The notes beneath the pieces are model-generated. The model saw only the letters and a program-made list of their open reading frames with translations, was not told where the DNA came from and did no database searches. A DNA stretch of 52,018 nucleotides from a bacterium (GTDB lineage Bacteria > Bacteroidota > Bacteroidia > Flavobacteriales_D > Sanyastnellaceae), in the NCBI GenBank assembly GCA_029979565.1, contig JAPOHG010000008.1:1-52018 (forward strand). The letters are read 5' to 3'. Below, piece by piece: positions 1 to 52,018 of the stretch. The first letter of the stretch is position 1. Every line of letters begins with the position of its first letter. Both the position numbers and the translations under genes were made by a program.

Positions 1-280
1 TGCCCCGGCGGAAGTGGTCAATGCTCAAGTTGTGTGCGATGCGCATCACCCAAGGCAAAAACTTCCCTTCCTCGTTGTACTTCCCGCTCTTGAGCGTATT
101 CACCACCTTGATGAAGGTGTCCTGAAACAGGTCGTTCGCAAGGTCGCTGTCGCGGACGATGAAGAAGATTTTGGAATAAACTTGTTGTTGATGGCGGTTC
201 AAAAGGGTTTCGAACGCAGCCTCGTCCCCGGAGAGGTACAAGGAAATCAACTGTTGGTCTGAAAGTGATGCTCGCATCAT
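1..280 (-). CDS. ECF-type RNA polymerase sigma factor, N-terminal part (cut by window edge)
   Basis: Translating the minus strand from the ATG at 280 gives 93 codons that run off the left edge. The product begins MMRASLSDQQLISLYLSGDE and continues with an open sigma-70 region 2: an FETLLNRH segment, then DLANDLFQDTFIKV, then a PWVMRIAHNLSIDHFRR segment. The last resembles the region 2.3/2.4 that melts and reads the -10 element. This is the ECF (group 4) layout, with no region 1. The second ATG, at 277, is an equally possible start. Region 4 lies outside the window, so target and regulation cannot be judged. It is divergent from uvrA across about 170 bases. Family assignment is firm; function is unknown. 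Confidence 0.87.
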   Translation of the reverse strand, partial: MMRASLSDQQLISLYLSGDEAAFETLLNRHQQQVYSKIFFIVRDSDLANDLFQDTFIKVVNTLKSGKYNEEGKFLPWVMRIAHNLSIDHFRRG

Positions 281-451
281 TTTACGCAGTTAAGGGTGAT
301 ACACAACCCGAGTCATGGGAAATCGTCGGGGCCTTACTTTGAAGCGTAAAATGTTTCTATCGCGTGCTATTTTCGAATAACTCCATCTAATATACGTCAT
401 AATTTCGTCGCTTCGAAACCCACGGGCGATTTGGGGTGTTAACAAAAGCGA

Positions 452-3253
452 ATGGAGATCCGGATCAAAGGTGCACGTGAGCACAACCTCAAGAACATCG
501 ATGTCACCATACCCAAGCGGAAATGGACGGTCATCACTGGGCTTTCCGGGTCGGGCAAGAGTTCGCTCGCCTTCGACACGCTCTACGCGGAAGGACAGCG
601 CCGCTACGTCGAGAGCCTGAGCAGCTACGCCCGCCAATTCCTCGGCCGCCTCGACAAGCCCGATGTGGATTCCATCGACGGGATCTCCCCTGCCATCGCC
701 ATTGAGCAGCGCACGTCCTCGGGCGGCCCGCGCTCCACGGTGGCCACCCGCACCGAGATCCACGACCACTTGCGCCTGCTTTACGCACGCATCGGTACCA
801 CCATCTCTCCCATCAGCGGTGAGCCGGTTAAGAAGGACCGCCCGGAAGACGTATTGGACCGATTGCGAACGCTCGAAGCCGGCATCCGGTTCCTCGTCGT
901 CGCCCCCATCCACAAGAAAGCCGACCGCACCTGGGCCCAACAACTTGAAATTCTGCAGCAGCAGGGATTCAGCCGGGTGATGGACGCCACCGGGGCGGCC
1001 CACGCCATCGCCGATGCCATCGCTTCGGGAGCCGACACGTGGTGGCTCGTGGTGGACCGCTTGGTCACGCCCACAGCCGAGGATGAAGGTGATTTCGATT
1101 CCCGCGTTTTCGATTCCGTGGAAACGGCCTTTTTTGAAGGGGACGGCGCGTGTGAAATCCGGTTTGCCGACGGCGACCGCGAAGCGTGGGCATTCTCAGA
1201 CCGCTTCGAACGAGACGGCATCACATTCCCTGAACCCAGCCCCGAACTGTTCACCTTCAACAGCCCCATCGGTGCGTGCAGCCGTTGCGAAGGATTCGGA
1301 CACGTCATCGGCATCGACCCCGAGCGCGTTGTGCCCGATCCCAAACTCAGCATCTACGACGACGCGATCGCCTGCTGGCGCGGAGAACGCATGGGCAAAT
1401 GGAAGCAACGCCTTTGCCTGGCCGCTCGGGACAATGACATTCCCATCCACAGCGCCTGGCGCGAGCTTTCTGAAGCCCAGCAAGCCTTGGTCTGGGAAGG
1501 CGGCAAAGGATTCAAGGGGCTGAACACCTTCTTTACTTACTTGGAGGAGAAGAGCTACAAAATTCAATTCCGCGTCATGCTCAGCCGTTACCGTGGCCGC
1601 ACCACGTGCCCCACGTGCAACGGCACGCGCTTGGGCGAAGGCGCTCAGAATGTATTTGTCGGCGGCCGCACCTTGCCCGAGGTGCTGCGGATGTCCGCCA
1701 GCGATGCCTTGGACTGGTCCCAAAGCTTGGAACTGAACCCGACGGAAACAGAAATCGGAGAGCGCTTGTTGCAAGAGGCGGAAACCCGGCTGCGCTACCT
1801 CTGCGAGGTCGGGGTCGGTTACCTGACCTTGGACCGATCGAGCAAAACCCTCAGTGGCGGAGAATCACAACGCATTTCGTTGAGTACCTGCCTCGGCAGC
1901 AGCCTGGTCGGCAGCACCTACGTCCTCGACGAGCCGAGCATCGGCCTCCATCCGGAAGACACCGAGCGCCTCATTGGCATCCTCAAGCAACTCCGCGATA
2001 TCGGCAACACCGTCGTTGTCGTTGAACACGACGAAGACATCATGCGGGCCGCTGATCACCTCGTGGACCTCGGACCGCAAGCGGGAAGCTTGGGCGGCGA
2101 AGTGGTTTTTGCCGGTGATGCACCCACCTGGGAAGGCCTGGACACCGACCACCCGTCACTGACCGCCGCCTACCTCAATGGTCACCTCGACTACACGGTC
2201 AAGCCCCCGCGCCAACTCGGCTCCGACTGGCTGGAACTAATCGGCGCCTACAAAAACAACCTCAAGGGCGTCGACATCCGCATCCCGTTGCACGCCTTGA
2301 CCGCCATTACCGGCGTAAGTGGTTCGGGCAAAAGCACCCTGGTCAATCAGGTATTTCTTCCTTTGCTCCGGGCTGAATTGGAAGGTCTCGGCGGCGGACA
2401 ATCTGCCTTGGGGGCACTATCGGGCAGTGTGCATAAGGTTGGCGCTTTGGAATTCGTCGATCAAAACCCCATTGGCAAGTCTTCCCGCAGCAACCCGGTC
2501 ACGTACGTAAAGGCGTACGACGAAATTCGGCAACTGTTCAGCGGAACAGGCATTGCCAAGGCCCGTGGTTACAAGCCTTCCCATTTCAGTTTCAACGTCG
2601 CCGGCGGCCGTTGCGAGACCTGCGAAGGCGAAGGCCAAGTGACCATCGGCATGCAATTCATGGCCGATTTGAAATTGCGGTGCGACGTGTGCAAAGGCCG
2701 ACGCTTCCAGGACGAAATCCTCGATGTGAAATGGAATGGCCGGCACATTGCCGACGTCCTCAACATGACCGTGGCTGACGCCGTTCATTTCTTTGCACCA
2801 GCGGCCGACGCTAAGAAGCCCAGCGCGGTCCAAAAGCGCCTCCTTGCCAAACTCCAACCACTCCTCGACGTCGGGCTGGGTTACGTGACCCTCGGACAGA
2901 GCAGCAATACCCTCAGCGGGGGCGAAGCCCAGCGCATCAAGCTGGCCACCTTCCTCGGGCGTGGCGACCGGCAAGAACATACCCTTTTCGTGTTTGACGA
3001 GCCAACCACGGGCCTTCACGCTTTCGACGTCCAAAAGCTCATGGTTTCTTTGAATGCACTGCTTGAAATGGGCCACACGGTGCTCGTCATTGAACATCAA
3101 CTCGACGTCATCGCGCAAGCCGACTACATCATCGACATGGGACCCGGCGGCGGAGAGGCAGGTGGAACCGTGGTGTGCCAGGGCGCACCAGAAGCCATCG
3201 CAGCCTGCACGGACTCCCTCACCGGCAAACACCTCAAATCCAAAATGAAATGA
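452..3253 (+). CDS. uvrA: Excinuclease ABC subunit A (UvrA)
   Basis: This is the damage-recognition ATPase of nucleotide excision repair, which loads UvrB at lesions. The 933-residue product has the UvrA order. Walker A GLSGSGKSS lies at about residues 30-38. A zinc module carries CSRCEGFG and later CPTCNG. The first signature is LSGGESQR with VLDEPSIGLHPED. The second ATPase half has GVSGSGKST, a second zinc finger (CETCEGEGQ...CDVCKGRRF), LSGGEAQR and FDEPTTGLH. The length is close to the usual 940. Bacteroidota often carry more than one UvrA paralogue, and I cannot say which this is. The start at 452 begins the conserved MEIRIKGAREHNLKNI block. TAnnTTCG-type boxes lie upstream at 368-375 and 400-407. 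The last codons overlap the msrB start (ATGA), so the two are probably co-transcribed. Confidence 0.97.
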   Translation: MEIRIKGAREHNLKNIDVTIPKRKWTVITGLSGSGKSSLAFDTLYAEGQRRYVESLSSYARQFLGRLDKPDVDSIDGISPAIAIEQRTSSGGPRSTVATRTEIHDHLRLLYARIGTTISPISGEPVKKDRPEDVLDRLRTLEAGIRFLVVAPIHKKADRTWAQQLEILQQQGFSRVMDATGAAHAIADAIASGADTWWLVVDRLVTPTAEDEGDFDSRVFDSVETAFFEGDGACEIRFADGDREAWAFSDRFERDGITFPEPSPELFTFNSPIGACSRCEGFGHVIGIDPERVVPDPKLSIYDDAIACWRGERMGKWKQRLCLAARDNDIPIHSAWRELSEAQQALVWEGGKGFKGLNTFFTYLEEKSYKIQFRVMLSRYRGRTTCPTCNGTRLGEGAQNVFVGGRTLPEVLRMSASDALDWSQSLELNPTETEIGERLLQEAETRLRYLCEVGVGYLTLDRSSKTLSGGESQRISLSTCLGSSLVGSTYVLDEPSIGLHPEDTERLIGILKQLRDIGNTVVVVEHDEDIMRAADHLVDLGPQAGSLGGEVVFAGDAPTWEGLDTDHPSLTAAYLNGHLDYTVKPPRQLGSDWLELIGAYKNNLKGVDIRIPLHALTAITGVSGSGKSTLVNQVFLPLLRAELEGLGGGQSALGALSGSVHKVGALEFVDQNPIGKSSRSNPVTYVKAYDEIRQLFSGTGIAKARGYKPSHFSFNVAGGRCETCEGEGQVTIGMQFMADLKLRCDVCKGRRFQDEILDVKWNGRHIADVLNMTVADAVHFFAPAADAKKPSAVQKRLLAKLQPLLDVGLGYVTLGQSSNTLSGGEAQRIKLATFLGRGDRQEHTLFVFDEPTTGLHAFDVQKLMVSLNALLEMGHTVLVIEHQLDVIAQADYIIDMGPGGGEAGGTVVCQGAPEAIAACTDSLTGKHLKSKMK

Positions 3254-3747
3254 CCCTACGCCACTGTTTACCCACAGCGGTGCTCATCCTCGCCACCGGC
3301 TGCGGCACAGCGCAAGAACCTGAGATGAAGCCCGCCATTGATTGGAGCGAAAAGCTCACCGATGAGCAATTTCGGATTCTGCGGCAATGCGGAACGGAAC
3401 CGCCGTTTACGGGGGCCTTTTGGGATCACCACGAAGATGGGGTCTATTGCTGTGCCGGTTGTGCCCAAGCGCTATTCGACAGCCGCGACAAATACGACAG
3501 CGGCAGCGGATGGCCGAGTTTCTTTGAAGTCCTGGCCGAAAAAGCCATCACGACGCGTACTGATTATAAATTGGGGTACCCGCGCACTGAGCTCCTGTGC
3601 AGTGCCTGCGACGGCCATTTGGGCCACGTTTTTGGCGACGGACCTGAGCCGACCGGGCTGCGCTATTGCATCAACAGTGCCGCACTTCAGTTCTCCCCAC
3701 GCGATACTGCGCAAGTCACCGAAAAAAGCCTAAAGAACGAGGATTAA
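3250..3747 (+). CDS. msrB: Peptide-methionine (R)-S-oxide reductase, probable lipoprotein
   Basis: It reduces methionine-R-sulfoxide in oxidised proteins. I chose the ATG at 3250 because it overlaps the uvrA stop as ATGA and opens a short hydrophobic leader ending LATGC (Cys18, probable lipobox). That would place the enzyme in the cell envelope. The MsrB fold follows from about residue 33. It has two CxxC zinc pairs (CAGC, CSAC), GSGWPSF, GHVFGDGP and the catalytic RYCINS cysteine near the C-terminus. At 165 residues it is the size of a single-domain MsrB plus a signal. Translational coupling to uvrA suggests a shared stress context, though no regulatory site is visible. Its stop overlaps by 4 bases the stop of the convergent gene on the other strand. 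Confidence 0.95.
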   Translation: MTLRHCLPTAVLILATGCGTAQEPEMKPAIDWSEKLTDEQFRILRQCGTEPPFTGAFWDHHEDGVYCCAGCAQALFDSRDKYDSGSGWPSFFEVLAEKAITTRTDYKLGYPRTELLCSACDGHLGHVFGDGPEPTGLRYCINSAALQFSPRDTAQVTEKSLKNED

Positions 3748-4373
3748 CGTCCGCAGGTGAAGGAGATGCCCTCTGCTTGAATCAACTGCGCTCCGCTTTC
3801 CACATTGCCCTCCGCGTCGAGAATGGCTTTGGTGCGGCCGTGGATGTTGATGAGGCCATTGACGGTGCCCGTCGTGGTGAATTGGGCAATCAAAATTCGC
3901 TTGTCAGCGGGAGCCAACGCTTGTCGCTTGTCCGGCAAAACGAACCAAGCACCGTTGTCCGTGGTCAAAGTGCCACCTGCTTCAAATGCATCGAAAAACG
4001 TGGTCTCCGGTGGAAACGCGGTCAGTGAATTCATGTAGTTGTCCTCGAGTCCAATGGTCACCCAGGAGTCGTAAGCGAGGGTCGCATCATTTTCAACATC
4101 ATACCGCTGGACTTCAGCGGCCATACCTCCTCCTTTGGGGTGCTGGTAAAACCCGCTTTCACACGAGATCTCCAGTGGCCTGCCCGTTTCACCGAAAATG
4201 GCATCGATTACGTCGCCTTCACTTTCCATGACTGCGTACACCCGGTAGGTGCGACCGGCGACAACACCTCCGTTGTCTATTTCGTCCACTTCCATGTGGG
4301 AAAACTGACCCCATGAAATGGCGGGGGTCAACAACAACGCAACAGCGCTCAACTTCCAAGAATTCATGTTCAT
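3744..4373 (-). CDS. Secreted single-module protein of unknown function
   Basis: I do not recognise a named family. The 209-residue product starts with a signal peptide ending near AISWGQ. The rest is one copy of a module that recurs in this window: TYRVYAVM near the start, YDSWVTIG in the middle, FEAGG, AWFVLPD, then RILIAQFTTTG. It aligns clearly with the modules of the 1765-residue protein at 34623-39920 and with the N-terminus of the adhesin at 5367-8495. Here the module stands alone, without Cys-rich repeats or a visible T9SS sorting domain, and ends in a Cys-containing tail. It lies directly downstream of the PorP/SprF gene on the same strand (17-base gap), so it may belong to that unit. 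Start could be the first ATG (4373) or the one at 4367. Confidence 0.85.
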   Translation of the reverse strand: MNMNSWKLSAVALLLTPAISWGQFSHMEVDEIDNGGVVAGRTYRVYAVMESEGDVIDAIFGETGRPLEISCESGFYQHPKGGGMAAEVQRYDVENDATLAYDSWVTIGLEDNYMNSLTAFPPETTFFDAFEAGGTLTTDNGAWFVLPDKRQALAPADKRILIAQFTTTGTVNGLINIHGRTKAILDAEGNVESGAQLIQAEGISFTCGR

Positions 4374-4390
4374 CTTGTTGGGATTGCTCC

Positions 4391-5359
4391 TTATTTCACA
4401 ATTCGATTACGTTCTAATATACGACGAGAATTCATCGAGTTCGAGCGGAAGCCCGTAGAACGCGGTACAAAATAGGTTAAGCAAATCTCATGCGAATGCG
4501 GGCTGAGGTAGCTCGCAGCGGTACTCGTAATGTCATAAACATAGGACAACCCGAACGGTCCATATTGACCTCCTACGCCCATGACCAATGCATCATTGGT
4601 GCGGAAACCCAAGCTTACCCATGCCATATCAGCGTACCATCCACGGAGGTAAACATCGAGCTGCGCAGGGGTGCGCTCCGTGACGCGGACCAATGCTGAA
4701 GGCTCAATGATGAAGTCGTTGGAGACTTGGTACTTGTAATGGCCCATGAAGCGGAAATGGCGCACTTGTTTGTTGTCCAAACCACCTTGAATAGGTGAAT
4801 TTTCCAAGCCAGTCGATGATTGAATCAAATGGGGAACGGCAAAACCAAATGCATACGCCTCGCTAAAGACCATCATTCCGAAATGCGCATCAATGGAAAC
4901 GGATTGTTCCATGCCATAGGTCAATGCGGGATCTTCAACATCCCAGACATCGAGGTCATTGTCAAAGGACCACTGGTTCGCCATCAAGCTCAGTCCGAAT
5001 GACACGGCATCGTAGTTGTTCAAATCAATGGTGTAAGACCCGCCCAGTTCAATGCCGGTGCGCTTGATGGCACCGCCCGTATCATCCGAGTAAACGATGC
5101 CACCAACGCCAACCCGATTGGGCAGCGCAGTGTGGCCGCTGAGGGTCATCGTTTCGGGCGCACCTTCAAACCCAGTCCATTGGTTGCGGTACTGCATGGT
5201 GATGGGCGTTTCAGGGAGTGTGCCTGCAATGGCCGGGTTGCTCAAAAACGGATTTGTCATGAACTGCGAGCGGCGGAACAATTGCTGGGATTGTGCCTCA
5301 GGCGCTACCAAAGCGAGGCCCAAAGCCACAAAAAACAGGGGAAGAACGAATTGCTTCAT
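4391..5359 (-). CDS. PorP/SprF-family type IX secretion outer-membrane protein
   Basis: PorP/SprF proteins are outer-membrane beta-barrels that work with the T9SS in the secretion or surface anchoring of specific adhesins. The 322-residue product has a signal peptide (cleavage near AQSQ). Family hallmarks follow: QFMTNPFLSNPAIAG close to the N-terminus, then MQYRNQWTGFEGAPET, GGIVYSDDTGG, alternating beta-strand segments and an aromatic-rich C-terminal strand. It follows the adhesin gene by 7 bases on the same strand. This is the classic adhesin plus porP/sprF pairing, so its likely client is the adhesin upstream. Family assignment is strong; client specificity is inferred from the arrangement. 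Confidence 0.93.
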   Translation of the reverse strand: MKQFVLPLFFVALGLALVAPEAQSQQLFRRSQFMTNPFLSNPAIAGTLPETPITMQYRNQWTGFEGAPETMTLSGHTALPNRVGVGGIVYSDDTGGAIKRTGIELGGSYTIDLNNYDAVSFGLSLMANQWSFDNDLDVWDVEDPALTYGMEQSVSIDAHFGMMVFSEAYAFGFAVPHLIQSSTGLENSPIQGGLDNKQVRHFRFMGHYKYQVSNDFIIEPSALVRVTERTPAQLDVYLRGWYADMAWVSLGFRTNDALVMGVGGQYGPFGLSYVYDITSTAASYLSPHSHEICLTYFVPRSTGFRSNSMNSRRILERNRIVK

Positions 5360-5366
5360 GGGTGCT

Positions 5367-8300
5367 TCAGTATTTCAAGGTTACGGTGCCTGTAATTGGA
5401 TCCTTGTCACCGGCAAATTCAATGACATAATAGTAATCTGCTACCGGCAGCGGTGCATTGTTGTACCGGCCATCCCACCGTTCTTGGTACCCTCTCGAAT
5501 AGAACATCTGTTGGCCCCATCGGTTGAACACCCGCACTTCTGCCGTTGGGAAAAACTCCAATCCACCAACAATCCATTCGTCATTGTAGCCGTCCCCGTT
5601 CGGCGTAATCGCTTCAGCTATGAAAAAACAGCCAATGGTGGGGTCCACCGTAACAACGCGGGTTAACGTACATCCGAGGCTATCGGTGACGACTACGGAG
5701 TAAGTGTCTTCATACAACCCCGTCGCTGTAGCTGTCGTCTGGGCCCCTTCATCACTCCAGAGGTATTCAATGGGCTGGAATCCACCAACGACAGAAGCTG
5801 TCGCGGTGCCGTCCTGCTCATTCCAACACGTCACCGGCGAACTCAGCATGTTGATGATCATGTCCGTGTCCACATCCGCCGCAACGGTAAAGGCCGAGTC
5901 CTCAATGCAACCGGTTGAATCGATGGCCGTGACGTTGTAGATTCCTTCGTACAGGTTCAGTAAGTCGATGCCCTCCTCCAACACATCCCACGTGATGTCA
6001 CCTGTGCCACCGATTGGGAAGATGTTGACTTCTCCATCGTTCATCCCGGTGCACGTGACGTTGGTCACGTCGATGAGTACTTCAATCGGATCAGGCTCCG
6101 TGATTTCAAATTGGGTGGAATCCATGCATCCGTTCGCATCCACAACGGTGGCGGTGTATTGGCTCGCGCAAAGCGCTGCAAAATTGTAGTCCTCAAGGCC
6201 GTTCAGCGTCAGCAATACAGTGCCCGTGCCGCCACTGAAATCTATGATGGCCGTGCCATCGCAGTCGCCTCCACAAACAACGTCTTCCAAGAACAACCAC
6301 TCCACTTGAAGGGAATCAGGCTCAATGATTTCGGCCGCTTCGGTAATCAGACAACCATTTTCGTCCTGTACGGTGACACCAACGGGGCCCTCATCGAGAT
6401 TTTCCAAAGTGAACGGCAATGCACCGTCCTCCGGCTCCACCAGGCTCAATGCTCCGGTTCCTCCGATGCCTTCAACCGTCAAAAGGCCATCCGCATAAGA
6501 TGTACAGGTGATTTCCGTCGGAGTCAAAATCACTTGTATGGCGTCCGGCTCGATGAGCAACTGAGGATCCGAACTCACTTCGCATCCGACTTCATCCATG
6601 ACGGTTACGACATAGGTGCCTGCCGCCAAGTCAAAGCACGGGTCGAACTGAAACGCTCCCGCGGGTGGATCCACTTGGTAACTCAACGCCCCGGTTCCTC
6701 CTGCTGCATTTTCCACACAGATGGAACCGTTGGCTTCGCCATTGCAAGTGACGTCCTCGAGTACGACATCGAATAGAATGGAGTCCGGCGCCATCACTTG
6801 GAAGGCCTCCTGAACGACGCAACCATTTTCATCAATGGCATTTGCGAGGTAAGCACCAACACATAAGTCCTCATCGTCGTATTCGTTTTCATCGGCATCT
6901 GTGACCGTGTAATCGAATACGCCTGAACCCCCGAATGCTGCGATGTTTACCTCGCCCTCACACGCTTCTGCACACAGCAAATCCGTTACTGCGAGTTCAA
7001 TCGTTACCGGTTCGGGCTCCAGGATGGTCACGTTTGTTTCCACTTGGCATTCATTCGCATCGGTGACAATCAAGAGGTAGTCAGCCGCTTGAAGATCCGT
7101 GACCGTAAAATCCACCGTTCCTTCCCCGGATATGTTGGCGCCTAAGTTGGGCGACCCGGCCAACGTTAACGTGCCGGTACCTCCACTCATGTACCCCTCG
7201 ATGATGCCGTCACCATAAGCAAAGCAGGTAATGTCTTCAGCTGTGACTTCGAGGACCAGCGGATCGATGCACGAAATGGTGATGGAAGTGTCCAATGAAC
7301 ATCCGTTAGCGTCGTTGATTTCAAACTCCCATTCCCCGTTGCCGTCGATGCACTCGAGCCCCACCCATTGATTGTTCGGGTCTGAAAGAACGCCGGAACC
7401 TGTATTGGTGGCGGAATACGCAACGATTTGATAATTCGGTGTTCCCCCCGTAAAGTCAATTTCAACCACGCTGTTCAAATCACCTGGACAGGTGTTGTCT
7501 TGGAGTAATTCCCAGTCCGCTTGAAGTTCTGGCGGCTCAACAAAAGAGAACAAATCCGTGGAGTCCCGACAGGTATTGCCATCGACGATGGCCACGAAAT
7601 AGTCGCCTTCCACGAGGTCGTTGAATTCATTGTTGTCCACTTGGGTGGCAATCAAGGATGAATCGGATGCATCGTACAGTTCGTAGGTGATGGGCAGCGT
7701 ACCATTCGCGTTGACATCAACGCTCGCCAGGTCACCAAAGCAGTCAATGTCACTATTGACGGCAATGCTGGCGTTTGTTTGCGCATAGTTCGCGCAAGGG
7801 TTTGGAACGGATTCTGCGCCGAAGCCATCTCCTTCCATGCACCATTCTTGGTAAGGTGCTTGAACACCATCAACGAAGACTTGAAAGCAGGCTTGGAATT
7901 CAAAATCTCCACAGGTTGTAATCTGGGCAAATTGGATCCGCAAATCATCTCCTGCAGCCTCCGGAATTACCGTGAAAATAAGCCCACCGTCTTCCTGTTC
8001 CGCGCACATGGTGGTCGAAGCATAAGCCGGGTTGCTGCCTGTGTATTGCTCACCTACCGCAAAACCCAAGGTCCAGTAGGTATCGTAAGCCACCTCAGGG
8101 AAAAAATCAATAAGCGCAGGGTTTTGTGTGCCACCAAGCAAAACATCACCCAAACCAGGGTTAAAACAGCCACACGGAGCGTTGATGTAAAACGGCGCAG
8201 TCCCAAGGACTTCCGCATCGGAATAAATGGCGCTCAGCTCATCCGTCGGGTTCGTGAATTCAGCGAAGAGCTTGTACGTGACATACCCTTCCAACTCAGC

Positions 8301-8495
8301 GAAGAGGGGCTCACCCGCTCCATCGAATGTGGTGGGTTCGTAAAACGCAGTATCTACTTCCCAAGTTACTCCGGTCATTTGAGCGAATGCTGAACCGCTG
8401 ACCAATACCAAAGCCAGTGCGATGAGAAGCATACGGGGAGCAGAGGCCACGAGGCCGCGGAAGGTTAAGGGGTGAGAATTCACGAGTTCTTTCAT
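5367..8495 (-). CDS. SprB-like surface adhesin with CHU_C T9SS domain
   Basis: This is a large secreted protein, probably a cell-surface adhesin. I chose the ATG at 8495 because it gives a clean signal peptide (MKELV... to SAFAQ); an upstream start would add 15 non-signal residues. After the signal comes one copy of the shared unnamed module (TYKLFAEFTNP, DELSAIY, FFPEVAYDTYWTLG). Nine SprB-type Ig-like repeats of about 75-90 residues follow, each with a 'TC.G..DG' opening and a 'Y.V.V.D..GC' end. The C-terminus is a CHU_C / gliding-motility domain: AITPNGDGYND, then VRVFNRWGQQMFYS, ending VTLKY. The length is 1042 residues. The porP/sprF gene follows after 7 bases, presumably in one transcript. 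The ligand is unknown. Confidence 0.92.
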   Translation of the reverse strand: MKELVNSHPLTFRGLVASAPRMLLIALALVLVSGSAFAQMTGVTWEVDTAFYEPTTFDGAGEPLFAELEGYVTYKLFAEFTNPTDELSAIYSDAEVLGTAPFYINAPCGCFNPGLGDVLLGGTQNPALIDFFPEVAYDTYWTLGFAVGEQYTGSNPAYASTTMCAEQEDGGLIFTVIPEAAGDDLRIQFAQITTCGDFEFQACFQVFVDGVQAPYQEWCMEGDGFGAESVPNPCANYAQTNASIAVNSDIDCFGDLASVDVNANGTLPITYELYDASDSSLIATQVDNNEFNDLVEGDYFVAIVDGNTCRDSTDLFSFVEPPELQADWELLQDNTCPGDLNSVVEIDFTGGTPNYQIVAYSATNTGSGVLSDPNNQWVGLECIDGNGEWEFEINDANGCSLDTSITISCIDPLVLEVTAEDITCFAYGDGIIEGYMSGGTGTLTLAGSPNLGANISGEGTVDFTVTDLQAADYLLIVTDANECQVETNVTILEPEPVTIELAVTDLLCAEACEGEVNIAAFGGSGVFDYTVTDADENEYDDEDLCVGAYLANAIDENGCVVQEAFQVMAPDSILFDVVLEDVTCNGEANGSICVENAAGGTGALSYQVDPPAGAFQFDPCFDLAAGTYVVTVMDEVGCEVSSDPQLLIEPDAIQVILTPTEITCTSYADGLLTVEGIGGTGALSLVEPEDGALPFTLENLDEGPVGVTVQDENGCLITEAAEIIEPDSLQVEWLFLEDVVCGGDCDGTAIIDFSGGTGTVLLTLNGLEDYNFAALCASQYTATVVDANGCMDSTQFEITEPDPIEVLIDVTNVTCTGMNDGEVNIFPIGGTGDITWDVLEEGIDLLNLYEGIYNVTAIDSTGCIEDSAFTVAADVDTDMIINMLSSPVTCWNEQDGTATASVVGGFQPIEYLWSDEGAQTTATATGLYEDTYSVVVTDSLGCTLTRVVTVDPTIGCFFIAEAITPNGDGYNDEWIVGGLEFFPTAEVRVFNRWGQQMFYSRGYQERWDGRYNNAPLPVADYYYVIEFAGDKDPITGTVTLKY

Positions 8496-8570
8496 GAATG
8501 GTGTTTCAGGGTCTGCACGTAAAACAAGCCGCTTTTGCAAAACGTTGCTTGCTCAATTGAAAGCGCAAAA

Positions 8571-8586
8571 TAGCGGAATTCCGCTA
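8571..8586 (-). terminator. Perfect 16-base palindrome, possible weak terminator of rluF
   Basis: TAGCGGAATTCCGCTA is a perfect inverted repeat 9 bases past the rluF stop, read on the minus strand, and is followed by TTTT. That fits a short rho-independent terminator. It also lies about 75 bases upstream of the adhesin start, so it could be an operator instead. The stem is only 6 bp around an AATT loop and the T-run is short. Confidence 0.4.
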
Positions 8587-8594
8587 CATGAGCA

Positions 8595-9308
8595 TCATTT
8601 GTCCGTCCCCCACAGCCGTTTGACCTCGGCCTCAGAGAGATGGCGCCACTTTCCGGGCGGCACGTCCAACTCCAATTGCATGATGCGGACGCGTTTCAAG
8701 CGCACCACGCGGTGGCCCAATGCCTCACACATGCGGCGAATCTGCCGGTTCAAGCCTTGCACCAAAATGATTTTGAAAACCGTAGGCGAAAGGCGCTCCA
8801 CTTGGCAAGGACGCGTCGTGGTGTCCAAGATGTGAACCCCGCGTGACATCGAACGCAGAAAGGCGTCGTCGTACGGGCGGTTCACGGTGACGATGTACTC
8901 CTTTTCGTGGCCGTGGCGTTCCCGCAGAATGTGGTTGACGATTTCACCGTCATCCGTCATGAGGATGAGTCCTTCGCTCATTTTGTCCAAGCGACCTACT
9001 GGGAACACCCGCGTCGGGTAATTGACGAAATCCACAATGTTGTCCTTCTCGCGGCGTTGGTCCGTAGTACAAACGATGCCGACGGGCTTGTGAACGGCCA
9101 AGTATACATGCTCCTTCTCTGCATCTGGGGAAACGACCTCCCCCCGAACCGTGACCACGTCACCCGGCATCACCTTGGTCCCCTTCTCTGGGACCTTGCC
9201 ATTGATTTCGACTGCTCCCGCATCAATGAGTTTGTCTGCGGCACGACGCGAGCAGTATCCCACCTGCGTGAAGTACTTGTTGATTCGAATGCCCTCGTCG
9301 TTTTCCAT
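8595..9308 (-). CDS. rluF: 23S rRNA pseudouridine synthase, RluF type
   Basis: This RsuA-family pseudouridine synthase in E. coli modifies 23S rRNA U2604. From the ATG at 9308 the 237-residue product starts MENDEGIRINKYFTQVG, which begins the S4 RNA-binding domain (CSRRAADKLIDAG). The catalytic domain has VHKPVGIVCT, the catalytic aspartate in VGRLDKMSEGLILMT, KEYIVTVN, and LVQGLNRQIRRMCE. The last is typical of RluF rather than RsuA or RluB. A longer reading frame from 9344 is unlikely: the box TATTTTCG lies 4 bases upstream of the ATG at 9308, in the arrangement seen at other genes here. It is divergent from icmF. Confidence 0.93.
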   Translation of the reverse strand: MENDEGIRINKYFTQVGYCSRRAADKLIDAGAVEINGKVPEKGTKVMPGDVVTVRGEVVSPDAEKEHVYLAVHKPVGIVCTTDQRREKDNIVDFVNYPTRVFPVGRLDKMSEGLILMTDDGEIVNHILRERHGHEKEYIVTVNRPYDDAFLRSMSRGVHILDTTTRPCQVERLSPTVFKIILVQGLNRQIRRMCEALGHRVVRLKRVRIMQLELDVPPGKWRHLSEAEVKRLWGTDK

Positions 9309-9312
9309 GCCG

Positions 9313-9320
9313 CGAAAATA
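9313..9320 (-). promoter_or_regulatory. -7-like box of rluF
   Basis: Minus-strand TATTTTCG matches the Bacteroidota TAnnTTTG -7 consensus with one mismatch. It ends 4 bases before the rluF ATG, so transcription would begin at or next to the start codon. No clear -33 TTG was identified. Confidence 0.45.
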
Positions 9321-9349
9321 GCGCATGCAGGCAACGGTCCTCAACCTGC

Positions 9350-9357
9350 TACCTTTG
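9350..9357 (+). promoter_or_regulatory. -7 box of icmF
   Basis: TACCTTTG matches the Bacteroidota -7 consensus exactly and lies 21 bases before the icmF ATG, in the region divergent from rluF. No good -33 TTG is visible at the expected distance. Confidence 0.5.
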
Positions 9358-9378
9358 CTGCACCACAGGTTGACTTCA

Positions 9379-12300
9379 ATGAAAAAAGAAACCGTCTACA
9401 CCCCCCAGCACAACGTTCGAATCGTCACGGCGGCTAGCCTTTTCGATGGTCACGATGCCGCCATCAACATCATGCGCCGCATCATGCAACGTTCCGGTTG
9501 CGAGGTCATTCACCTCGGTCACGACCGCAGTGTAGACGAAGTGGTCAACTGCGCCATTCAAGAAGACGCTCAAGCCATCGCCATGACCTCCTACCAAGGC
9601 GGTCACATGGAGTATTTCAAGTACATGAAAGACCTCCTGGACGAGCGCGGCGCAAGCCACATCCGCATTTTTGGCGGCGGTGGCGGCACCATATTGCCCG
9701 AAGAAATTGAGGAGCTCCACGCTTACGGCATCGAACGCATCTACCACCCGGACGACGGGCGCGCCATGGGGCTGCAGGGGATGATCAACGACCTCATCCA
9801 GCGTTGCGACTTCACCACCATCGAAAGTGCCGATGCGTTGAGCGAGGAATTCAGCGCCTTGTCAAGCGCCTCTCCACGTGCCATTGCACGGTGCATCACA
9901 GCCGCTGAACTTGATACGGAAGGGTTTCAAAAAGCCTTCCGAGCGGCCCACAGCGACATTCCCAAGGTGCCCGTTTTGGGCATCACCGGAACCGGTGGCG
10001 CTGGCAAATCTTCCATGGTCGACGAATTGGTTCGCCGGTTCCTAGCCGCTTTTCCAGAGAAGCGCATCGGCCTGATCAGCGTCGACCCCTCGAAGCGCAA
10101 AACCGGCGGGGCCCTTCTCGGGGACCGCATCCGCATGAACGCGATCAACAACGAACGCGTTTACATGCGTTCGCTTGCCACACGCCAATCCAACCTCGCC
10201 CTGTCGAAGCACGTGGCTGAGGGGCTGGACGTCTTGCGTGTTTCGGGGTTCGATCTCATCGTCCTTGAAACCAGTGGCATCGGCCAAAGCGATACCGAAA
10301 TCATGGACCACAGCGACGTGGCCCTGTACATCATGACGCCGGAATTCGGAGCCGCCACCCAGTTGGAAAAAATCGACATGCTCGACTTCGCGGATGTCGT
10401 GGCCATCAACAAGTTTGACAAGCGCGGCGGCCTGGATGCCATCCGCGACGTGCGAAAGCAATTCAAGCGCAACCACGACCTCTGGGAAGCCCAAGACGAA
10501 GACCTGCCGATTGTCGGTACCATCGCTTCCCAATTCAACGATCCGGGAACGAATCAGCTCTTCAACATGGTCATGAACTTGCTGACGGAGCGAACAGCGG
10601 TGGAATTGGTTGTGCCCCCTGCTGAAGGGGAAGGTTCAAGCGAAAAGCAATTCGTCATTCCCCCCAAGCGCACGCGCTACCTCAGCGAGATAGCCGAGCA
10701 GATCCGCCACTACAACGACTGGACCGAAAAGCAGGCCGCCACGGCAGGCCAACTGCAGGGCCTGCTCACAGCCCAAGCATTGGTGGACGAAGCAGCCGAA
10801 GCCATCGAAGCCAAGGCACACGCGTTGCAATTGGAGATGGACCCGAAGGTCTTGGAGTGGTTGGAACAGTGGCCCGAACTGCGCGAGCGGTACGAATCCG
10901 AAGTGTTCACCTACGAAGTACGCGGCAAGGACATCAACGTTCAGACGACAAGCGAGAGCTTGTCCCACCTCGACATCCCCAAAATTGCCGTGCCCCGGCT
11001 CAGCGGCTGGAGTGATCTGACGCGCTGGTCCTTGCAGGAAAACCTGCCTGGCAGTTTCCCCTACACGGCGGGCATTTATCCGTTCAAGCGCCAGGGTGAG
11101 GATCCAGCGCGCATGTTTGCTGGAGAAGGCGGACCGGAGCGAACCAACAAGCGATTCCACTATGTCTCGCAAGGAATGCCGGCCAAACGATTATCCACTG
11201 CCTTTGACAGCGTTACGCTCTATGGGCGCGATCCCGATCGACGTCCGGACATCTACGGCAAAGTGGGCAACAGCGGCGTGAGCGTCTGCTGCCTCGATGA
11301 CGCTAAGAAACTCTACAGCGGATTCGACCTCTGCGACCCAACCACCAGTGTGTCGATGACCATTAACGGTCCAGCCCCCATCCTGTTGGCCTTTTTCCTG
11401 AACGCTGCTGTGGATCAGCATTGCGAAAAGTACATCCGCGCGGAAGGGCTTGAAGCCGAGGTTGAACGTGTCCTGAAAGCCAAGTGGGAGGACAAGGGAT
11501 TGAAACGCCCAACCTACCTCGGCGACCTGCCCGAGGGACACAATGGCCTGGGCCTCCTGCTTCTGGGATGCACTGGCGATGAGGTGTTGCCCGCGGACCT
11601 CTACCTCCGGTTGCAAGCCGAAGCCATGAGCCAAGTGCGCGGTACGGTTCAGGCGGACATTTTGAAGGAAGACCAAGCCCAGAACACGTGCATTTTCTCG
11701 ACGGAGTTTGCGTTGCGACTCATGGGCGATGTCCAGGCTTCGTTCATCGACCGCTCCATCCGCAACTTCTACAGCGTGTCGATCAGCGGATACCACATCG
11801 CCGAAGCAGGGGCCAATCCAATCTCGCAATTGGCGTTTACCCTCGCCAACGGATTCACCTACGTCGAATACTACATGAGCCGAGGCATGGATTTAAATGA
11901 ATTCGGGCCCAACCTCAGCTTTTTCTTCTCCAACGGTATTGATCCCGAGTACGCCGTCATCGGCCGGGTGGCTCGACGCATTTGGGCCAAAGCCATGCGC
12001 GAGAAATACGGAGCATCTCCACGCGCCCAAATGCTCAAGTACCACATCCAAACGTCAGGCCGTTCGCTGCACGCACAGGAAATCGATTTCAACGACATCC
12101 GCACTACGCTCCAAGCGCTATACGCCATATACGACAACTGCAACTCGCTGCACACCAATGCGTACGACGAGGCCATCACAACGCCCACGGAGCACAGTGT
12201 GCGCCGCGCCATGGCCATCCAACTCATCATCAACAAAGAGCTCGGCCTGACGAAGAACGAGAACCCGCTTCAGGGATCCTACATCATCGAGGCTTTGACC

Positions 12301-12738
12301 GATCTTGTTGAAGAAGCCGTGATGGTTGAATTTGACCGCATCACCGAACGCGGCGGCGTCATCGGGGCCATGGAAACCATGTACCAGCGCTCGCGCATTC
12401 AGGAGGAGAGCTTGCATTATGAGACCCTGAAGCACACCGGCGAATTCCCCATCATCGGGGTCAACACCTTTCTCGCCAAAAACGGTTCACCCACCCTCAC
12501 CCCCGGTGAGGTCATTCGGGCCGAGACCGCGGAAAAAGAGGCCCAGCTGGAACAGGTCGCACGCATCCACGACGGCCACGCTGAAGCTTCGACGAATGCC
12601 ATCGATGCCGTGAAGTCCGCCGCCATCGAAGGAAACAACGTATTCGAATCGCTGCTGGTGAGTGCCAAACACTGCACCTTGGGCCAGCTGAGCGATGCGC
12701 TGTTTGAAGTGGGCGGTGCCTACCGACGCAACATGTGA
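9379..12738 (+). CDS. icmF: Fused isobutyryl-CoA mutase (IcmF): B12 domain, MeaB-like GTPase and mutase in one chain
   Basis: It interconverts isobutyryl-CoA and n-butyryl-CoA by an adenosylcobalamin radical mechanism. The built-in G-protein chaperone services the cofactor. From the ATG at 9379 the product is 1119 residues. The B12-binding domain comes first, with FDGHDAAIN (His25 as lower cobalt ligand) and SYQGGH. The MeaB/ArgK-like GTPase follows from about residue 200 ([36 protein letters not shown]). The TIM-barrel mutase completes the chain. The block [29 protein letters not shown] is the IcmF pattern, not that of methylmalonyl-CoA mutase, which is normally two proteins plus a separate MeaB. 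Other branched acyl-CoA substrates remain possible. It overlaps the start of the EamA transporter gene (ATGA). Confidence 0.94.
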
Positions 12739-13610
12739 TGCCAGCAACCGGTCGAGCCACATCGGGCATAGCATGGATGGTCCTGGCGACCGTCTTGTAC
12801 ACCGCCGCCAATTTGTGCGTCAAGGCGTTGGCGCATTTACCCACTGGTGAACTGGTCTTCTTGCGCTCAGTCATCTCCTTGGTGCTGACAGGCGGCTGGC
12901 TCTGGTGGAACGGCTATTCCTTGTTTGGTGTGAACCGCAAATGGCTCCTCATCCGTGGCATTTTCGGTACGATCGGACTCGCCACCTTCTTTCATACGCT
13001 GCGCTTCATCCCCATTGCGAGCGCCACGGTCATCCAGTACCTGTCCCCCATCTTCACCGTGTTGCTCGCCCGCTACTTTGACGGTCAACGCTCAATGCGG
13101 CCGGTGCAGTGGTTGTTTTTTGCCACCGCGTTTGCCGGAGTGCTGATGGTCAAGGGGTTCGATCCGCGCATCAATTGGTTCTATTTCGGACTGGGTGTGA
13201 GCAGCGCCATGGCCGCTGGAGTGGCCTACCTCGCCACAATGAAATGCCGCGAGACGGATCACCCGGTTGGGGTGGTTATCTGGTTTCACCTCGTCGCCGT
13301 ACCGGTAACCGGGGGATGGACGGCGTTCACCTGGGTTCCCCCGGTTGGCAACGAATGGCTGCTCGCTTTGGCTGTGGGCCTGCTAAGCGTGGTAGCACAG
13401 GTGGCCATGACGTTCGCCCTTCACCAAGGCGAAGCAAATGTTATCATGCCATTCAAGTACTTCGGAGCCGTCCTCGCTTTCATTTTCGGGTTGCTGCTGT
13501 TCGACGAGCATCTCAATCAATGGGCCTTGGCCGGCATCGGGTTGGTCATCCTGTCCGTGACCGTCAACACCGTGCTCAAACGGCGTTGGGAACAGAAACC
13601 ATCGACTTAA
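12738..13610 (+). CDS. EamA/DMT-family transporter
   Basis: This is an integral membrane protein of the drug/metabolite transporter superfamily. The 290-residue chain alternates hydrophobic segments consistent with ten helices in two EamA repeats. The first repeat includes FLRSVISLVLTGG and FFHTLRFIPIASATVIQYLSPIF, the usual position of the conserved EamA motif. The second ends in MPFKYFGAVLAFIFGLLLFDE. I chose the ATG at 12738, which overlaps the icmF stop (ATGA); a GTG one codon earlier is also possible. Coupling to icmF suggests export of a metabolite linked to branched acyl-CoA metabolism, but the substrate cannot be read from the sequence. Its end overlaps the convergent aminotransferase by 4 bases. 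Confidence 0.9.
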   Translation: MPATGRATSGIAWMVLATVLYTAANLCVKALAHLPTGELVFLRSVISLVLTGGWLWWNGYSLFGVNRKWLLIRGIFGTIGLATFFHTLRFIPIASATVIQYLSPIFTVLLARYFDGQRSMRPVQWLFFATAFAGVLMVKGFDPRINWFYFGLGVSSAMAAGVAYLATMKCRETDHPVGVVIWFHLVAVPVTGGWTAFTWVPPVGNEWLLALAVGLLSVVAQVAMTFALHQGEANVIMPFKYFGAVLAFIFGLLLFDEHLNQWALAGIGLVILSVTVNTVLKRRWEQKPST

Positions 13611-14512
13611 CGCAGCCGCACCGCCTGTTCCCAGCTTTGCGTACGGTAGATACCTTGCAGTCGCTCAGTAACCGGGCCCATGCCCGTTGAGGCGCCGATG
13701 CGCCGTCCATCGATTTCCACCACGTGCGCCAAGCCGCCCATCGTTCCAGTCGTGAAGACCTCGTCAGCTGTGTAAAATTCCGTCAGACTCACGCGGCGTT
13801 CATCCACCGGAATATTAGCTCCGCGCGCAAGCTCCAGCACCAATTGCCGCGTCAACCCCGGCAGGCAAGCCACCGCAGTTGGGGTGACGAGGGTGCCGTT
13901 GCGTACAGCGAAGACATTGGTCGCATTGGTTTCAGCGATGAAGCCTTCGCCATCGAGCATCAAGGCATCGTCCACTCCGGCAACGTTAGCCTCGATCTTT
14001 GCGAGGATGTTATTGAGCAGGTTGTTGTGGTGGATCTTAGAATCGAGGAATGCGGGATTGTTACGGCGAATGGCGGAGGTCACCAGCCGAATCCCTTCGT
14101 CGCCGTAGACCATGCCTTTGTATTCAGGCAGCACAATCAATGTGGTTCCAAACACATTCAGTCGCGGGTCCATGCCGCTCGTGCTTTTCATGCCGCGCGT
14201 CAGGGTGATGCGGCAGTGAACACCATCTGTCATGCCATTGGCTTTGAGCGTGGCAAAAATCGCATCCTCCACATCCGCTCGGGTCGGAATAGCAGCAAAG
14301 GCAAGTGCATGGGCAGAGTCCAGCAAGCGGCTGATGTGTTCGTCGAACTGCAATGCTCGCCCATTCAGAATGCGCAAGCCCTCCCACACGGCATCGCCGC
14401 CCTGAACGACACTGTCGAGCACACTCACCTTGGCCTCCGCTCGGGGTACCAGTCCGTTGACCCAAACAAGGGTGTCCGCGTTGCGCGGGTCCGGTTGGTT
14501 GAATTTTGCCAT
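13607..14512 (-). CDS. Class IV aminotransferase (branched-chain / D-amino-acid type)
   Basis: This is a PLP-dependent fold-type IV enzyme, likely moving an amino group between an amino acid and a 2-oxo acid. The 301-residue product begins a typical class IV N-terminus (VWVNGLVPRAEAKVSVLDS, DAVWEGLRI). Lys159 in LDSKIHHNNLLNN is the expected Schiff-base lysine. Glu194 in AETNATNVF contacts the PLP ring nitrogen. A LPGLTRQ segment follows and TTGTMGG lies near the C-terminus. It is shorter than or equal to IlvE, and substrate (branched-chain, D-amino acid or aminodeoxychorismate) is not settled by these motifs. It is the last gene of a four-gene minus-strand unit, starting 4 bases after the sulfotransferase-like gene. 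Related plant and bacterial proteins fuse the same two domains, as I recall, which supports a functional pair. Confidence 0.9.
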   Translation of the reverse strand: MAKFNQPDPRNADTLVWVNGLVPRAEAKVSVLDSVVQGGDAVWEGLRILNGRALQFDEHISRLLDSAHALAFAAIPTRADVEDAIFATLKANGMTDGVHCRITLTRGMKSTSGMDPRLNVFGTTLIVLPEYKGMVYGDEGIRLVTSAIRRNNPAFLDSKIHHNNLLNNILAKIEANVAGVDDALMLDGEGFIAETNATNVFAVRNGTLVTPTAVACLPGLTRQLVLELARGANIPVDERRVSLTEFYTADEVFTTGTMGGLAHVVEIDGRRIGASTGMGPVTERLQGIYRTQSWEQAVRLR

Positions 14513-14516
14513 GGGA

Positions 14517-15233
14517 TCAGTTCAATGCACGAGCGCGCAGGAATTCATACAGCGGCTCTGTTTCTGCAACTAAAGGTAAGAACCGCTCCTCGACAGGCGG
14601 TAATGAATCCGTGTCCGTCGCAGGGGCCTTTTCCCATCCGGTGGAGGCGTGCACGCGGTGGTACCAGTACTTGGCCCACGGGCCGTCTTCCTGACGCGGA
14701 CCGGCAGGCCACTCAAGCATGCACGAATCGAAGTCCACGCCCAGCCAATCCATGAGCGCCCTCAAGGACCGTTCAGGCGCCGCAACAAGGCGATCGGAAT
14801 CCAACACGGCCGCCGGCCATCCTTCCGCCTCACAACGTTCTAGCCACGCCGCTTGGTGGTGGTAGCATAAATCCAGAGCGGTGGGCGCATCGATGTGCGC
14901 TCGGTACGATTTCAATACTTTCAGAGGATGGCGCGTAAGGAGCACATGCTTGTGCTTTGCAAAATCTTCCGGCTCAGGCCAACCTTCCAAGTGGTTCGCC
15001 ATGTGCTTTAGGAACACGTGCGCTTCAGACCGTTCAAGCGTGGGCAGAATGCTCGCCCGCTCGGCAGGCATCGACGCAAGCACCTCCGCACGCGAAGGGC
15101 GCTCAGCACCGGTCTGCTTCAAGAAATGGGCAAACAAAGGCTCGTCGACCACTCCGAAGTCGGGCCGCTGCGCAAAGCTGTACATCAAGGCTGTGCTGCA
15201 ATTGCGGGGGCCGGACCACAGGGAAACGGTCAT
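14517..15233 (-). CDS. Sulfotransferase-like P-loop protein
   Basis: The 238-residue cytoplasmic protein (no signal) opens with SLWSGPRNCSTALMYSF, a degenerate P-loop like the 5'-phosphosulfate loop of PAPS sulfotransferases. It continues with VVDEPLFAHFL, VFLKHMANHL and HVLLTRHPLKVLKSYRAH. The RHP segment corresponds to the 3'-phosphate-binding strand of this fold. Acceptor and activity are unknown. The family includes members fused to or placed beside class IV aminotransferases, and here the aminotransferase starts 4 bases downstream. The gene begins 6 bases after the stop of the CotH-kinase gene, so it may be co-transcribed with the secreted pair upstream. Whether it works with them or only shares the transcript is open. 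Confidence 0.8.
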   Translation of the reverse strand: MTVSLWSGPRNCSTALMYSFAQRPDFGVVDEPLFAHFLKQTGAERPSRAEVLASMPAERASILPTLERSEAHVFLKHMANHLEGWPEPEDFAKHKHVLLTRHPLKVLKSYRAHIDAPTALDLCYHHQAAWLERCEAEGWPAAVLDSDRLVAAPERSLRALMDWLGVDFDSCMLEWPAGPRQEDGPWAKYWYHRVHASTGWEKAPATDTDSLPPVEERFLPLVAETEPLYEFLRARALN

Positions 15234-15239
15234 GGAGCT

Positions 15240-18200
15240 TTACCGAACGACCGTAATGCTTCCAGAATACGCACGGGGGACCATCTCGTGGACCGACTGC
15301 ACCGTCAAGCGGTACATGTACTGCCCATCACGGACGAAGTGATCTCCGCCTTGGTGCTGCCCAATCCAGGGCTCCTTGGGGTCAAACGATTCAAACACCT
15401 TTTCACCCCATCGGTTGATGACGATTAGGTGGTACGTCTCCGCGACAAACGATGTCCCCACCGGCAAGAACGCGTCGTTCAAACCGTCGTTGTTGGGGCT
15501 GAACGCCGTCGGAACATAGACCGCGAAGTCAATCGGTACGAAGTACGCTACGAGCTCTTCTTGGTCTTGCTTGGGCAAGGTGATGTTGGCCGCATTGGCG
15601 CTGGGGTTGGGTGCCGAGTTGGCAATTTCCCATCGGTCAAACGCCCAATTCTCCACAGGAGCAGCTTCGGCGTTGAGCAAGCCCGCGATTTCGAGGCCAC
15701 CCTCCCACTCATCCGTCACAATGACCGCACCACCTTCGACGCGGACGACGCCTTTGTTCGGTGGCTCCACGCGGACCTTGAGGTCGCTGTGCTCGATGAC
15801 GTTGAAGTGAGCCGTGTACGTGGCAGGCTCGGTTACAGAGATGCTCCCGGCTGGGTTGGCCATGGAAGGAACAACCTGTGGACCGGTCGACGACCAACCT
15901 GTGAAGACGTGCCATTCATCCAATCCGACCGCCTGTACGTTGTGCGCGCCGTATTCAAGCAATTCTGTTGCGGGGTAGTCCACCAGAGCCGTTCCGTCGA
16001 CGTAGATCTCTCCGGCGCCGGCCGGTTCGACGATGAAGGTGACTTCTTGCGGATCAGCATTGGACGCGAAGTACGCTACCAATGTCGCATCGCCACTCAG
16101 CGTAAAGCCGAGGTAGGGGTTTGTGGGGTCGTTCAACGTGATATCCCCTTCCACCACTTGCCAGAACAGGAAGACTTCGCCGAGGGTCTCCTGGGCAGTC
16201 AATTCCATCGGCACACCTGCAAAATACGTGGCATCCATCGGAACATCGAATGGACCGATGTCCACAGAATTCACCTGGACCTCACCCATGCCATCGATGA
16301 TGAGGGTCAGCGTAACCGATTCCACTTCGTAGCAATCTTCTAGGCCATTGATGAGCATTTCCGCACATCGCTCCTCAATAAAGTCGTGGATTTCGTCCAC
16401 GTTGGCCATCCAACCGTCATAATTACCGCCCCAGCGATCAATGTGGCGGCCCATTTCCGGTTCGATGACGTTGATCATGCTGTCCAGCACCGCGTGCATG
16501 TTGTCGCAGCTGAAGTGCGTATTGCTCAAGTCGGCCCAACGGTTGATGTACGTCGCCCAGAATTCCTCGTTTTCCATTAAGGAATTGAAAATCGGAATGT
16601 GCCCTTGGCCACCTACGTTTCCGAGCGACTCGGGATTGCACGGATCTGCATCAGGCGATTGAGAAGGAACGCCCGTGTAATTCGCCCCGTGGCCAAACGT
16701 GTTGTCCATGTCCCACAATGCGTAGCGCCACTTCTTGCCGCTGCCATCGGGATGGCGGCCGCGCCACCACGCGGTGTTCCAGTTCAACCAGTCGGCACAT
16801 ACGGTAAACGAGTTGAGCAAGTAGTAATCAATCAAGCTCATCACGTTGTACACGCTCGTCACGTATTCGTAGTTGTCCGGATCGGTCATGTCTTGACCGG
16901 TCACGAAGTTCACCAGCGGCGCCCAATCGGCATTGTCACCGTACTCTACCCACGTACCGCCCCACGTCTTGATGAAATCAACAAAATGACGCGGTTGGTC
17001 GTAGTACTCCGTGGTGAAATCGAGGTCATCCACTTTCTCGCGGTATTCATACACGCCCCAGTATTCCCCGTTCAGGTAGACGATGCAGCTCTCGTTTGTG
17101 CGCTCGTCAATGTGCAAATCCGCCAAATGGCTCAGCGTCTGCACGTAGGCGTCGCGGATGTGTCCGCCGCCTGAACTGGGGTAGTTGTCGTTTGCCGCGG
17201 CCTTGAAAATCAAACGCTGGTACACATCGCGCTCCTTCACGTGGAAGAGTGGCTCCAACAGGCCATAGCTGTGGCCCATCTGATCACGGGTGATGTAGTC
17301 AAATCCCTTCTGCGGGTAGGCATTCGAATCGTTACCGTGTTCGTTGGAGTCACCTGAACCCTCGCACCAGTAGGTACCGTCGGGATGGAAGAATTCAATG
17401 TGGCACGGCTCGTCTGCTCCACCGCCCCATCCACCGGGCCATTGGCCGTCCTCTTGGCCGTCGCCGGAAACCGAAACCACGATGATGCTGTGGCTGTCTT
17501 CTCCAGTAAAATAGGTGTTCGTGTTGATGTGGGAATCCGCGTACGCTCCGGTGGGATCAAAGCACCGCGCGCGAATGACCGTTGTCTCGTTGACCGCGAT
17601 GGGTCCTGTATACAATGGGCTGCCAGGGTTCGGCGCGTAACCGTCCGTCGTGTATCGGATGTCGTAGCCAGCAGGAGCGGTAATGGCCACATTGGTGCCG
17701 CCCGCATAGTAACCAGACTCTTCTTGGAACTGCGGCGTCGGCGCGTACTCGGTGTAGAAGTTTCCGCCGTTGGGATTGCCCGGAGTGGGATCTGTGCACA
17801 CGCGCCATTGGCCTGCCACACCGTCCGTGTCGCGAGACCAACTGTGGTCGGCTTGCGTCGGTGTCCAGTCTTCGTAGAAGGTGTAGGATTCGAGGATGTT
17901 TCCGGCCGGGTCCGAGAATACCACCGACTCCCCCATCGTTTGCGTCACCTTGAAATTCGTATTCAAGTTGCCTCCGATGTACAGGTTTTCGGGTACTTCG
18001 CCCTCGTTCGAGCAAATGATCAACAAATAACCGCCGGCCGCAATGGTCGTCCCCGCGGGGATTTCGAACATTTGGGGATTGTCGGGATTGTCGGACAACC
18101 AGTGCCCGTCGAGATCAACCGCCGTCGGTCCTTGGTTGTAAAATTCGATGTAATCCTCGTTGTCGCCGTTTACGCCCAACGTATAGTTGCTGGCCGAAAA

Positions 18201-18293
18201 CTCATTGATGATCACCTGCGCAGAGGCTGCAGAGGCAACCAAGCACGCAAAAGCGACGAGGAAAGGGATGGTCAAGAAGTGCTTACGCATCAT
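15240..18293 (-). CDS. Secreted CotH-kinase protein with lamin-tail, chitobiase-like and CHU_C domains
   Basis: The 1017-residue product has a signal peptide ending SAASAQ. A lamin-tail domain (VIINEFSASNY, EDYIEFYN, DLDGHWLSDN) spans roughly residues 25-130. A chitobiase/hexosaminidase C-terminal-like domain follows (YDIRYTTDGYAPNPG, TVIRARCFDPTG) at about 205-265. Then comes the CotH kinase-like domain, about 340-640 (YQRLIFKAAANDNYP, YLNGEYWGVYEYREKVDD, YALWDMDNTFGHG). CotH family members are atypical protein kinases; the WDMD..FG and E-K-VDD elements look intact. Three beta repeats resembling InlB B-repeats (FLFWQVVEGD, VFTGWSSTG, FDRWEIANS) precede a CHU_C domain (TAFSPNNDGLNDAF, VINRWGEKVFESF) for T9SS export. 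The start overlaps the stop of the lysyl-oxidase gene (ATGA), so the two are translationally coupled. Confidence 0.9.
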   Translation of the reverse strand: MMRKHFLTIPFLVAFACLVASAASAQVIINEFSASNYTLGVNGDNEDYIEFYNQGPTAVDLDGHWLSDNPDNPQMFEIPAGTTIAAGGYLLIICSNEGEVPENLYIGGNLNTNFKVTQTMGESVVFSDPAGNILESYTFYEDWTPTQADHSWSRDTDGVAGQWRVCTDPTPGNPNGGNFYTEYAPTPQFQEESGYYAGGTNVAITAPAGYDIRYTTDGYAPNPGSPLYTGPIAVNETTVIRARCFDPTGAYADSHINTNTYFTGEDSHSIIVVSVSGDGQEDGQWPGGWGGGADEPCHIEFFHPDGTYWCEGSGDSNEHGNDSNAYPQKGFDYITRDQMGHSYGLLEPLFHVKERDVYQRLIFKAAANDNYPSSGGGHIRDAYVQTLSHLADLHIDERTNESCIVYLNGEYWGVYEYREKVDDLDFTTEYYDQPRHFVDFIKTWGGTWVEYGDNADWAPLVNFVTGQDMTDPDNYEYVTSVYNVMSLIDYYLLNSFTVCADWLNWNTAWWRGRHPDGSGKKWRYALWDMDNTFGHGANYTGVPSQSPDADPCNPESLGNVGGQGHIPIFNSLMENEEFWATYINRWADLSNTHFSCDNMHAVLDSMINVIEPEMGRHIDRWGGNYDGWMANVDEIHDFIEERCAEMLINGLEDCYEVESVTLTLIIDGMGEVQVNSVDIGPFDVPMDATYFAGVPMELTAQETLGEVFLFWQVVEGDITLNDPTNPYLGFTLSGDATLVAYFASNADPQEVTFIVEPAGAGEIYVDGTALVDYPATELLEYGAHNVQAVGLDEWHVFTGWSSTGPQVVPSMANPAGSISVTEPATYTAHFNVIEHSDLKVRVEPPNKGVVRVEGGAVIVTDEWEGGLEIAGLLNAEAAPVENWAFDRWEIANSAPNPSANAANITLPKQDQEELVAYFVPIDFAVYVPTAFSPNNDGLNDAFLPVGTSFVAETYHLIVINRWGEKVFESFDPKEPWIGQHQGGDHFVRDGQYMYRLTVQSVHEMVPRAYSGSITVVR

Positions 18294-21235
18294 TGAATGT
18301 TCAATTGGCCGGTAAATACTGGCGTTGCAGGTCCAGAGAGGGTGTAAAGGTAGGTTCCACTTCGAAGCGCACCGCGGTCAATGGTGTACGAGGTGCCTGA
18401 AGGGTTGGCCGTGTGCACCACGCGACCGGTCGGATCGGTGATGGTCAAAAGCATGGGCTGACGCGTTGGGTTGGCAAACCGCAACGTCGCGTAATCCGTC
18501 ATAGGGTTTGGGTAGAGCATCGGAGCAGCGGCATCGATGGCCTCAGCCACACCGCTCGAAGTAACACACCCTTCCTCAATGACATTCAACGTGTTGTGGT
18601 AATCTTCATTGACGACGTCCGTGACAAAATCAATGCACACTTCGTCTTCAATGGTAGCCCAGTACAGACGCACCAGCGGCACGAACTCGTAGTGTTTCGG
18701 AAAGCTCATGTCTTCGTACGACAGGCCAATGACTTCCACGCCGCCTGGGGTGAACGAGGGAGTGATGGAGTACTCGATGGGATCCGCGAGGCTCACTGCC
18801 GAAGAGATCGCCATGCCACTCATGGAGAATTGATACCCTACGATGCGGTTGTTGGGGTTGTGAACGTAGATGTCCATGTATTGCTGCCCCCAGTTGACGG
18901 CACCGATGGTGAAATGCACCGTATCAAATGGATTGACGATGTGGTTCACCGGGAAATCACACTTGTCGTGGAATCCCGAGCTATCGGGGTGCTGGTGAAG
19001 CTCGTTGTAGAGCTGGCACAGCGCCAAGTGGGCTGCATCCGTCACCGTGATTTCGTCGTCTTGGTCGACGTCCGTACAAGGCAGCGCTTCGATGTCGTCG
19101 CCAAGGATGTGCTCAACGTAAGCCACGGCATCGGCGTACTCCTGAGCGCCGTTGTTGTCGAGATCACCCATAAGAGCCGTGCCGTTGCAGTCGCCATTGC
19201 AGTCGGTCACTGCGGTACCGAACTCGGTACCTTCACAGTCGCTAAAGGGTTCGCAATCCCCTACCACGTCAACTTGCAGTTCGCCGGTTGAACGGTCGAG
19301 GTTGATGCACACAGCCGCGTGGTTGTTCTCATAGGAATTCTCGGCGCGTCCAAGTGCGTCCGGGATGAAGTCGTAATTCGCGCGAACGATCAAGTAGTAG
19401 GTGCCGTCCGCAACATCCGTCACATCGATCCATTGGCAGCTCAATCCCGAGCCGTAGATGTCTCCGCAGCCCGCCGATATGCCCATGTTACCGCAGCCGT
19501 ACTGGCCGGTACCGCCGCCACTGCATTCCAGGTCCATGACGCAGAAACCGTTTTTGAACCCGATGGGAATGTACTGACCTTCGAGCGTGAAGAGGTCGTA
19601 CTTGGCGTAGCCTTTGTGGTGCCAGTGGCTGTGGCAATCGCCCCATTCAAACTGGTTGTTGTCCGCCTGACTGGGAACGCCGATGTAGTAATCCAGCGTA
19701 CCGATGTTGAGGATGTGCGTCGTGAAACGGACCAACTCGCGGTCGCCATATCCATTCAAGCACCCCTCTTCGATGTAGCAGTCGGTCTCGCTCACCTGCA
19801 TGACTTGCGAGGACAGGCTGTTGATGATGGCTTGGGCACTGACAATCAAATCCGGACCTGTGCAGTCGGGATCCCCGGGGTAAATGCAGTCTCCGCTGTC
19901 CACCTCGGCGAGCGGATTGTAATTGCACGCCTCTTCATCCGTGCAGCCTGTTGGCGGGCCGGCAAAGTTGAATTCCCAATTGAAGCCATCAGCACAGGCC
20001 CCATCGGGGTCTGCCAGTAGCAATTCGGCATCGAAACTGATGTCAGAGCTCGTGGCGTTGATCTGGTGCACCTCCACCGCCAGTACATTCGCACCGTTGT
20101 TCATGTTCAAAGCAACCGGGTATTCGTACAACTCGGATTCGTTACCACCCACAATTTCACTCAGAGCAGTGGTCTCGGAGTTCACAAACCCATCGGGCAT
20201 GTTGCTGCGCATGATTTCCACCCCGTTGAGGTACACCACAGCGCCGTCGTCGCGGCGCAACCGCAGCAGTCCTTCCATTCCCGTTCCTGACTCTCCCGTG
20301 TAGTCAAAGGTGTGGCGGAAGTACGTCGTGATGTGCTTATCCGAAGCATTGTCACCGTACGAGACTGTTGTCGCCTCATCGCCGTCGCCGTAGCCCAATT
20401 CCGCATTGCCAGCAGCCCAGTCCGCATCGTCATAGTCCGTCGCGGTCCAATCGGATCCCAGGTCTGCGCCCTGGTCGTGGTAACTCCACTCGGATTCTAA
20501 ATCGACCAAAGTGGCATAATCGGGCGAACCCAATCCCATGCGAATCCACACGGGGGTTCCGCCTGCCAACAGCACCGTCAGGTTGGCTTCCTCGCCGCAA
20601 CCTCCTTCTTCGTCGTCGAAGTAAATGGTGCCCTCATTGGTGTTGTCAAAACTGCCCATGTTGCAGTATTCGTAGATCCACAGCTTCGTATCGCAACCGG
20701 TCCCGCAGGTGTTGAACTCGTACATGCCATTCGCCGGCGGAGTGAAAACGTACCACGCGTTGCCCTGTGTTTGAGAAATGGTGCCGTAGTCGGCCTCGGT
20801 CAATTCAAACGCATCGTTGCAGGTCGCTCCTGGTGCGCAGTCGAAGCTGACGGTCTCACCGTAGCCGTAATTGCCCCCTGTCGCGATTTGCACGCCGTCT
20901 TGGTAAACGTAGTATCCACCGGGTGCGAAAATGCCATCGCCGTAGGAATCGAAAATGCTGAATTGCAGGCAAGGCTGTTCGATGGTGGCATCGAAGCACA
21001 CCACGCCTCCTTCCGCATCCGTGCCCGAGCCGATGATTTCACCTTGGTAGGTCAGTTCCCATGATATTTCCCACGGATAACCGTCCGGTTCAATGACCAC
21101 TTCAATTTCGGTCTCATTGTCTGCACACTGGCTCCATGCGGGCGCACCAGCCCAAACAAAAAGCAACAACAACGCCCAAGGGAAGGCGTTCAAACGGGAA
21201 GAAAATGCCAACATAGGTTTCAATTTGGTGGTCAA
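18290..21235 (-). CDS. Secreted lysyl-oxidase-domain protein with T9SS type A sorting domain
   Basis: Lysyl oxidases are copper enzymes that deaminate lysines to allysine and so cross-link proteins. The 981-residue product has a signal peptide (ending PAWSQ) and an N-terminal domain shared with the protein at 24692-26596 (SWELTYQGE, FDSYGDGIF). A PPC-like segment follows (YVFTPPANGMYEF). Next is a jelly-roll-like domain (WSYHDQGADLGSDW, LRLRRDDGAVVYLNG) and one Cys-rich repeat (GCTDEEACNYN). The lysyl oxidase domain runs about residues 470-665. It has CHSHWHH (Cu ligands His535, His537, His539), Lys561 in IGFKNGFC and Tyr594 in GCGDIYGSGLSCQWID. By alignment from memory to human LOX, these match the Lys and Tyr that form lysine tyrosylquinone. 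A dockerin-like pair (GDLDNNGAQEYADAV; DVDQDDEITVTDAAH) and a T9SS type A domain (LYPNPMTDYATLRF) end the chain. First gene of the four-gene unit. Confidence 0.9.
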   Translation of the reverse strand: MTTKLKPMLAFSSRLNAFPWALLLLFVWAGAPAWSQCADNETEIEVVIEPDGYPWEISWELTYQGEIIGSGTDAEGGVVCFDATIEQPCLQFSIFDSYGDGIFAPGGYYVYQDGVQIATGGNYGYGETVSFDCAPGATCNDAFELTEADYGTISQTQGNAWYVFTPPANGMYEFNTCGTGCDTKLWIYEYCNMGSFDNTNEGTIYFDDEEGGCGEEANLTVLLAGGTPVWIRMGLGSPDYATLVDLESEWSYHDQGADLGSDWTATDYDDADWAAGNAELGYGDGDEATTVSYGDNASDKHITTYFRHTFDYTGESGTGMEGLLRLRRDDGAVVYLNGVEIMRSNMPDGFVNSETTALSEIVGGNESELYEYPVALNMNNGANVLAVEVHQINATSSDISFDAELLLADPDGACADGFNWEFNFAGPPTGCTDEEACNYNPLAEVDSGDCIYPGDPDCTGPDLIVSAQAIINSLSSQVMQVSETDCYIEEGCLNGYGDRELVRFTTHILNIGTLDYYIGVPSQADNNQFEWGDCHSHWHHKGYAKYDLFTLEGQYIPIGFKNGFCVMDLECSGGGTGQYGCGNMGISAGCGDIYGSGLSCQWIDVTDVADGTYYLIVRANYDFIPDALGRAENSYENNHAAVCINLDRSTGELQVDVVGDCEPFSDCEGTEFGTAVTDCNGDCNGTALMGDLDNNGAQEYADAVAYVEHILGDDIEALPCTDVDQDDEITVTDAAHLALCQLYNELHQHPDSSGFHDKCDFPVNHIVNPFDTVHFTIGAVNWGQQYMDIYVHNPNNRIVGYQFSMSGMAISSAVSLADPIEYSITPSFTPGGVEVIGLSYEDMSFPKHYEFVPLVRLYWATIEDEVCIDFVTDVVNEDYHNTLNVIEEGCVTSSGVAEAIDAAAPMLYPNPMTDYATLRFANPTRQPMLLTITDPTGRVVHTANPSGTSYTIDRGALRSGTYLYTLSGPATPVFTGQLNIQ

Positions 21236-21325
21236 ACTCCGAAGATAATCAATCCTTTACAGTCGAACGCCACCTGTGCCCGAAGGGTTGCATGCCGCCT
21301 GAGCATTAAATGTTGAAGAATCTGC

Positions 21326-21333
21326 TATTTTTG
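21326..21333 (+). promoter_or_regulatory. -7 box of the small His-rich gene
   Basis: TATTTTTG matches TAnnTTTG exactly and ends 4 bases before the ATG at 21338, the same geometry as at ribB, def and ribA. No matching -33 TTG was found. Confidence 0.45.
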
Positions 21334-21337
21334 CGGC

Positions 21338-21466
21338 ATGGCACACGACCCTTCACACGACCACGGACACCACGCAGAACCAGAACAGAATGAAATCGGC
21401 GGACCCGTCGTTTTCGCGTTGATTTTGTTCGGCTTGGTTGTGACCGTTATCGCCTTCTTGGCGTAA
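21338..21466 (+). CDS. 42-residue His-rich single-span membrane peptide
   Basis: The product starts MAHDPSHDHGHHAEPEQ, with five histidines within the first dozen residues. After a short acidic linker a hydrophobic helix runs from GGPVV to the C-terminal AFLA. This looks like a one-span membrane peptide with a metal-binding-like tail. I do not recognise the family. Small subunits of respiratory oxidases can look like this, but nothing nearby supports that. Support for a real gene: an exact TAnnTTTG box 4 bases before the ATG, a sensible signal-anchor layout, and no other coding frame in this gap. It is convergent with the S46 peptidase gene. Confidence 0.6.
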   Translation: MAHDPSHDHGHHAEPEQNEIGGPVVFALILFGLVVTVIAFLA

Positions 21467-21485
21467 TCCCAAACGCACATCAGGT

Positions 21486-23603
21486 TTAGTGAACCACGTC
21501 CATCTCTTGGACGAGGTGACCTGCGCCTGCGTACACATCGGTGATCCACAGGACATATCGGATGTCCACCATGATGTTGCGACAGCGTGAGCCATCGAAC
21601 AAAATGTCGCTCATGGTCGATTCCCACGAGCGGTCGAAATTGATGCCAACCAAGTGGCCATCTCCGTCGATGGCCGGTGAGCCTGAGTTTCCACCTGTCG
21701 TGTGATTGGAACCGGTGAAGCACACTGGCAGCTCCCCCGCTTCATTGGCATACGGCCCCCAGTCTCCCTCTTGCAGCGCCTCCACCAAATCCGCCGGCAA
21801 ATCAAAATCGGCATCGCCGGGCACGTATTTCTGCAAAATGCCTTTCGCTGTTGTAAACGGTAAGTAGGTCATGCCGTCGTAGGGTGATGACCCTTCAACC
21901 TTTCCGTAGGTCAGGCGCAACGTGCTGTTGGCATCTGGAAAGAATGCCCGCTCCGGAAACAACGTCCGCAAGCCATTGGTGTACACCCCTGTCAACGAAT
22001 CAAGCTCAGATGACGCAGCACCGTAACCGGCAGCCACGCGTTCGAAATACGCATTGCGCATGGATTTGATCAGGGCGTACAAGGGATCTTTCGAGAGCTT
22101 GGCAAATGCCTTGGCGCTGCCTTTAGCCAACAACGCCTCCACCGCTTCACGGTCATCGAAAATGGACTTATCAAAGGCACGCGCCGCCCAAGCGCTTGGA
22201 TTTGAAGCAGCAGCTTCGAGCTCATCCGGAACGAACGCCGGATCGATGTGTTCAAAATAAGGAGCGACCAAGGCACCCATGATGTCGCGGTCGACGTTGG
22301 CGTCGTATTGCCGGAAGTGCTCCGCGGTGCGGCCTTGGAGCTCACCGATGACGGCGTCGATTTCTCCCGCAGCTTCGGTGGCTTCCCAACGTTCCACAAG
22401 CGGAGCGAATGACCATGCGTAATTCAAGGCATCAGGCCCGTAGTACACCCATTCGATGAAGAGGCTTCGCGCTAGCATGTACGGGTTGCGCTCGGCGTTT
22501 GCCGCTTGCATTTTGCTGATCAACTGCATCCACGGCACGTTGTCTGCTTCCGCGGCACGGGCCATGAACTCTGCCTCGAGCTCGAGTTTTTTCCCTACGG
22601 CATCCAATTCGTTCAAGCCCTTGTTTTGCCCAATCCACTTCTTCCAAGCGTTGGCGATGGAGCTTTGCTTGTCCGCATAGGCGATGCGCAACGCAGGCGA
22701 ACTCGCACGCGCGGCGTTGACCACAGCGAGGGAAGCGTCCCGCATTTCGATTCGGGCGGGGTTCAGGTGTTCCACGACGTAAGTCACCGCATCGCTGGTC
22801 AAGTACTGCTCCGTGCGACCGGGAAATCCAAAAACCATGGTGAAGTCCCCTTCCGTTACGCCACCAAGGTCCACCGGGAAGTGGTGTTTAGGCTGAAAAG
22901 GAACGTTCGATTCGCTGTAATCCGCCGGTTCATTGTTGGCGTCCGCGTAAATGCGGAACATGCTGAAATCCCCCGTGTGACGCGGCCACACCCAATTGTC
23001 GGTGTCCCCGCCGAATTTTCCCACCGCCGAAGGAGGCGCCCCGACCAGACGCACGTCGCGGTAGGTCTTTGTGGTGATCAAGTAAAAGCTGTTGCCGAAA
23101 TCAAAGGCCACCACCTCTGCTTCGAGGCCGTTGCCATCTGTCGCTTTCTCCACCAAGTCCGCTTTCACAGCTTGGGCATCTTCCGCACTGCGAACGATCT
23201 CTGTAACGTCTTCAATGCGGTCAATAAATGTTGCTACCAAATTCGGATTGGCCAGCTCATCGGCACGCGTCATTGCCCAAAAGCCATCGGTCAAGTAGTC
23301 GTTTTCCACCGTGCTGTGGTACGCAATCTCTCCATACCCGCAGTGGTGGTTGGTCAACAGCAACCCTTCCCCGCTAACCATCTCCGCCGTGCAGCCCCCA
23401 TTGAAATGCACAATGGCATCCTTCAAACTGCCTTCGTTGATGCTGTAAATGTCCTCTGCAGTCAAATGTAGGCCCATCGCCTGCATATCTCCTTCGACCG
23501 CTTGGAGCAGCGTCGGAATCCACATGCCCTCTTTGGCCTGAGTGGTGGCGTGGGACAAGGCAAATACGCTGAGCAAAAGGACGGGAATGAATCGGTTGAT
23601 CAT
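21486..23603 (-). CDS. S46-family dipeptidyl-peptidase, DPP11-like (Asp/Glu-specific)
   Basis: This secreted or periplasmic serine exopeptidase releases dipeptides from peptides. The 705-residue length matches the family. It has a signal peptide followed by KEGMWIPTLL, typical of mature S46 enzymes. The catalytic His (His87) lies in LLTNHHCGYGEIAYHST. The Asp region is GGDTDNWVWPRHTGDFSMFRIY. The Ser lies in TTGGNSGSPAIDGDGHLVG near the C-terminus. Counting 18 residues on from that serine gives the Arg of INFDRSW. As I recall, this position is Arg in DPP11, where it binds acidic P1 side chains, and Gly in DPP7. On that basis I favour Asp/Glu specificity. Amino acids released would feed peptide-based growth. 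Divergent from the threonine aldolase gene. Confidence 0.93.
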   Translation of the reverse strand: MINRFIPVLLLSVFALSHATTQAKEGMWIPTLLQAVEGDMQAMGLHLTAEDIYSINEGSLKDAIVHFNGGCTAEMVSGEGLLLTNHHCGYGEIAYHSTVENDYLTDGFWAMTRADELANPNLVATFIDRIEDVTEIVRSAEDAQAVKADLVEKATDGNGLEAEVVAFDFGNSFYLITTKTYRDVRLVGAPPSAVGKFGGDTDNWVWPRHTGDFSMFRIYADANNEPADYSESNVPFQPKHHFPVDLGGVTEGDFTMVFGFPGRTEQYLTSDAVTYVVEHLNPARIEMRDASLAVVNAARASSPALRIAYADKQSSIANAWKKWIGQNKGLNELDAVGKKLELEAEFMARAAEADNVPWMQLISKMQAANAERNPYMLARSLFIEWVYYGPDALNYAWSFAPLVERWEATEAAGEIDAVIGELQGRTAEHFRQYDANVDRDIMGALVAPYFEHIDPAFVPDELEAAASNPSAWAARAFDKSIFDDREAVEALLAKGSAKAFAKLSKDPLYALIKSMRNAYFERVAAGYGAASSELDSLTGVYTNGLRTLFPERAFFPDANSTLRLTYGKVEGSSPYDGMTYLPFTTAKGILQKYVPGDADFDLPADLVEALQEGDWGPYANEAGELPVCFTGSNHTTGGNSGSPAIDGDGHLVGINFDRSWESTMSDILFDGSRCRNIMVDIRYVLWITDVYAGAGHLVQEMDVVH

Positions 23604-23627
23604 GGGTTTCGATTTCGTGTTGCGGGG

Positions 23628-23657
23628 TTGAAGATAAGAAGGCCGGGATTAGCTTTG
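23628..23657 (+). promoter_or_regulatory. Promoter of ltaE (TTG-N19-TAGCTTTG)
   Basis: TTG at 23628-23630 and TAGCTTTG at 23650-23657 are separated by 19 bases, matching the Bacteroidota primary sigma consensus. The box ends 5 bases before the ATG at 23663, so the mRNA is probably leaderless or nearly so. Confidence 0.65.
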
Positions 23658-23662
23658 TGACC

Positions 23663-24718
23663 ATGGAGTTGAACGCTGATTTCCGGTCGGATACGCTGAC
23701 CCGACCCACCCCAGCCATGCTGGATGCGATGCACGCCGCCCGTACCGGGGACGACGTCTTTGCCGAAGACCCCACCACCGAGGCTTTCCAGCAACGGTGC
23801 GCGGACCTATTTGGCCACGAGGCGGCGCTGTTCTGCCCTTCCGGAACCATGACCAACCAGATCGCCATCAACGTTCATGTCCGGCCCGGTGACGAGGTCA
23901 TTTGCGACCGAATGGCGCACATCTACAATTACGAAGGTGGCGGCATTGCGCGCAACTCCGGCGCTTCCGTTCGCCTACTGCATGGCGACCACGGACGGTT
24001 CAGCTGGGAAGACGCTGCAGCGGAAATCAACCCGGCTGATAGCCACTACGCCCGCACCTCGCTCGTGTGCATCGAAGACACGTGCAACCGCGGTGGTGGA
24101 GCGGTGTGGGACGTAAAGGAAATTCAGACCATTCGCGAAGGCTGCGATGCGGCTGGGCTGCCCTTGCACCTCGACGGAGCACGGTGTTGGAATGCCATGG
24201 TGGCACGTGCAGGAAATACACTGCCGGCTGCAGCGGACTGGAAGGCCTACGGACAGTTGTTCGATTCCATTTCAGTGTGCTTCTCCAAAGGCCTCGGTGC
24301 ACCCGTTGGTTCCGTCTTGATCGGCTCCAAAGCCTTCATAGCAGAAGCGCACCGTTCGCGCAAAGTATTTGGCGGAGGGATGCGCCAGATTGGTGTTTTG
24401 ACAGCGGCTTGCAACCATGCCTTGGATCACGAATTGCCTCGGCTTCAAGAGGACCACATCCGGGCCAAGCAAATCGGAGACGTGCTCGCAGGACTGAGCC
24501 AGGTCACATCCGTCGATCCCGTTGAGACCAACATTGTCATTTTCGAGATCGCCTCAGGTTTAACAGCAGCAGAATTTGTTGAAGCTGCCACACGGGACGG
24601 CATCCACTGTTTCGCTTTCGGGCCCCAGCGGGTGCGCTTGGTCGTCCACCGCGATCTCAATCAAGGTCAGATTGACGCCACGTGCTCGGCGTTAACGCAA
24701 TCCGTGCTGAACCGCTAG
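23663..24718 (+). CDS. ltaE: Low-specificity L-threonine aldolase
   Basis: This PLP enzyme cleaves L-threonine or allo-threonine to glycine and acetaldehyde. The 351-residue product begins MELNADFRSDTLTRPTPAML, the family N-terminus. GDDVFAEDPTT follows, then GHEAALFCPSGTMTNQIA, CIEDTCNRGGGAVW, HLDGARCWNA (Asp171 contacts PLP) and SVCFSKGLGAPVGS with the Schiff-base Lys209. I chose the ATG at 23663 over a GTG at 23657 because the GTG overlaps the -7 box. The gene end overlaps by 27 bases the end of the convergent T9SS protein gene. The role is probably threonine catabolism or glycine supply. Confidence 0.95.
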   Translation: MELNADFRSDTLTRPTPAMLDAMHAARTGDDVFAEDPTTEAFQQRCADLFGHEAALFCPSGTMTNQIAINVHVRPGDEVICDRMAHIYNYEGGGIARNSGASVRLLHGDHGRFSWEDAAAEINPADSHYARTSLVCIEDTCNRGGGAVWDVKEIQTIREGCDAAGLPLHLDGARCWNAMVARAGNTLPAAADWKAYGQLFDSISVCFSKGLGAPVGSVLIGSKAFIAEAHRSRKVFGGGMRQIGVLTAACNHALDHELPRLQEDHIRAKQIGDVLAGLSQVTSVDPVETNIVIFEIASGLTAAEFVEAATRDGIHCFAFGPQRVRLVVHRDLNQGQIDATCSALTQSVLNR

Positions 24719-26596
24719 TTGGCGCACAATCACGCGTTCATCGTCTTGGAACTGCAACACGTATTGACCGTTTTTCCAGCCGGCCACGTCGAACACGGCT
24801 GTTGAGCTGCCCATCCATTGTGTGGACGCTACTTCACGTCCAGCCAAATCAAAGGCACGAACGGTCCAACCGCTCGACCCCGGGTCGACTTCGAAGAACA
24901 CATCTTGGGCCGACGGGTTGGGGTACAACACGGCATCGCCCAGCCCGACTTCACCAACCCCAACCGAGCAGTCGTGCACCGTCAGGATCATGGCATCGGC
25001 GAATTCACAACCGGAGTCGGTTGTTCCGCTGAGGACGATGCTGTACGTCCCCGGCGCAAAATCACCTGGCGAAACGTAAAAGAACTGGTTGTTGGAACCG
25101 TCTTGCCATTCGTAGTCGTAGCCAAGCGGTCCATAAATCAGCAGCGGCTCATCCTCGCAGATGATGGTGTCGTTGCCAATGGTGAAATCACTGGGCTCTA
25201 CCTCTGGAACAAATGCAGTCACGGGGTAGGCACAGCCATTGGCATCGGTCAAGTTCAACTGGTAGGTTCCCGGTGACAGGCTGTCGAGGTTTTGCTGTTC
25301 AGAGGTGAACTCATTGGGGCCGGTCCACGTAAAGGTGTAAGGATCTGAAGCGCCTTCCACCTCAATTTCAATGACCCCGTCCGAGGCCTCTTCGCAACTT
25401 GCTTCAGTGACCGTAGTGCTCACGCTCCAAGCTTCTGGCGCAGCAACGGTGCGCTCAATGGTGAATTGGGTACCGCAGGTCGTGGTGATGTCAGCCGTGT
25501 ACACCCCAGGGGCCAAGTCAAAAATCCATGAATCGGTCGAAGTGTACCCATTTGGCCCTGACCACGTGCAATCGAAATCCGATCCTCCCTGGTTGACGTA
25601 GGCCAAGATGAACCCATCCGGTGCCGTGTCTTTGTCCAATGGGCACGCCACATTGCGTACCTGTGCGTCAGCAGACGCGTCGTAGGCCTCTGAAGTGAAA
25701 ACGGAGACATCAGCATCGCCGGTTTGGCCTGCCCATCCATCCACTTGGATGTAGTACGTTTCACCCACTTCCAAGCAACTCGTGTACATCGTCGAACGGT
25801 AGCCCGCACACCAATCGTCATTGGCCCCGACCAACTCATAGGTCGAGAAATCGCCGCAATCGGTGGCCCGGTACAGGGCCAATTGCGTGTCAAACGTCGA
25901 GAACTCCGAACACGTGGTGATGGTCACAGGGTCCGTCGTTTCAGGTGTGAAGGTCAACCATACGGAGCTCGAGGCGTACCCGTCCGACCCGCACCACGAT
26001 CCGGGTAAGCTGCATGAACCGCTCGGCGCTGGCCCAGGACTCATCTCTCCCGATTCAACTGTACCGCCACCTGAAGTCACCACGACGGATTCGCCATTCA
26101 CTTCAATGGGAGCCGCATCGCACGGGACGTCGTTGTCAATAAACAAGCTCTCCCCTGCCGTAAACGTCCACACGTTGCCGTATCCAGTGCCATTGAAAAT
26201 TCCGGAGATGACGCCGTCCATGTAGAGATCAAACCGATTGCCGCCGTCGCCGTAACTGTCTACATGAATCAAATCCACCACAGTACCCGCAGCCACGCAG
26301 AAGGGTCCTTCGGTGTAGATGGCGTTGTTGCCGTAGGTTGTACCGCCATTGCCGCCATTGCCGGCTCCGTCGCACCCTACATTGGCCGAATTGCCGCCGC
26401 TGGCGATGAAATTTTCACCTCCGCAGGCCTCTCCGGTAGGCGTAAGCTCCCAGTACAATTCGTAGCCCCATGGGTCCGTATCGATGACGAATTCGATGGC
26501 GACTTCGCCTGCTTCACACTGCGCCTGTGCGCCGGGAAGAGAGAACACAAAAAGGGAAGCAATTAAGAAGAGGAATGCAGGTAAAAAGTGACGCAT
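24692..26596 (-). CDS. Secreted multi-domain protein with T9SS type A sorting domain
   Basis: The product has 634 residues and a signal peptide ending GAQAQ. The N-terminal region (YELYWELTPTGE, DSYGDGGNRFDLYMDG) resembles the N-terminus of the lysyl-oxidase protein at 18290-21235. A PPC-like, jelly-roll segment follows (SSVWLTFTPETTDPVTITTC, FDTQLALYRATDCGDF, YYIQVDGWAGQTGD). Next come three Ig-like segments, one of SprB type (EASCEEASDGVIEIEVEG, GTYQLNLTDANGC). The type A sorting domain (AVLYPNPSAQDVFFEV ... NGQYVLQFQDDE) directs export by T9SS. No catalytic domain is visible, so it is more likely structural or binding. It is divergent from yaaA. Confidence 0.88.
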   Translation of the reverse strand: MRHFLPAFLFLIASLFVFSLPGAQAQCEAGEVAIEFVIDTDPWGYELYWELTPTGEACGGENFIASGGNSANVGCDGAGNGGNGGTTYGNNAIYTEGPFCVAAGTVVDLIHVDSYGDGGNRFDLYMDGVISGIFNGTGYGNVWTFTAGESLFIDNDVPCDAAPIEVNGESVVVTSGGGTVESGEMSPGPAPSGSCSLPGSWCGSDGYASSSVWLTFTPETTDPVTITTCSEFSTFDTQLALYRATDCGDFSTYELVGANDDWCAGYRSTMYTSCLEVGETYYIQVDGWAGQTGDADVSVFTSEAYDASADAQVRNVACPLDKDTAPDGFILAYVNQGGSDFDCTWSGPNGYTSTDSWIFDLAPGVYTADITTTCGTQFTIERTVAAPEAWSVSTTVTEASCEEASDGVIEIEVEGASDPYTFTWTGPNEFTSEQQNLDSLSPGTYQLNLTDANGCAYPVTAFVPEVEPSDFTIGNDTIICEDEPLLIYGPLGYDYEWQDGSNNQFFYVSPGDFAPGTYSIVLSGTTDSGCEFADAMILTVHDCSVGVGEVGLGDAVLYPNPSAQDVFFEVDPGSSGWTVRAFDLAGREVASTQWMGSSTAVFDVAGWKNGQYVLQFQDDERVIVRQLAVQHGLR

Positions 26597-26635
26597 CGCA
26601 ATGGGGTTAATGTTTGGATTTCGAATATACGCGAA

Positions 26636-26666
26636 TTGGATTCACTGCCATCAACCGCTAGCTTTG
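26636..26666 (+). promoter_or_regulatory. Promoter of yaaA (TTG-N20-TAGCTTTG)
   Basis: TTG at 26636-26638 and TAGCTTTG at 26659-26666 are 20 bases apart, a full match to the Bacteroidota consensus. The box ends 9 bases before the ATG at 26676, which supports that start over the longer frame. Confidence 0.65.
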
Positions 26667-26675
26667 CGGTCCCCA

Positions 26676-27449
26676 ATGCTCATCCTCCTCTCTCCTTCCA
26701 AAACCCTTTCTTTTCAAGATGCGCCTCCGGTCGAGGACAGCACGCTACCCGCGTTTATCGAAGCATCGGAAAAGCTCATGGCGAAGCTGAAGCGGTTGAG
26801 CGCGAAAAAAGTGGAAGGACTGATGAGCGTCAACTCCAGTATCGCTGCACAGACGGTCGAATGGGCGAGCGACTGGAGCACCCCCTTTTCCGCAGCCAAT
26901 GCCCGGCCTGCAGCACACTGCTTCAAGGGAGCCGTTTACACAGGGCTTCAAGCCCGAACGTGGAGCGATGCCGATCGTGCTTTTGCTCAGCGCCATCTGC
27001 GCATCATCTCCGGATTGTATGGCGTGCTGAAGCCCTATGACCTGATGCAGCCCTACCGCCTTGAAATGGGGTTGAAGTGGGCCATTACCCCCAAAACGAG
27101 CAACCTGTATGCCTTTTGGGGCGATCGCATCCAGCAACGCATTGAAGCCGACGCCAATGGCCTAATCATCAATTTGGCCAGCAACGAATACAGCAAAGCG
27201 GCCATCGCCAAATCCTATGCGGGGCGGGTCATCACCCCCGCCTTCAAGGAACTGGTTGGCACGGAGTACAAAGCCAAAATGGCGTACGCGAAAGAAGCCC
27301 GAGGCACCATGGCGCGGCACATCGTCCAACACCAATGGACGAACCCGGAAGACTTGAAACAATTCACAGGAATGGGGTATGCTTACGACCCCAACCTCTC
27401 ATCGGCGGACGATTGGGTGTTTACCCGCGACGCTTCATCATCGAAATAA
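26676..27449 (+). CDS. yaaA: Peroxide stress protein YaaA (DUF328)
   Basis: YaaA limits intracellular iron and oxidative DNA damage during peroxide stress in E. coli and binds DNA in vitro. The 257-residue product has the family N-terminus MLILLSPSKTLSFQ. It also has FKGAVYTGL, the RIISGLYGVLKPYDLMQPYRLEMG block, YAFWGDRI, INLASNEYSKA and a C-terminal YDPNLSSADDWVF. The start at 26676 is fixed by the conserved MLILLSP and by the promoter just upstream; the 25 codons before it are not family-like. The FKBP isomerase gene follows after 7 bases on the same strand, so the two may be co-transcribed. Confidence 0.95.
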   Translation: MLILLSPSKTLSFQDAPPVEDSTLPAFIEASEKLMAKLKRLSAKKVEGLMSVNSSIAAQTVEWASDWSTPFSAANARPAAHCFKGAVYTGLQARTWSDADRAFAQRHLRIISGLYGVLKPYDLMQPYRLEMGLKWAITPKTSNLYAFWGDRIQQRIEADANGLIINLASNEYSKAAIAKSYAGRVITPAFKELVGTEYKAKMAYAKEARGTMARHIVQHQWTNPEDLKQFTGMGYAYDPNLSSADDWVFTRDASSSK

Positions 27450-27456
27450 TTTCACC

Positions 27457-28125
27457 ATGAAACACATCATAAAAGCGGCAACGCTCTTTTCTCTCATCAC
27501 TTTGCTCGCCGCTCCCGGCCGGGCCCAAACCACTCCCTCTATGGAATCCATTAGCTATGCCCTGGGCATCTTGTTCGCGAAGAACTTGCAAGACCAAGGC
27601 CTCAACGAAATTTCAACCGACGACATGGCCAAAGGCCTCGCCGAGCAAATGGCCGCTTCAGCCAGCATGACCCCTGAACAGGCCAATGCCATGGTGGGTG
27701 AATTTTTCCAAGCCAAGAAAGAAGCCGCAGGTGCAGCAGCCAAGGCGGAGAGTGAAGCCTTCTTGGCGGAAAACGCGAAGAACAAAGATGTCAACGTGAC
27801 CGCATCCGGGTTGCAGTACACCCACCTCACCGTCGGAGAAGGTGAAAGCCCCACTGCGGCATCGACGGTGACCGTGCACTACCGCGGCACGCTCATCGAC
27901 GGCACCGAATTCGATTCGTCGTACAAGCGCGGCGAACCCATCTCCTTCCCACTCGGTGGCGTCATCAAAGGGTGGACAGAAGGCCTGCAGTTGATGAAGC
28001 CCGGCGGGAAAACCAAATTCTACATCCCACAAGAATTGGCGTACGGCGCGAACCCCAACCCGAACGGTCCCATCCCACCGTATGCAGCGTTGATCTTCGA
28101 AGTGGAATTGATCTCCTTCCAGTAA
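27457..28125 (+). CDS. FKBP-type peptidyl-prolyl isomerase, Mip/FkpA-like, exported
   Basis: It catalyses proline cis-trans isomerisation and acts as a folding helper in the periplasm. From the ATG at 27457 the product is 222 residues with a signal peptide ending GRAQ. A helical N-terminal dimerisation domain (SISYALGILFAKNLQDQG, MVGEFFQAKK) covers about residues 30-105. The FKBP domain follows: VTVHYRGTLIDGTEFDSSY, GVIKGWTEGLQLM, KFYIPQELAYG, LIFEVELISF. This is the two-domain plan of FkpA, FklB and Mip. It sits 7 bases after yaaA and is followed by a clear terminator, so it ends that transcript. Confidence 0.95.
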   Translation: MKHIIKAATLFSLITLLAAPGRAQTTPSMESISYALGILFAKNLQDQGLNEISTDDMAKGLAEQMAASASMTPEQANAMVGEFFQAKKEAAGAAAKAESEAFLAENAKNKDVNVTASGLQYTHLTVGEGESPTAASTVTVHYRGTLIDGTEFDSSYKRGEPISFPLGGVIKGWTEGLQLMKPGGKTKFYIPQELAYGANPNPNGPIPPYAALIFEVELISFQ

Positions 28126-28144
28126 TCAAGCTCCACTGCATCAT

Positions 28145-28173
28145 GAAAAACCTCGGTTCCGCCGGGGTTTTTT
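28145..28173 (+). terminator. Rho-independent terminator after the FKBP gene
   Basis: An AAAACCtCGG / CCGgGGTTTT-type hairpin is followed by a run of T, about 20 bases past the FKBP stop. Confidence 0.8.
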
Positions 28174-28198
28174 AATGCCCAGCCGGCGCAGAAATTCA

Positions 28199-28206
28199 TT
28201 AGTTTG
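28199..28206 (+). promoter_or_regulatory. -7-like box of the DUF819 gene
   Basis: TTAGTTTG is one mismatch from TAnnTTTG and ends 6 bases before the ATG at 28213. It lies just after the preceding terminator, where a new promoter is expected. Confidence 0.4.
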
Positions 28207-28212
28207 CACCCC

Positions 28213-29490
28213 ATGGACGCATTGATTACAAACGACGCTGTGGTGCTCGGCTTGCTGGTTTCGACACTGGCCTTGGTCTTTTACAGCAGCACCCTTCCTC
28301 AGTTTAAGCGGTTTTACACCATCATCCCAACGCTGCTCGTCTGCTACTTCTTGCCGGCGATGTACAACAGCTTTGGACTGGTGGACGGCGAAGCGTCCAA
28401 TTTGTACTTCGTGGCCTCACGCTACCTTCTGCCGGCCAGCTTGGTCCTGCTCTGCCTGAGCATTGATCTCAAAGGCATTTGGAACCTGGGACCGAAGGCC
28501 ATCATCATGTTTTTCGCGGCGACCATTGGCATCATCATCGGGGGGCCACTCGCCCTGTGGGCAGTTAGTTTCATTGAGCCCGCGGTACTAGGCGGCGATG
28601 CGCCAGACGCCTTCTGGCGCGGGCTGTCGACGGTAGCCGGCAGCTGGATTGGTGGAGGTGCCAATCAGGCGGCGTTGAAGGAAATTTCCATGACCACCGA
28701 CGACCAGTTCTCCGCCATGCTCATCGTGGATGTGTTTGTTGCCAACCTGTGGATGCCCTTTTTGCTGATCGGAGCAGGCATGAGCGCAGCGCTTGACCGC
28801 CGACTGAAGGCGGATGCATCAGCGGTGGATGAACTCAAAAAGAAGGTCGAAGCCTTCCAATTGGGCATTGCCCGAGTGCCGTCGTTTACCGACTTGATGA
28901 TCATCGGCGGTGTGGCCTTCGGTTCCGTCGCTGTGGCGCACGTATCAGCGGATGTCCTTGGACCGACATTCAAAGGCTGGTTCGGTGGCATCCTCGAGCA
29001 CAACCCCGACAGCTTCGTTCAATTCTTGAGCAGCTTGGAACAGGGATTCTTCTGGATTGTCGTGACGGCGACTGCGGTTGGTATTGGCTTGAGCTTCACA
29101 GGGCTTCGCAATTACGAGGGTGCCGGAGCGAGCAAATTGGGCAGCGTGTTCCTGTACATCCTCGTTGCGACCATTGGCATGAAGATGGACGTGGTGGAAT
29201 TGTACCACAACTGGGACGTTTACTGGTCGGTAATTTTGATTGGACTTATTTGGATGCTCACGCACATTGTGGTGCTGTTGAGCGTAGCCAAAATCATCAA
29301 GGCCCCCTTCTTTTTTGTCGCGGTGGGCTCACAAGCCAATGTGGGCGGTGCGGCCAGTGCACCAATCGTAGCGAGCGCCTTCTCTCCTGCGCTGGCTCCA
29401 GTTGGGGTCCTGCTTGCTGTATTGGGTTATGCCGTTGGTACGGTGGGAGCCATCGTGTGCATGGAGCTCATGCACGCCATCTCTATGTAG
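28213..29490 (+). CDS. DUF819-family integral membrane protein (putative transporter)
   Basis: The 425-residue product is almost entirely hydrophobic helices in two halves joined by a charged loop (RRLKADASAVDELKKKVEAF, about residues 195-215). The glycine-rich segments VAGSWIGGGANQAALKE and VAVGSQANVGGAASAPIVA are equivalent discontinuous-helix motifs of the two inverted repeats and typical of DUF819 (YjcL-like) proteins. This fold is related to glutamate/sodium symporters of the GltS type. The substrate is unknown. The ATG at 28213 was chosen over a TTG at 28204 that lies in the -7-like box. It is convergent with ribA, with a 10-base gap. Confidence 0.88.
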   Translation: MDALITNDAVVLGLLVSTLALVFYSSTLPQFKRFYTIIPTLLVCYFLPAMYNSFGLVDGEASNLYFVASRYLLPASLVLLCLSIDLKGIWNLGPKAIIMFFAATIGIIIGGPLALWAVSFIEPAVLGGDAPDAFWRGLSTVAGSWIGGGANQAALKEISMTTDDQFSAMLIVDVFVANLWMPFLLIGAGMSAALDRRLKADASAVDELKKKVEAFQLGIARVPSFTDLMIIGGVAFGSVAVAHVSADVLGPTFKGWFGGILEHNPDSFVQFLSSLEQGFFWIVVTATAVGIGLSFTGLRNYEGAGASKLGSVFLYILVATIGMKMDVVELYHNWDVYWSVILIGLIWMLTHIVVLLSVAKIIKAPFFFVAVGSQANVGGAASAPIVASAFSPALAPVGVLLAVLGYAVGTVGAIVCMELMHAISM

Positions 29491-29500
29491 GTCTGACGAA

Positions 29501-30076
29501 TTAAAGCCAGTGCCCCATCGCCGCCTTTTTGACGGCGAGGTAGGCTTCGTTTTCTTTGACCGGAGCAATCACGACCGGCTCGCGTTGTTCGACACGGATT
29601 CCGTTTTCTTCGAGCTCCTTTACTTTCTGTGGGTTGTTCGTGAGCAGCCGCGCGGTTGTTATGCTCAATTCCTTCAAGATGGCAGCGGCAGCATCAAACG
29701 AGCGTGCGTCCGCCTCGTGCCCTAAGGCTTCATTCGCTTCAATGGTGTCCATCCCTTCGTCCTGAAGGTTGTACGCCTTCAGCTTTTCAACCAATCCAAT
29801 GCCACGTCCTTCCTGACGGAGGTACACCAAGCATCCCCCTTCTTCCGCAATCTTCGCCAAAGAGTAGGCCAATTGCTGGCCGCAATCGCATCGGCTGGAG
29901 CCGAAAACATCACCGGTCATGCACTCGCTGTGCACACGGACCAAGGGCGCCTTGGTGCCATTAGCTGAGGGTGCCACCAACGCAATGTGCGGGTGGCCAT
30001 CTCCCTCTTCACCAAACGCAATCATGGTGAATTGCGCATTGGGCACAGGAAGTCGGGCTTCAACGAGTTTTTTCAC
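29501..30076 (-). CDS. ribA: GTP cyclohydrolase II, stand-alone (RibA)
   Basis: It performs the first committed step of riboflavin synthesis: GTP to 2,5-diamino-6-ribosylamino-pyrimidinone phosphate, formate and pyrophosphate. The GTG at 30076 gives 191 residues, the normal length. It lies 4 bases after an exact TACCTTTG box; an upstream start at 30253 would read through the preceding terminator. Zinc ligands Cys52, Cys63 and Cys65 are intact in VHSECMTGDVFGSSRCDCG. The catalytic loop LRQEGRGIGL and the TNNP.K segment near the end are also intact. This matters because the RibA half of the RibB fusion at 43891-45012 has lost these residues, so this gene probably supplies the cell's activity. 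Confidence 0.95.
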   Translation of the reverse strand: MKKLVEARLPVPNAQFTMIAFGEEGDGHPHIALVAPSANGTKAPLVRVHSECMTGDVFGSSRCDCGQQLAYSLAKIAEEGGCLVYLRQEGRGIGLVEKLKAYNLQDEGMDTIEANEALGHEADARSFDAAAAILKELSITTARLLTNNPQKVKELEENGIRVEQREPVVIAPVKENEAYLAVKKAAMGHWL

Positions 30077-30080
30077 GGGG

Positions 30081-30088
30081 CAAAGGTA
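30081..30088 (-). promoter_or_regulatory. -7 box of ribA
   Basis: Minus-strand TACCTTTG matches the consensus exactly and ends 4 bases before the GTG start, implying a leaderless mRNA beginning at GTG. No clear -33 TTG. Confidence 0.5.
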
Positions 30089-30116
30089 GGCAGAACATCC
30101 GGCGCTTAAGAACAGA

Positions 30117-30146
30117 AAAGCCGGCTCCTGGAGGGGAGCCGGCTTT
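30117..30146 (-). terminator. Rho-independent terminator of the seven-module protein gene
   Basis: A 12-bp stem, AAAGCCGGCTCC paired with GGAGCCGGCTTT, lies about 30 bases past the stop of the gene ending at 30174. On the minus strand it runs into TTTTCTGTTC. Confidence 0.85.
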
Positions 30147-30173
30147 CCATGAATTTGTTCGCAGTTGCTGCTC

Positions 30174-33008
30174 TTATTCGCAGTCGGTGCCGAATACTGA
30201 CAAGAACTGCAACAAGTCAGGTGTCGCCACCAAGCCGTCGCCGTCCAAGTCACCTGGGCAAGCGTTCAATGTGAATTCGCATGAACCGTCGTCGGTGTTG
30301 GCCGCCGCGTCGTAGTTGTCAGCTGCTTCATAGATGCAACCGAATACCACTGGCGTCGCGCAAGAACCGTCGTCTTCTGTGGCGTTCATGTCAAATTCAG
30401 CATAGAATGGATCCGTGCAACCTGGGAGTGGGCACGTTGCCGCGCAGCTTCCAGCGCAGTATTCAATCGTTGCACCATCCGTTGCTGTTGCACCGTAGTT
30501 TCCTCCGCCGGCTCCAATCGGAAGCTCCGGGTTGGTTGAGCATTCCTCAGGAGCGTTGAAGACAGAACCCCATCCTGACCATCCGTCAGCTGCACCCGTA
30601 GCTGCGATGACGAATTCGAATTCCGTTCCTTCTTCCAACGTCAAGGTTCCTGTAAACACGCCGTCCGCGTCGGCGTCGGCAAGGGTAACTCCCCAAGCGC
30701 CCCAGCCGTTCCAGCTGCCATTTACTACGATGTTATCGTAGTCATCATTTGGGAAACCGGTGTAGTTCATGTCAATTGCGATTGCAATGTCCACGTAAAC
30801 TGGAGGATTCACTTCATCGCACGTCAAGCACGTGCCGTACGTATCTGCAGTGGTCGAACCGGAATCAACCAAACGGTTGGCATAGCTGCTGTAATCCGTG
30901 ACAGGAGCGCAAGAAGCGCCGTCCTGCATGTCGTCAATCAAATCCTCTTGGTGCGCCCAGTAGTCAACCATGTACTTGTACTCAAAGGTTGGGCCAGGAA
31001 CATCCAACGTGATGCTGTATGTTCCATCCGCATCATCGTCAGTCAAGATGAGATCTACACCCCATCCGAAGTAAGGGCCGGTGATGTGCACCGTGGTGAA
31101 ATCAACACCTGCACAGGTCATGTCCACATTGAACGTGGTCGTGTAGCTGCAAGATCCGTCATCCACATTTGCCTCGCTGTTGTAGTTGTTGGCATTCGCG
31201 TCCGTACAACCGTAGACGTCACCTTCGTTGACGTCACATGCTTCGCACGTTTCCCAACAAACAGCATCCAATACCATGTCAACACCACCTTCGACGTATA
31301 CGATACGGTTGGTGAAGTCGCCCGTAGTCAGGGTGCATGCTGCGTCCAAGCTGTCCAAAGTCTCCGCGGTGCCTGTGTTAACGAATTTGTATTCGTGACC
31401 TCCTGCAGGCAATGTGGTTGTGTATTCATAAATGCCATCGCCGTCTTCGTCGCTCATAAGCTCACCGGGGAAACCCCAGCCATTCAACGTTCCACCGAAG
31501 ATGGTTACATCACCACCAACAGATTCTGTGTTCATGTCCAATCGGAAGGTCACCGAAGCTTCAGACACGGACTCACACGTACCGTCCGTAGAACATTGGC
31601 CGAAGCACGTGGAAATCTCAGTCTCACCCGTGATGGCCGGCAAGAAACGGTCGTTGTAGTTCGCAGGATCTCCACAAGGCAGTCCAGCCAAGTTTTCCTT
31701 ACAAGACCAGTCGCCACATGCACCGTTGGTAAACGTGTAGTAGCTAGAGAAACCTTCATCCAACATCATGGTGATGCTGTAGATGCCGTCGCCGTCAGGG
31801 TCGGTCATCTCATTGTCGCCTGGGTTTCCGAAGTTTCCGCCACCGGCAAGATATACGCCTGTCTCAGCTACTTCTTCGTTAGCCATGTTGACATTGAAGG
31901 TCACTGCGTACTCCATCACCTCAACGTCACAGGCAGCGCATTCCGCGTAGCAAACCACGTCAATGGTCACATCTTCGGTACCCGCTTGGTAGTTGCGGTT
32001 TGTGCTGGAGTTAGCACACGCACCAGGTACGGTCTCTTCGAAGCCCCAACCTGGGCCGTTCAAGTATTTCCACTCGAGGTAAGAATTTTCAGCTACGTCT
32101 TGCGTGTACGTGTAGATGCCATTGCCGGCGTCGGTCATTTGGCTCGCGCCGCCGTCCCAGCCTTGGAAACCTCCGGCGATGAATACACCAGCAGGATTAG
32201 CACCAACGACGGACATATCCACTTGCCACGTTACCGAAATCGTACCAGCAACTACACCGGTGCATGCTTCGCATGAATTGTAGCAAACTACGTCCAACGT
32301 CGCGTCCTCTGTCCCTGTCGTCAATGTGCGATTTACAAATCCATCGATGGTCGAAGTGCAGGGGTCTCCGTCAACGAAGGTCTCTTGGGCATTCCAACCG
32401 TCAAGCGTGAACTTGTATTCGTACGTGTCTTCCTGATCCAATTCAATGGTGATTTGGTATACACCGTCACCATCATCATCCGTCATCGCCGCGCATCCGC
32501 CACACCAGCCATTGAAGCTTCCGTTCAAATTTACGGTGCCGTATGAAAGACCATAATCATTCATATCGACTTGGAACGTAACGTTTGCTGTGGCTGGAGG
32601 TGCCGCGCATGTTCCGTCTTCGGAGCATTGACCAAAGCATGTGCTGATGGTCGTTGGGGCCGTTACTGCTGGAAGCAATCGGTCGTTCCAAGTACCATCC
32701 GCGCAAGGAAGACCGGCGAGGTCTTCTTTTGCACCCCAATCCCCACCGTTGGCTGGGCTGTTCAAGAAAATGTAGTTCCCACTGTATCCTTCAGGAACAG
32801 AAACAGTGACCGTGTAGATACCATCACCGTCATCATCGGACATGGCATGCCCCATGGCATCTCCAAAGTAATCACCGCCACCGAGGAACATGCCGTTCGC
32901 TCCGACAGTGATGTTTGCAGTATTGCAATTGAACGTCACATCGTGTGACTGTGCCCATGCCCCCATGGTGATGAAGAGGGCTACAACGCACGCGAGTAAA
33001 TTTTTCAT
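30174..33008 (-). CDS. Secreted protein with seven starch-binding-like modules and a terminal half-dockerin
   Basis: The 944-residue product has a signal peptide ending GAWAQ. Seven beta-sandwich modules of about 100-125 residues follow, each opening like VTFQVDM. They have a G.FNGW-type core (LNGSFNGW, IAGGFQGW, FGGTLNGW, VNGSWNGW), an acidic DDDGDG.Y strand and a YEYKF-type strand. Most end in a Cys-rich linker (CFGQCSEDGTC, CYNSCEAC). The pattern resembles CBM20/CBM48 or AMPK glycogen-binding domains, so alpha-glucan binding is my best guess. Three GCTD-type Cys repeats occur near the C-terminal half. The chain ends CPGDLDGDGLVATPDLLQFL plus a short tail with a final Cys, one EF-hand-like half-dockerin. 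No T9SS domain or catalytic domain is seen. The upstream gene encodes a sugar MFS transporter. Confidence 0.87.
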   Translation of the reverse strand: MKNLLACVVALFITMGAWAQSHDVTFNCNTANITVGANGMFLGGGDYFGDAMGHAMSDDDGDGIYTVTVSVPEGYSGNYIFLNSPANGGDWGAKEDLAGLPCADGTWNDRLLPAVTAPTTISTCFGQCSEDGTCAAPPATANVTFQVDMNDYGLSYGTVNLNGSFNGWCGGCAAMTDDDGDGVYQITIELDQEDTYEYKFTLDGWNAQETFVDGDPCTSTIDGFVNRTLTTGTEDATLDVVCYNSCEACTGVVAGTISVTWQVDMSVVGANPAGVFIAGGFQGWDGGASQMTDAGNGIYTYTQDVAENSYLEWKYLNGPGWGFEETVPGACANSSTNRNYQAGTEDVTIDVVCYAECAACDVEVMEYAVTFNVNMANEEVAETGVYLAGGGNFGNPGDNEMTDPDGDGIYSITMMLDEGFSSYYTFTNGACGDWSCKENLAGLPCGDPANYNDRFLPAITGETEISTCFGQCSTDGTCESVSEASVTFRLDMNTESVGGDVTIFGGTLNGWGFPGELMSDEDGDGIYEYTTTLPAGGHEYKFVNTGTAETLDSLDAACTLTTGDFTNRIVYVEGGVDMVLDAVCWETCEACDVNEGDVYGCTDANANNYNSEANVDDGSCSYTTTFNVDMTCAGVDFTTVHITGPYFGWGVDLILTDDDADGTYSITLDVPGPTFEYKYMVDYWAHQEDLIDDMQDGASCAPVTDYSSYANRLVDSGSTTADTYGTCLTCDEVNPPVYVDIAIAIDMNYTGFPNDDYDNIVVNGSWNGWGAWGVTLADADADGVFTGTLTLEEGTEFEFVIAATGAADGWSGWGSVFNAPEECSTNPELPIGAGGGNYGATATDGATIEYCAGSCAATCPLPGCTDPFYAEFDMNATEDDGSCATPVVFGCIYEAADNYDAAANTDDGSCEFTLNACPGDLDGDGLVATPDLLQFLSVFGTDCE

Positions 33009-33152
33009 TATGGATTAGTTTTCTACGAATGCCCTTATTCTGCCATTAAGAGGGGACAATTCATCGGCGTAAGATAAAGCATAAAGAGTGTAAAAACAAC
33101 AAGGAATTTAATTTTTAACTGCAAAAGGTGTCTGAAATACAACAAATTGGCA

Positions 33153-34502
33153 TCAATGAACGGAGCGGTCTACGAGCACCAATGAGAGCGCACCAGCTCC
33201 TAGACTGAAACCCGCAATCATCATGGTGAAAGCGATGTCTCCGTTGAAAAGCAAACCGTTGACCCAGTTGATTCCTCCGAGCGCTGCAAGGATTTGCGGG
33301 ATAACGATGAACATGTTGAAAATGCCCATATAAATGCCCATCTGGTCTTTGGGAACTGAACTTGATAACATGGCATACGGCATGGACAAAATGGAACCCC
33401 ATGCCACGCCAATGCAGGCAAAGCACCATTTCAACTGTGCAGCACTGTCCGGGTTCAGTTGCAACATCCACGCAAAACCAAGTCCACCTACAGCGAGGGA
33501 AACCCCGTGCACGAGGCGGCGGTTGATGGAATGACGGCTGGTGTAAAACGCCAGCAGCAGCGCAAACGCCATCGAACTCAGCCCGTAAACACCCATGGCA
33601 CTCGACACCGCATTGGCCGCCTCATTGAACGCCGCATTGGCCGCCTCAAAGTTGGCCGCTCCGGCTTCCGGGTTAGGGGATGCGAAAACATGTTCTGTCA
33701 ATGCCGGTGTTGCAAACGACCACATCGTGAAAAACGCAAACCAACTAAAGAACTGCACCACCCCCAGCTGGAGCATCACCTTCGGCATACCTGCAATCGA
33801 ACCGAGGATTTCCTTGGCTCCTGCTAAGAACCCTGCTGACTCCGCCTTGGCCTTTTCGAATGCTGCCAGATCTTCCGGCGGATCTTCGTCTGTGTTCCAA
33901 ACCGTTACAATAATCGTAATCAAAAACACCGCTGCACCTACCGCGAACGAATAGAAAACAGAATCCGGAATCTCCCCTGCAGGCGCCTCGTTTTTGGCAC
34001 CCAATTGTGTCACAATCCACGGAAGGTTGCTCGCAATCCACGTCCCGATGCCAATGATCAAGGTTTGAAGGACGAAGCCAAAATTGCGCTGGTCCTCGGG
34101 CAGCTTATCCGCAACGAGCGCACGAAACGGTTCCATGCTGATGTTGATAGACGCATCGAGCACCCACAGCAATCCCGCGGCCATCCACAGCGCAGAACTG
34201 TGCGGCATGATGAACAGCGCGGCCGAACTCAGGATGGCTCCAATCATGAAGTACGGGCGGCGCCTCCCCCACTTCGGGCTCCACGTGCGATCGCTCCAGT
34301 ATCCGACGATCGGCTGCACCAACAATCCCGTCAACGGCGCTGCAATCCAGAGCCCCGGCAATTCTTCCGGACTGGCCCCCAGGGTCTGAAAAATGCGCGA
34401 CATGTTGCCGCCTTGCAAAGCAAATCCGAATTGGATTCCGAGGAATCCGAAACTCATATTCCAGATCTGCCAGAACGAAAGTCGTTTTTGTTCTCGTGGC
34501 AT
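33153..34502 (-). CDS. SLC45-like MFS sugar transporter
   Basis: The 449-residue product has about twelve transmembrane segments. The N-terminus LSFWQIWNMSFGFLGIQFGFALQ and NMSRIFQTLGA are typical of Bacteroidota SLC45/GPH-like carriers, often annotated as maltose or sucrose transporters. GYWSDRTWSPKWGRRRPYF is the MFS loop 2-3 motif. A variable periplasmic loop carries an Ala/Asn-rich stretch (FEAANAAFNEAANAVS). The last segments are followed by VDRSVH at the end. The sugar is not determined by sequence. Its downstream neighbour encodes a protein with starch-binding-like modules, which suggests a role in oligosaccharide uptake (inference). Confidence 0.9.
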   Translation of the reverse strand: MPREQKRLSFWQIWNMSFGFLGIQFGFALQGGNMSRIFQTLGASPEELPGLWIAAPLTGLLVQPIVGYWSDRTWSPKWGRRRPYFMIGAILSSAALFIMPHSSALWMAAGLLWVLDASINISMEPFRALVADKLPEDQRNFGFVLQTLIIGIGTWIASNLPWIVTQLGAKNEAPAGEIPDSVFYSFAVGAAVFLITIIVTVWNTDEDPPEDLAAFEKAKAESAGFLAGAKEILGSIAGMPKVMLQLGVVQFFSWFAFFTMWSFATPALTEHVFASPNPEAGAANFEAANAAFNEAANAVSSAMGVYGLSSMAFALLLAFYTSRHSINRRLVHGVSLAVGGLGFAWMLQLNPDSAAQLKWCFACIGVAWGSILSMPYAMLSSSVPKDQMGIYMGIFNMFIVIPQILAALGGINWVNGLLFNGDIAFTMMIAGFSLGAGALSLVLVDRSVH

Positions 34503-34566
34503 AAGGGTAGTATTTTGAACCGAATTTAGGACTTCGTGTCAAATGAACACCAATCCACTTATAAAC

Positions 34567-34598
34567 AAAAAGCACCGGACGAATGGTCCAGTGCTTTT
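34567..34598 (-). terminator. Rho-independent terminator of the 1765-residue repeat protein gene
   Basis: An AAAAGCAC/GTGCTTTT stem with an inner GGAC/GTCC pair lies about 25 bases past the stop at 34623. On the minus strand it is followed by TTTTTGTTTAT. Confidence 0.8.
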
Positions 34599-34622
34599 CG
34601 GATTGTGTTCAAAGTTCAGCGC

Positions 34623-37600
34623 CTATTCCGGGCAAGGGTAGCTGTACGCCGCCAAGAATTCCAGCAGGTCACCTGAGCCAACCAAGCCGTTTCCATCCAC
34701 ATCGAATGGACAGTTGTCCTCGGCTACCAGTTCGCAGCTGCCGTCGTCTACGGTTGCTTCGTTGTCGTAGTTGGCCGCTTCCTCATAAGTGCATCCGAAT
34801 ACGTCGTATTCACATGAACCGTCATCATCCAAGGCCAACGGACAGTAGTTGCTCGCCGCTTCATCGGTGCAACCTTCGAACGTACACGAACCGTCATCGT
34901 AGGAAGCCAATGGGTCATAATTCGAGGCATTGGCATAGGTGCAGCCACCGGCAATGCAGGAGCCGTCGTCCACGTTGGCTTGTGGATCGTAGTTCTCAGC
35001 ATTTGGGTTTGTGCAGCCCGGGTATTCGCACGAACCATCATCATCGGTAGCCTCGTCGTCGTAGTTCTGGGCCTCCGGATCGGTACAGCCCGGAATTTCC
35101 AGTTGGTTGCAAATGCCGTCTCCATCTTCGTCTTGCAGGCAGTTGCCGTCGCAATCATAGAAGGTCTCTGGGAAAACGCATGATCCATCCTCGGTGTTCG
35201 CATTCGGGTCGTAGTTACAAGCCGTTGGGAACGTGCAGCCTTCGAACTCACAAGACCCATCCTCATCGGTGGCATCCTCATTGTAGTTGTCGGCATCCTC
35301 ATCGGTGCAACCCGCAATTTCCAATTCATCGCATACCCCATCACCGTCCGAATCGTTCAAGCACACGCCATCACAGTCGTAGTAATCTGCAGCGTACAGG
35401 CACGTTCCGTCATCGGCTTCGGCTTCCGGGTTGTAGTTGCACGCCATCACATCGGTGCAACCGAGCGGGATGTCAGGGAAGACCAGCGTCTCGTTCAATA
35501 CCTGCGGGTTTTCACCATTTTGTGCGCGGTATTGCAAGTTGACCTGCAAATCAACCTGGCCGCTTGTGGTGAGTTGAGCAATCAATACTTGTCCGTTTTC
35601 ATCGGGGAAGGCCAACGGCTCCATATCCGGCAAAACAAACCAGCTCGCTCCTAAATCATTGTCAACAGCGAATTCCCCGCCGGCTTCAAACGCAGCTGCT
35701 GCAGCATCTGTGCCAACCGTAGAGAGGTTCACATCGCTGTTCTCCCCTCCAATCGTAAACCAGCTATCGTACACCACATCCGGATCGATCAAATCCGCGA
35801 ATGGACTGATCTCACTGGCAAAAGCACCACCAATGGCATTTTGATAGAAGCTTGTGGTCGACGAAATGCTCATCGGATTGTCCTCTTGGGCAAATACAGC
35901 CGTGAGCTGGTCGTTCGGGTTGGTGAAGTTGGCGTAAACACGGAACGTGCGCATGCCTTCTTCTGGTTGATTCTCAGCGACCATCTCGTAGGACAAACCT
36001 GAGTAACTCGGTTCCGGATATTGACACGTTCCATTGTCCAATACTGCACCCGGATCGTAGTTGTCCGCATCGGGATCCGTACAGCCCGCCCCGGTGACTT
36101 CAACTTGTGGAAAAGTCAAGGACAGGCCCGTCACCTCAAACGAATCGTCATTGCCATCGCGCAATTGCAAATTGACCAATGCATCGGTCAACCCATCGGT
36201 CGTCACCTGAGCTAAGAGCACCTTCCCATCCACCGGTACCGCCTGGGTAGAAGCACCTGGAATGAGGAACAAAGAACCGCCGAGGAAGGTGTTGACATCC
36301 AATGCACCACCGGCTTCAAAGGCCGGAGTGAATGCATCCATGCCCACGGTATTGGACAAGTCGTCTTCACCCGGAGCGGCGCCGATCGCCAACCACGAAT
36401 CAAATTCAAGGGATGGGACCACGGCAAAAAAGGCCGGGTTGATACCGCTCGCGAACGCTGTACCCACATCGTCTTGGTAGAAAGATGTGGTTGGTACCAA
36501 CTGCCAAGGCGACGCTTCCGTTCCATACACCGCCGTTACTTCGACATCGTCAGAAGCAAAGTTGGCATACAAGCGGTAGGTTGTCAGCCCCGAGATGCCG
36601 TCTTCGGCGTACACTTCATACGAGAGTGACTCGACCAGTCCATCCAACCAGATGCACGTGCCGTTGTCGGTCAAGGCTTCAGGATCGTAGTTGTCGGCGG
36701 TCTCTGATGTACAGCCGAAGACTTCCAATTCATCGCACAAGCCGTTCTCGTTGATGTCGTTGACACACGTACCGTCGCAGTTGTACAATTCGTCCGGATA
36801 AGTGCACGAATCGTCGTTGTCCGTGGCGTCGGCATTGTAGTTGCACGCCGCCTCATCCTGGCAACCTGGGATTTCCAGTTCGTCGCAAACGCCATCGCCG
36901 TCCGTGTCGTTCAGGCAGTTGCCGTCGCAATCATAGAATTCATCCGGTCCGTTGCCATCGCAACCACAAGCGCCTTCTGGAATGCCCGTGCCGCCGCATA
37001 CGCCGCATTCGTCCAATTCAGCGCACGAACCGTCATCGACATTGGCCGCTGGGTTGAAGTTGCAGGCCTCAGCATCGGTACACCCTTCAACCACCACATC
37101 ACCTGAACACCCGCAGGTGTCATCGTAAGCATCGTTGATGGTCAGCGCATCGCCATCGTCGCACGCGTCGCCAGGATACGCACATGAGCCGTCGTTGGCC
37201 TCAGCAGTGGCATCGTAGTTGCAGGCGGTTGCGTCCGTGCACCCCGCAGGGACTTCTGGGAACGTGACCGTAAGTCCATCGGTGTTGTAGCTGTTGCCCT
37301 CCAAGTCATCGTATTGGAAATTCATCACCAAGGTTACCACACCATCCGTGGTCAATTGTGCCACCAAAACTTTGTTGTCGTCGCCGGCAATCGCATCGCC
37401 ATTGGCACCCGGGATCACAAACCAAGACCCTCCCAAGAACGTATCGACCGTAAATCCGCTGCCATTGTTGAACCCGTCGAAGTAGGATTCCATGCCTACA
37501 GAGCTCACCCCACCATCGCCGTTGGTGTCCTCCGTGCCGATGGTGAACCAGCTGTCGTATTGCACTTCAGGGAATACCGAAAAGAAGGAAGGGTTGATGA

Positions 37601-39920
37601 ACTCGCCGAAGTTCGAGCCCAACTCGGTGTTGTAGAAACTGGTCGTGGTCACGACACTCAACGGTGCGTCTTGCGCTGCGCTGACCGTTCCGTACACCGC
37701 AATGAGTTCATTGGTTGGCGCATCAAACGTGGCATAGACTCGGTATGTGGTTCCATATTCAGACGTGGCGTATTCCTCCACCTCAAGCCCAGCAGGACCG
37801 GTGGGAACCAAGGTCCCACTGCAGGAACAATCGGCTTGGTACACATCATCAATCGTGTTGCTGAACCCGTCGTCGCAGGCGTCGCCGGGGTAAACGCATG
37901 AGCCATCGTTTTCTTCTGCAGCGGAATTGTAATTGCATGCTGATGCATCCGTGCAACCGAAGACAATCTCAAATCCGGCACATTGGCAATCGTCACCGAT
38001 AACATCCCCGCCTGTGCTGGCGTCGCCGTCGTCACACGCATCGCCAACAAAGAAACAAGAACCGTCGTCCGTGTTCGCTGCGCTGTTGTAGTTGCAAGCC
38101 GACTCAGACGTGCATCCTTCCACAATGGCCTCTCCCACACAGTCACATGAACTGCTGTACGCATCATTCATGGTCATTGCATCGCCATCGTCGCAAGCGT
38201 CACCCGGGTATACGCAACTTCCGTCATTGGCCTCTGCTGTTGCATCGTAATTGCAAGCAGCATCGTCGGTGCAGCCCGCTGCAACTTCTGGGAATGAGAT
38301 GGTCAGTCCATCGGTGTTGTAGCTGTTGCCCGCTTCATCATCGTACTGGAAGTTCATGATCACCGTAACGACCCCATCCGTGGTCAATTGCGCAACCAAT
38401 ACTTTGTTGTCGTCGCCAGCGATCGCATCGCCATTGGCACCCGGAATCACAAACCAAGACGCACCCAAGAAGGTGTCAACCGTAAAACCGCTGCCCGTAT
38501 TGAATCCGTCGAGGTAGGCCTCCAATCCTACCGAGCTCACGCCGCCATCTCCATTGGTGTCTGATGTACCGATGGTAAACCAACTGTCGAACTCAACTTC
38601 TGGGAAAACGGAGAAAAATGACGGGTTGATGAACTCACCAAAATTCGAGCCCAACTCCGTGTTGTAAAAGCCGGTTGTTGAAACCACACTCAATGGCGCA
38701 TCTTGCGCTGCGCTCACCGTTCCATAAACGGCAATTAATTCGTTGGTTGGCGCGTCAAAGGTGGCATACACACGGTAAGTTGTTCCGTATTCAGAGGTGG
38801 CGTATTCTTCTACTTCGATTCCAGCAGGGCCCGTAGGGACAAGGGTGCCTGCGCAAGAACAATCGCTTTGGTACACGTCATCAATGGTGTTGCTGAGTCC
38901 ATCGTCGCACGCATCACCGGGGTAGACACAGGAATCATCTGATTCTTCAGCGTCAAAGTCATAATTGCATGCTGCTGTGTCCATGCATCCGAAAACAATG
39001 TCCACACCCGAGCAGAAGCAATCGTCGCCAATGGCATCACCGCCGGTGCTGGCATCGCCGTCATCACAAGCGTCACCTATGAAGAAACAACTCCCATCAT
39101 CGGTATTGGCTGATGCGTCATAATTGCATGCTGATTCCGAGGTGCAGCCCTCCACAACCGGTTGCCCGGAACATATACATGCCTCGTCGTATGCATCATT
39201 GATGGTCAGCGCATCTTCATCATCGCAGGTGTCTCCAACGAAATAGCAACTTCCGTCTTCTACTTCAGCTGTGTCATCGTAGTTGCAGGCTGTTGCATCC
39301 ATGCACCCACTAGGCAGCTCGGGAAATGTTGCTGTTAAGCCGATTGCCGTTGAGGTGTTTCCGTTGACGTCATCGTACTGGGCATTCAACACAACGGTAA
39401 CAACGCCATCGGTGGTCAACTGAGCAACCAACACCCTATTGTCGTCTCCCGCCACGGCGTCGGCATTGGTTCCGGGGATGATGAACCAGGACGCCCCGGT
39501 AAACGTATCAACAGTGAATCCGTTGTCGTTGTTAAAGCCGTCCAAATAGGGCTCCATGCCCACCGCGCTAACTCCGCCCGGTCCATCAGTGTCCTCGGTC
39601 CCGATGGTCAGCCAGCTGTCGTATTCAATTTCTGGAAAAACGGCAAAGAATGCAGGGTTGATGTCTTCACCAAAGTTGGATCCGAATTCCGAATTGAAAA
39701 AGGAAGACGTTGTCAAAATGCTGAGGGGCGCATTCTGCGATTCACCGACCGTTCCATAAATGGCAACCAATTCATCGTCGGATGCATCGAAATTGACGTA
39801 GACCCGGTAGGTCGTTCCGTATTCCGAAGTTGCGTGCACTTCAGCCTCGACACCGACCACGTCGGCCAAGGCGGGCACTGTTATCAGCCCCCCGAGGAAG
39901 GCCAGAAATAAATTTCGCAT
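34623..39920 (-). CDS. Giant secreted repeat protein: five unnamed modules, 19 Cys-rich repeats, terminal half-dockerin
   Basis: The 1765-residue product has a short signal peptide (ending PALA). It contains five copies of the unnamed module also found at 3744-4373 and in the adhesin. Approximate positions are 39310-39850, 38280-38835, 37250-37803, 36090-36650 and 35460-36010. Module hallmarks are TTYRVYA, FPEV-x-DSWFTIG, GASWFVIPG and [10 protein letters not shown]. Between and after the modules are 19 repeats of the GCTD..ACNYD..A..DDGSC type, some followed by calcium-binding-like [10 protein letters not shown]. The end reads [20 protein letters not shown] with a terminal Cys. The first three modules with their repeats form tandem 1032-base units. 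The composition is very acidic and Cys-rich, which fits a calcium-stabilised extracellular or surface-layer protein. No enzymatic domain and no clear T9SS domain are visible. Function unknown. Confidence 0.88.
34700..35450 (-). repeat. Block of eight GCTD/NY Cys-rich repeats (coding)
   Basis: Within the giant protein gene, eight consecutive repeats of about 22-50 residues share GCT...A.NY...A..DDGSC. They are interleaved with DGDG(V/I)C(D/N)(E/Q)LEIPGC spacers. This is a protein-level repeat, not an array of DNA elements. Confidence 0.8.
37020..37802 (-). repeat. 1032-base tandem unit, third copy (partial)
   Basis: The third copy of the internal tandem unit. Its module is very similar to copy 2 at exactly 1032 bases offset (for example the TTYRVYA codons at 37734 versus 38766). 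Similarity fades after the second Cys-rich repeat, near 37020. Confidence 0.75.
37803..38834 (-). repeat. 1032-base tandem unit, second copy
   Basis: This 344-codon unit contains one module plus three GCT.-ACNY repeats with PGDACDDG spacers. It is closely similar in DNA to copy 3. Boundaries are approximate. Confidence 0.78.
38835..39866 (-). repeat. 1032-base tandem unit, first copy (more diverged)
   Basis: The first copy keeps the exact 1032-base period relative to copy 2 at two separate points (39340 vs 38308; 39798 vs 38766) but is more diverged in DNA. Boundaries are approximate. Confidence 0.72.
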
Positions 39921-40014
39921 GGAAATGGAGTTACAGTTACTTGGATGTTGTGAATCTGCAAACTACAATTTCCCCGATGATTGCGCAACTCAAATTTGCA
40001 TCATGACACCGGAA

Positions 40015-41628
40015 TCAACGTTTCAGGCGATCAATGAGGTGCTGTGTGCTCGCATCATGCGTCGGCGCGTCGCCCTCCTCTGCCCATTCTGCGAGGATGT
40101 TTTTCGCTAAAACTTTACCCAATTCCACCCCCCATTGATCGTAGCTGCACACGTTCCAAAGCAATCCCTGAACGAAGATGCGGTGCTCGTACAGCGCAAT
40201 GAGTTGACCTACATTTTTTGCATTTAATGCATCCAACAAAATGAAGGTACTGGGACGGTTGCCTCGAAAAACACGGTGCGGTGCAATCGCATCAATTTCC
40301 GATTGCGAACGCCCGGAAGCTCGCATCTCTTCGCGCACTTCCGACTCATTTCGACCGCACATCAACGCCTCGGCCTGAGCGATGGCATTGGCCAGGAGCT
40401 TGGTATGGTGATCCGTATAGGCAGATAACGGTGCCTCGACGGCAATGATGTCTGCTGGGTGAATGTCTGTCCCTTGATGCAGCAGCTGGTAAAAAGCGTG
40501 CTGGCCATTGGTTCCTGCCTCTCCCCACACCACCGGCCCCGTTGGGTGTTCCACAGGTTGACCGTCCCGTCCAACATACTTGCCGTTGCTTTCCATATCT
40601 GCCTGCTGCAAGTAGGCCGGAAAGCGGTCTAAATCTTGAGCGTACGGCAGAACCACATGCGTGGAAAAGCCCATGTATTCCCTGTACCATACCCCCAATA
40701 GCGCACTGATCAGCGGCAAGTTTTCCCGAGCAGGCGCCTCTGCGAAATGGCGGTCCATAGCACGCGCACCTGACAACAATTCCGCAAATGTGCTGCTACC
40801 AACTGAACACGCAATGCTCAATCCAACGGGCCCCCAAAGGCTGTAACGGCCTCCTACCCAATCTCGAAATCCGAAAACATGTTCCGCTTTCACCCCAAAA
40901 CGAACGGCCGCGGGAATGTTCGTAGAAACGGCAGCGAAATGATCAGATACCGGCAAAGAGGCGGATTCCACCCATGACTTTGCCGCGTCTGCATTGGCCA
41001 TGGTCTCCTGCGTTGTAAATGTTTTGCTCACCACGATGAACAAGGTCGACTCGGGGTTCAAACCGTCCAATACGGACTCCAAATGCGCCCCGTCAACGTT
41101 GCTGACAAAATGCACGCGAGGACCCTTGTGTGATAGGCTGCGCAATGCTTTCGTTACCATCAGCGGCCCCAAATCAGAACCACCAATGCCAATGTTGACG
41201 ACGTCCGTGATGCGGTCGCTGGATCTGACAGCATCGGCATAAGACCCCATCGCGTGGCGGGTGGCCAATACCTCATCCATGACATCCACGCCATCCACTG
41301 TAAACCCATCAGCAGCCGCACCTCGCAAGGCCATGTGCAGCACCGCACGGTCTTCCGTTTGGTTGACGTGTTCACCCGCATACAAGCCCTGTACACCTTC
41401 TTTCCAACCTGCTTCTTCTGCCAGTGCGAACAAGGCCTCCATCACCTCTTCGGTCACGCGGTGTTTGGACCAATCCACAAACATCCCTCCCAAAGAGGCG
41501 GACATCCGCTGCAGCCGACTTGGATCTTCAGCAAAGAGCTCCCGCAAATGAAGCGCACCAGCGCTTGAGGCCAATTCCACGAGGCGCTTATGAGCAGTGG
41601 ATTGACGAAGGTGAAAAGGCTTCAACAT
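40015..41628 (-). CDS. pgi: Glucose-6-phosphate isomerase
   Basis: It interconverts glucose-6-phosphate and fructose-6-phosphate. The 537-residue product shows family blocks in order: VNIGIGGSDLGPLMV, VHFVSNVDGAHL, FIVVSKTFTTQETM, FRDWVGGRYSLWGPVGLSIA, the catalytic glutamate in VVWGEAGTNGQHAFYQLLHQG, HRVFRGNRPST and DQWGVELGKVLA. The length is that of the E. coli type. It follows the aldolase gene by 5 bases on the same strand, so two glycolytic or gluconeogenic steps appear to be co-transcribed. The start MLKPFHLRQS at 41628 fits that spacing. Confidence 0.97.
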   Translation of the reverse strand: MLKPFHLRQSTAHKRLVELASSAGALHLRELFAEDPSRLQRMSASLGGMFVDWSKHRVTEEVMEALFALAEEAGWKEGVQGLYAGEHVNQTEDRAVLHMALRGAAADGFTVDGVDVMDEVLATRHAMGSYADAVRSSDRITDVVNIGIGGSDLGPLMVTKALRSLSHKGPRVHFVSNVDGAHLESVLDGLNPESTLFIVVSKTFTTQETMANADAAKSWVESASLPVSDHFAAVSTNIPAAVRFGVKAEHVFGFRDWVGGRYSLWGPVGLSIACSVGSSTFAELLSGARAMDRHFAEAPARENLPLISALLGVWYREYMGFSTHVVLPYAQDLDRFPAYLQQADMESNGKYVGRDGQPVEHPTGPVVWGEAGTNGQHAFYQLLHQGTDIHPADIIAVEAPLSAYTDHHTKLLANAIAQAEALMCGRNESEVREEMRASGRSQSEIDAIAPHRVFRGNRPSTFILLDALNAKNVGQLIALYEHRIFVQGLLWNVCSYDQWGVELGKVLAKNILAEWAEEGDAPTHDASTQHLIDRLKR

Positions 41629-41633
41629 GCAGC

Positions 41634-42704
41634 TCAGGCGTTGCGATTGACGCAGTTCAGGTCTTCAAATGCCTGCTTCAAACGTTCCACGAAATACCCC
41701 TCCCCTTGGCGCAACCAAACGCGCGGATCGTACTTCTTCTTGTTTGGAACATCAGGCCCTTCCGGGTTCCCAATTTGGGTCTTCAAGTAATCAATATTGT
41801 CCGTCACGTAATCCCGGATGCCGCTCAAAAAAGCCCATTGCATGTCCGTATCGATGTTCATCTTGATCGCACCGTACGAAATGGCCTCGCGGATTTCTTC
41901 AACAGTTGAACCGCTGCCTCCATGGAAGACAAAATCAACCGGGTTAGAACCGGTACCGAATTTCTCTTCAATGAATTTCTGGCTGTTGTCCAAGATTTTG
42001 GGTGTAAGGGAGACGTTGCCCGGTTTGTAAACGCCGTGAACGTTTCCAAAGGCCGCAGCCACCGTGAATTGATCGCTGATGGCGCGGAGCTCTTCGTAAG
42101 CGTATGCCACCTCTTCCGGTTGGGTGTACAGCTTGCTGCTGTCGATGTCGGTATTGTCCACGCCATCCTCTTCCCCACCGGTTACACCCAGCTCAATTTC
42201 GAGGAACATGCCCAAGCCATGCATGCGCTCGAGGTAAGGCTTGCATGTAGCGATGTTCTCCTCAATCGGCTCTTCGCTCAAGTCGATCATGTGCGAACTG
42301 AACAAAGGTTGTCCTGTCGCAGAGAAGTGCGCTTCACTTGCGTCGAGCAATCCATCAATCCAAGGAAGCAATTTGCGCGCGCAATGGTCGGTGTGCAGGA
42401 TCACCGGCACACCGTACGCCTTCGCCATCGTGTGCACGTGATGGGCTCCAGCAATGGAACCGAGCACAGCGTTCGCTTGATTGTCCAGCTTCAAGCCTTT
42501 GCCTGCGTTGAAGGCAGCACCTCCATTGGAAAACTGAATAATAACCGGTGAATTCAGGTCGCGAGCTGTTTCAAGAACGGCATTGATGGAATTCGTTCCA
42601 ATGACATTGACCGCAGGAAGCGCGTAGCCATTGGCTTGGGCGTCTTCGAATACTTCGCGCACCTCTTTACCCCACAGGACGCCTGGACGAAATTTTTGAC
42701 TCAT
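41634..42704 (-). CDS. fbaA: Class II fructose-bisphosphate aldolase
   Basis: This zinc-dependent aldolase splits fructose-1,6-bisphosphate into two triose phosphates. From the ATG at 42704 the product is 356 residues, the long FbaA type. It starts MSQKFRPGVLWGKEV. Zinc ligands lie in VILHTDHCARKLLPWIDGL. ELGVTGGEEDGVDN follows, then FGNVHGVYKPGNV, FVFHGGSGSTVEEI and MNIDTDMQWAF. A TTG at 42725 opens the longer frame but precedes no conserved residues. A TAGTTTTG box lies 18 bases upstream of the ATG. Followed by pgi after 5 bases. Confidence 0.96.
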   Translation of the reverse strand: MSQKFRPGVLWGKEVREVFEDAQANGYALPAVNVIGTNSINAVLETARDLNSPVIIQFSNGGAAFNAGKGLKLDNQANAVLGSIAGAHHVHTMAKAYGVPVILHTDHCARKLLPWIDGLLDASEAHFSATGQPLFSSHMIDLSEEPIEENIATCKPYLERMHGLGMFLEIELGVTGGEEDGVDNTDIDSSKLYTQPEEVAYAYEELRAISDQFTVAAAFGNVHGVYKPGNVSLTPKILDNSQKFIEEKFGTGSNPVDFVFHGGSGSTVEEIREAISYGAIKMNIDTDMQWAFLSGIRDYVTDNIDYLKTQIGNPEGPDVPNKKKYDPRVWLRQGEGYFVERLKQAFEDLNCVNRNA

Positions 42705-42722
42705 GGATAGCAATTTGGGGCA

Positions 42723-42730
42723 CAAAACTA
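42723..42730 (-). promoter_or_regulatory. -7 box of fbaA-pgi
   Basis: Minus-strand TAGTTTTG matches TAnnTTTG exactly, 18 bases before the fbaA ATG. No convincing -33 element at 19-21 bases was seen. Confidence 0.5.
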
Positions 42731-42779
42731 AGCCCCGCTAACGACATAGCCCGCCCAAATGCGAGTGAATCTTCTGGAC

Positions 42780-43271
42780 TTATTCCTGAGTGGTTGCCAC
42801 TAAATTCTCAAGGGACTGCCGCGCCCATTCGGCCGCCTCAGAATCCGGGTGAACTTCGATGACCTGCTGGTAGGTTTTTTTGGCCTGCTCGCGGTCGTTC
42901 AATTCCACCTCCGCAATGAACCCTACCAAAAAGGCACAGATGGAACGCTTGTCGTAATTGGCGTAGTTGTCGTGGATGTCGCGAAGCTGGGTCATGGCCT
43001 CCTGGAACTTGCCTGCGGAGCGCAACAAGTCTGCCCTTCGAAACAAGGCCTCGGGTGTAAATTCATCATCGTGACATCCATTGGCAAACTGCGCATAGGC
43101 TTGCATCGTTTGCGCCCGCAGCTCAGCATTCACGTCTTCCCCTCCAGCCAACAACGACTGCTCCATGCGTTCAACCTCCAATCGCAATTTCGCGCAACTC
43201 CCTTCCTCCGAAGCGCCGCAACCTATGTGCAAAACAGCGATGCATCCCAGGGTCCATATTCTTGCCCTCAT
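42780..43271 (-). CDS. Small TPR-containing probable lipoprotein
   Basis: The product is 163 residues with a hydrophobic leader ending HIGC (Cys18, possible lipobox, not a perfect match). Helical TPR-like repeats follow: PEALFRRADLLRSAGKFQEAM, then REQAKKTYQQVIEVHPDSEAAEWARQSL. These resemble the YbgF/CpoB or BamD type of envelope TPR protein, but no specific family is recognised. Its start overlaps the def stop by 4 bases (ATGA), so it is translated from the def transcript. Confidence 0.82.
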   Translation of the reverse strand: MRARIWTLGCIAVLHIGCGASEEGSCAKLRLEVERMEQSLLAGGEDVNAELRAQTMQAYAQFANGCHDDEFTPEALFRRADLLRSAGKFQEAMTQLRDIHDNYANYDKRSICAFLVGFIAEVELNDREQAKKTYQQVIEVHPDSEAAEWARQSLENLVATTQE

Positions 43272-43840
43272 CGTTTGCGCTTTGGAAATTTCATCCGGTA
43301 ATCTGAGGGCACTTTGCCCAAGCCGATGTCCCGCAGCTTTCCATGGAGCAACTGGCGCTTCATGGGCGTCAAATGGTCTGTGATTAGCACACCGTCAAGG
43401 TGGTCGTTTTCATGTTGCACAATCCGCGCTGCCAAGCCCGTCAACCGTTCTTCGATGAGCTCCCACTTCTCATTGTAATACTCCACTGAAATCGAATTGG
43501 GACGCTCAACCCCTTCCCTGATGCCGGGAATGGACAAACACCCCTCGTCCATCTCACCGGTATCTTCGGACTCATCGAACAAGACGGGATTGATCATCAC
43601 ACGCTTGAAATCCTTGCAGCCCGGATCGCCTTTTTCTCCTTCTGCAAATGGAGAACCGTCGCAAACGAACAAGCGGAGTGAGTGTCCGACCTGAGGCGCG
43701 GCCAATCCAACACCATCAGCTTCGTACATCGTTTCCCACATGTTCTGCACCAGCTCATCCAATCCGGGGTGGCTTTGCTCAATGTCTTCAGCTTCGGCCT
43801 TCAGCACCGGATCACCATACGCGACAATGGGTAAAATCAT
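43268..43840 (-). CDS. def: Peptide deformylase
   Basis: It removes the formyl group from the N-terminal methionine of new proteins. The 190-residue product has the three family motifs: GVGLAAPQVG (about residues 43-52), EGCLSIPG with the metal-binding Cys, and QHENDHLDGVL with the two metal His and the catalytic Glu. The N-terminus MILPIVAYGDPVL is typical. An exact TAACTTTG box ends 4 bases before the ATG, suggesting a leaderless mRNA. It shares a 50-base divergent promoter region with ribB. Followed by the overlapping TPR gene. Confidence 0.97.
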   Translation of the reverse strand: MILPIVAYGDPVLKAEAEDIEQSHPGLDELVQNMWETMYEADGVGLAAPQVGHSLRLFVCDGSPFAEGEKGDPGCKDFKRVMINPVLFDESEDTGEMDEGCLSIPGIREGVERPNSISVEYYNEKWELIEERLTGLAARIVQHENDHLDGVLITDHLTPMKRQLLHGKLRDIGLGKVPSDYRMKFPKRKR

Positions 43841-43844
43841 GGGG

Positions 43845-43852
43845 CAAAGTTA
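43845..43852 (-). promoter_or_regulatory. -7 box of def
   Basis: Minus-strand TAACTTTG is an exact consensus match, 4 bases before the def ATG. No -33 TTG was identified. Confidence 0.5.
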
Positions 43853-43878
43853 GGGCAGTTATTCGGCTGGGAACACCC

Positions 43879-43886
43879 TACTTTTG
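43879..43886 (+). promoter_or_regulatory. -7 box of ribB
   Basis: TACTTTTG is an exact consensus match, 4 bases before the ribB ATG. With def reading the other way, two -7 boxes sit within a 50-base gap. This leaves no room for an FMN riboswitch. Confidence 0.55.
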
Positions 43887-43890
43887 CACC

Positions 43891-45012
43891 ATGCAAATGC
43901 TGGACACCATCCCAGAAGCCATCGAAGCCGTGCGCAATGGTGAAGTCATCATCGTTGTGGACGATGAAGACCGAGAGAACGAGGGCGATTTCCTTGTTGC
44001 CGCTCGCCATGCTACCCCAGAGGTCGTCAACTTCATGGCCACGCACGGTCGCGGATTGATTTGCGCTCCTTTGGTGGAAGAACGGTGCGATGAGCTGGAA
44101 TTGCCCCTCATGGTTGAATCCAACAATGCCGCATATGAGACCCCCTTCACGGTAAGCGTGGACCTGATTGGCCACGGTTGTACAACGGGCATCTCCGCGC
44201 AAGATCGATCAAAGACCATCCAAGCGCTGATCAATTCGAACACCCGTCCTGACGAACTGGGCAAACCCGGGCACATCTTCCCCCTTCGTGCACGAAAAGG
44301 GGGCGTTCTTCGCCGCGCAGGCCATACGGAAGCCGCTATTGATTTTGCGCGCTTGGCCGGTTTCGAACCAGCGGGGGTCATCGTTGAAATCATGAACGAG
44401 GACGGAAGCATGGCACGCTTGCCTGAGTGCCGAGAACTGGCGGACAAGTTCAATTTGAAACTGGTCTCCATCGCCGACTTAATCGAGCACCGACTGCAAA
44501 ATGAAACGTTGATTGAGCGGGTAAAAGAAATGGAGATTCAAACTGCATTTGGCCCCTTCACCGCTGTAGTATTTCGGCAATTGTCGAATGAGGTGGAACA
44601 CGTTGCATTGGTCAAAGGATCTTGGAAAGAGAACGACGAAGTTCCGGTGCGCGTGCACAGTACGAGCATGCTCGGAGACGTGTTTCAAATCACTGATTTC
44701 GGTAAAGGCCCCATGCTGCATGCCGCCATGAAGAAAATGGACGAAATCGGATGCGGCGTCCTGGTATACCTCAACAAACTGCGTCAAGGAGGTGGCATCC
44801 TCGATGAATTAACGGCTTACGAGCGCATTCAAAATGCCGACCAGAAAGTGCCCGGGCACATGGACACCAAAGATTACGGCATCGGCGCACAAATTGTCCG
44901 ACAGCTCGGCGTGCGCAACTGCCACGTTTTGACCAATACCGAGCGTACCTTAGGTCCCATCGGTTACGGCCTCACCATCACCAAAACGTCTGCCTTGGAG
45001 TTACCCGCGTAA
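43891..45012 (+). CDS. ribB: 3,4-dihydroxy-2-butanone-4-phosphate synthase fused to a degenerate GTP cyclohydrolase II domain
   Basis: The N-terminal half converts ribulose-5-phosphate to the four-carbon precursor of riboflavin. From the ATG at 43891 the product is 373 residues. RibB motifs are intact: DDEDRENEGDF, GRGLICAPL, HGCTTGISAQDR, HIFPLRARKGGVLRRAGHTEA. The C-terminal half (from about residue 205) has the RibA fold, but the zinc-binding stretch reads VHSTSMLGDVFQITDFG, with none of the three cysteines. The catalytic loop reads LRQGGGILDEL, without the Arg of RGIGL. That half is therefore probably inactive, structural or regulatory. A complete stand-alone RibA is encoded at 29501-30076. 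The gene is followed by a bidirectional terminator. Confidence 0.94.
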   Translation: MQMLDTIPEAIEAVRNGEVIIVVDDEDRENEGDFLVAARHATPEVVNFMATHGRGLICAPLVEERCDELELPLMVESNNAAYETPFTVSVDLIGHGCTTGISAQDRSKTIQALINSNTRPDELGKPGHIFPLRARKGGVLRRAGHTEAAIDFARLAGFEPAGVIVEIMNEDGSMARLPECRELADKFNLKLVSIADLIEHRLQNETLIERVKEMEIQTAFGPFTAVVFRQLSNEVEHVALVKGSWKENDEVPVRVHSTSMLGDVFQITDFGKGPMLHAAMKKMDEIGCGVLVYLNKLRQGGGILDELTAYERIQNADQKVPGHMDTKDYGIGAQIVRQLGVRNCHVLTNTERTLGPIGYGLTITKTSALELPA

Positions 45013-45035
45013 TCCAGACACATGAATGAGGCATC

Positions 45036-45066
45036 AAAAAAGGGACCCGATGAGGTCCCTTTTTTA
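45036..45066. terminator. Bidirectional terminator between ribB and rpmE
   Basis: A stem of AAAAAAGGGACC paired with GGTCCCTTTTTT gives a T-run on both strands. It lies between the convergent ends of ribB and rpmE. Confidence 0.88.
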
Positions 45067-45088
45067 ATCGCATGAAGTTGGTAAGCGC

Positions 45089-45391
45089 TTAACCTTCTTG
45101 GTTTTCCGCTTGATTGTCAGCTTGCTTCTCACCGCCCTTCTTGTCGAATTTGCCGTACTTCTGTCGGAACTTGTCAATACGACCTGCTGTATCTACAAAC
45201 TGCGCTTTACCGGTGTAGAAAGGGTGTGACTTGTGGCTCACTTCCACCTTCACCAATGGGTATTCGTTTCCATCTTCCCATTTAATGGTTTCTTTCGTTG
45301 CAGCCGCTGAACGGCTCAAAAACGCATAGTCGTTTGACATGTCTTTGAAAACAACCAAACGGTAATTATCGGGGTGGATTCCTGCTCTCAT
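45089..45391 (-). CDS. rpmE2: 50S ribosomal protein L31, type B
   Basis: This is a component of the large ribosomal subunit. The 100-residue product starts [19 protein letters not shown]. It has the type B core FLSRSAA, then [19 protein letters not shown] and [16 protein letters not shown]. The zinc-binding cysteines of type A L31 are absent, as is usual for this form. A Lys/Gln/Glu-rich tail of about 18 residues extends beyond the usual end. The promoter upstream matches the consensus fully. If no zinc-type L31 exists elsewhere, this is the only L31. Confidence 0.95.
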
Positions 45392-45420
45392 GGTTCGAAT
45401 TGTATGCCCTTAAGGGGCGG

Positions 45421-45451
45421 CAAAGATAGGATACATGCTGGGAATTTCAAA
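45421..45451 (-). promoter_or_regulatory. Promoter of rpmE (TTTG-N19-TATCTTTG)
   Basis: On the minus strand, TTTG (45451-45448) and TATCTTTG (45428-45421) are separated by exactly 19 bases, a full match to the Bacteroidota consensus. The box ends 29 bases before the rpmE ATG. This is the best promoter in the window. Confidence 0.75.
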
Positions 45452-45480
45452 TACTTACACTTTTTAACGAGCTTCTGTCA

Positions 45481-45627
45481 ATAACGAATTTCAACATCGC
45501 GTTATCACCTTGAAACCGGCCCGATGTTTGTTCTGGTTTTAAGTGAGTTTAGCGCAAGCTAAGCATCAAGTGATAATTTGGTTAAGTTGGTCCTGTCCCA
45601 GAACGCTGGGACAGGACTATTTTTTTT
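45481..45627 (+). ncRNA. Candidate small RNA or leader attenuator
   Basis: On the plus strand three inverted repeats follow one another. ATAACG/CGTTAT is at 45481-45505. TTAGC-GCAA-GCTAA, a stem with a GNRA tetraloop, is near 45549-45562. The third is a strong terminator. No reading frame of note occupies the stretch and no plus-strand gene lies directly upstream to use the terminator. It could be an independent sRNA, or a leader attenuator of the gene at 45733. No clear promoter was found for it; GATGTTTG near 45523-45530 is one mismatch from a -7 box. Confidence 0.4.
45590..45627 (+). terminator. Strong rho-independent terminator without an obvious upstream gene
   Basis: The stem GTCCTGTCCCA / TGGGACAGGAC (11 bp, 6-base loop) is followed by TATTTTTTTT. 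The T-run is on the plus strand only, so it ends plus-strand transcription. Confidence 0.85.
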
Positions 45628-45732
45628 AGGCCAGCCTCAACCTGCATTACACCCCACTTCGCCCACAGCCAGATGTTTGCAATTCCGACGCCTCGCGCGC
45701 GAAGCCTTTGCATCAGCGAATAGCTTGGCTCT

Positions 45733-46896
45733 GTGTACGCGAGCACTGCATACCGAAGGCTACTGATTGGCTTGATCCTCTTGCCCATGTTCGCGCTGGC
45801 ACCGAACAAAAACGCTGGAATCGTGCAGGAACACGACCTTCCCGGCGATATTGAGGTCGGTCAAACGCATCTTGTGACGTGGTCCCTTGACATCTTCGAT
45901 TGCGAAGGGTTTGCCCGTTTTCAAATTCAGTTCCCGGAAGGCATCGATGTCCAACCCGCGGAAACCGCCAACGCTTCATTCTCATTTGAAGACGGCAAGG
46001 CCAAGTTCATCTGGATGGAATTGCCGCCAAAGAATACGCTGGAAGTTTCACTAAAAATTGCAGCCGACGATCGTTTTGAAGGCGGTTCGGTCACCCAGTG
46101 GTTTTCATTCATCCGAGACGGACGTCGCAAAGACGTTGAATTTGAACCGCATCACCTGGCACGAAAAGAGACTGCTGTTGCTGCACGCAACGCCGAATCA
46201 TCAGAATTTCAGGTTCTGCGCAAATGGACAGCAACCACTAAGCGAAGTGGGACCATGACCGTGACCATTTCCGGACATGAACCCGGCCAATTTCTCAAAT
46301 TAACGGAGGTGCTGGGGCCTCACGATGCCGCGTCCATTTTGGAAGATTCCGACTGCCAGATCCGCGACGCCTTTGACGACCAACTGGTGTTCATTTGGCA
46401 GGCTGCACCGAACACCCCTGAAATAATTGTCAAATACACCCTGCGGGGAGGGGAACCCCTCTCGGTCGGCGGTCGCGTCTCCACCATCCTAGATAACGTG
46501 GCGGTTGAACAAAGTATCGAAGCCATGGAATCCATGGCTGAAACAGGCTCATCTGCTTCCGTTTCATCCGCTCCATCCGAATCATCTCCTGAACCGGAGC
46601 CATCGGTCGAAGACATCGCCTTTCGCATCCAAATTTTGGCTACCCATGCGGAAGTAAGCACCAACGCTGTCAAGCGCATCTATGCCTACCCAGGCGATGT
46701 GCGACTCGAACGCCATTCGGAATGGCACAAATTCACCACAGGCTACCACAGCACTTACAAGGCTGCCCGGGACAACCGGGTTGAATTGAGTACCCACCAT
46801 ACGTTCCCCGGCCCGTTTGTCGCCGCTTACCGGAAGGGTCAACGCATCACCGTCCAAGAGGCCCTCTTGGTCAGCAAACAAAATTGGATTCCCTAA
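45733..46896 (+). CDS. Exported protein with C-terminal SPOR-like domain
   Basis: The frame opens at a GTG (45733), preceded by an in-frame stop. It gives a signal peptide-like N-terminus (RRLLIGLILLPMFALAP), 387 residues in total. An N-terminal beta-rich region (about 30-130, FARFQIQFPEGIDV) and a second one (about 150-245, KWTATTKRSGTMTVTISG) are not recognised. A Ser/Glu/Pro-rich linker (SSAPSESSPEPEPS) follows. The C-terminal 90 residues look like a SPOR-type peptidoglycan-binding fold: IAFRIQILATHAEV, YPGDVRLERHSEWHKFTTG, GPFVAAYRKGQRITVQEAL. The gene overlaps xerD by one base (TAATG), so it is coupled to it. Possible role at the cell wall or division site, by inference from the SPOR-like end. 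Confidence 0.8.
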   Translation: MYASTAYRRLLIGLILLPMFALAPNKNAGIVQEHDLPGDIEVGQTHLVTWSLDIFDCEGFARFQIQFPEGIDVQPAETANASFSFEDGKAKFIWMELPPKNTLEVSLKIAADDRFEGGSVTQWFSFIRDGRRKDVEFEPHHLARKETAVAARNAESSEFQVLRKWTATTKRSGTMTVTISGHEPGQFLKLTEVLGPHDAASILEDSDCQIRDAFDDQLVFIWQAAPNTPEIIVKYTLRGGEPLSVGGRVSTILDNVAVEQSIEAMESMAETGSSASVSSAPSESSPEPEPSVEDIAFRIQILATHAEVSTNAVKRIYAYPGDVRLERHSEWHKFTTGYHSTYKAARDNRVELSTHHTFPGPFVAAYRKGQRITVQEALLVSKQNWIP

Positions 46897-47837
46897 TGAA
46901 GCGCAACTCAACGGATTGGAAATCAGCCATCAATGGCTACGAAACATACCTCGCCTTGGAACGCGGCCTGAGCGATAACTCCATTGTCGCGTACCTCCGT
47001 GACATTACCAAGTTTTGCAATTACTGCGTAGACCATGAATCGGTGCAAGATCCCGGACTGGTGCAAATGGAACACATCGAGCGGTACCTCGGCTTCCTTT
47101 TCGATGAAGGCATCGCACGCAACAGCCAGTCGCGCATGCTTTCAGGCATTCGAAGCTTTTGCAAATACCTACGCGTCGAAAACATCATGGAAGGGAATCC
47201 CGTCGAACTCGTTGAAGCCCCCAAACCTCAGCGAAAACTCCCCGACGTATTGACCGTAGACGAAATCAGTGCGATCATCGGCGCAGTGGACCTGTCTCGG
47301 CGGGAGGGCGTGCGCAACAAAGCCATGCTTGAGGTGCTGTACAGTTGCGGCCTGCGCGTGACCGAATTGTGTGAGTTGCAACTGTCCAAAGTGGATTTCA
47401 TCGACCGTGTCGTTCAAGTCGTGGGGAAAGGGAACAAAGAACGAATTGTGCCCATCGGCACCGCTGCCCTCACCGCCATCGACGACTACTTGGCCCATTA
47501 CCGTTCCGATATCATCCCCATGAAAGGCCACGAGGACACTTTGTTTCTCGGAAGGCAAGGACGTGGACTGAGTCGACAGATGGCCTTCACGATGTTGCGG
47601 CGGGTGGCAATCCACGCCCAAGTGCGCAAGAGCATATCACCCCACACCTTCCGGCACAGCTTCGCAACGCACCTGCTTGAAGCCGGGGCTGACTTGCGAG
47701 CTGTTCAAGAGATGCTTGGACACGCTCAAATTGCGACCACGGAAATCTACACACACCTCGACCGGCGCTTTCTCCGCGACCAAATCGACGCATTCCACCC
47801 ACGCAGCGCACAAAAGCAAAAGAAAAAGACCACTTGA
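46896..47837 (+). CDS. xerD: Tyrosine recombinase XerD
   Basis: This site-specific recombinase resolves chromosome dimers at dif with XerC. From the ATG at 46896 the 313-residue product has a SAM-like N-terminal DNA-binding domain (YETYLALERGLSDNSIVAYL). The catalytic domain follows with Arg154 (SCGLRVTEL), Lys in VGKGNKERIVPIG, HTFRHSFATHLLEAGADL, and LGHAQIATTEIYTHL with the nucleophile Tyr. The length and full R-K-H-R-H-Y set fit a housekeeping XerD, not a phage or transposon integrase, and no mobile-element genes are nearby. XerC could be confused with it, but the sequence order resembles XerD. Overlaps the genes on both sides. Confidence 0.93.
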   Translation: MKRNSTDWKSAINGYETYLALERGLSDNSIVAYLRDITKFCNYCVDHESVQDPGLVQMEHIERYLGFLFDEGIARNSQSRMLSGIRSFCKYLRVENIMEGNPVELVEAPKPQRKLPDVLTVDEISAIIGAVDLSRREGVRNKAMLEVLYSCGLRVTELCELQLSKVDFIDRVVQVVGKGNKERIVPIGTAALTAIDDYLAHYRSDIIPMKGHEDTLFLGRQGRGLSRQMAFTMLRRVAIHAQVRKSISPHTFRHSFATHLLEAGADLRAVQEMLGHAQIATTEIYTHLDRRFLRDQIDAFHPRSAQKQKKKTT

Positions 47838-48715
47838 TGAGGCCCAGCCTTCGTTGCGCGCTCGTCCTGTGGCTGTTCGCGTGTACGTCAACACCCTCAA
47901 GAGGACAGCAAACCTTCGACCGTTCAACCGAACCGTTCGTCAGTGCAAATGGCAGGGACACCCTGGGCTGTGACTTCTACATGCCCCACAACCCCATTCA
48001 TCCAGGATGGGGAGTCATATTCTTGCACGGAGGAGGGTTTTATGCCGGCAGTCGCGAGGGAGAAGCCGGCCAATTCTACTGCTCTGCCTTGGCCGAACGT
48101 GGCATTTCGGTATTGAGCATGGATTACCGTCTTCGACAGATTGGAAAAGGTTTCCATTGCGACGTCAGCATTCAAGATAAACGCGAAGCCATTCGTTGGG
48201 CCGCGGAGGATTTGATGGCAGCCATCGACGCTTTTAGCGGATATTTCCCCGAAGGCATCATTGCAGCCGGAACTTCGGCCGGAGCCGAGGCTGTTTTGGA
48301 TGCTGTGTATGCCCTTCGTTTATCTTCATTGGATGGCGCAATCAGCCTCGCTGGCGGGGTAGAACCGCCTCAGGTGTGGCGAAACACGCCCATCCTGGCA
48401 GTTCACGGAACCTGCGACGCCCTCGTGCCCTATTGCATCGACCTCCATCACTACTGCCCTGCTGAAAGCGCGGGAGCCCTGCTGCTCGCTGGAGGTGGCG
48501 GAATGGCCAATGCTGGAGCGAATGTCGATTTGTATTCCTTCCAATACGCTGGCCACGAACTGAGCACCTCCATGTTGACCGACGAATTCTTCATCGAACA
48601 ATCCATTGCATTCATCAATGCCGTCGCCACACGTACCTTCGAAGCCCATAGCTCCAACATTCCCCTCTACAGACCATGCAGCCTCTCTCAGCATCCCGAG
48701 CCCCGTTGTCAATGA
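47837..48715 (+). CDS. Alpha/beta-hydrolase, probable lipoprotein
   Basis: The 292-residue product starts at the ATG overlapping the xerD stop (ATGA). Its leader ends LFAC, a good lipobox, so it is probably anchored to a membrane. The hydrolase fold shows the oxyanion loop FLHGGGFYAGS, DYRLRQIG, the nucleophile elbow GTSAGAEA, the acid in HGTCDALVPY and the His in AGHELS. The HGGG loop is typical of the hormone-sensitive lipase/carboxylesterase group. The natural ester is unknown. Its last codons overlap the TlpA-like gene (ATGA). Confidence 0.87.
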   Translation: MRPSLRCALVLWLFACTSTPSRGQQTFDRSTEPFVSANGRDTLGCDFYMPHNPIHPGWGVIFLHGGGFYAGSREGEAGQFYCSALAERGISVLSMDYRLRQIGKGFHCDVSIQDKREAIRWAAEDLMAAIDAFSGYFPEGIIAAGTSAGAEAVLDAVYALRLSSLDGAISLAGGVEPPQVWRNTPILAVHGTCDALVPYCIDLHHYCPAESAGALLLAGGGGMANAGANVDLYSFQYAGHELSTSMLTDEFFIEQSIAFINAVATRTFEAHSSNIPLYRPCSLSQHPEPRCQ

Positions 48716-49245
48716 AACGTCTTTTGCTCCTCCTGACCTTCGCCTTCTCAGCTACAAGCTCAACTTGGGCACAGTATCCACATCCGGCCGATGAACGCGG
48801 TTACATCGTCCGTGTGGGCGATGCTGTCCCTGATTTTCAACTCGCTTGCACAGACGGCTCGGTTTATTCGAAGAAATCCTTGATTGGCAAAGCCTACGTG
48901 CTGCAATTCACGGCTTCATGGTGTGGGGTTTGTCGGAAAGAAATGCCGCACCTCGAGGAAGAAGTTTGGAAGCAATTTGGGGGCGAACAATTCGTTTTGC
49001 TGGGAGTCGATCTCGATGAGCCAGCAGATAAAGTACAAGCCTTCGCAAAACAAATGGGCACAACCTACCCCATTGCACCCGATCCGGAAGGTGAATTGTT
49101 CTATAAAATCGCCGGACCCAAGTCAGGCGTCACCCGCAACGTTGTAGTGGATGAAACCGGGACCATTGTGTTCCTAACCCGCTTGTTTGAGGAAGCGGAG
49201 TTTGAGGCCATGAAATCGGTTATTGAGGAACTGGTCAACCGGTAA
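48712..49245 (+). CDS. TlpA/ResA-like exported thioredoxin-fold protein
   Basis: From the ATG at 48712, overlapping the previous stop, the product is 177 residues. It has a signal peptide ending TWAQ. The AhpC/TSA-thioredoxin fold follows: VGDAVPDFQLACTDG, FTASWCGVCRKEMPHLEEE with a CxxC redox centre, VDLDEPADKVQAFAKQ and the TRNVVVDETGTIVF strand, which resembles the cis-Pro region less clearly. Its likely role is thiol-disulfide exchange outside the cytoplasm, as a reductant for cytochrome or protein maturation. It is the last gene of a four-gene overlapping unit. Its end overlaps gluQ by 11 bases. Confidence 0.9.
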   Translation: MKRLLLLLTFAFSATSSTWAQYPHPADERGYIVRVGDAVPDFQLACTDGSVYSKKSLIGKAYVLQFTASWCGVCRKEMPHLEEEVWKQFGGEQFVLLGVDLDEPADKVQAFAKQMGTTYPIAPDPEGELFYKIAGPKSGVTRNVVVDETGTIVFLTRLFEEAEFEAMKSVIEELVNR

Positions 49246-50077
49246 CAAGCCGTTGCCAGTGGCCTTGTGCTTCCGCCAACATTTTTGAAGCCGGACCTGG
49301 CTGGACCATCGGCAATCCCAAGTGTTCCAAAACAGCTTGCAGGGCTTCCGAGACTGGTTGGTCATCCACCGCAGGAGCATGCGTTTGCTTGGAGAGTTTT
49401 CTTCCGCGGTCATCCAATGCCAACGGCAGGTGGTGGTAGCGCACCTCAGCCCCACCTAACGTGCTTTGCAAATGCAGGTGGGCCGCTGTAAATGGCGCGA
49501 GGTCGGCCCCTCGAACGACGTGCGTAACACCGAGGTACATGTCATCGACCACATTGGCAAGGTGATAGCTGTAAATGCCATGCGCATTGCGCAACCCAAA
49601 ATCACCCACTTCAGAAACCAAGTCCATGGACATCGCGCCAAGTCCGCCGTCTTCCCAAGCCACAGGGCCGGTTCCTACTGAAAAGCGAATCGAACGCGGT
49701 TCGACGTCGGGTGCTCCTTTGCACGTGCCGGGATAAATGGATTGACCAGCCAATTGCTTGCGCGTGCAAGCGCAGGGAAAAGTCCGCTGCGCATCCACCA
49801 AGGCATTCAAGGCGTCACGGTACGCTTCAAATCGATTCGATTGGTACAACACGTCCCCATCCCACTCCAATCCAAACCGCTCCAGGGCATGCAAGATCGA
49901 ATCAATCGAACCAGGCGCGACGCGCGGCCCATCGAGGTCATCGATGCGGAGGTGCCATTGTCCGGAATGTGCACGGGCGTCCAGCCACGAGCCGACCGCA
50001 GCGACCAGCGAGCCGAAGTGGAGTGGCCCAGATGGTGTGGGTGCAAAACGCCCTACGTATGGATGCGGATCAGTCAC
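49235..50077 (-). CDS. gluQ: Glutamyl-Q tRNA(Asp) synthetase
   Basis: It attaches glutamate to queuosine in the anticodon of tRNA(Asp). The 280-residue product is a GluRS-like catalytic core without the anticodon-binding domain. It has GRFAPTPSGPLHFGSLVAAV (HIGH-equivalent HFGS), LRIDDLDGPR, a zinc-binding-like set (CACTRKQL ... YPGTC), SYHLANVVDD, HVVRGADL and GRKLSKQTHA (KMSKS-equivalent). These are the hallmarks of GluQRS rather than of a truncated GluRS. The start overlaps the ettA stop by 8 bases, so it follows ettA in one transcript. Confidence 0.95.
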   Translation of the reverse strand: MTDPHPYVGRFAPTPSGPLHFGSLVAAVGSWLDARAHSGQWHLRIDDLDGPRVAPGSIDSILHALERFGLEWDGDVLYQSNRFEAYRDALNALVDAQRTFPCACTRKQLAGQSIYPGTCKGAPDVEPRSIRFSVGTGPVAWEDGGLGAMSMDLVSEVGDFGLRNAHGIYSYHLANVVDDMYLGVTHVVRGADLAPFTAAHLHLQSTLGGAEVRYHHLPLALDDRGRKLSKQTHAPAVDDQPVSEALQAVLEHLGLPMVQPGPASKMLAEAQGHWQRLVTG

Positions 50078-51758
50078 GCACCAACTTTCGGTACTTCACG
50101 CGTTGCGGTCCGACGTTGCCCAATCGTTTCTTGCGATTTTCCTCGTATTCGCTGTACGTTCCTTCAAACCAATACACTTGGCTGTCGCCTTCGAAGGCCA
50201 GAATGTGCGTACAAATTCGATCGAGGAAGTACCGGTCGTGAGAGATTACAACGGCACAGCCCGCAAACGACTGGATGCCTTCCTCCAATGCGCGAAGGGT
50301 ATCGACATCGATATCGTTGGTCGGCTCGTCGAGCAGGAGGACGTTTGCTTCCGTTTTCAGGGTCATGGCCAGGTGCAGGCGATTGCGTTCACCGCCGGAA
50401 AGCACGCCGCACTTCTTTTGTTGATCAGCGCCGTTGAAATTGAAACGGCTCACGTAAGCGCGGCTGTTGAACAACTTTCCTCCGATTTCCAGTTGCTCGT
50501 TGCCCCCGCTGATGACTTCCCAAACGGTCTTTTGCGGGTCGATGTCGGCGTGACGCTGATCGACGTATCCAATTTCCACGGTTTCTCCGATGTTGAAGCT
50601 TCCCGCATCGGCTTGCTCTTCTCCCATGATCATGCGAAACAGGGTCGTCTTGCCCGCTCCATTGGGACCAATGACCCCTACAATGCCGGCTGGAGGCAAA
50701 TTGAAATCAAGGTTTTCAATCAGCAGGCGTTCTCCAAATGCTTTCTGCAACTTGTCGGCCTCGATGACGGAGTTGCCCAGACGTGGACCATTGGGGATCG
50801 GAATGGTCAAACGGGCTTCTTTTTCATTGGTGCCTTCCGCCAACATCTGTTCGTAGTTGTTGACACGGGCTTTGTTCTTGGCGCGGCGCCCTTTGGGGGA
50901 TTGGCGCACCCAATCCAACTCCCGCTCCAATTCCTTTCTGCGCTTCGATTCTTGCTTTTCTTCTTGGGCGAGGCGCTTGGATTTTTGCTCCAACCATGAA
51001 GCGTAATTGCCTTCATAGGGGATGCCCTCACCACGGTCCAATTCCAAAATCCACTTGGCAACGTTGTCCAGGAAGTAGCGGTCGTGCGTCACGCAGAGGA
51101 CGGTGCCCGGGTACTGTTCGAGGTGCTGTTCCAGCCAGTCAATGGACTCAGCATCCAAGTGGTTGGTCGGCTCGTCCAACAGCAGCACATCCGGTTGCTG
51201 CAGCAACAAACGACACAATGCCACACGGCGGCGCTCACCGCCCGAAAGCACCTCAATCTTGGTGTCATCTGGTGGACATCGCAAGGCGTCCATCGCGATG
51301 CTCAACTTCGTATCGAGTTCCCAAGCATTCAGCGCGTCAATGCGGTCTTGAACTTCCGCTTGGCGGTTGATTAACGCCTCCATTTTATCGGGGTTGTTCA
51401 GGATCTCTTCGTCCATGAACTTGGCGTTGATTTCTTCATACTCCTTCAACACGTTGACAATCTCTGCGGTGCCTTCTTCTACGATTTCACGGACCGTTTT
51501 GGACTCGTCCAATTCAGGTTCCTGTGATAAATAACCCACACTCAGACCGGGCGACCACGTCACGTCACCAGTGTACGCCTCATCCAGTCCAGCGATGATG
51601 CGCATGACCGTGGATTTACCGGCTCCGTTTGCACCGAGGATGCCAATCTTGGCCCCGTAATAAAACCCGAGGGTGACGTCTTTGAGAATGTGCTTACCAG
51701 CGGGGGTGACTTTGTTCACCCGGTGCATACTGAAAATGACTTTTTTATCGTCTGACAT
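50070..51758 (-). CDS. ettA: ABC-F translational throttle protein EttA
   Basis: ABC-F ATPases bind the ribosomal E site. EttA restrains the first steps of elongation according to ATP/ADP balance. The 562-residue product has two ABC domains and no membrane segment. Domain 1 has GANGAGKSTVMRI, LSGGERRRVALCRLLL and LLLDEPTNHLD. A charged linker with the arm and P-site tRNA interaction region follows (NYASWLEQKSKRLAQEEK, SPKGRRAKNKARVNNY). Domain 2 has GPNGAGKTTLFRM, LSGGERNRLHLAM and LLLDEPTNDIDVD. The end KYRKLVRD is typical of EttA. The length equals the usual 555. Followed by gluQ with an overlap. Confidence 0.95.
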   Translation of the reverse strand: MSDDKKVIFSMHRVNKVTPAGKHILKDVTLGFYYGAKIGILGANGAGKSTVMRIIAGLDEAYTGDVTWSPGLSVGYLSQEPELDESKTVREIVEEGTAEIVNVLKEYEEINAKFMDEEILNNPDKMEALINRQAEVQDRIDALNAWELDTKLSIAMDALRCPPDDTKIEVLSGGERRRVALCRLLLQQPDVLLLDEPTNHLDAESIDWLEQHLEQYPGTVLCVTHDRYFLDNVAKWILELDRGEGIPYEGNYASWLEQKSKRLAQEEKQESKRRKELERELDWVRQSPKGRRAKNKARVNNYEQMLAEGTNEKEARLTIPIPNGPRLGNSVIEADKLQKAFGERLLIENLDFNLPPAGIVGVIGPNGAGKTTLFRMIMGEEQADAGSFNIGETVEIGYVDQRHADIDPQKTVWEVISGGNEQLEIGGKLFNSRAYVSRFNFNGADQQKKCGVLSGGERNRLHLAMTLKTEANVLLLDEPTNDIDVDTLRALEEGIQSFAGCAVVISHDRYFLDRICTHILAFEGDSQVYWFEGTYSEYEENRKKRLGNVGPQRVKYRKLVRD

Positions 51759-51812
51759 GGCAAGTGTTTGGTTTAGTGCAAGTATACGGACGGTCCGGTT
51801 TGGGGTCGAGCC

Positions 51813-52018
51813 TCAAGCTTGGACGAGTTCCAACAAGGTGATCTCAGGCGGCATGCCCACCCGCCCGTGGAATCCCAGTACACCGAATCCACGGTTCACG
51901 TGCAGGTATTGCCCGCCTTCTTTGTACAGTCCTGCCCAGCGGCGGTAGCGCCATTTGCTCGGCGACCATTTGACGCCTAGCCATGGAATTTCAATGCCAA
52001 ACTGCATGCCGTGTGTGT
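51813..52018 (-). CDS. Metallophosphoesterase, C-terminal part (cut by window edge)
   Basis: Only the last 67 codons are present. They begin THGMQFG, which fits the GHTHGGQ metal-binding motif of calcineurin-like phosphoesterases. They continue YLHVNRGFGVLGFHGRVGMPPEITLLEL, the usual end of YkuE/YaeI-type membrane-associated phosphoesterases. The start lies beyond the right edge. Confidence 0.8.
   Translation of the reverse strand, partial: THGMQFGIEIPWLGVKWSPSKWRYRRWAGLYKEGGQYLHVNRGFGVLGFHGRVGMPPEITLLELVQA

Follow-up and report, generated by a model that had tools for sequence, protein, structure and literature searches.

Genomes of one family of uncultured Flavobacteriales encode a predicted surface lysyl oxidase (LOX), and in one LOX clade its gene is tightly coupled to that of a CotH-type protein of long standing in the order. 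We consider it rather probable that LOX oxidizes primary amines outside the cell and that its gene came to lie ahead of a CotH gene already present, which makes a task shared by the two proteins at the cell surface plausible. The sulfotransferase-like protein (ST5) and class IV aminotransferase (AT4) encoded behind them in the studied genome would be independent of it. Lysyl oxidases are chiefly known as the enzymes that harden connective tissue in animals. In the available part of a survey of prokaryotic LOX (PMC4448552), Bacteroidetes are among five bacterial clades possessing the enzyme, and most of the prokaryotic proteins consist of the LOX domain alone. The native role of prokaryotic LOX is called enigmatic and, for the assayed enzyme, cryptic in the accessible text of another study (PMC6452851). 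Because the family described here combines LOX prevalence (matches in 100 of 114 genomes, versus 4 of 395 in a phylum sample) with intact residues, a likely surface route and a genetic partner that is fixed in one clade, the role of the enzyme becomes testable. Should the pair modify surface proteins, oxidative matrix cross-linking would no longer be confined to animals and their relatives; if LOX deaminates environmental amines, it would represent an overlooked step in organic nitrogen turnover.

Anatomy of the locus and domains of its proteins

The locus lies in a stretch of 52,018 nucleotides, hereafter the window. Its four minus-strand reading frames are open as an earlier note on this DNA described, including an ATGA overlap between LOX and CotH, a 6-base gap between the CotH stop and ST5, and a 4-base gap between ST5 and AT4 (Table 1). 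A second ATG comes directly behind the overlap. For LOX, the ATG at 21214, which precedes a stretch resembling a signal peptide by eye, is a likelier start codon than the listed TTG at 21235. No internal promoter or terminator stood out between 13400 and 21800 (2 sigma-70-like sites where 3.8 were expected; 8 terminator-like sites where 7.9 were expected). LOX and CotH would be co-transcribed in the explanation favored below. A single Bacteroidota-type promoter match was detected in the whole window (0.58 expected); since it is located at 45421, it provides no promoter evidence upstream of LOX.

Table 1. Features of the four-gene locus (positions in the window)
Feature	Position	Strand	Support or remark
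Class IV aminotransferase (AT4)	13607..14512	-	PF01063 (Aminotran_4), 1.3e-45
Sulfotransferase-like protein (ST5)	14517..15233	-	PF19798 (Sulfotransfer_5), 1.9e-44
CotH-type kinase-family protein, predicted secreted, 1017 aa	15240..18293	-	Pfam: LTD, CHB_HEX_C, CotH, type B T9SS
Type B (CHU_C) T9SS signal of CotH	15255..15515	-	PF13585, 6.4e-13
CotH domain; E419, D501, D528, D530 retained	16362..17339	-	PF08757
Lysyl oxidase, predicted secreted, 974 aa, type A T9SS C-terminal domain	18290..21214	-	ORF, PF01186, PF18962
ATGA overlap, LOX stop and CotH start	18290..18293	-	Sequence
Type A T9SS sorting domain of LOX	18335..18517	-	PF18962 and TIGR04183 above cut-off
Beta-rich domain without known sequence family	18557..18961	-	Predicted model; weakly cohesin-like by fold
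Dockerin-like calcium-loop pair behind oxidase domain	19010..19168	-	Profile, model
Lysyl oxidase domain; copper histidines H528, H530, H532; LTQ residues K554, Y587	19295..19852	-	
Extra domain of ~180 aa within the oxidase	19991..20533	-	In 12/53 aligned LOX proteins

The LOX protein matches Lysyl_oxidase (PF01186) with an E-value of 1.6e-32 and 113.2 bits, far above the curated cut-off of 20.4, and ends in a Por_Secre_tail (PF18962, 4.9e-08). The copper histidines and LTQ residues, whose roles are taken from the available part of the survey (PMC4448552), are invariant at all five positions in 81/81 LOX ORFs (loci L031-L115). With a type A domain above cut-off and a signal peptide recognized by eye, LOX is likely a T9SS cargo. 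Its best and only PDB match by single sequence is human LOXL2 (5ze3, 1e-23). The same structure ranked first in a fold search with the LOX model (2.9e-13), a modest match with TM-scores of 0.18/0.39 over 232 columns that was followed by multi-domain glycosidases. The protein shares with animal LOX and LOXL2 the oxidase domain, the copper histidines and the LTQ lysine and tyrosine, but differs in its bacterial origin, its other N-terminal domains, the dockerin-like module and the T9SS signal. Unlike most proteins in the accessible part of the prokaryotic survey (PMC4448552), it is a multi-domain T9SS protein whose gene is coupled to CotH.

At an E-value threshold of 0.001, the extra domain recurs once elsewhere in this 80% complete genome, within a CotH paralogue encoded on contig 55 (E 1.2e-15, 37% identity). 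The module behind the oxidase domain is dockerin-like, not a proven dockerin: the LOX family profile matches the dockerins 2mte (0.02) and 1daq (0.021), the predicted model contains two helices in this region, and the homologue L066 exceeds the Dockerin_1 cut-off of 22.9 bits (6.6e-09, 36.3 bits), which the window protein misses (E 3.4, 8.4 bits). A cohesin behind this module was considered and rejected, as the cohesin-FN3 construct 2w1n reached rank 45 with an rmsd of 17.8 and had no sequence support.

The CotH-type protein matches PF08757 at 2.8e-32 (113 bits; curated cut-off, 23.8) and additionally contains LTD, CHB_HEX_C_1 and CHU_C domains. Its four acidic residues (Table 1) are invariant in 30/30 proteins and in 40/40 across several families. 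D528 aligns plainly with D251 of Bacillus CotH, mapped via a paralogue aligned to 5jd9. The counterpart of D228 is doubtful, as MAFFT placed the aspartate of the paralogues opposite N506 and D501 was assigned by manual reading. The likeness to Bacillus CotH (PF08757; 5jd9) consists of the CotH domain and of acidic residues aligning with D228 (doubtful) and D251, whereas the T9SS signal and the LTD and CHU_C domains set the window protein, a putative kinase, apart. A PDB sequence search returned no CotH match for its subfamily, and the predicted model is poor (mean pLDDT 54, kinase region mostly <50). Export is predicted to proceed via the other, type B, T9SS signal, given CHU_C above cut-off and a signal peptide by eye; TIGR04131, with 28.5 bits, falls short of its cut-off of 35. 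CHU_C, together with a PorP/SprF-like gene that follows the orthologues of other families in 19 loci (one Pfam-checked), recalls type B T9SS cargo as described in the available parts of PMC12618676 and PMC9143113; the window CotH differs in having no adjoining shuttle, and none of the six PorP/SprF matches in the genome adjoins CotH.

Distribution and coupling of LOX and CotH

The same CotH type is present in 228 of 299 genomes of the order, 123 of which have no strong LOX match. The pairing of LOX with CotH pointed out in the earlier note is preserved in related genomes: neighborhood comparison placed CotH directly behind LOX on the same strand in 38/38 members with visible downstream DNA from a LOX clade of 43. 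The other five are cut by contig ends, and in two of these the start of a CotH-like protein is recognizable by eye. This conservation, like that of the ST5-AT4 junction, is taken to exceed chance. The junction also occurs in one basal row of the LOX tree, and the pair was found in six genera of the family (g1, g18, g21, g14, g10 and g7, the last represented by L227). The gap between the two genes is -23 to +43 bases in 36/37 loci, and an overlap or near-zero gap is retained down to 60-63% LOX identity. The gene after CotH in 37 loci is ST5 in 14, EamA in 6, and another gene or a contig end in 17.

The pairing is not obligatory. In other LOX clades of the family, a sister clade among them, LOX stands without CotH behind it; this holds for the g20 clade, where the two genes are on different contigs, and they are also separated where LOX sits beyond a mutase gene. 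This CotH is retained in 10 of the 14 family genomes lacking LOX and is missing from 6 of the 100 bearing it. As each gene occurs without the other, neither needs its partner. Their co-occurrence gives a Fisher p of 0.02, which is unreliable, as the four genomes without both genes are only 64-86% complete.

Upstream of LOX, an S46 peptidase gene is present in 31/32 loci, about as conserved as CotH downstream. S46 and CotH adjoin without an intervening LOX in 10 loci from eight other genera of the family, an arrangement that fits insertion of LOX ahead of CotH. S46 and LOX are separated by a small antisense ORF, and threonine aldolase and aminotransferase genes are further neighbors.

Possible roles of the pair and lysine content of surface proteins

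In the explanation that we favor, the copper- and LTQ-dependent LOX would most likely oxidize primary amines outside the cell to aldehydes, acting on protein or peptide lysine side chains and possibly on free amines, and release ammonia and hydrogen peroxide. The CotH-type protein would reach the surface by its different T9SS signal type. The LOX gene would have arrived ahead of the CotH gene already present in the order, and since one clade has held the two tightly coupled, some common surface task is plausible. The source of extracellular ATP is counted as a difficulty for this explanation. The archaeal LOX of Haloterrigena turkmenica is active after truncation and refolding with copper, according to the accessible text of PMC6452851.

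Surface proteins encoded in the window are lysine-poor, with 5 lysines in 1057 aa, 2 in 634 and 3 in 1765, and self-cross-linking of these proteins is weakened as an idea because their lysines are so few. The T9SS and other exported-looking large proteins of the window contain 0.2-1.4% lysine versus 0.7-6.4% for the other listed genes. CotH orthologues contain 1.2-1.6% lysine in the window's family versus 1.7-3.3% in other families (locus G+C 41-46%), and those of LOX-lacking family members are equally low (0.8-1.6%). Lysine avoidance specific to LOX was tested for and not seen. The test covered 69 T9SS proteins, a non-random sample of the strongest T9SS matches listed, from 18 of 20 chosen genomes (G043 and G025 had none among the matches listed), with 1 to 14 other genes per genome delimited by a crude hydrophobic-start filter. 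The T9SS/other lysine ratio showed no LOX effect in this small sample: within the family it was 0.08-0.43 in five LOX-bearing and 0.23-0.60 in three LOX-lacking genomes, and among other families 0.30-0.48 in four genomes with LOX and 0.21-0.57 in six without it. Low lysine and arginine content looks general in these surface proteins. An SprB-repeat adhesin is encoded near LOX in other genera; its best match in this genome, at 5370-8426 in the window (43% identity), is a poor candidate for a LOX substrate, having only 5 lysines.

Alternatively, LOX may be a scavenging or offensive amine oxidase, yielding ammonium from foreign peptides or free amines at the surface, or hydrogen peroxide, with CotH as a passenger. 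We regard this as a serious possibility of clearly less than even probability. The Haloterrigena enzyme oxidizes numerous primary amines, taurine and glycine among them (available part of PMC6452851), and both the scarcity of lysine in the window's own surface proteins and the near-constant S46 peptidase neighbor, with the aldolase and aminotransferase genes nearby, agree with such a role. On the other hand, LOXL2, the sole PDB relative of the window protein in sequence searches, is a matrix enzyme, and co-expression of the S46 and aldolase genes with LOX is only putative, with the antisense ORF intervening between S46 and LOX.

Slightly less probable still is that the adjacency is inherited gene order devoid of functional meaning. 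Two changes on the LOX tree suffice to explain it, and it may go back to one ancestral event; the conservation of S46 upstream and the separation of the genes in g20 and beyond the mutase gene also fit this reading. Persistence of the overlap or near-zero gap in diverged LOX loci, while the gene behind CotH varies between genera, argues against mere inheritance.

It is unlikely that both enzymes modify one extracellular protein by cross-linking and phosphorylation, as the earlier note suggested. In such a scheme LOX would cross-link lysines and CotH would phosphorylate Ser/Thr residues, and a surface matrix or adhesin would mature in this way. The tight, conserved coupling, the T9SS signals on both proteins and the accessory domain common to the window LOX and a CotH paralogue speak for joint modification, and according to the accessible part of PMC7821199 the activity of Bacillus CotH, which polyphosphorylates a coat protein, is important in assembling the coat. 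Yet this CotH type is widespread without LOX, the window's surface proteins offer few lysines, and no substrate gene is kept beside the pair in the mapped loci. Even more speculative would be a bacterial counterpart of animal matrix maturation, in which LOX and CotH, made together and exported by T9SS, would jointly modify surface or matrix proteins through aldehyde cross-links on rare lysines and phosphorylation, with the dockerin-like module of LOX and the domain that it shares with CotH proteins keeping LOX in position.

The ST5-AT4 pair

A single functional pathway comprising the four genes can be dismissed, since the common strand, the short gaps and an order kept in g1, g14 and L135 are outweighed by loci where ST5-AT4 is inverted or elsewhere (g18, g20, g21) or apart from CotH (L220 and L222 of g29). 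The four-gene unit proposed in the earlier note is broken in g18, g20, g21 and g10: in g18 EamA follows CotH, with ST5-AT4 beyond it on the opposite strand; in g21 neither ST5 nor AT4 adjoins LOX-CotH, and ST5 is on other contigs; in g20 ST5-AT4 is beside the mutase gene. The suggestion that ST5 and AT4 are a separate pair fared better, as they are adjacent in 29 of the 30 best-scoring loci (all in the window's family, 18 in its genus) and move independently of LOX-CotH. They would be paired cytoplasmic enzymes independent of LOX-CotH, whose place behind CotH in g1 and g14 would be incidental. In plants, a P-loop domain is fused to a branched-chain aminotransferase-like domain; this fusion was considered as support for the pair and set aside, and a literature search on related terms found no paper. 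A plasmid search yielded two distant Streptomyces sulfotransferases and nothing else. The best NCBIfam match of AT4, below its cut-off, is a branched-chain aminotransferase subfamily.

Conservation of the oxidase and CotH gene pair

The lysyl oxidase (LOX) and CotH-type kinase-family (CotH) genes, from two enzyme families already known, are genuinely paired; the pairing is conserved and lineage-specific, and both products carry surface signals. The source genome comprises 1.96 Mb in 96 contigs and is approximately 80% complete; the window is one of these contigs (C87). The four minus-strand genes of the earlier note were confirmed, with an ATGA overlap at the LOX/CotH junction and gaps of 6 bases between CotH and the Sulfotransfer_5 gene (ST5) and 4 bases between ST5 and the class IV aminotransferase gene (AT4). 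The LOX gene stands as proposed except for its start, which had been placed at a TTG codon at 21235; the ATG at 21214 is likelier.

Coordinates of the features discussed (window positions unless a locus or contig is named)
Feature	Position	Strand	Basis or remark
LOX with type A T9SS (type IX secretion) signal	18290-21214	-	ORF and domain matches
CotH-domain protein with LTD, CHB_HEX_C and type B T9SS signal	15240-18293	-	ORF and domain matches
ST5 (Sulfotransfer_5 protein)	14517-15233	-	ORF and domain match
AT4 (class IV aminotransferase)	13607-14512	-	ORF and domain match
Histidine-rich membrane-like ORF, 42 residues	21338-21463	+	between S46 and LOX
SprB-repeat type B T9SS adhesin	5367-8540	-	PorP/SprF gene follows
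PorP/SprF gene	4391-5359	-	
Exported-looking protein	24692-26596	-	very low in lysine and arginine
Exported-looking protein	30174-33008	-	very low in lysine and arginine
Exported-looking protein	34623-39920	-	very low in lysine and arginine
Sulfotransferase-like copy	G098:C24:2903-3541		six in-frame stops
Lipoprotein-like/DUF2490-like gene flanking CotH	L208 6127-6828		example
Lipoprotein-like/DUF2490-like gene flanking CotH	L203 10767-11159		example

Neighborhoods were fetched, and ORFs called, for a selection of the LOX matches and for the best 80 of 337 named relatives, among which the closest to the window LOX are uncultured Flavobacteriales assemblies. A quickly built tree holds 125 distinct LOX sequences, that of locus L073 among them; CotH lies directly downstream in 39 of these and not in 68, and 18 have too little visible DNA. 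Of the 39 paired sequences, 38 belong to a single 43-row clade and the last is a basal row of genus g10; the other 5 rows of that clade are contig-limited, and two of them show, as judged by eye, a CotH-like N-terminal part that the contig end truncates. The gene-neighborhood check raised in the earlier note found the pair conserved in relatives, in six genera (g1, the window's own, g18, g21, g14, g10 and, at L227, g7). The LOX-CotH distance was measured from the leftmost start in 37 named-relative loci: 36 range from -23 to +43 bases, and the remaining one has +147. The gene following CotH varies in these 37 loci (ST5 in 14, EamA in 6, mutase in 2, unlabelled ORFs in 11, contig end in 4), and an S46 peptidase gene lies at most two ORFs upstream of LOX in 31 of 32 loci, five too-short loci being left out. 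The 42-residue ORF, on the strand opposite to LOX, was matched at 52-95% identity in 49 of the 80 named relative loci (best 80 of 337) and has no Pfam match.

In the open-access papers searched, a set with few subscription journals, no described system of this kind was found for LOX with CotH and Bacteroidetes, with Flavobacteriales, with dockerin or with type IX secretion; Bacteroidetes LOX as such is already known (PMC4448552).

Distribution of the two families and limits of their pairing

LOX is nearly a trait of the window's family and is scarce elsewhere, since matches occur in 100 of 114 family genomes, in 133 of 299 genomes of the order sample, 33 of them outside the family (13 are strong, E no higher than 1e-20, the other 20 weak), and in 4 of 395 genomes of the phylum sample (the window's own, one further family member and two weak). 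CotH domains of any type are present in 112 of the 114 family genomes, and the source genome holds four CotH genes (five matches). Strong matches to the window-type CotH domain (E at most 1e-60; 264 genomes matched at 1e-20, the 36 weaker ones being counted by eye) were found in 228 of the 299 order genomes: 104 in the family and 124 outside, where LOX matches are strong in 11 and weak in a further 19. By these counts, a strong LOX match is absent from 123 of the 228. Within the family (n=114), 94 genomes have both genes, 10 CotH only, 6 LOX only and 4 neither; these four are just 64-86% complete, which makes the Fisher p of 0.02 for co-occurrence unreliable. Because window-type CotH is more widespread and often occurs without LOX, CotH is probably the older partner, which LOX would have joined later.

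Ten loci from eight family genera (g3, g4, g5, g8, g13, g15, g17 and g19), in which CotH follows S46 with no LOX between, fit an insertion of LOX; some of them carry small unlabelled ORFs in between. The partnership has its limits. In the sister LOX clade (12 rows: L156 and 11 of g20 type), none of the 11 informative rows shows CotH after LOX; EamA comes next in the g20-type loci mapped, and in g20 genomes CotH and LOX are on different contigs. A second LOX lineage (g18, g21) stands without CotH, a third is located beyond the mutase gene or elsewhere, and no CotH lies behind the 13 strong LOX genes outside the family (10 informative). Several second-lineage loci have an upstream gene for a secreted glucose/sorbosone-dehydrogenase-like protein (L185 by Pfam, L186 and L178 by eye).

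The sulfotransferase-like and aminotransferase pair

ST5 and AT4 are a pair of their own, unrelated to LOX-CotH. Among the 30 best-scoring loci, which all belong to the family (18 to g1), they adjoin in 29, and the exception reaches a contig end; of 249 order genomes, 76 have an ST5 match. The two genes lie beyond EamA on the opposite strand in g18, beside the mutase gene in g20 and approximately 5 kb from CotH in L222 (g29). This shifting position bears out the earlier suggestion of a separate pair and speaks against the four genes as one unit. In the window, AT4 and EamA are convergent, with ends overlapping by 4 bases (13607-13610). The sulfotransferase-like copy in genome G098 is apparently decaying.

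Predicted activities and substrates

The LOX domain aligned to human LOXL2 across the catalytic region (5ze3, 1e-23, sequence search), and the three copper histidines and the LTQ-forming lysine and tyrosine (roles from PMC4448552) are invariant in 81 of 81 LOX ORFs (loci L031-L115). In a fold search with the LOX model (mean pLDDT 79.5, pTM 0.54), 5ze3 came first at modest TM-scores (0.18/0.39); the multi-domain glycosidases ranked below it, at approximately 30 A rmsd, have little meaning. C-terminal to the LOX domain is a dockerin-like loop pair, clear in one homologue (6.6e-09) and weak in the window protein (3.4), then a beta-rich domain without known family and the T9SS signal. A domain of approximately 180 residues is inserted ahead of the LOX domain in 12 of 53 aligned proteins, which match genomes of g1 (G053 of g1 is without it); its sole other match in the approximately 80% complete source genome is a CotH paralogue (37%, 1.2e-15).

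LOX would most likely act at the cell surface on primary amines. These could be peptides and free amines, yielding scavenging and peroxide, and an archaeal LOX relative has relaxed substrate specificity (PMC6452851). The competing reading, in which proteins are cross-linked, is close to the earlier proposal that the secreted pair cross-links and phosphorylates one extracellular protein, but self-cross-linking would find few sites because the T9SS proteins of the window hold few lysines (LOX 7/974, CotH 14/1017, the SprB-repeat adhesin 5/1057, the 24692 protein 2/634); the exported-looking 34623 protein has 3 in 1765 residues. Low lysine looked general in the sampled T9SS cargo of the order, where no tracking of lysine poverty with LOX presence was seen. 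Other family genera have relatives of the SprB-repeat adhesin close to LOX or to the mutase gene.

A CotH kinase acting outside the cell would require ATP there. Residues E419, D501, D528 and D530 are invariant in 30/30 sequences and in 40/40 spanning several families. Counting residues by hand through a CotH paralogue that matches 5jd9 (1.4e-18) equates D528 with D251 and, subject to doubt in the alignment, D501 with D228; Bacillus CotH is inactivated when these residues are lost (PMC7821199). CotH followed by a PorP/SprF-like gene is a known arrangement for type B T9SS cargo (PMC12618676), and such a gene is next on the CotH strand in 19 of 39 loci, 24 of the 39 being outside the family (Pfam-checked in one locus, PF11751, 5.7e-37). 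Unlike this described cargo, the window CotH has no PorP/SprF shuttle alongside; the genome has six PorP/SprF matches. In other families, a small lipoprotein-like gene often neighbours CotH: of 16 such loci, 13 have it immediately ahead of CotH on the opposite strand. A DUF2490-like gene, likewise on the opposite strand, lies two before CotH in 13 loci.
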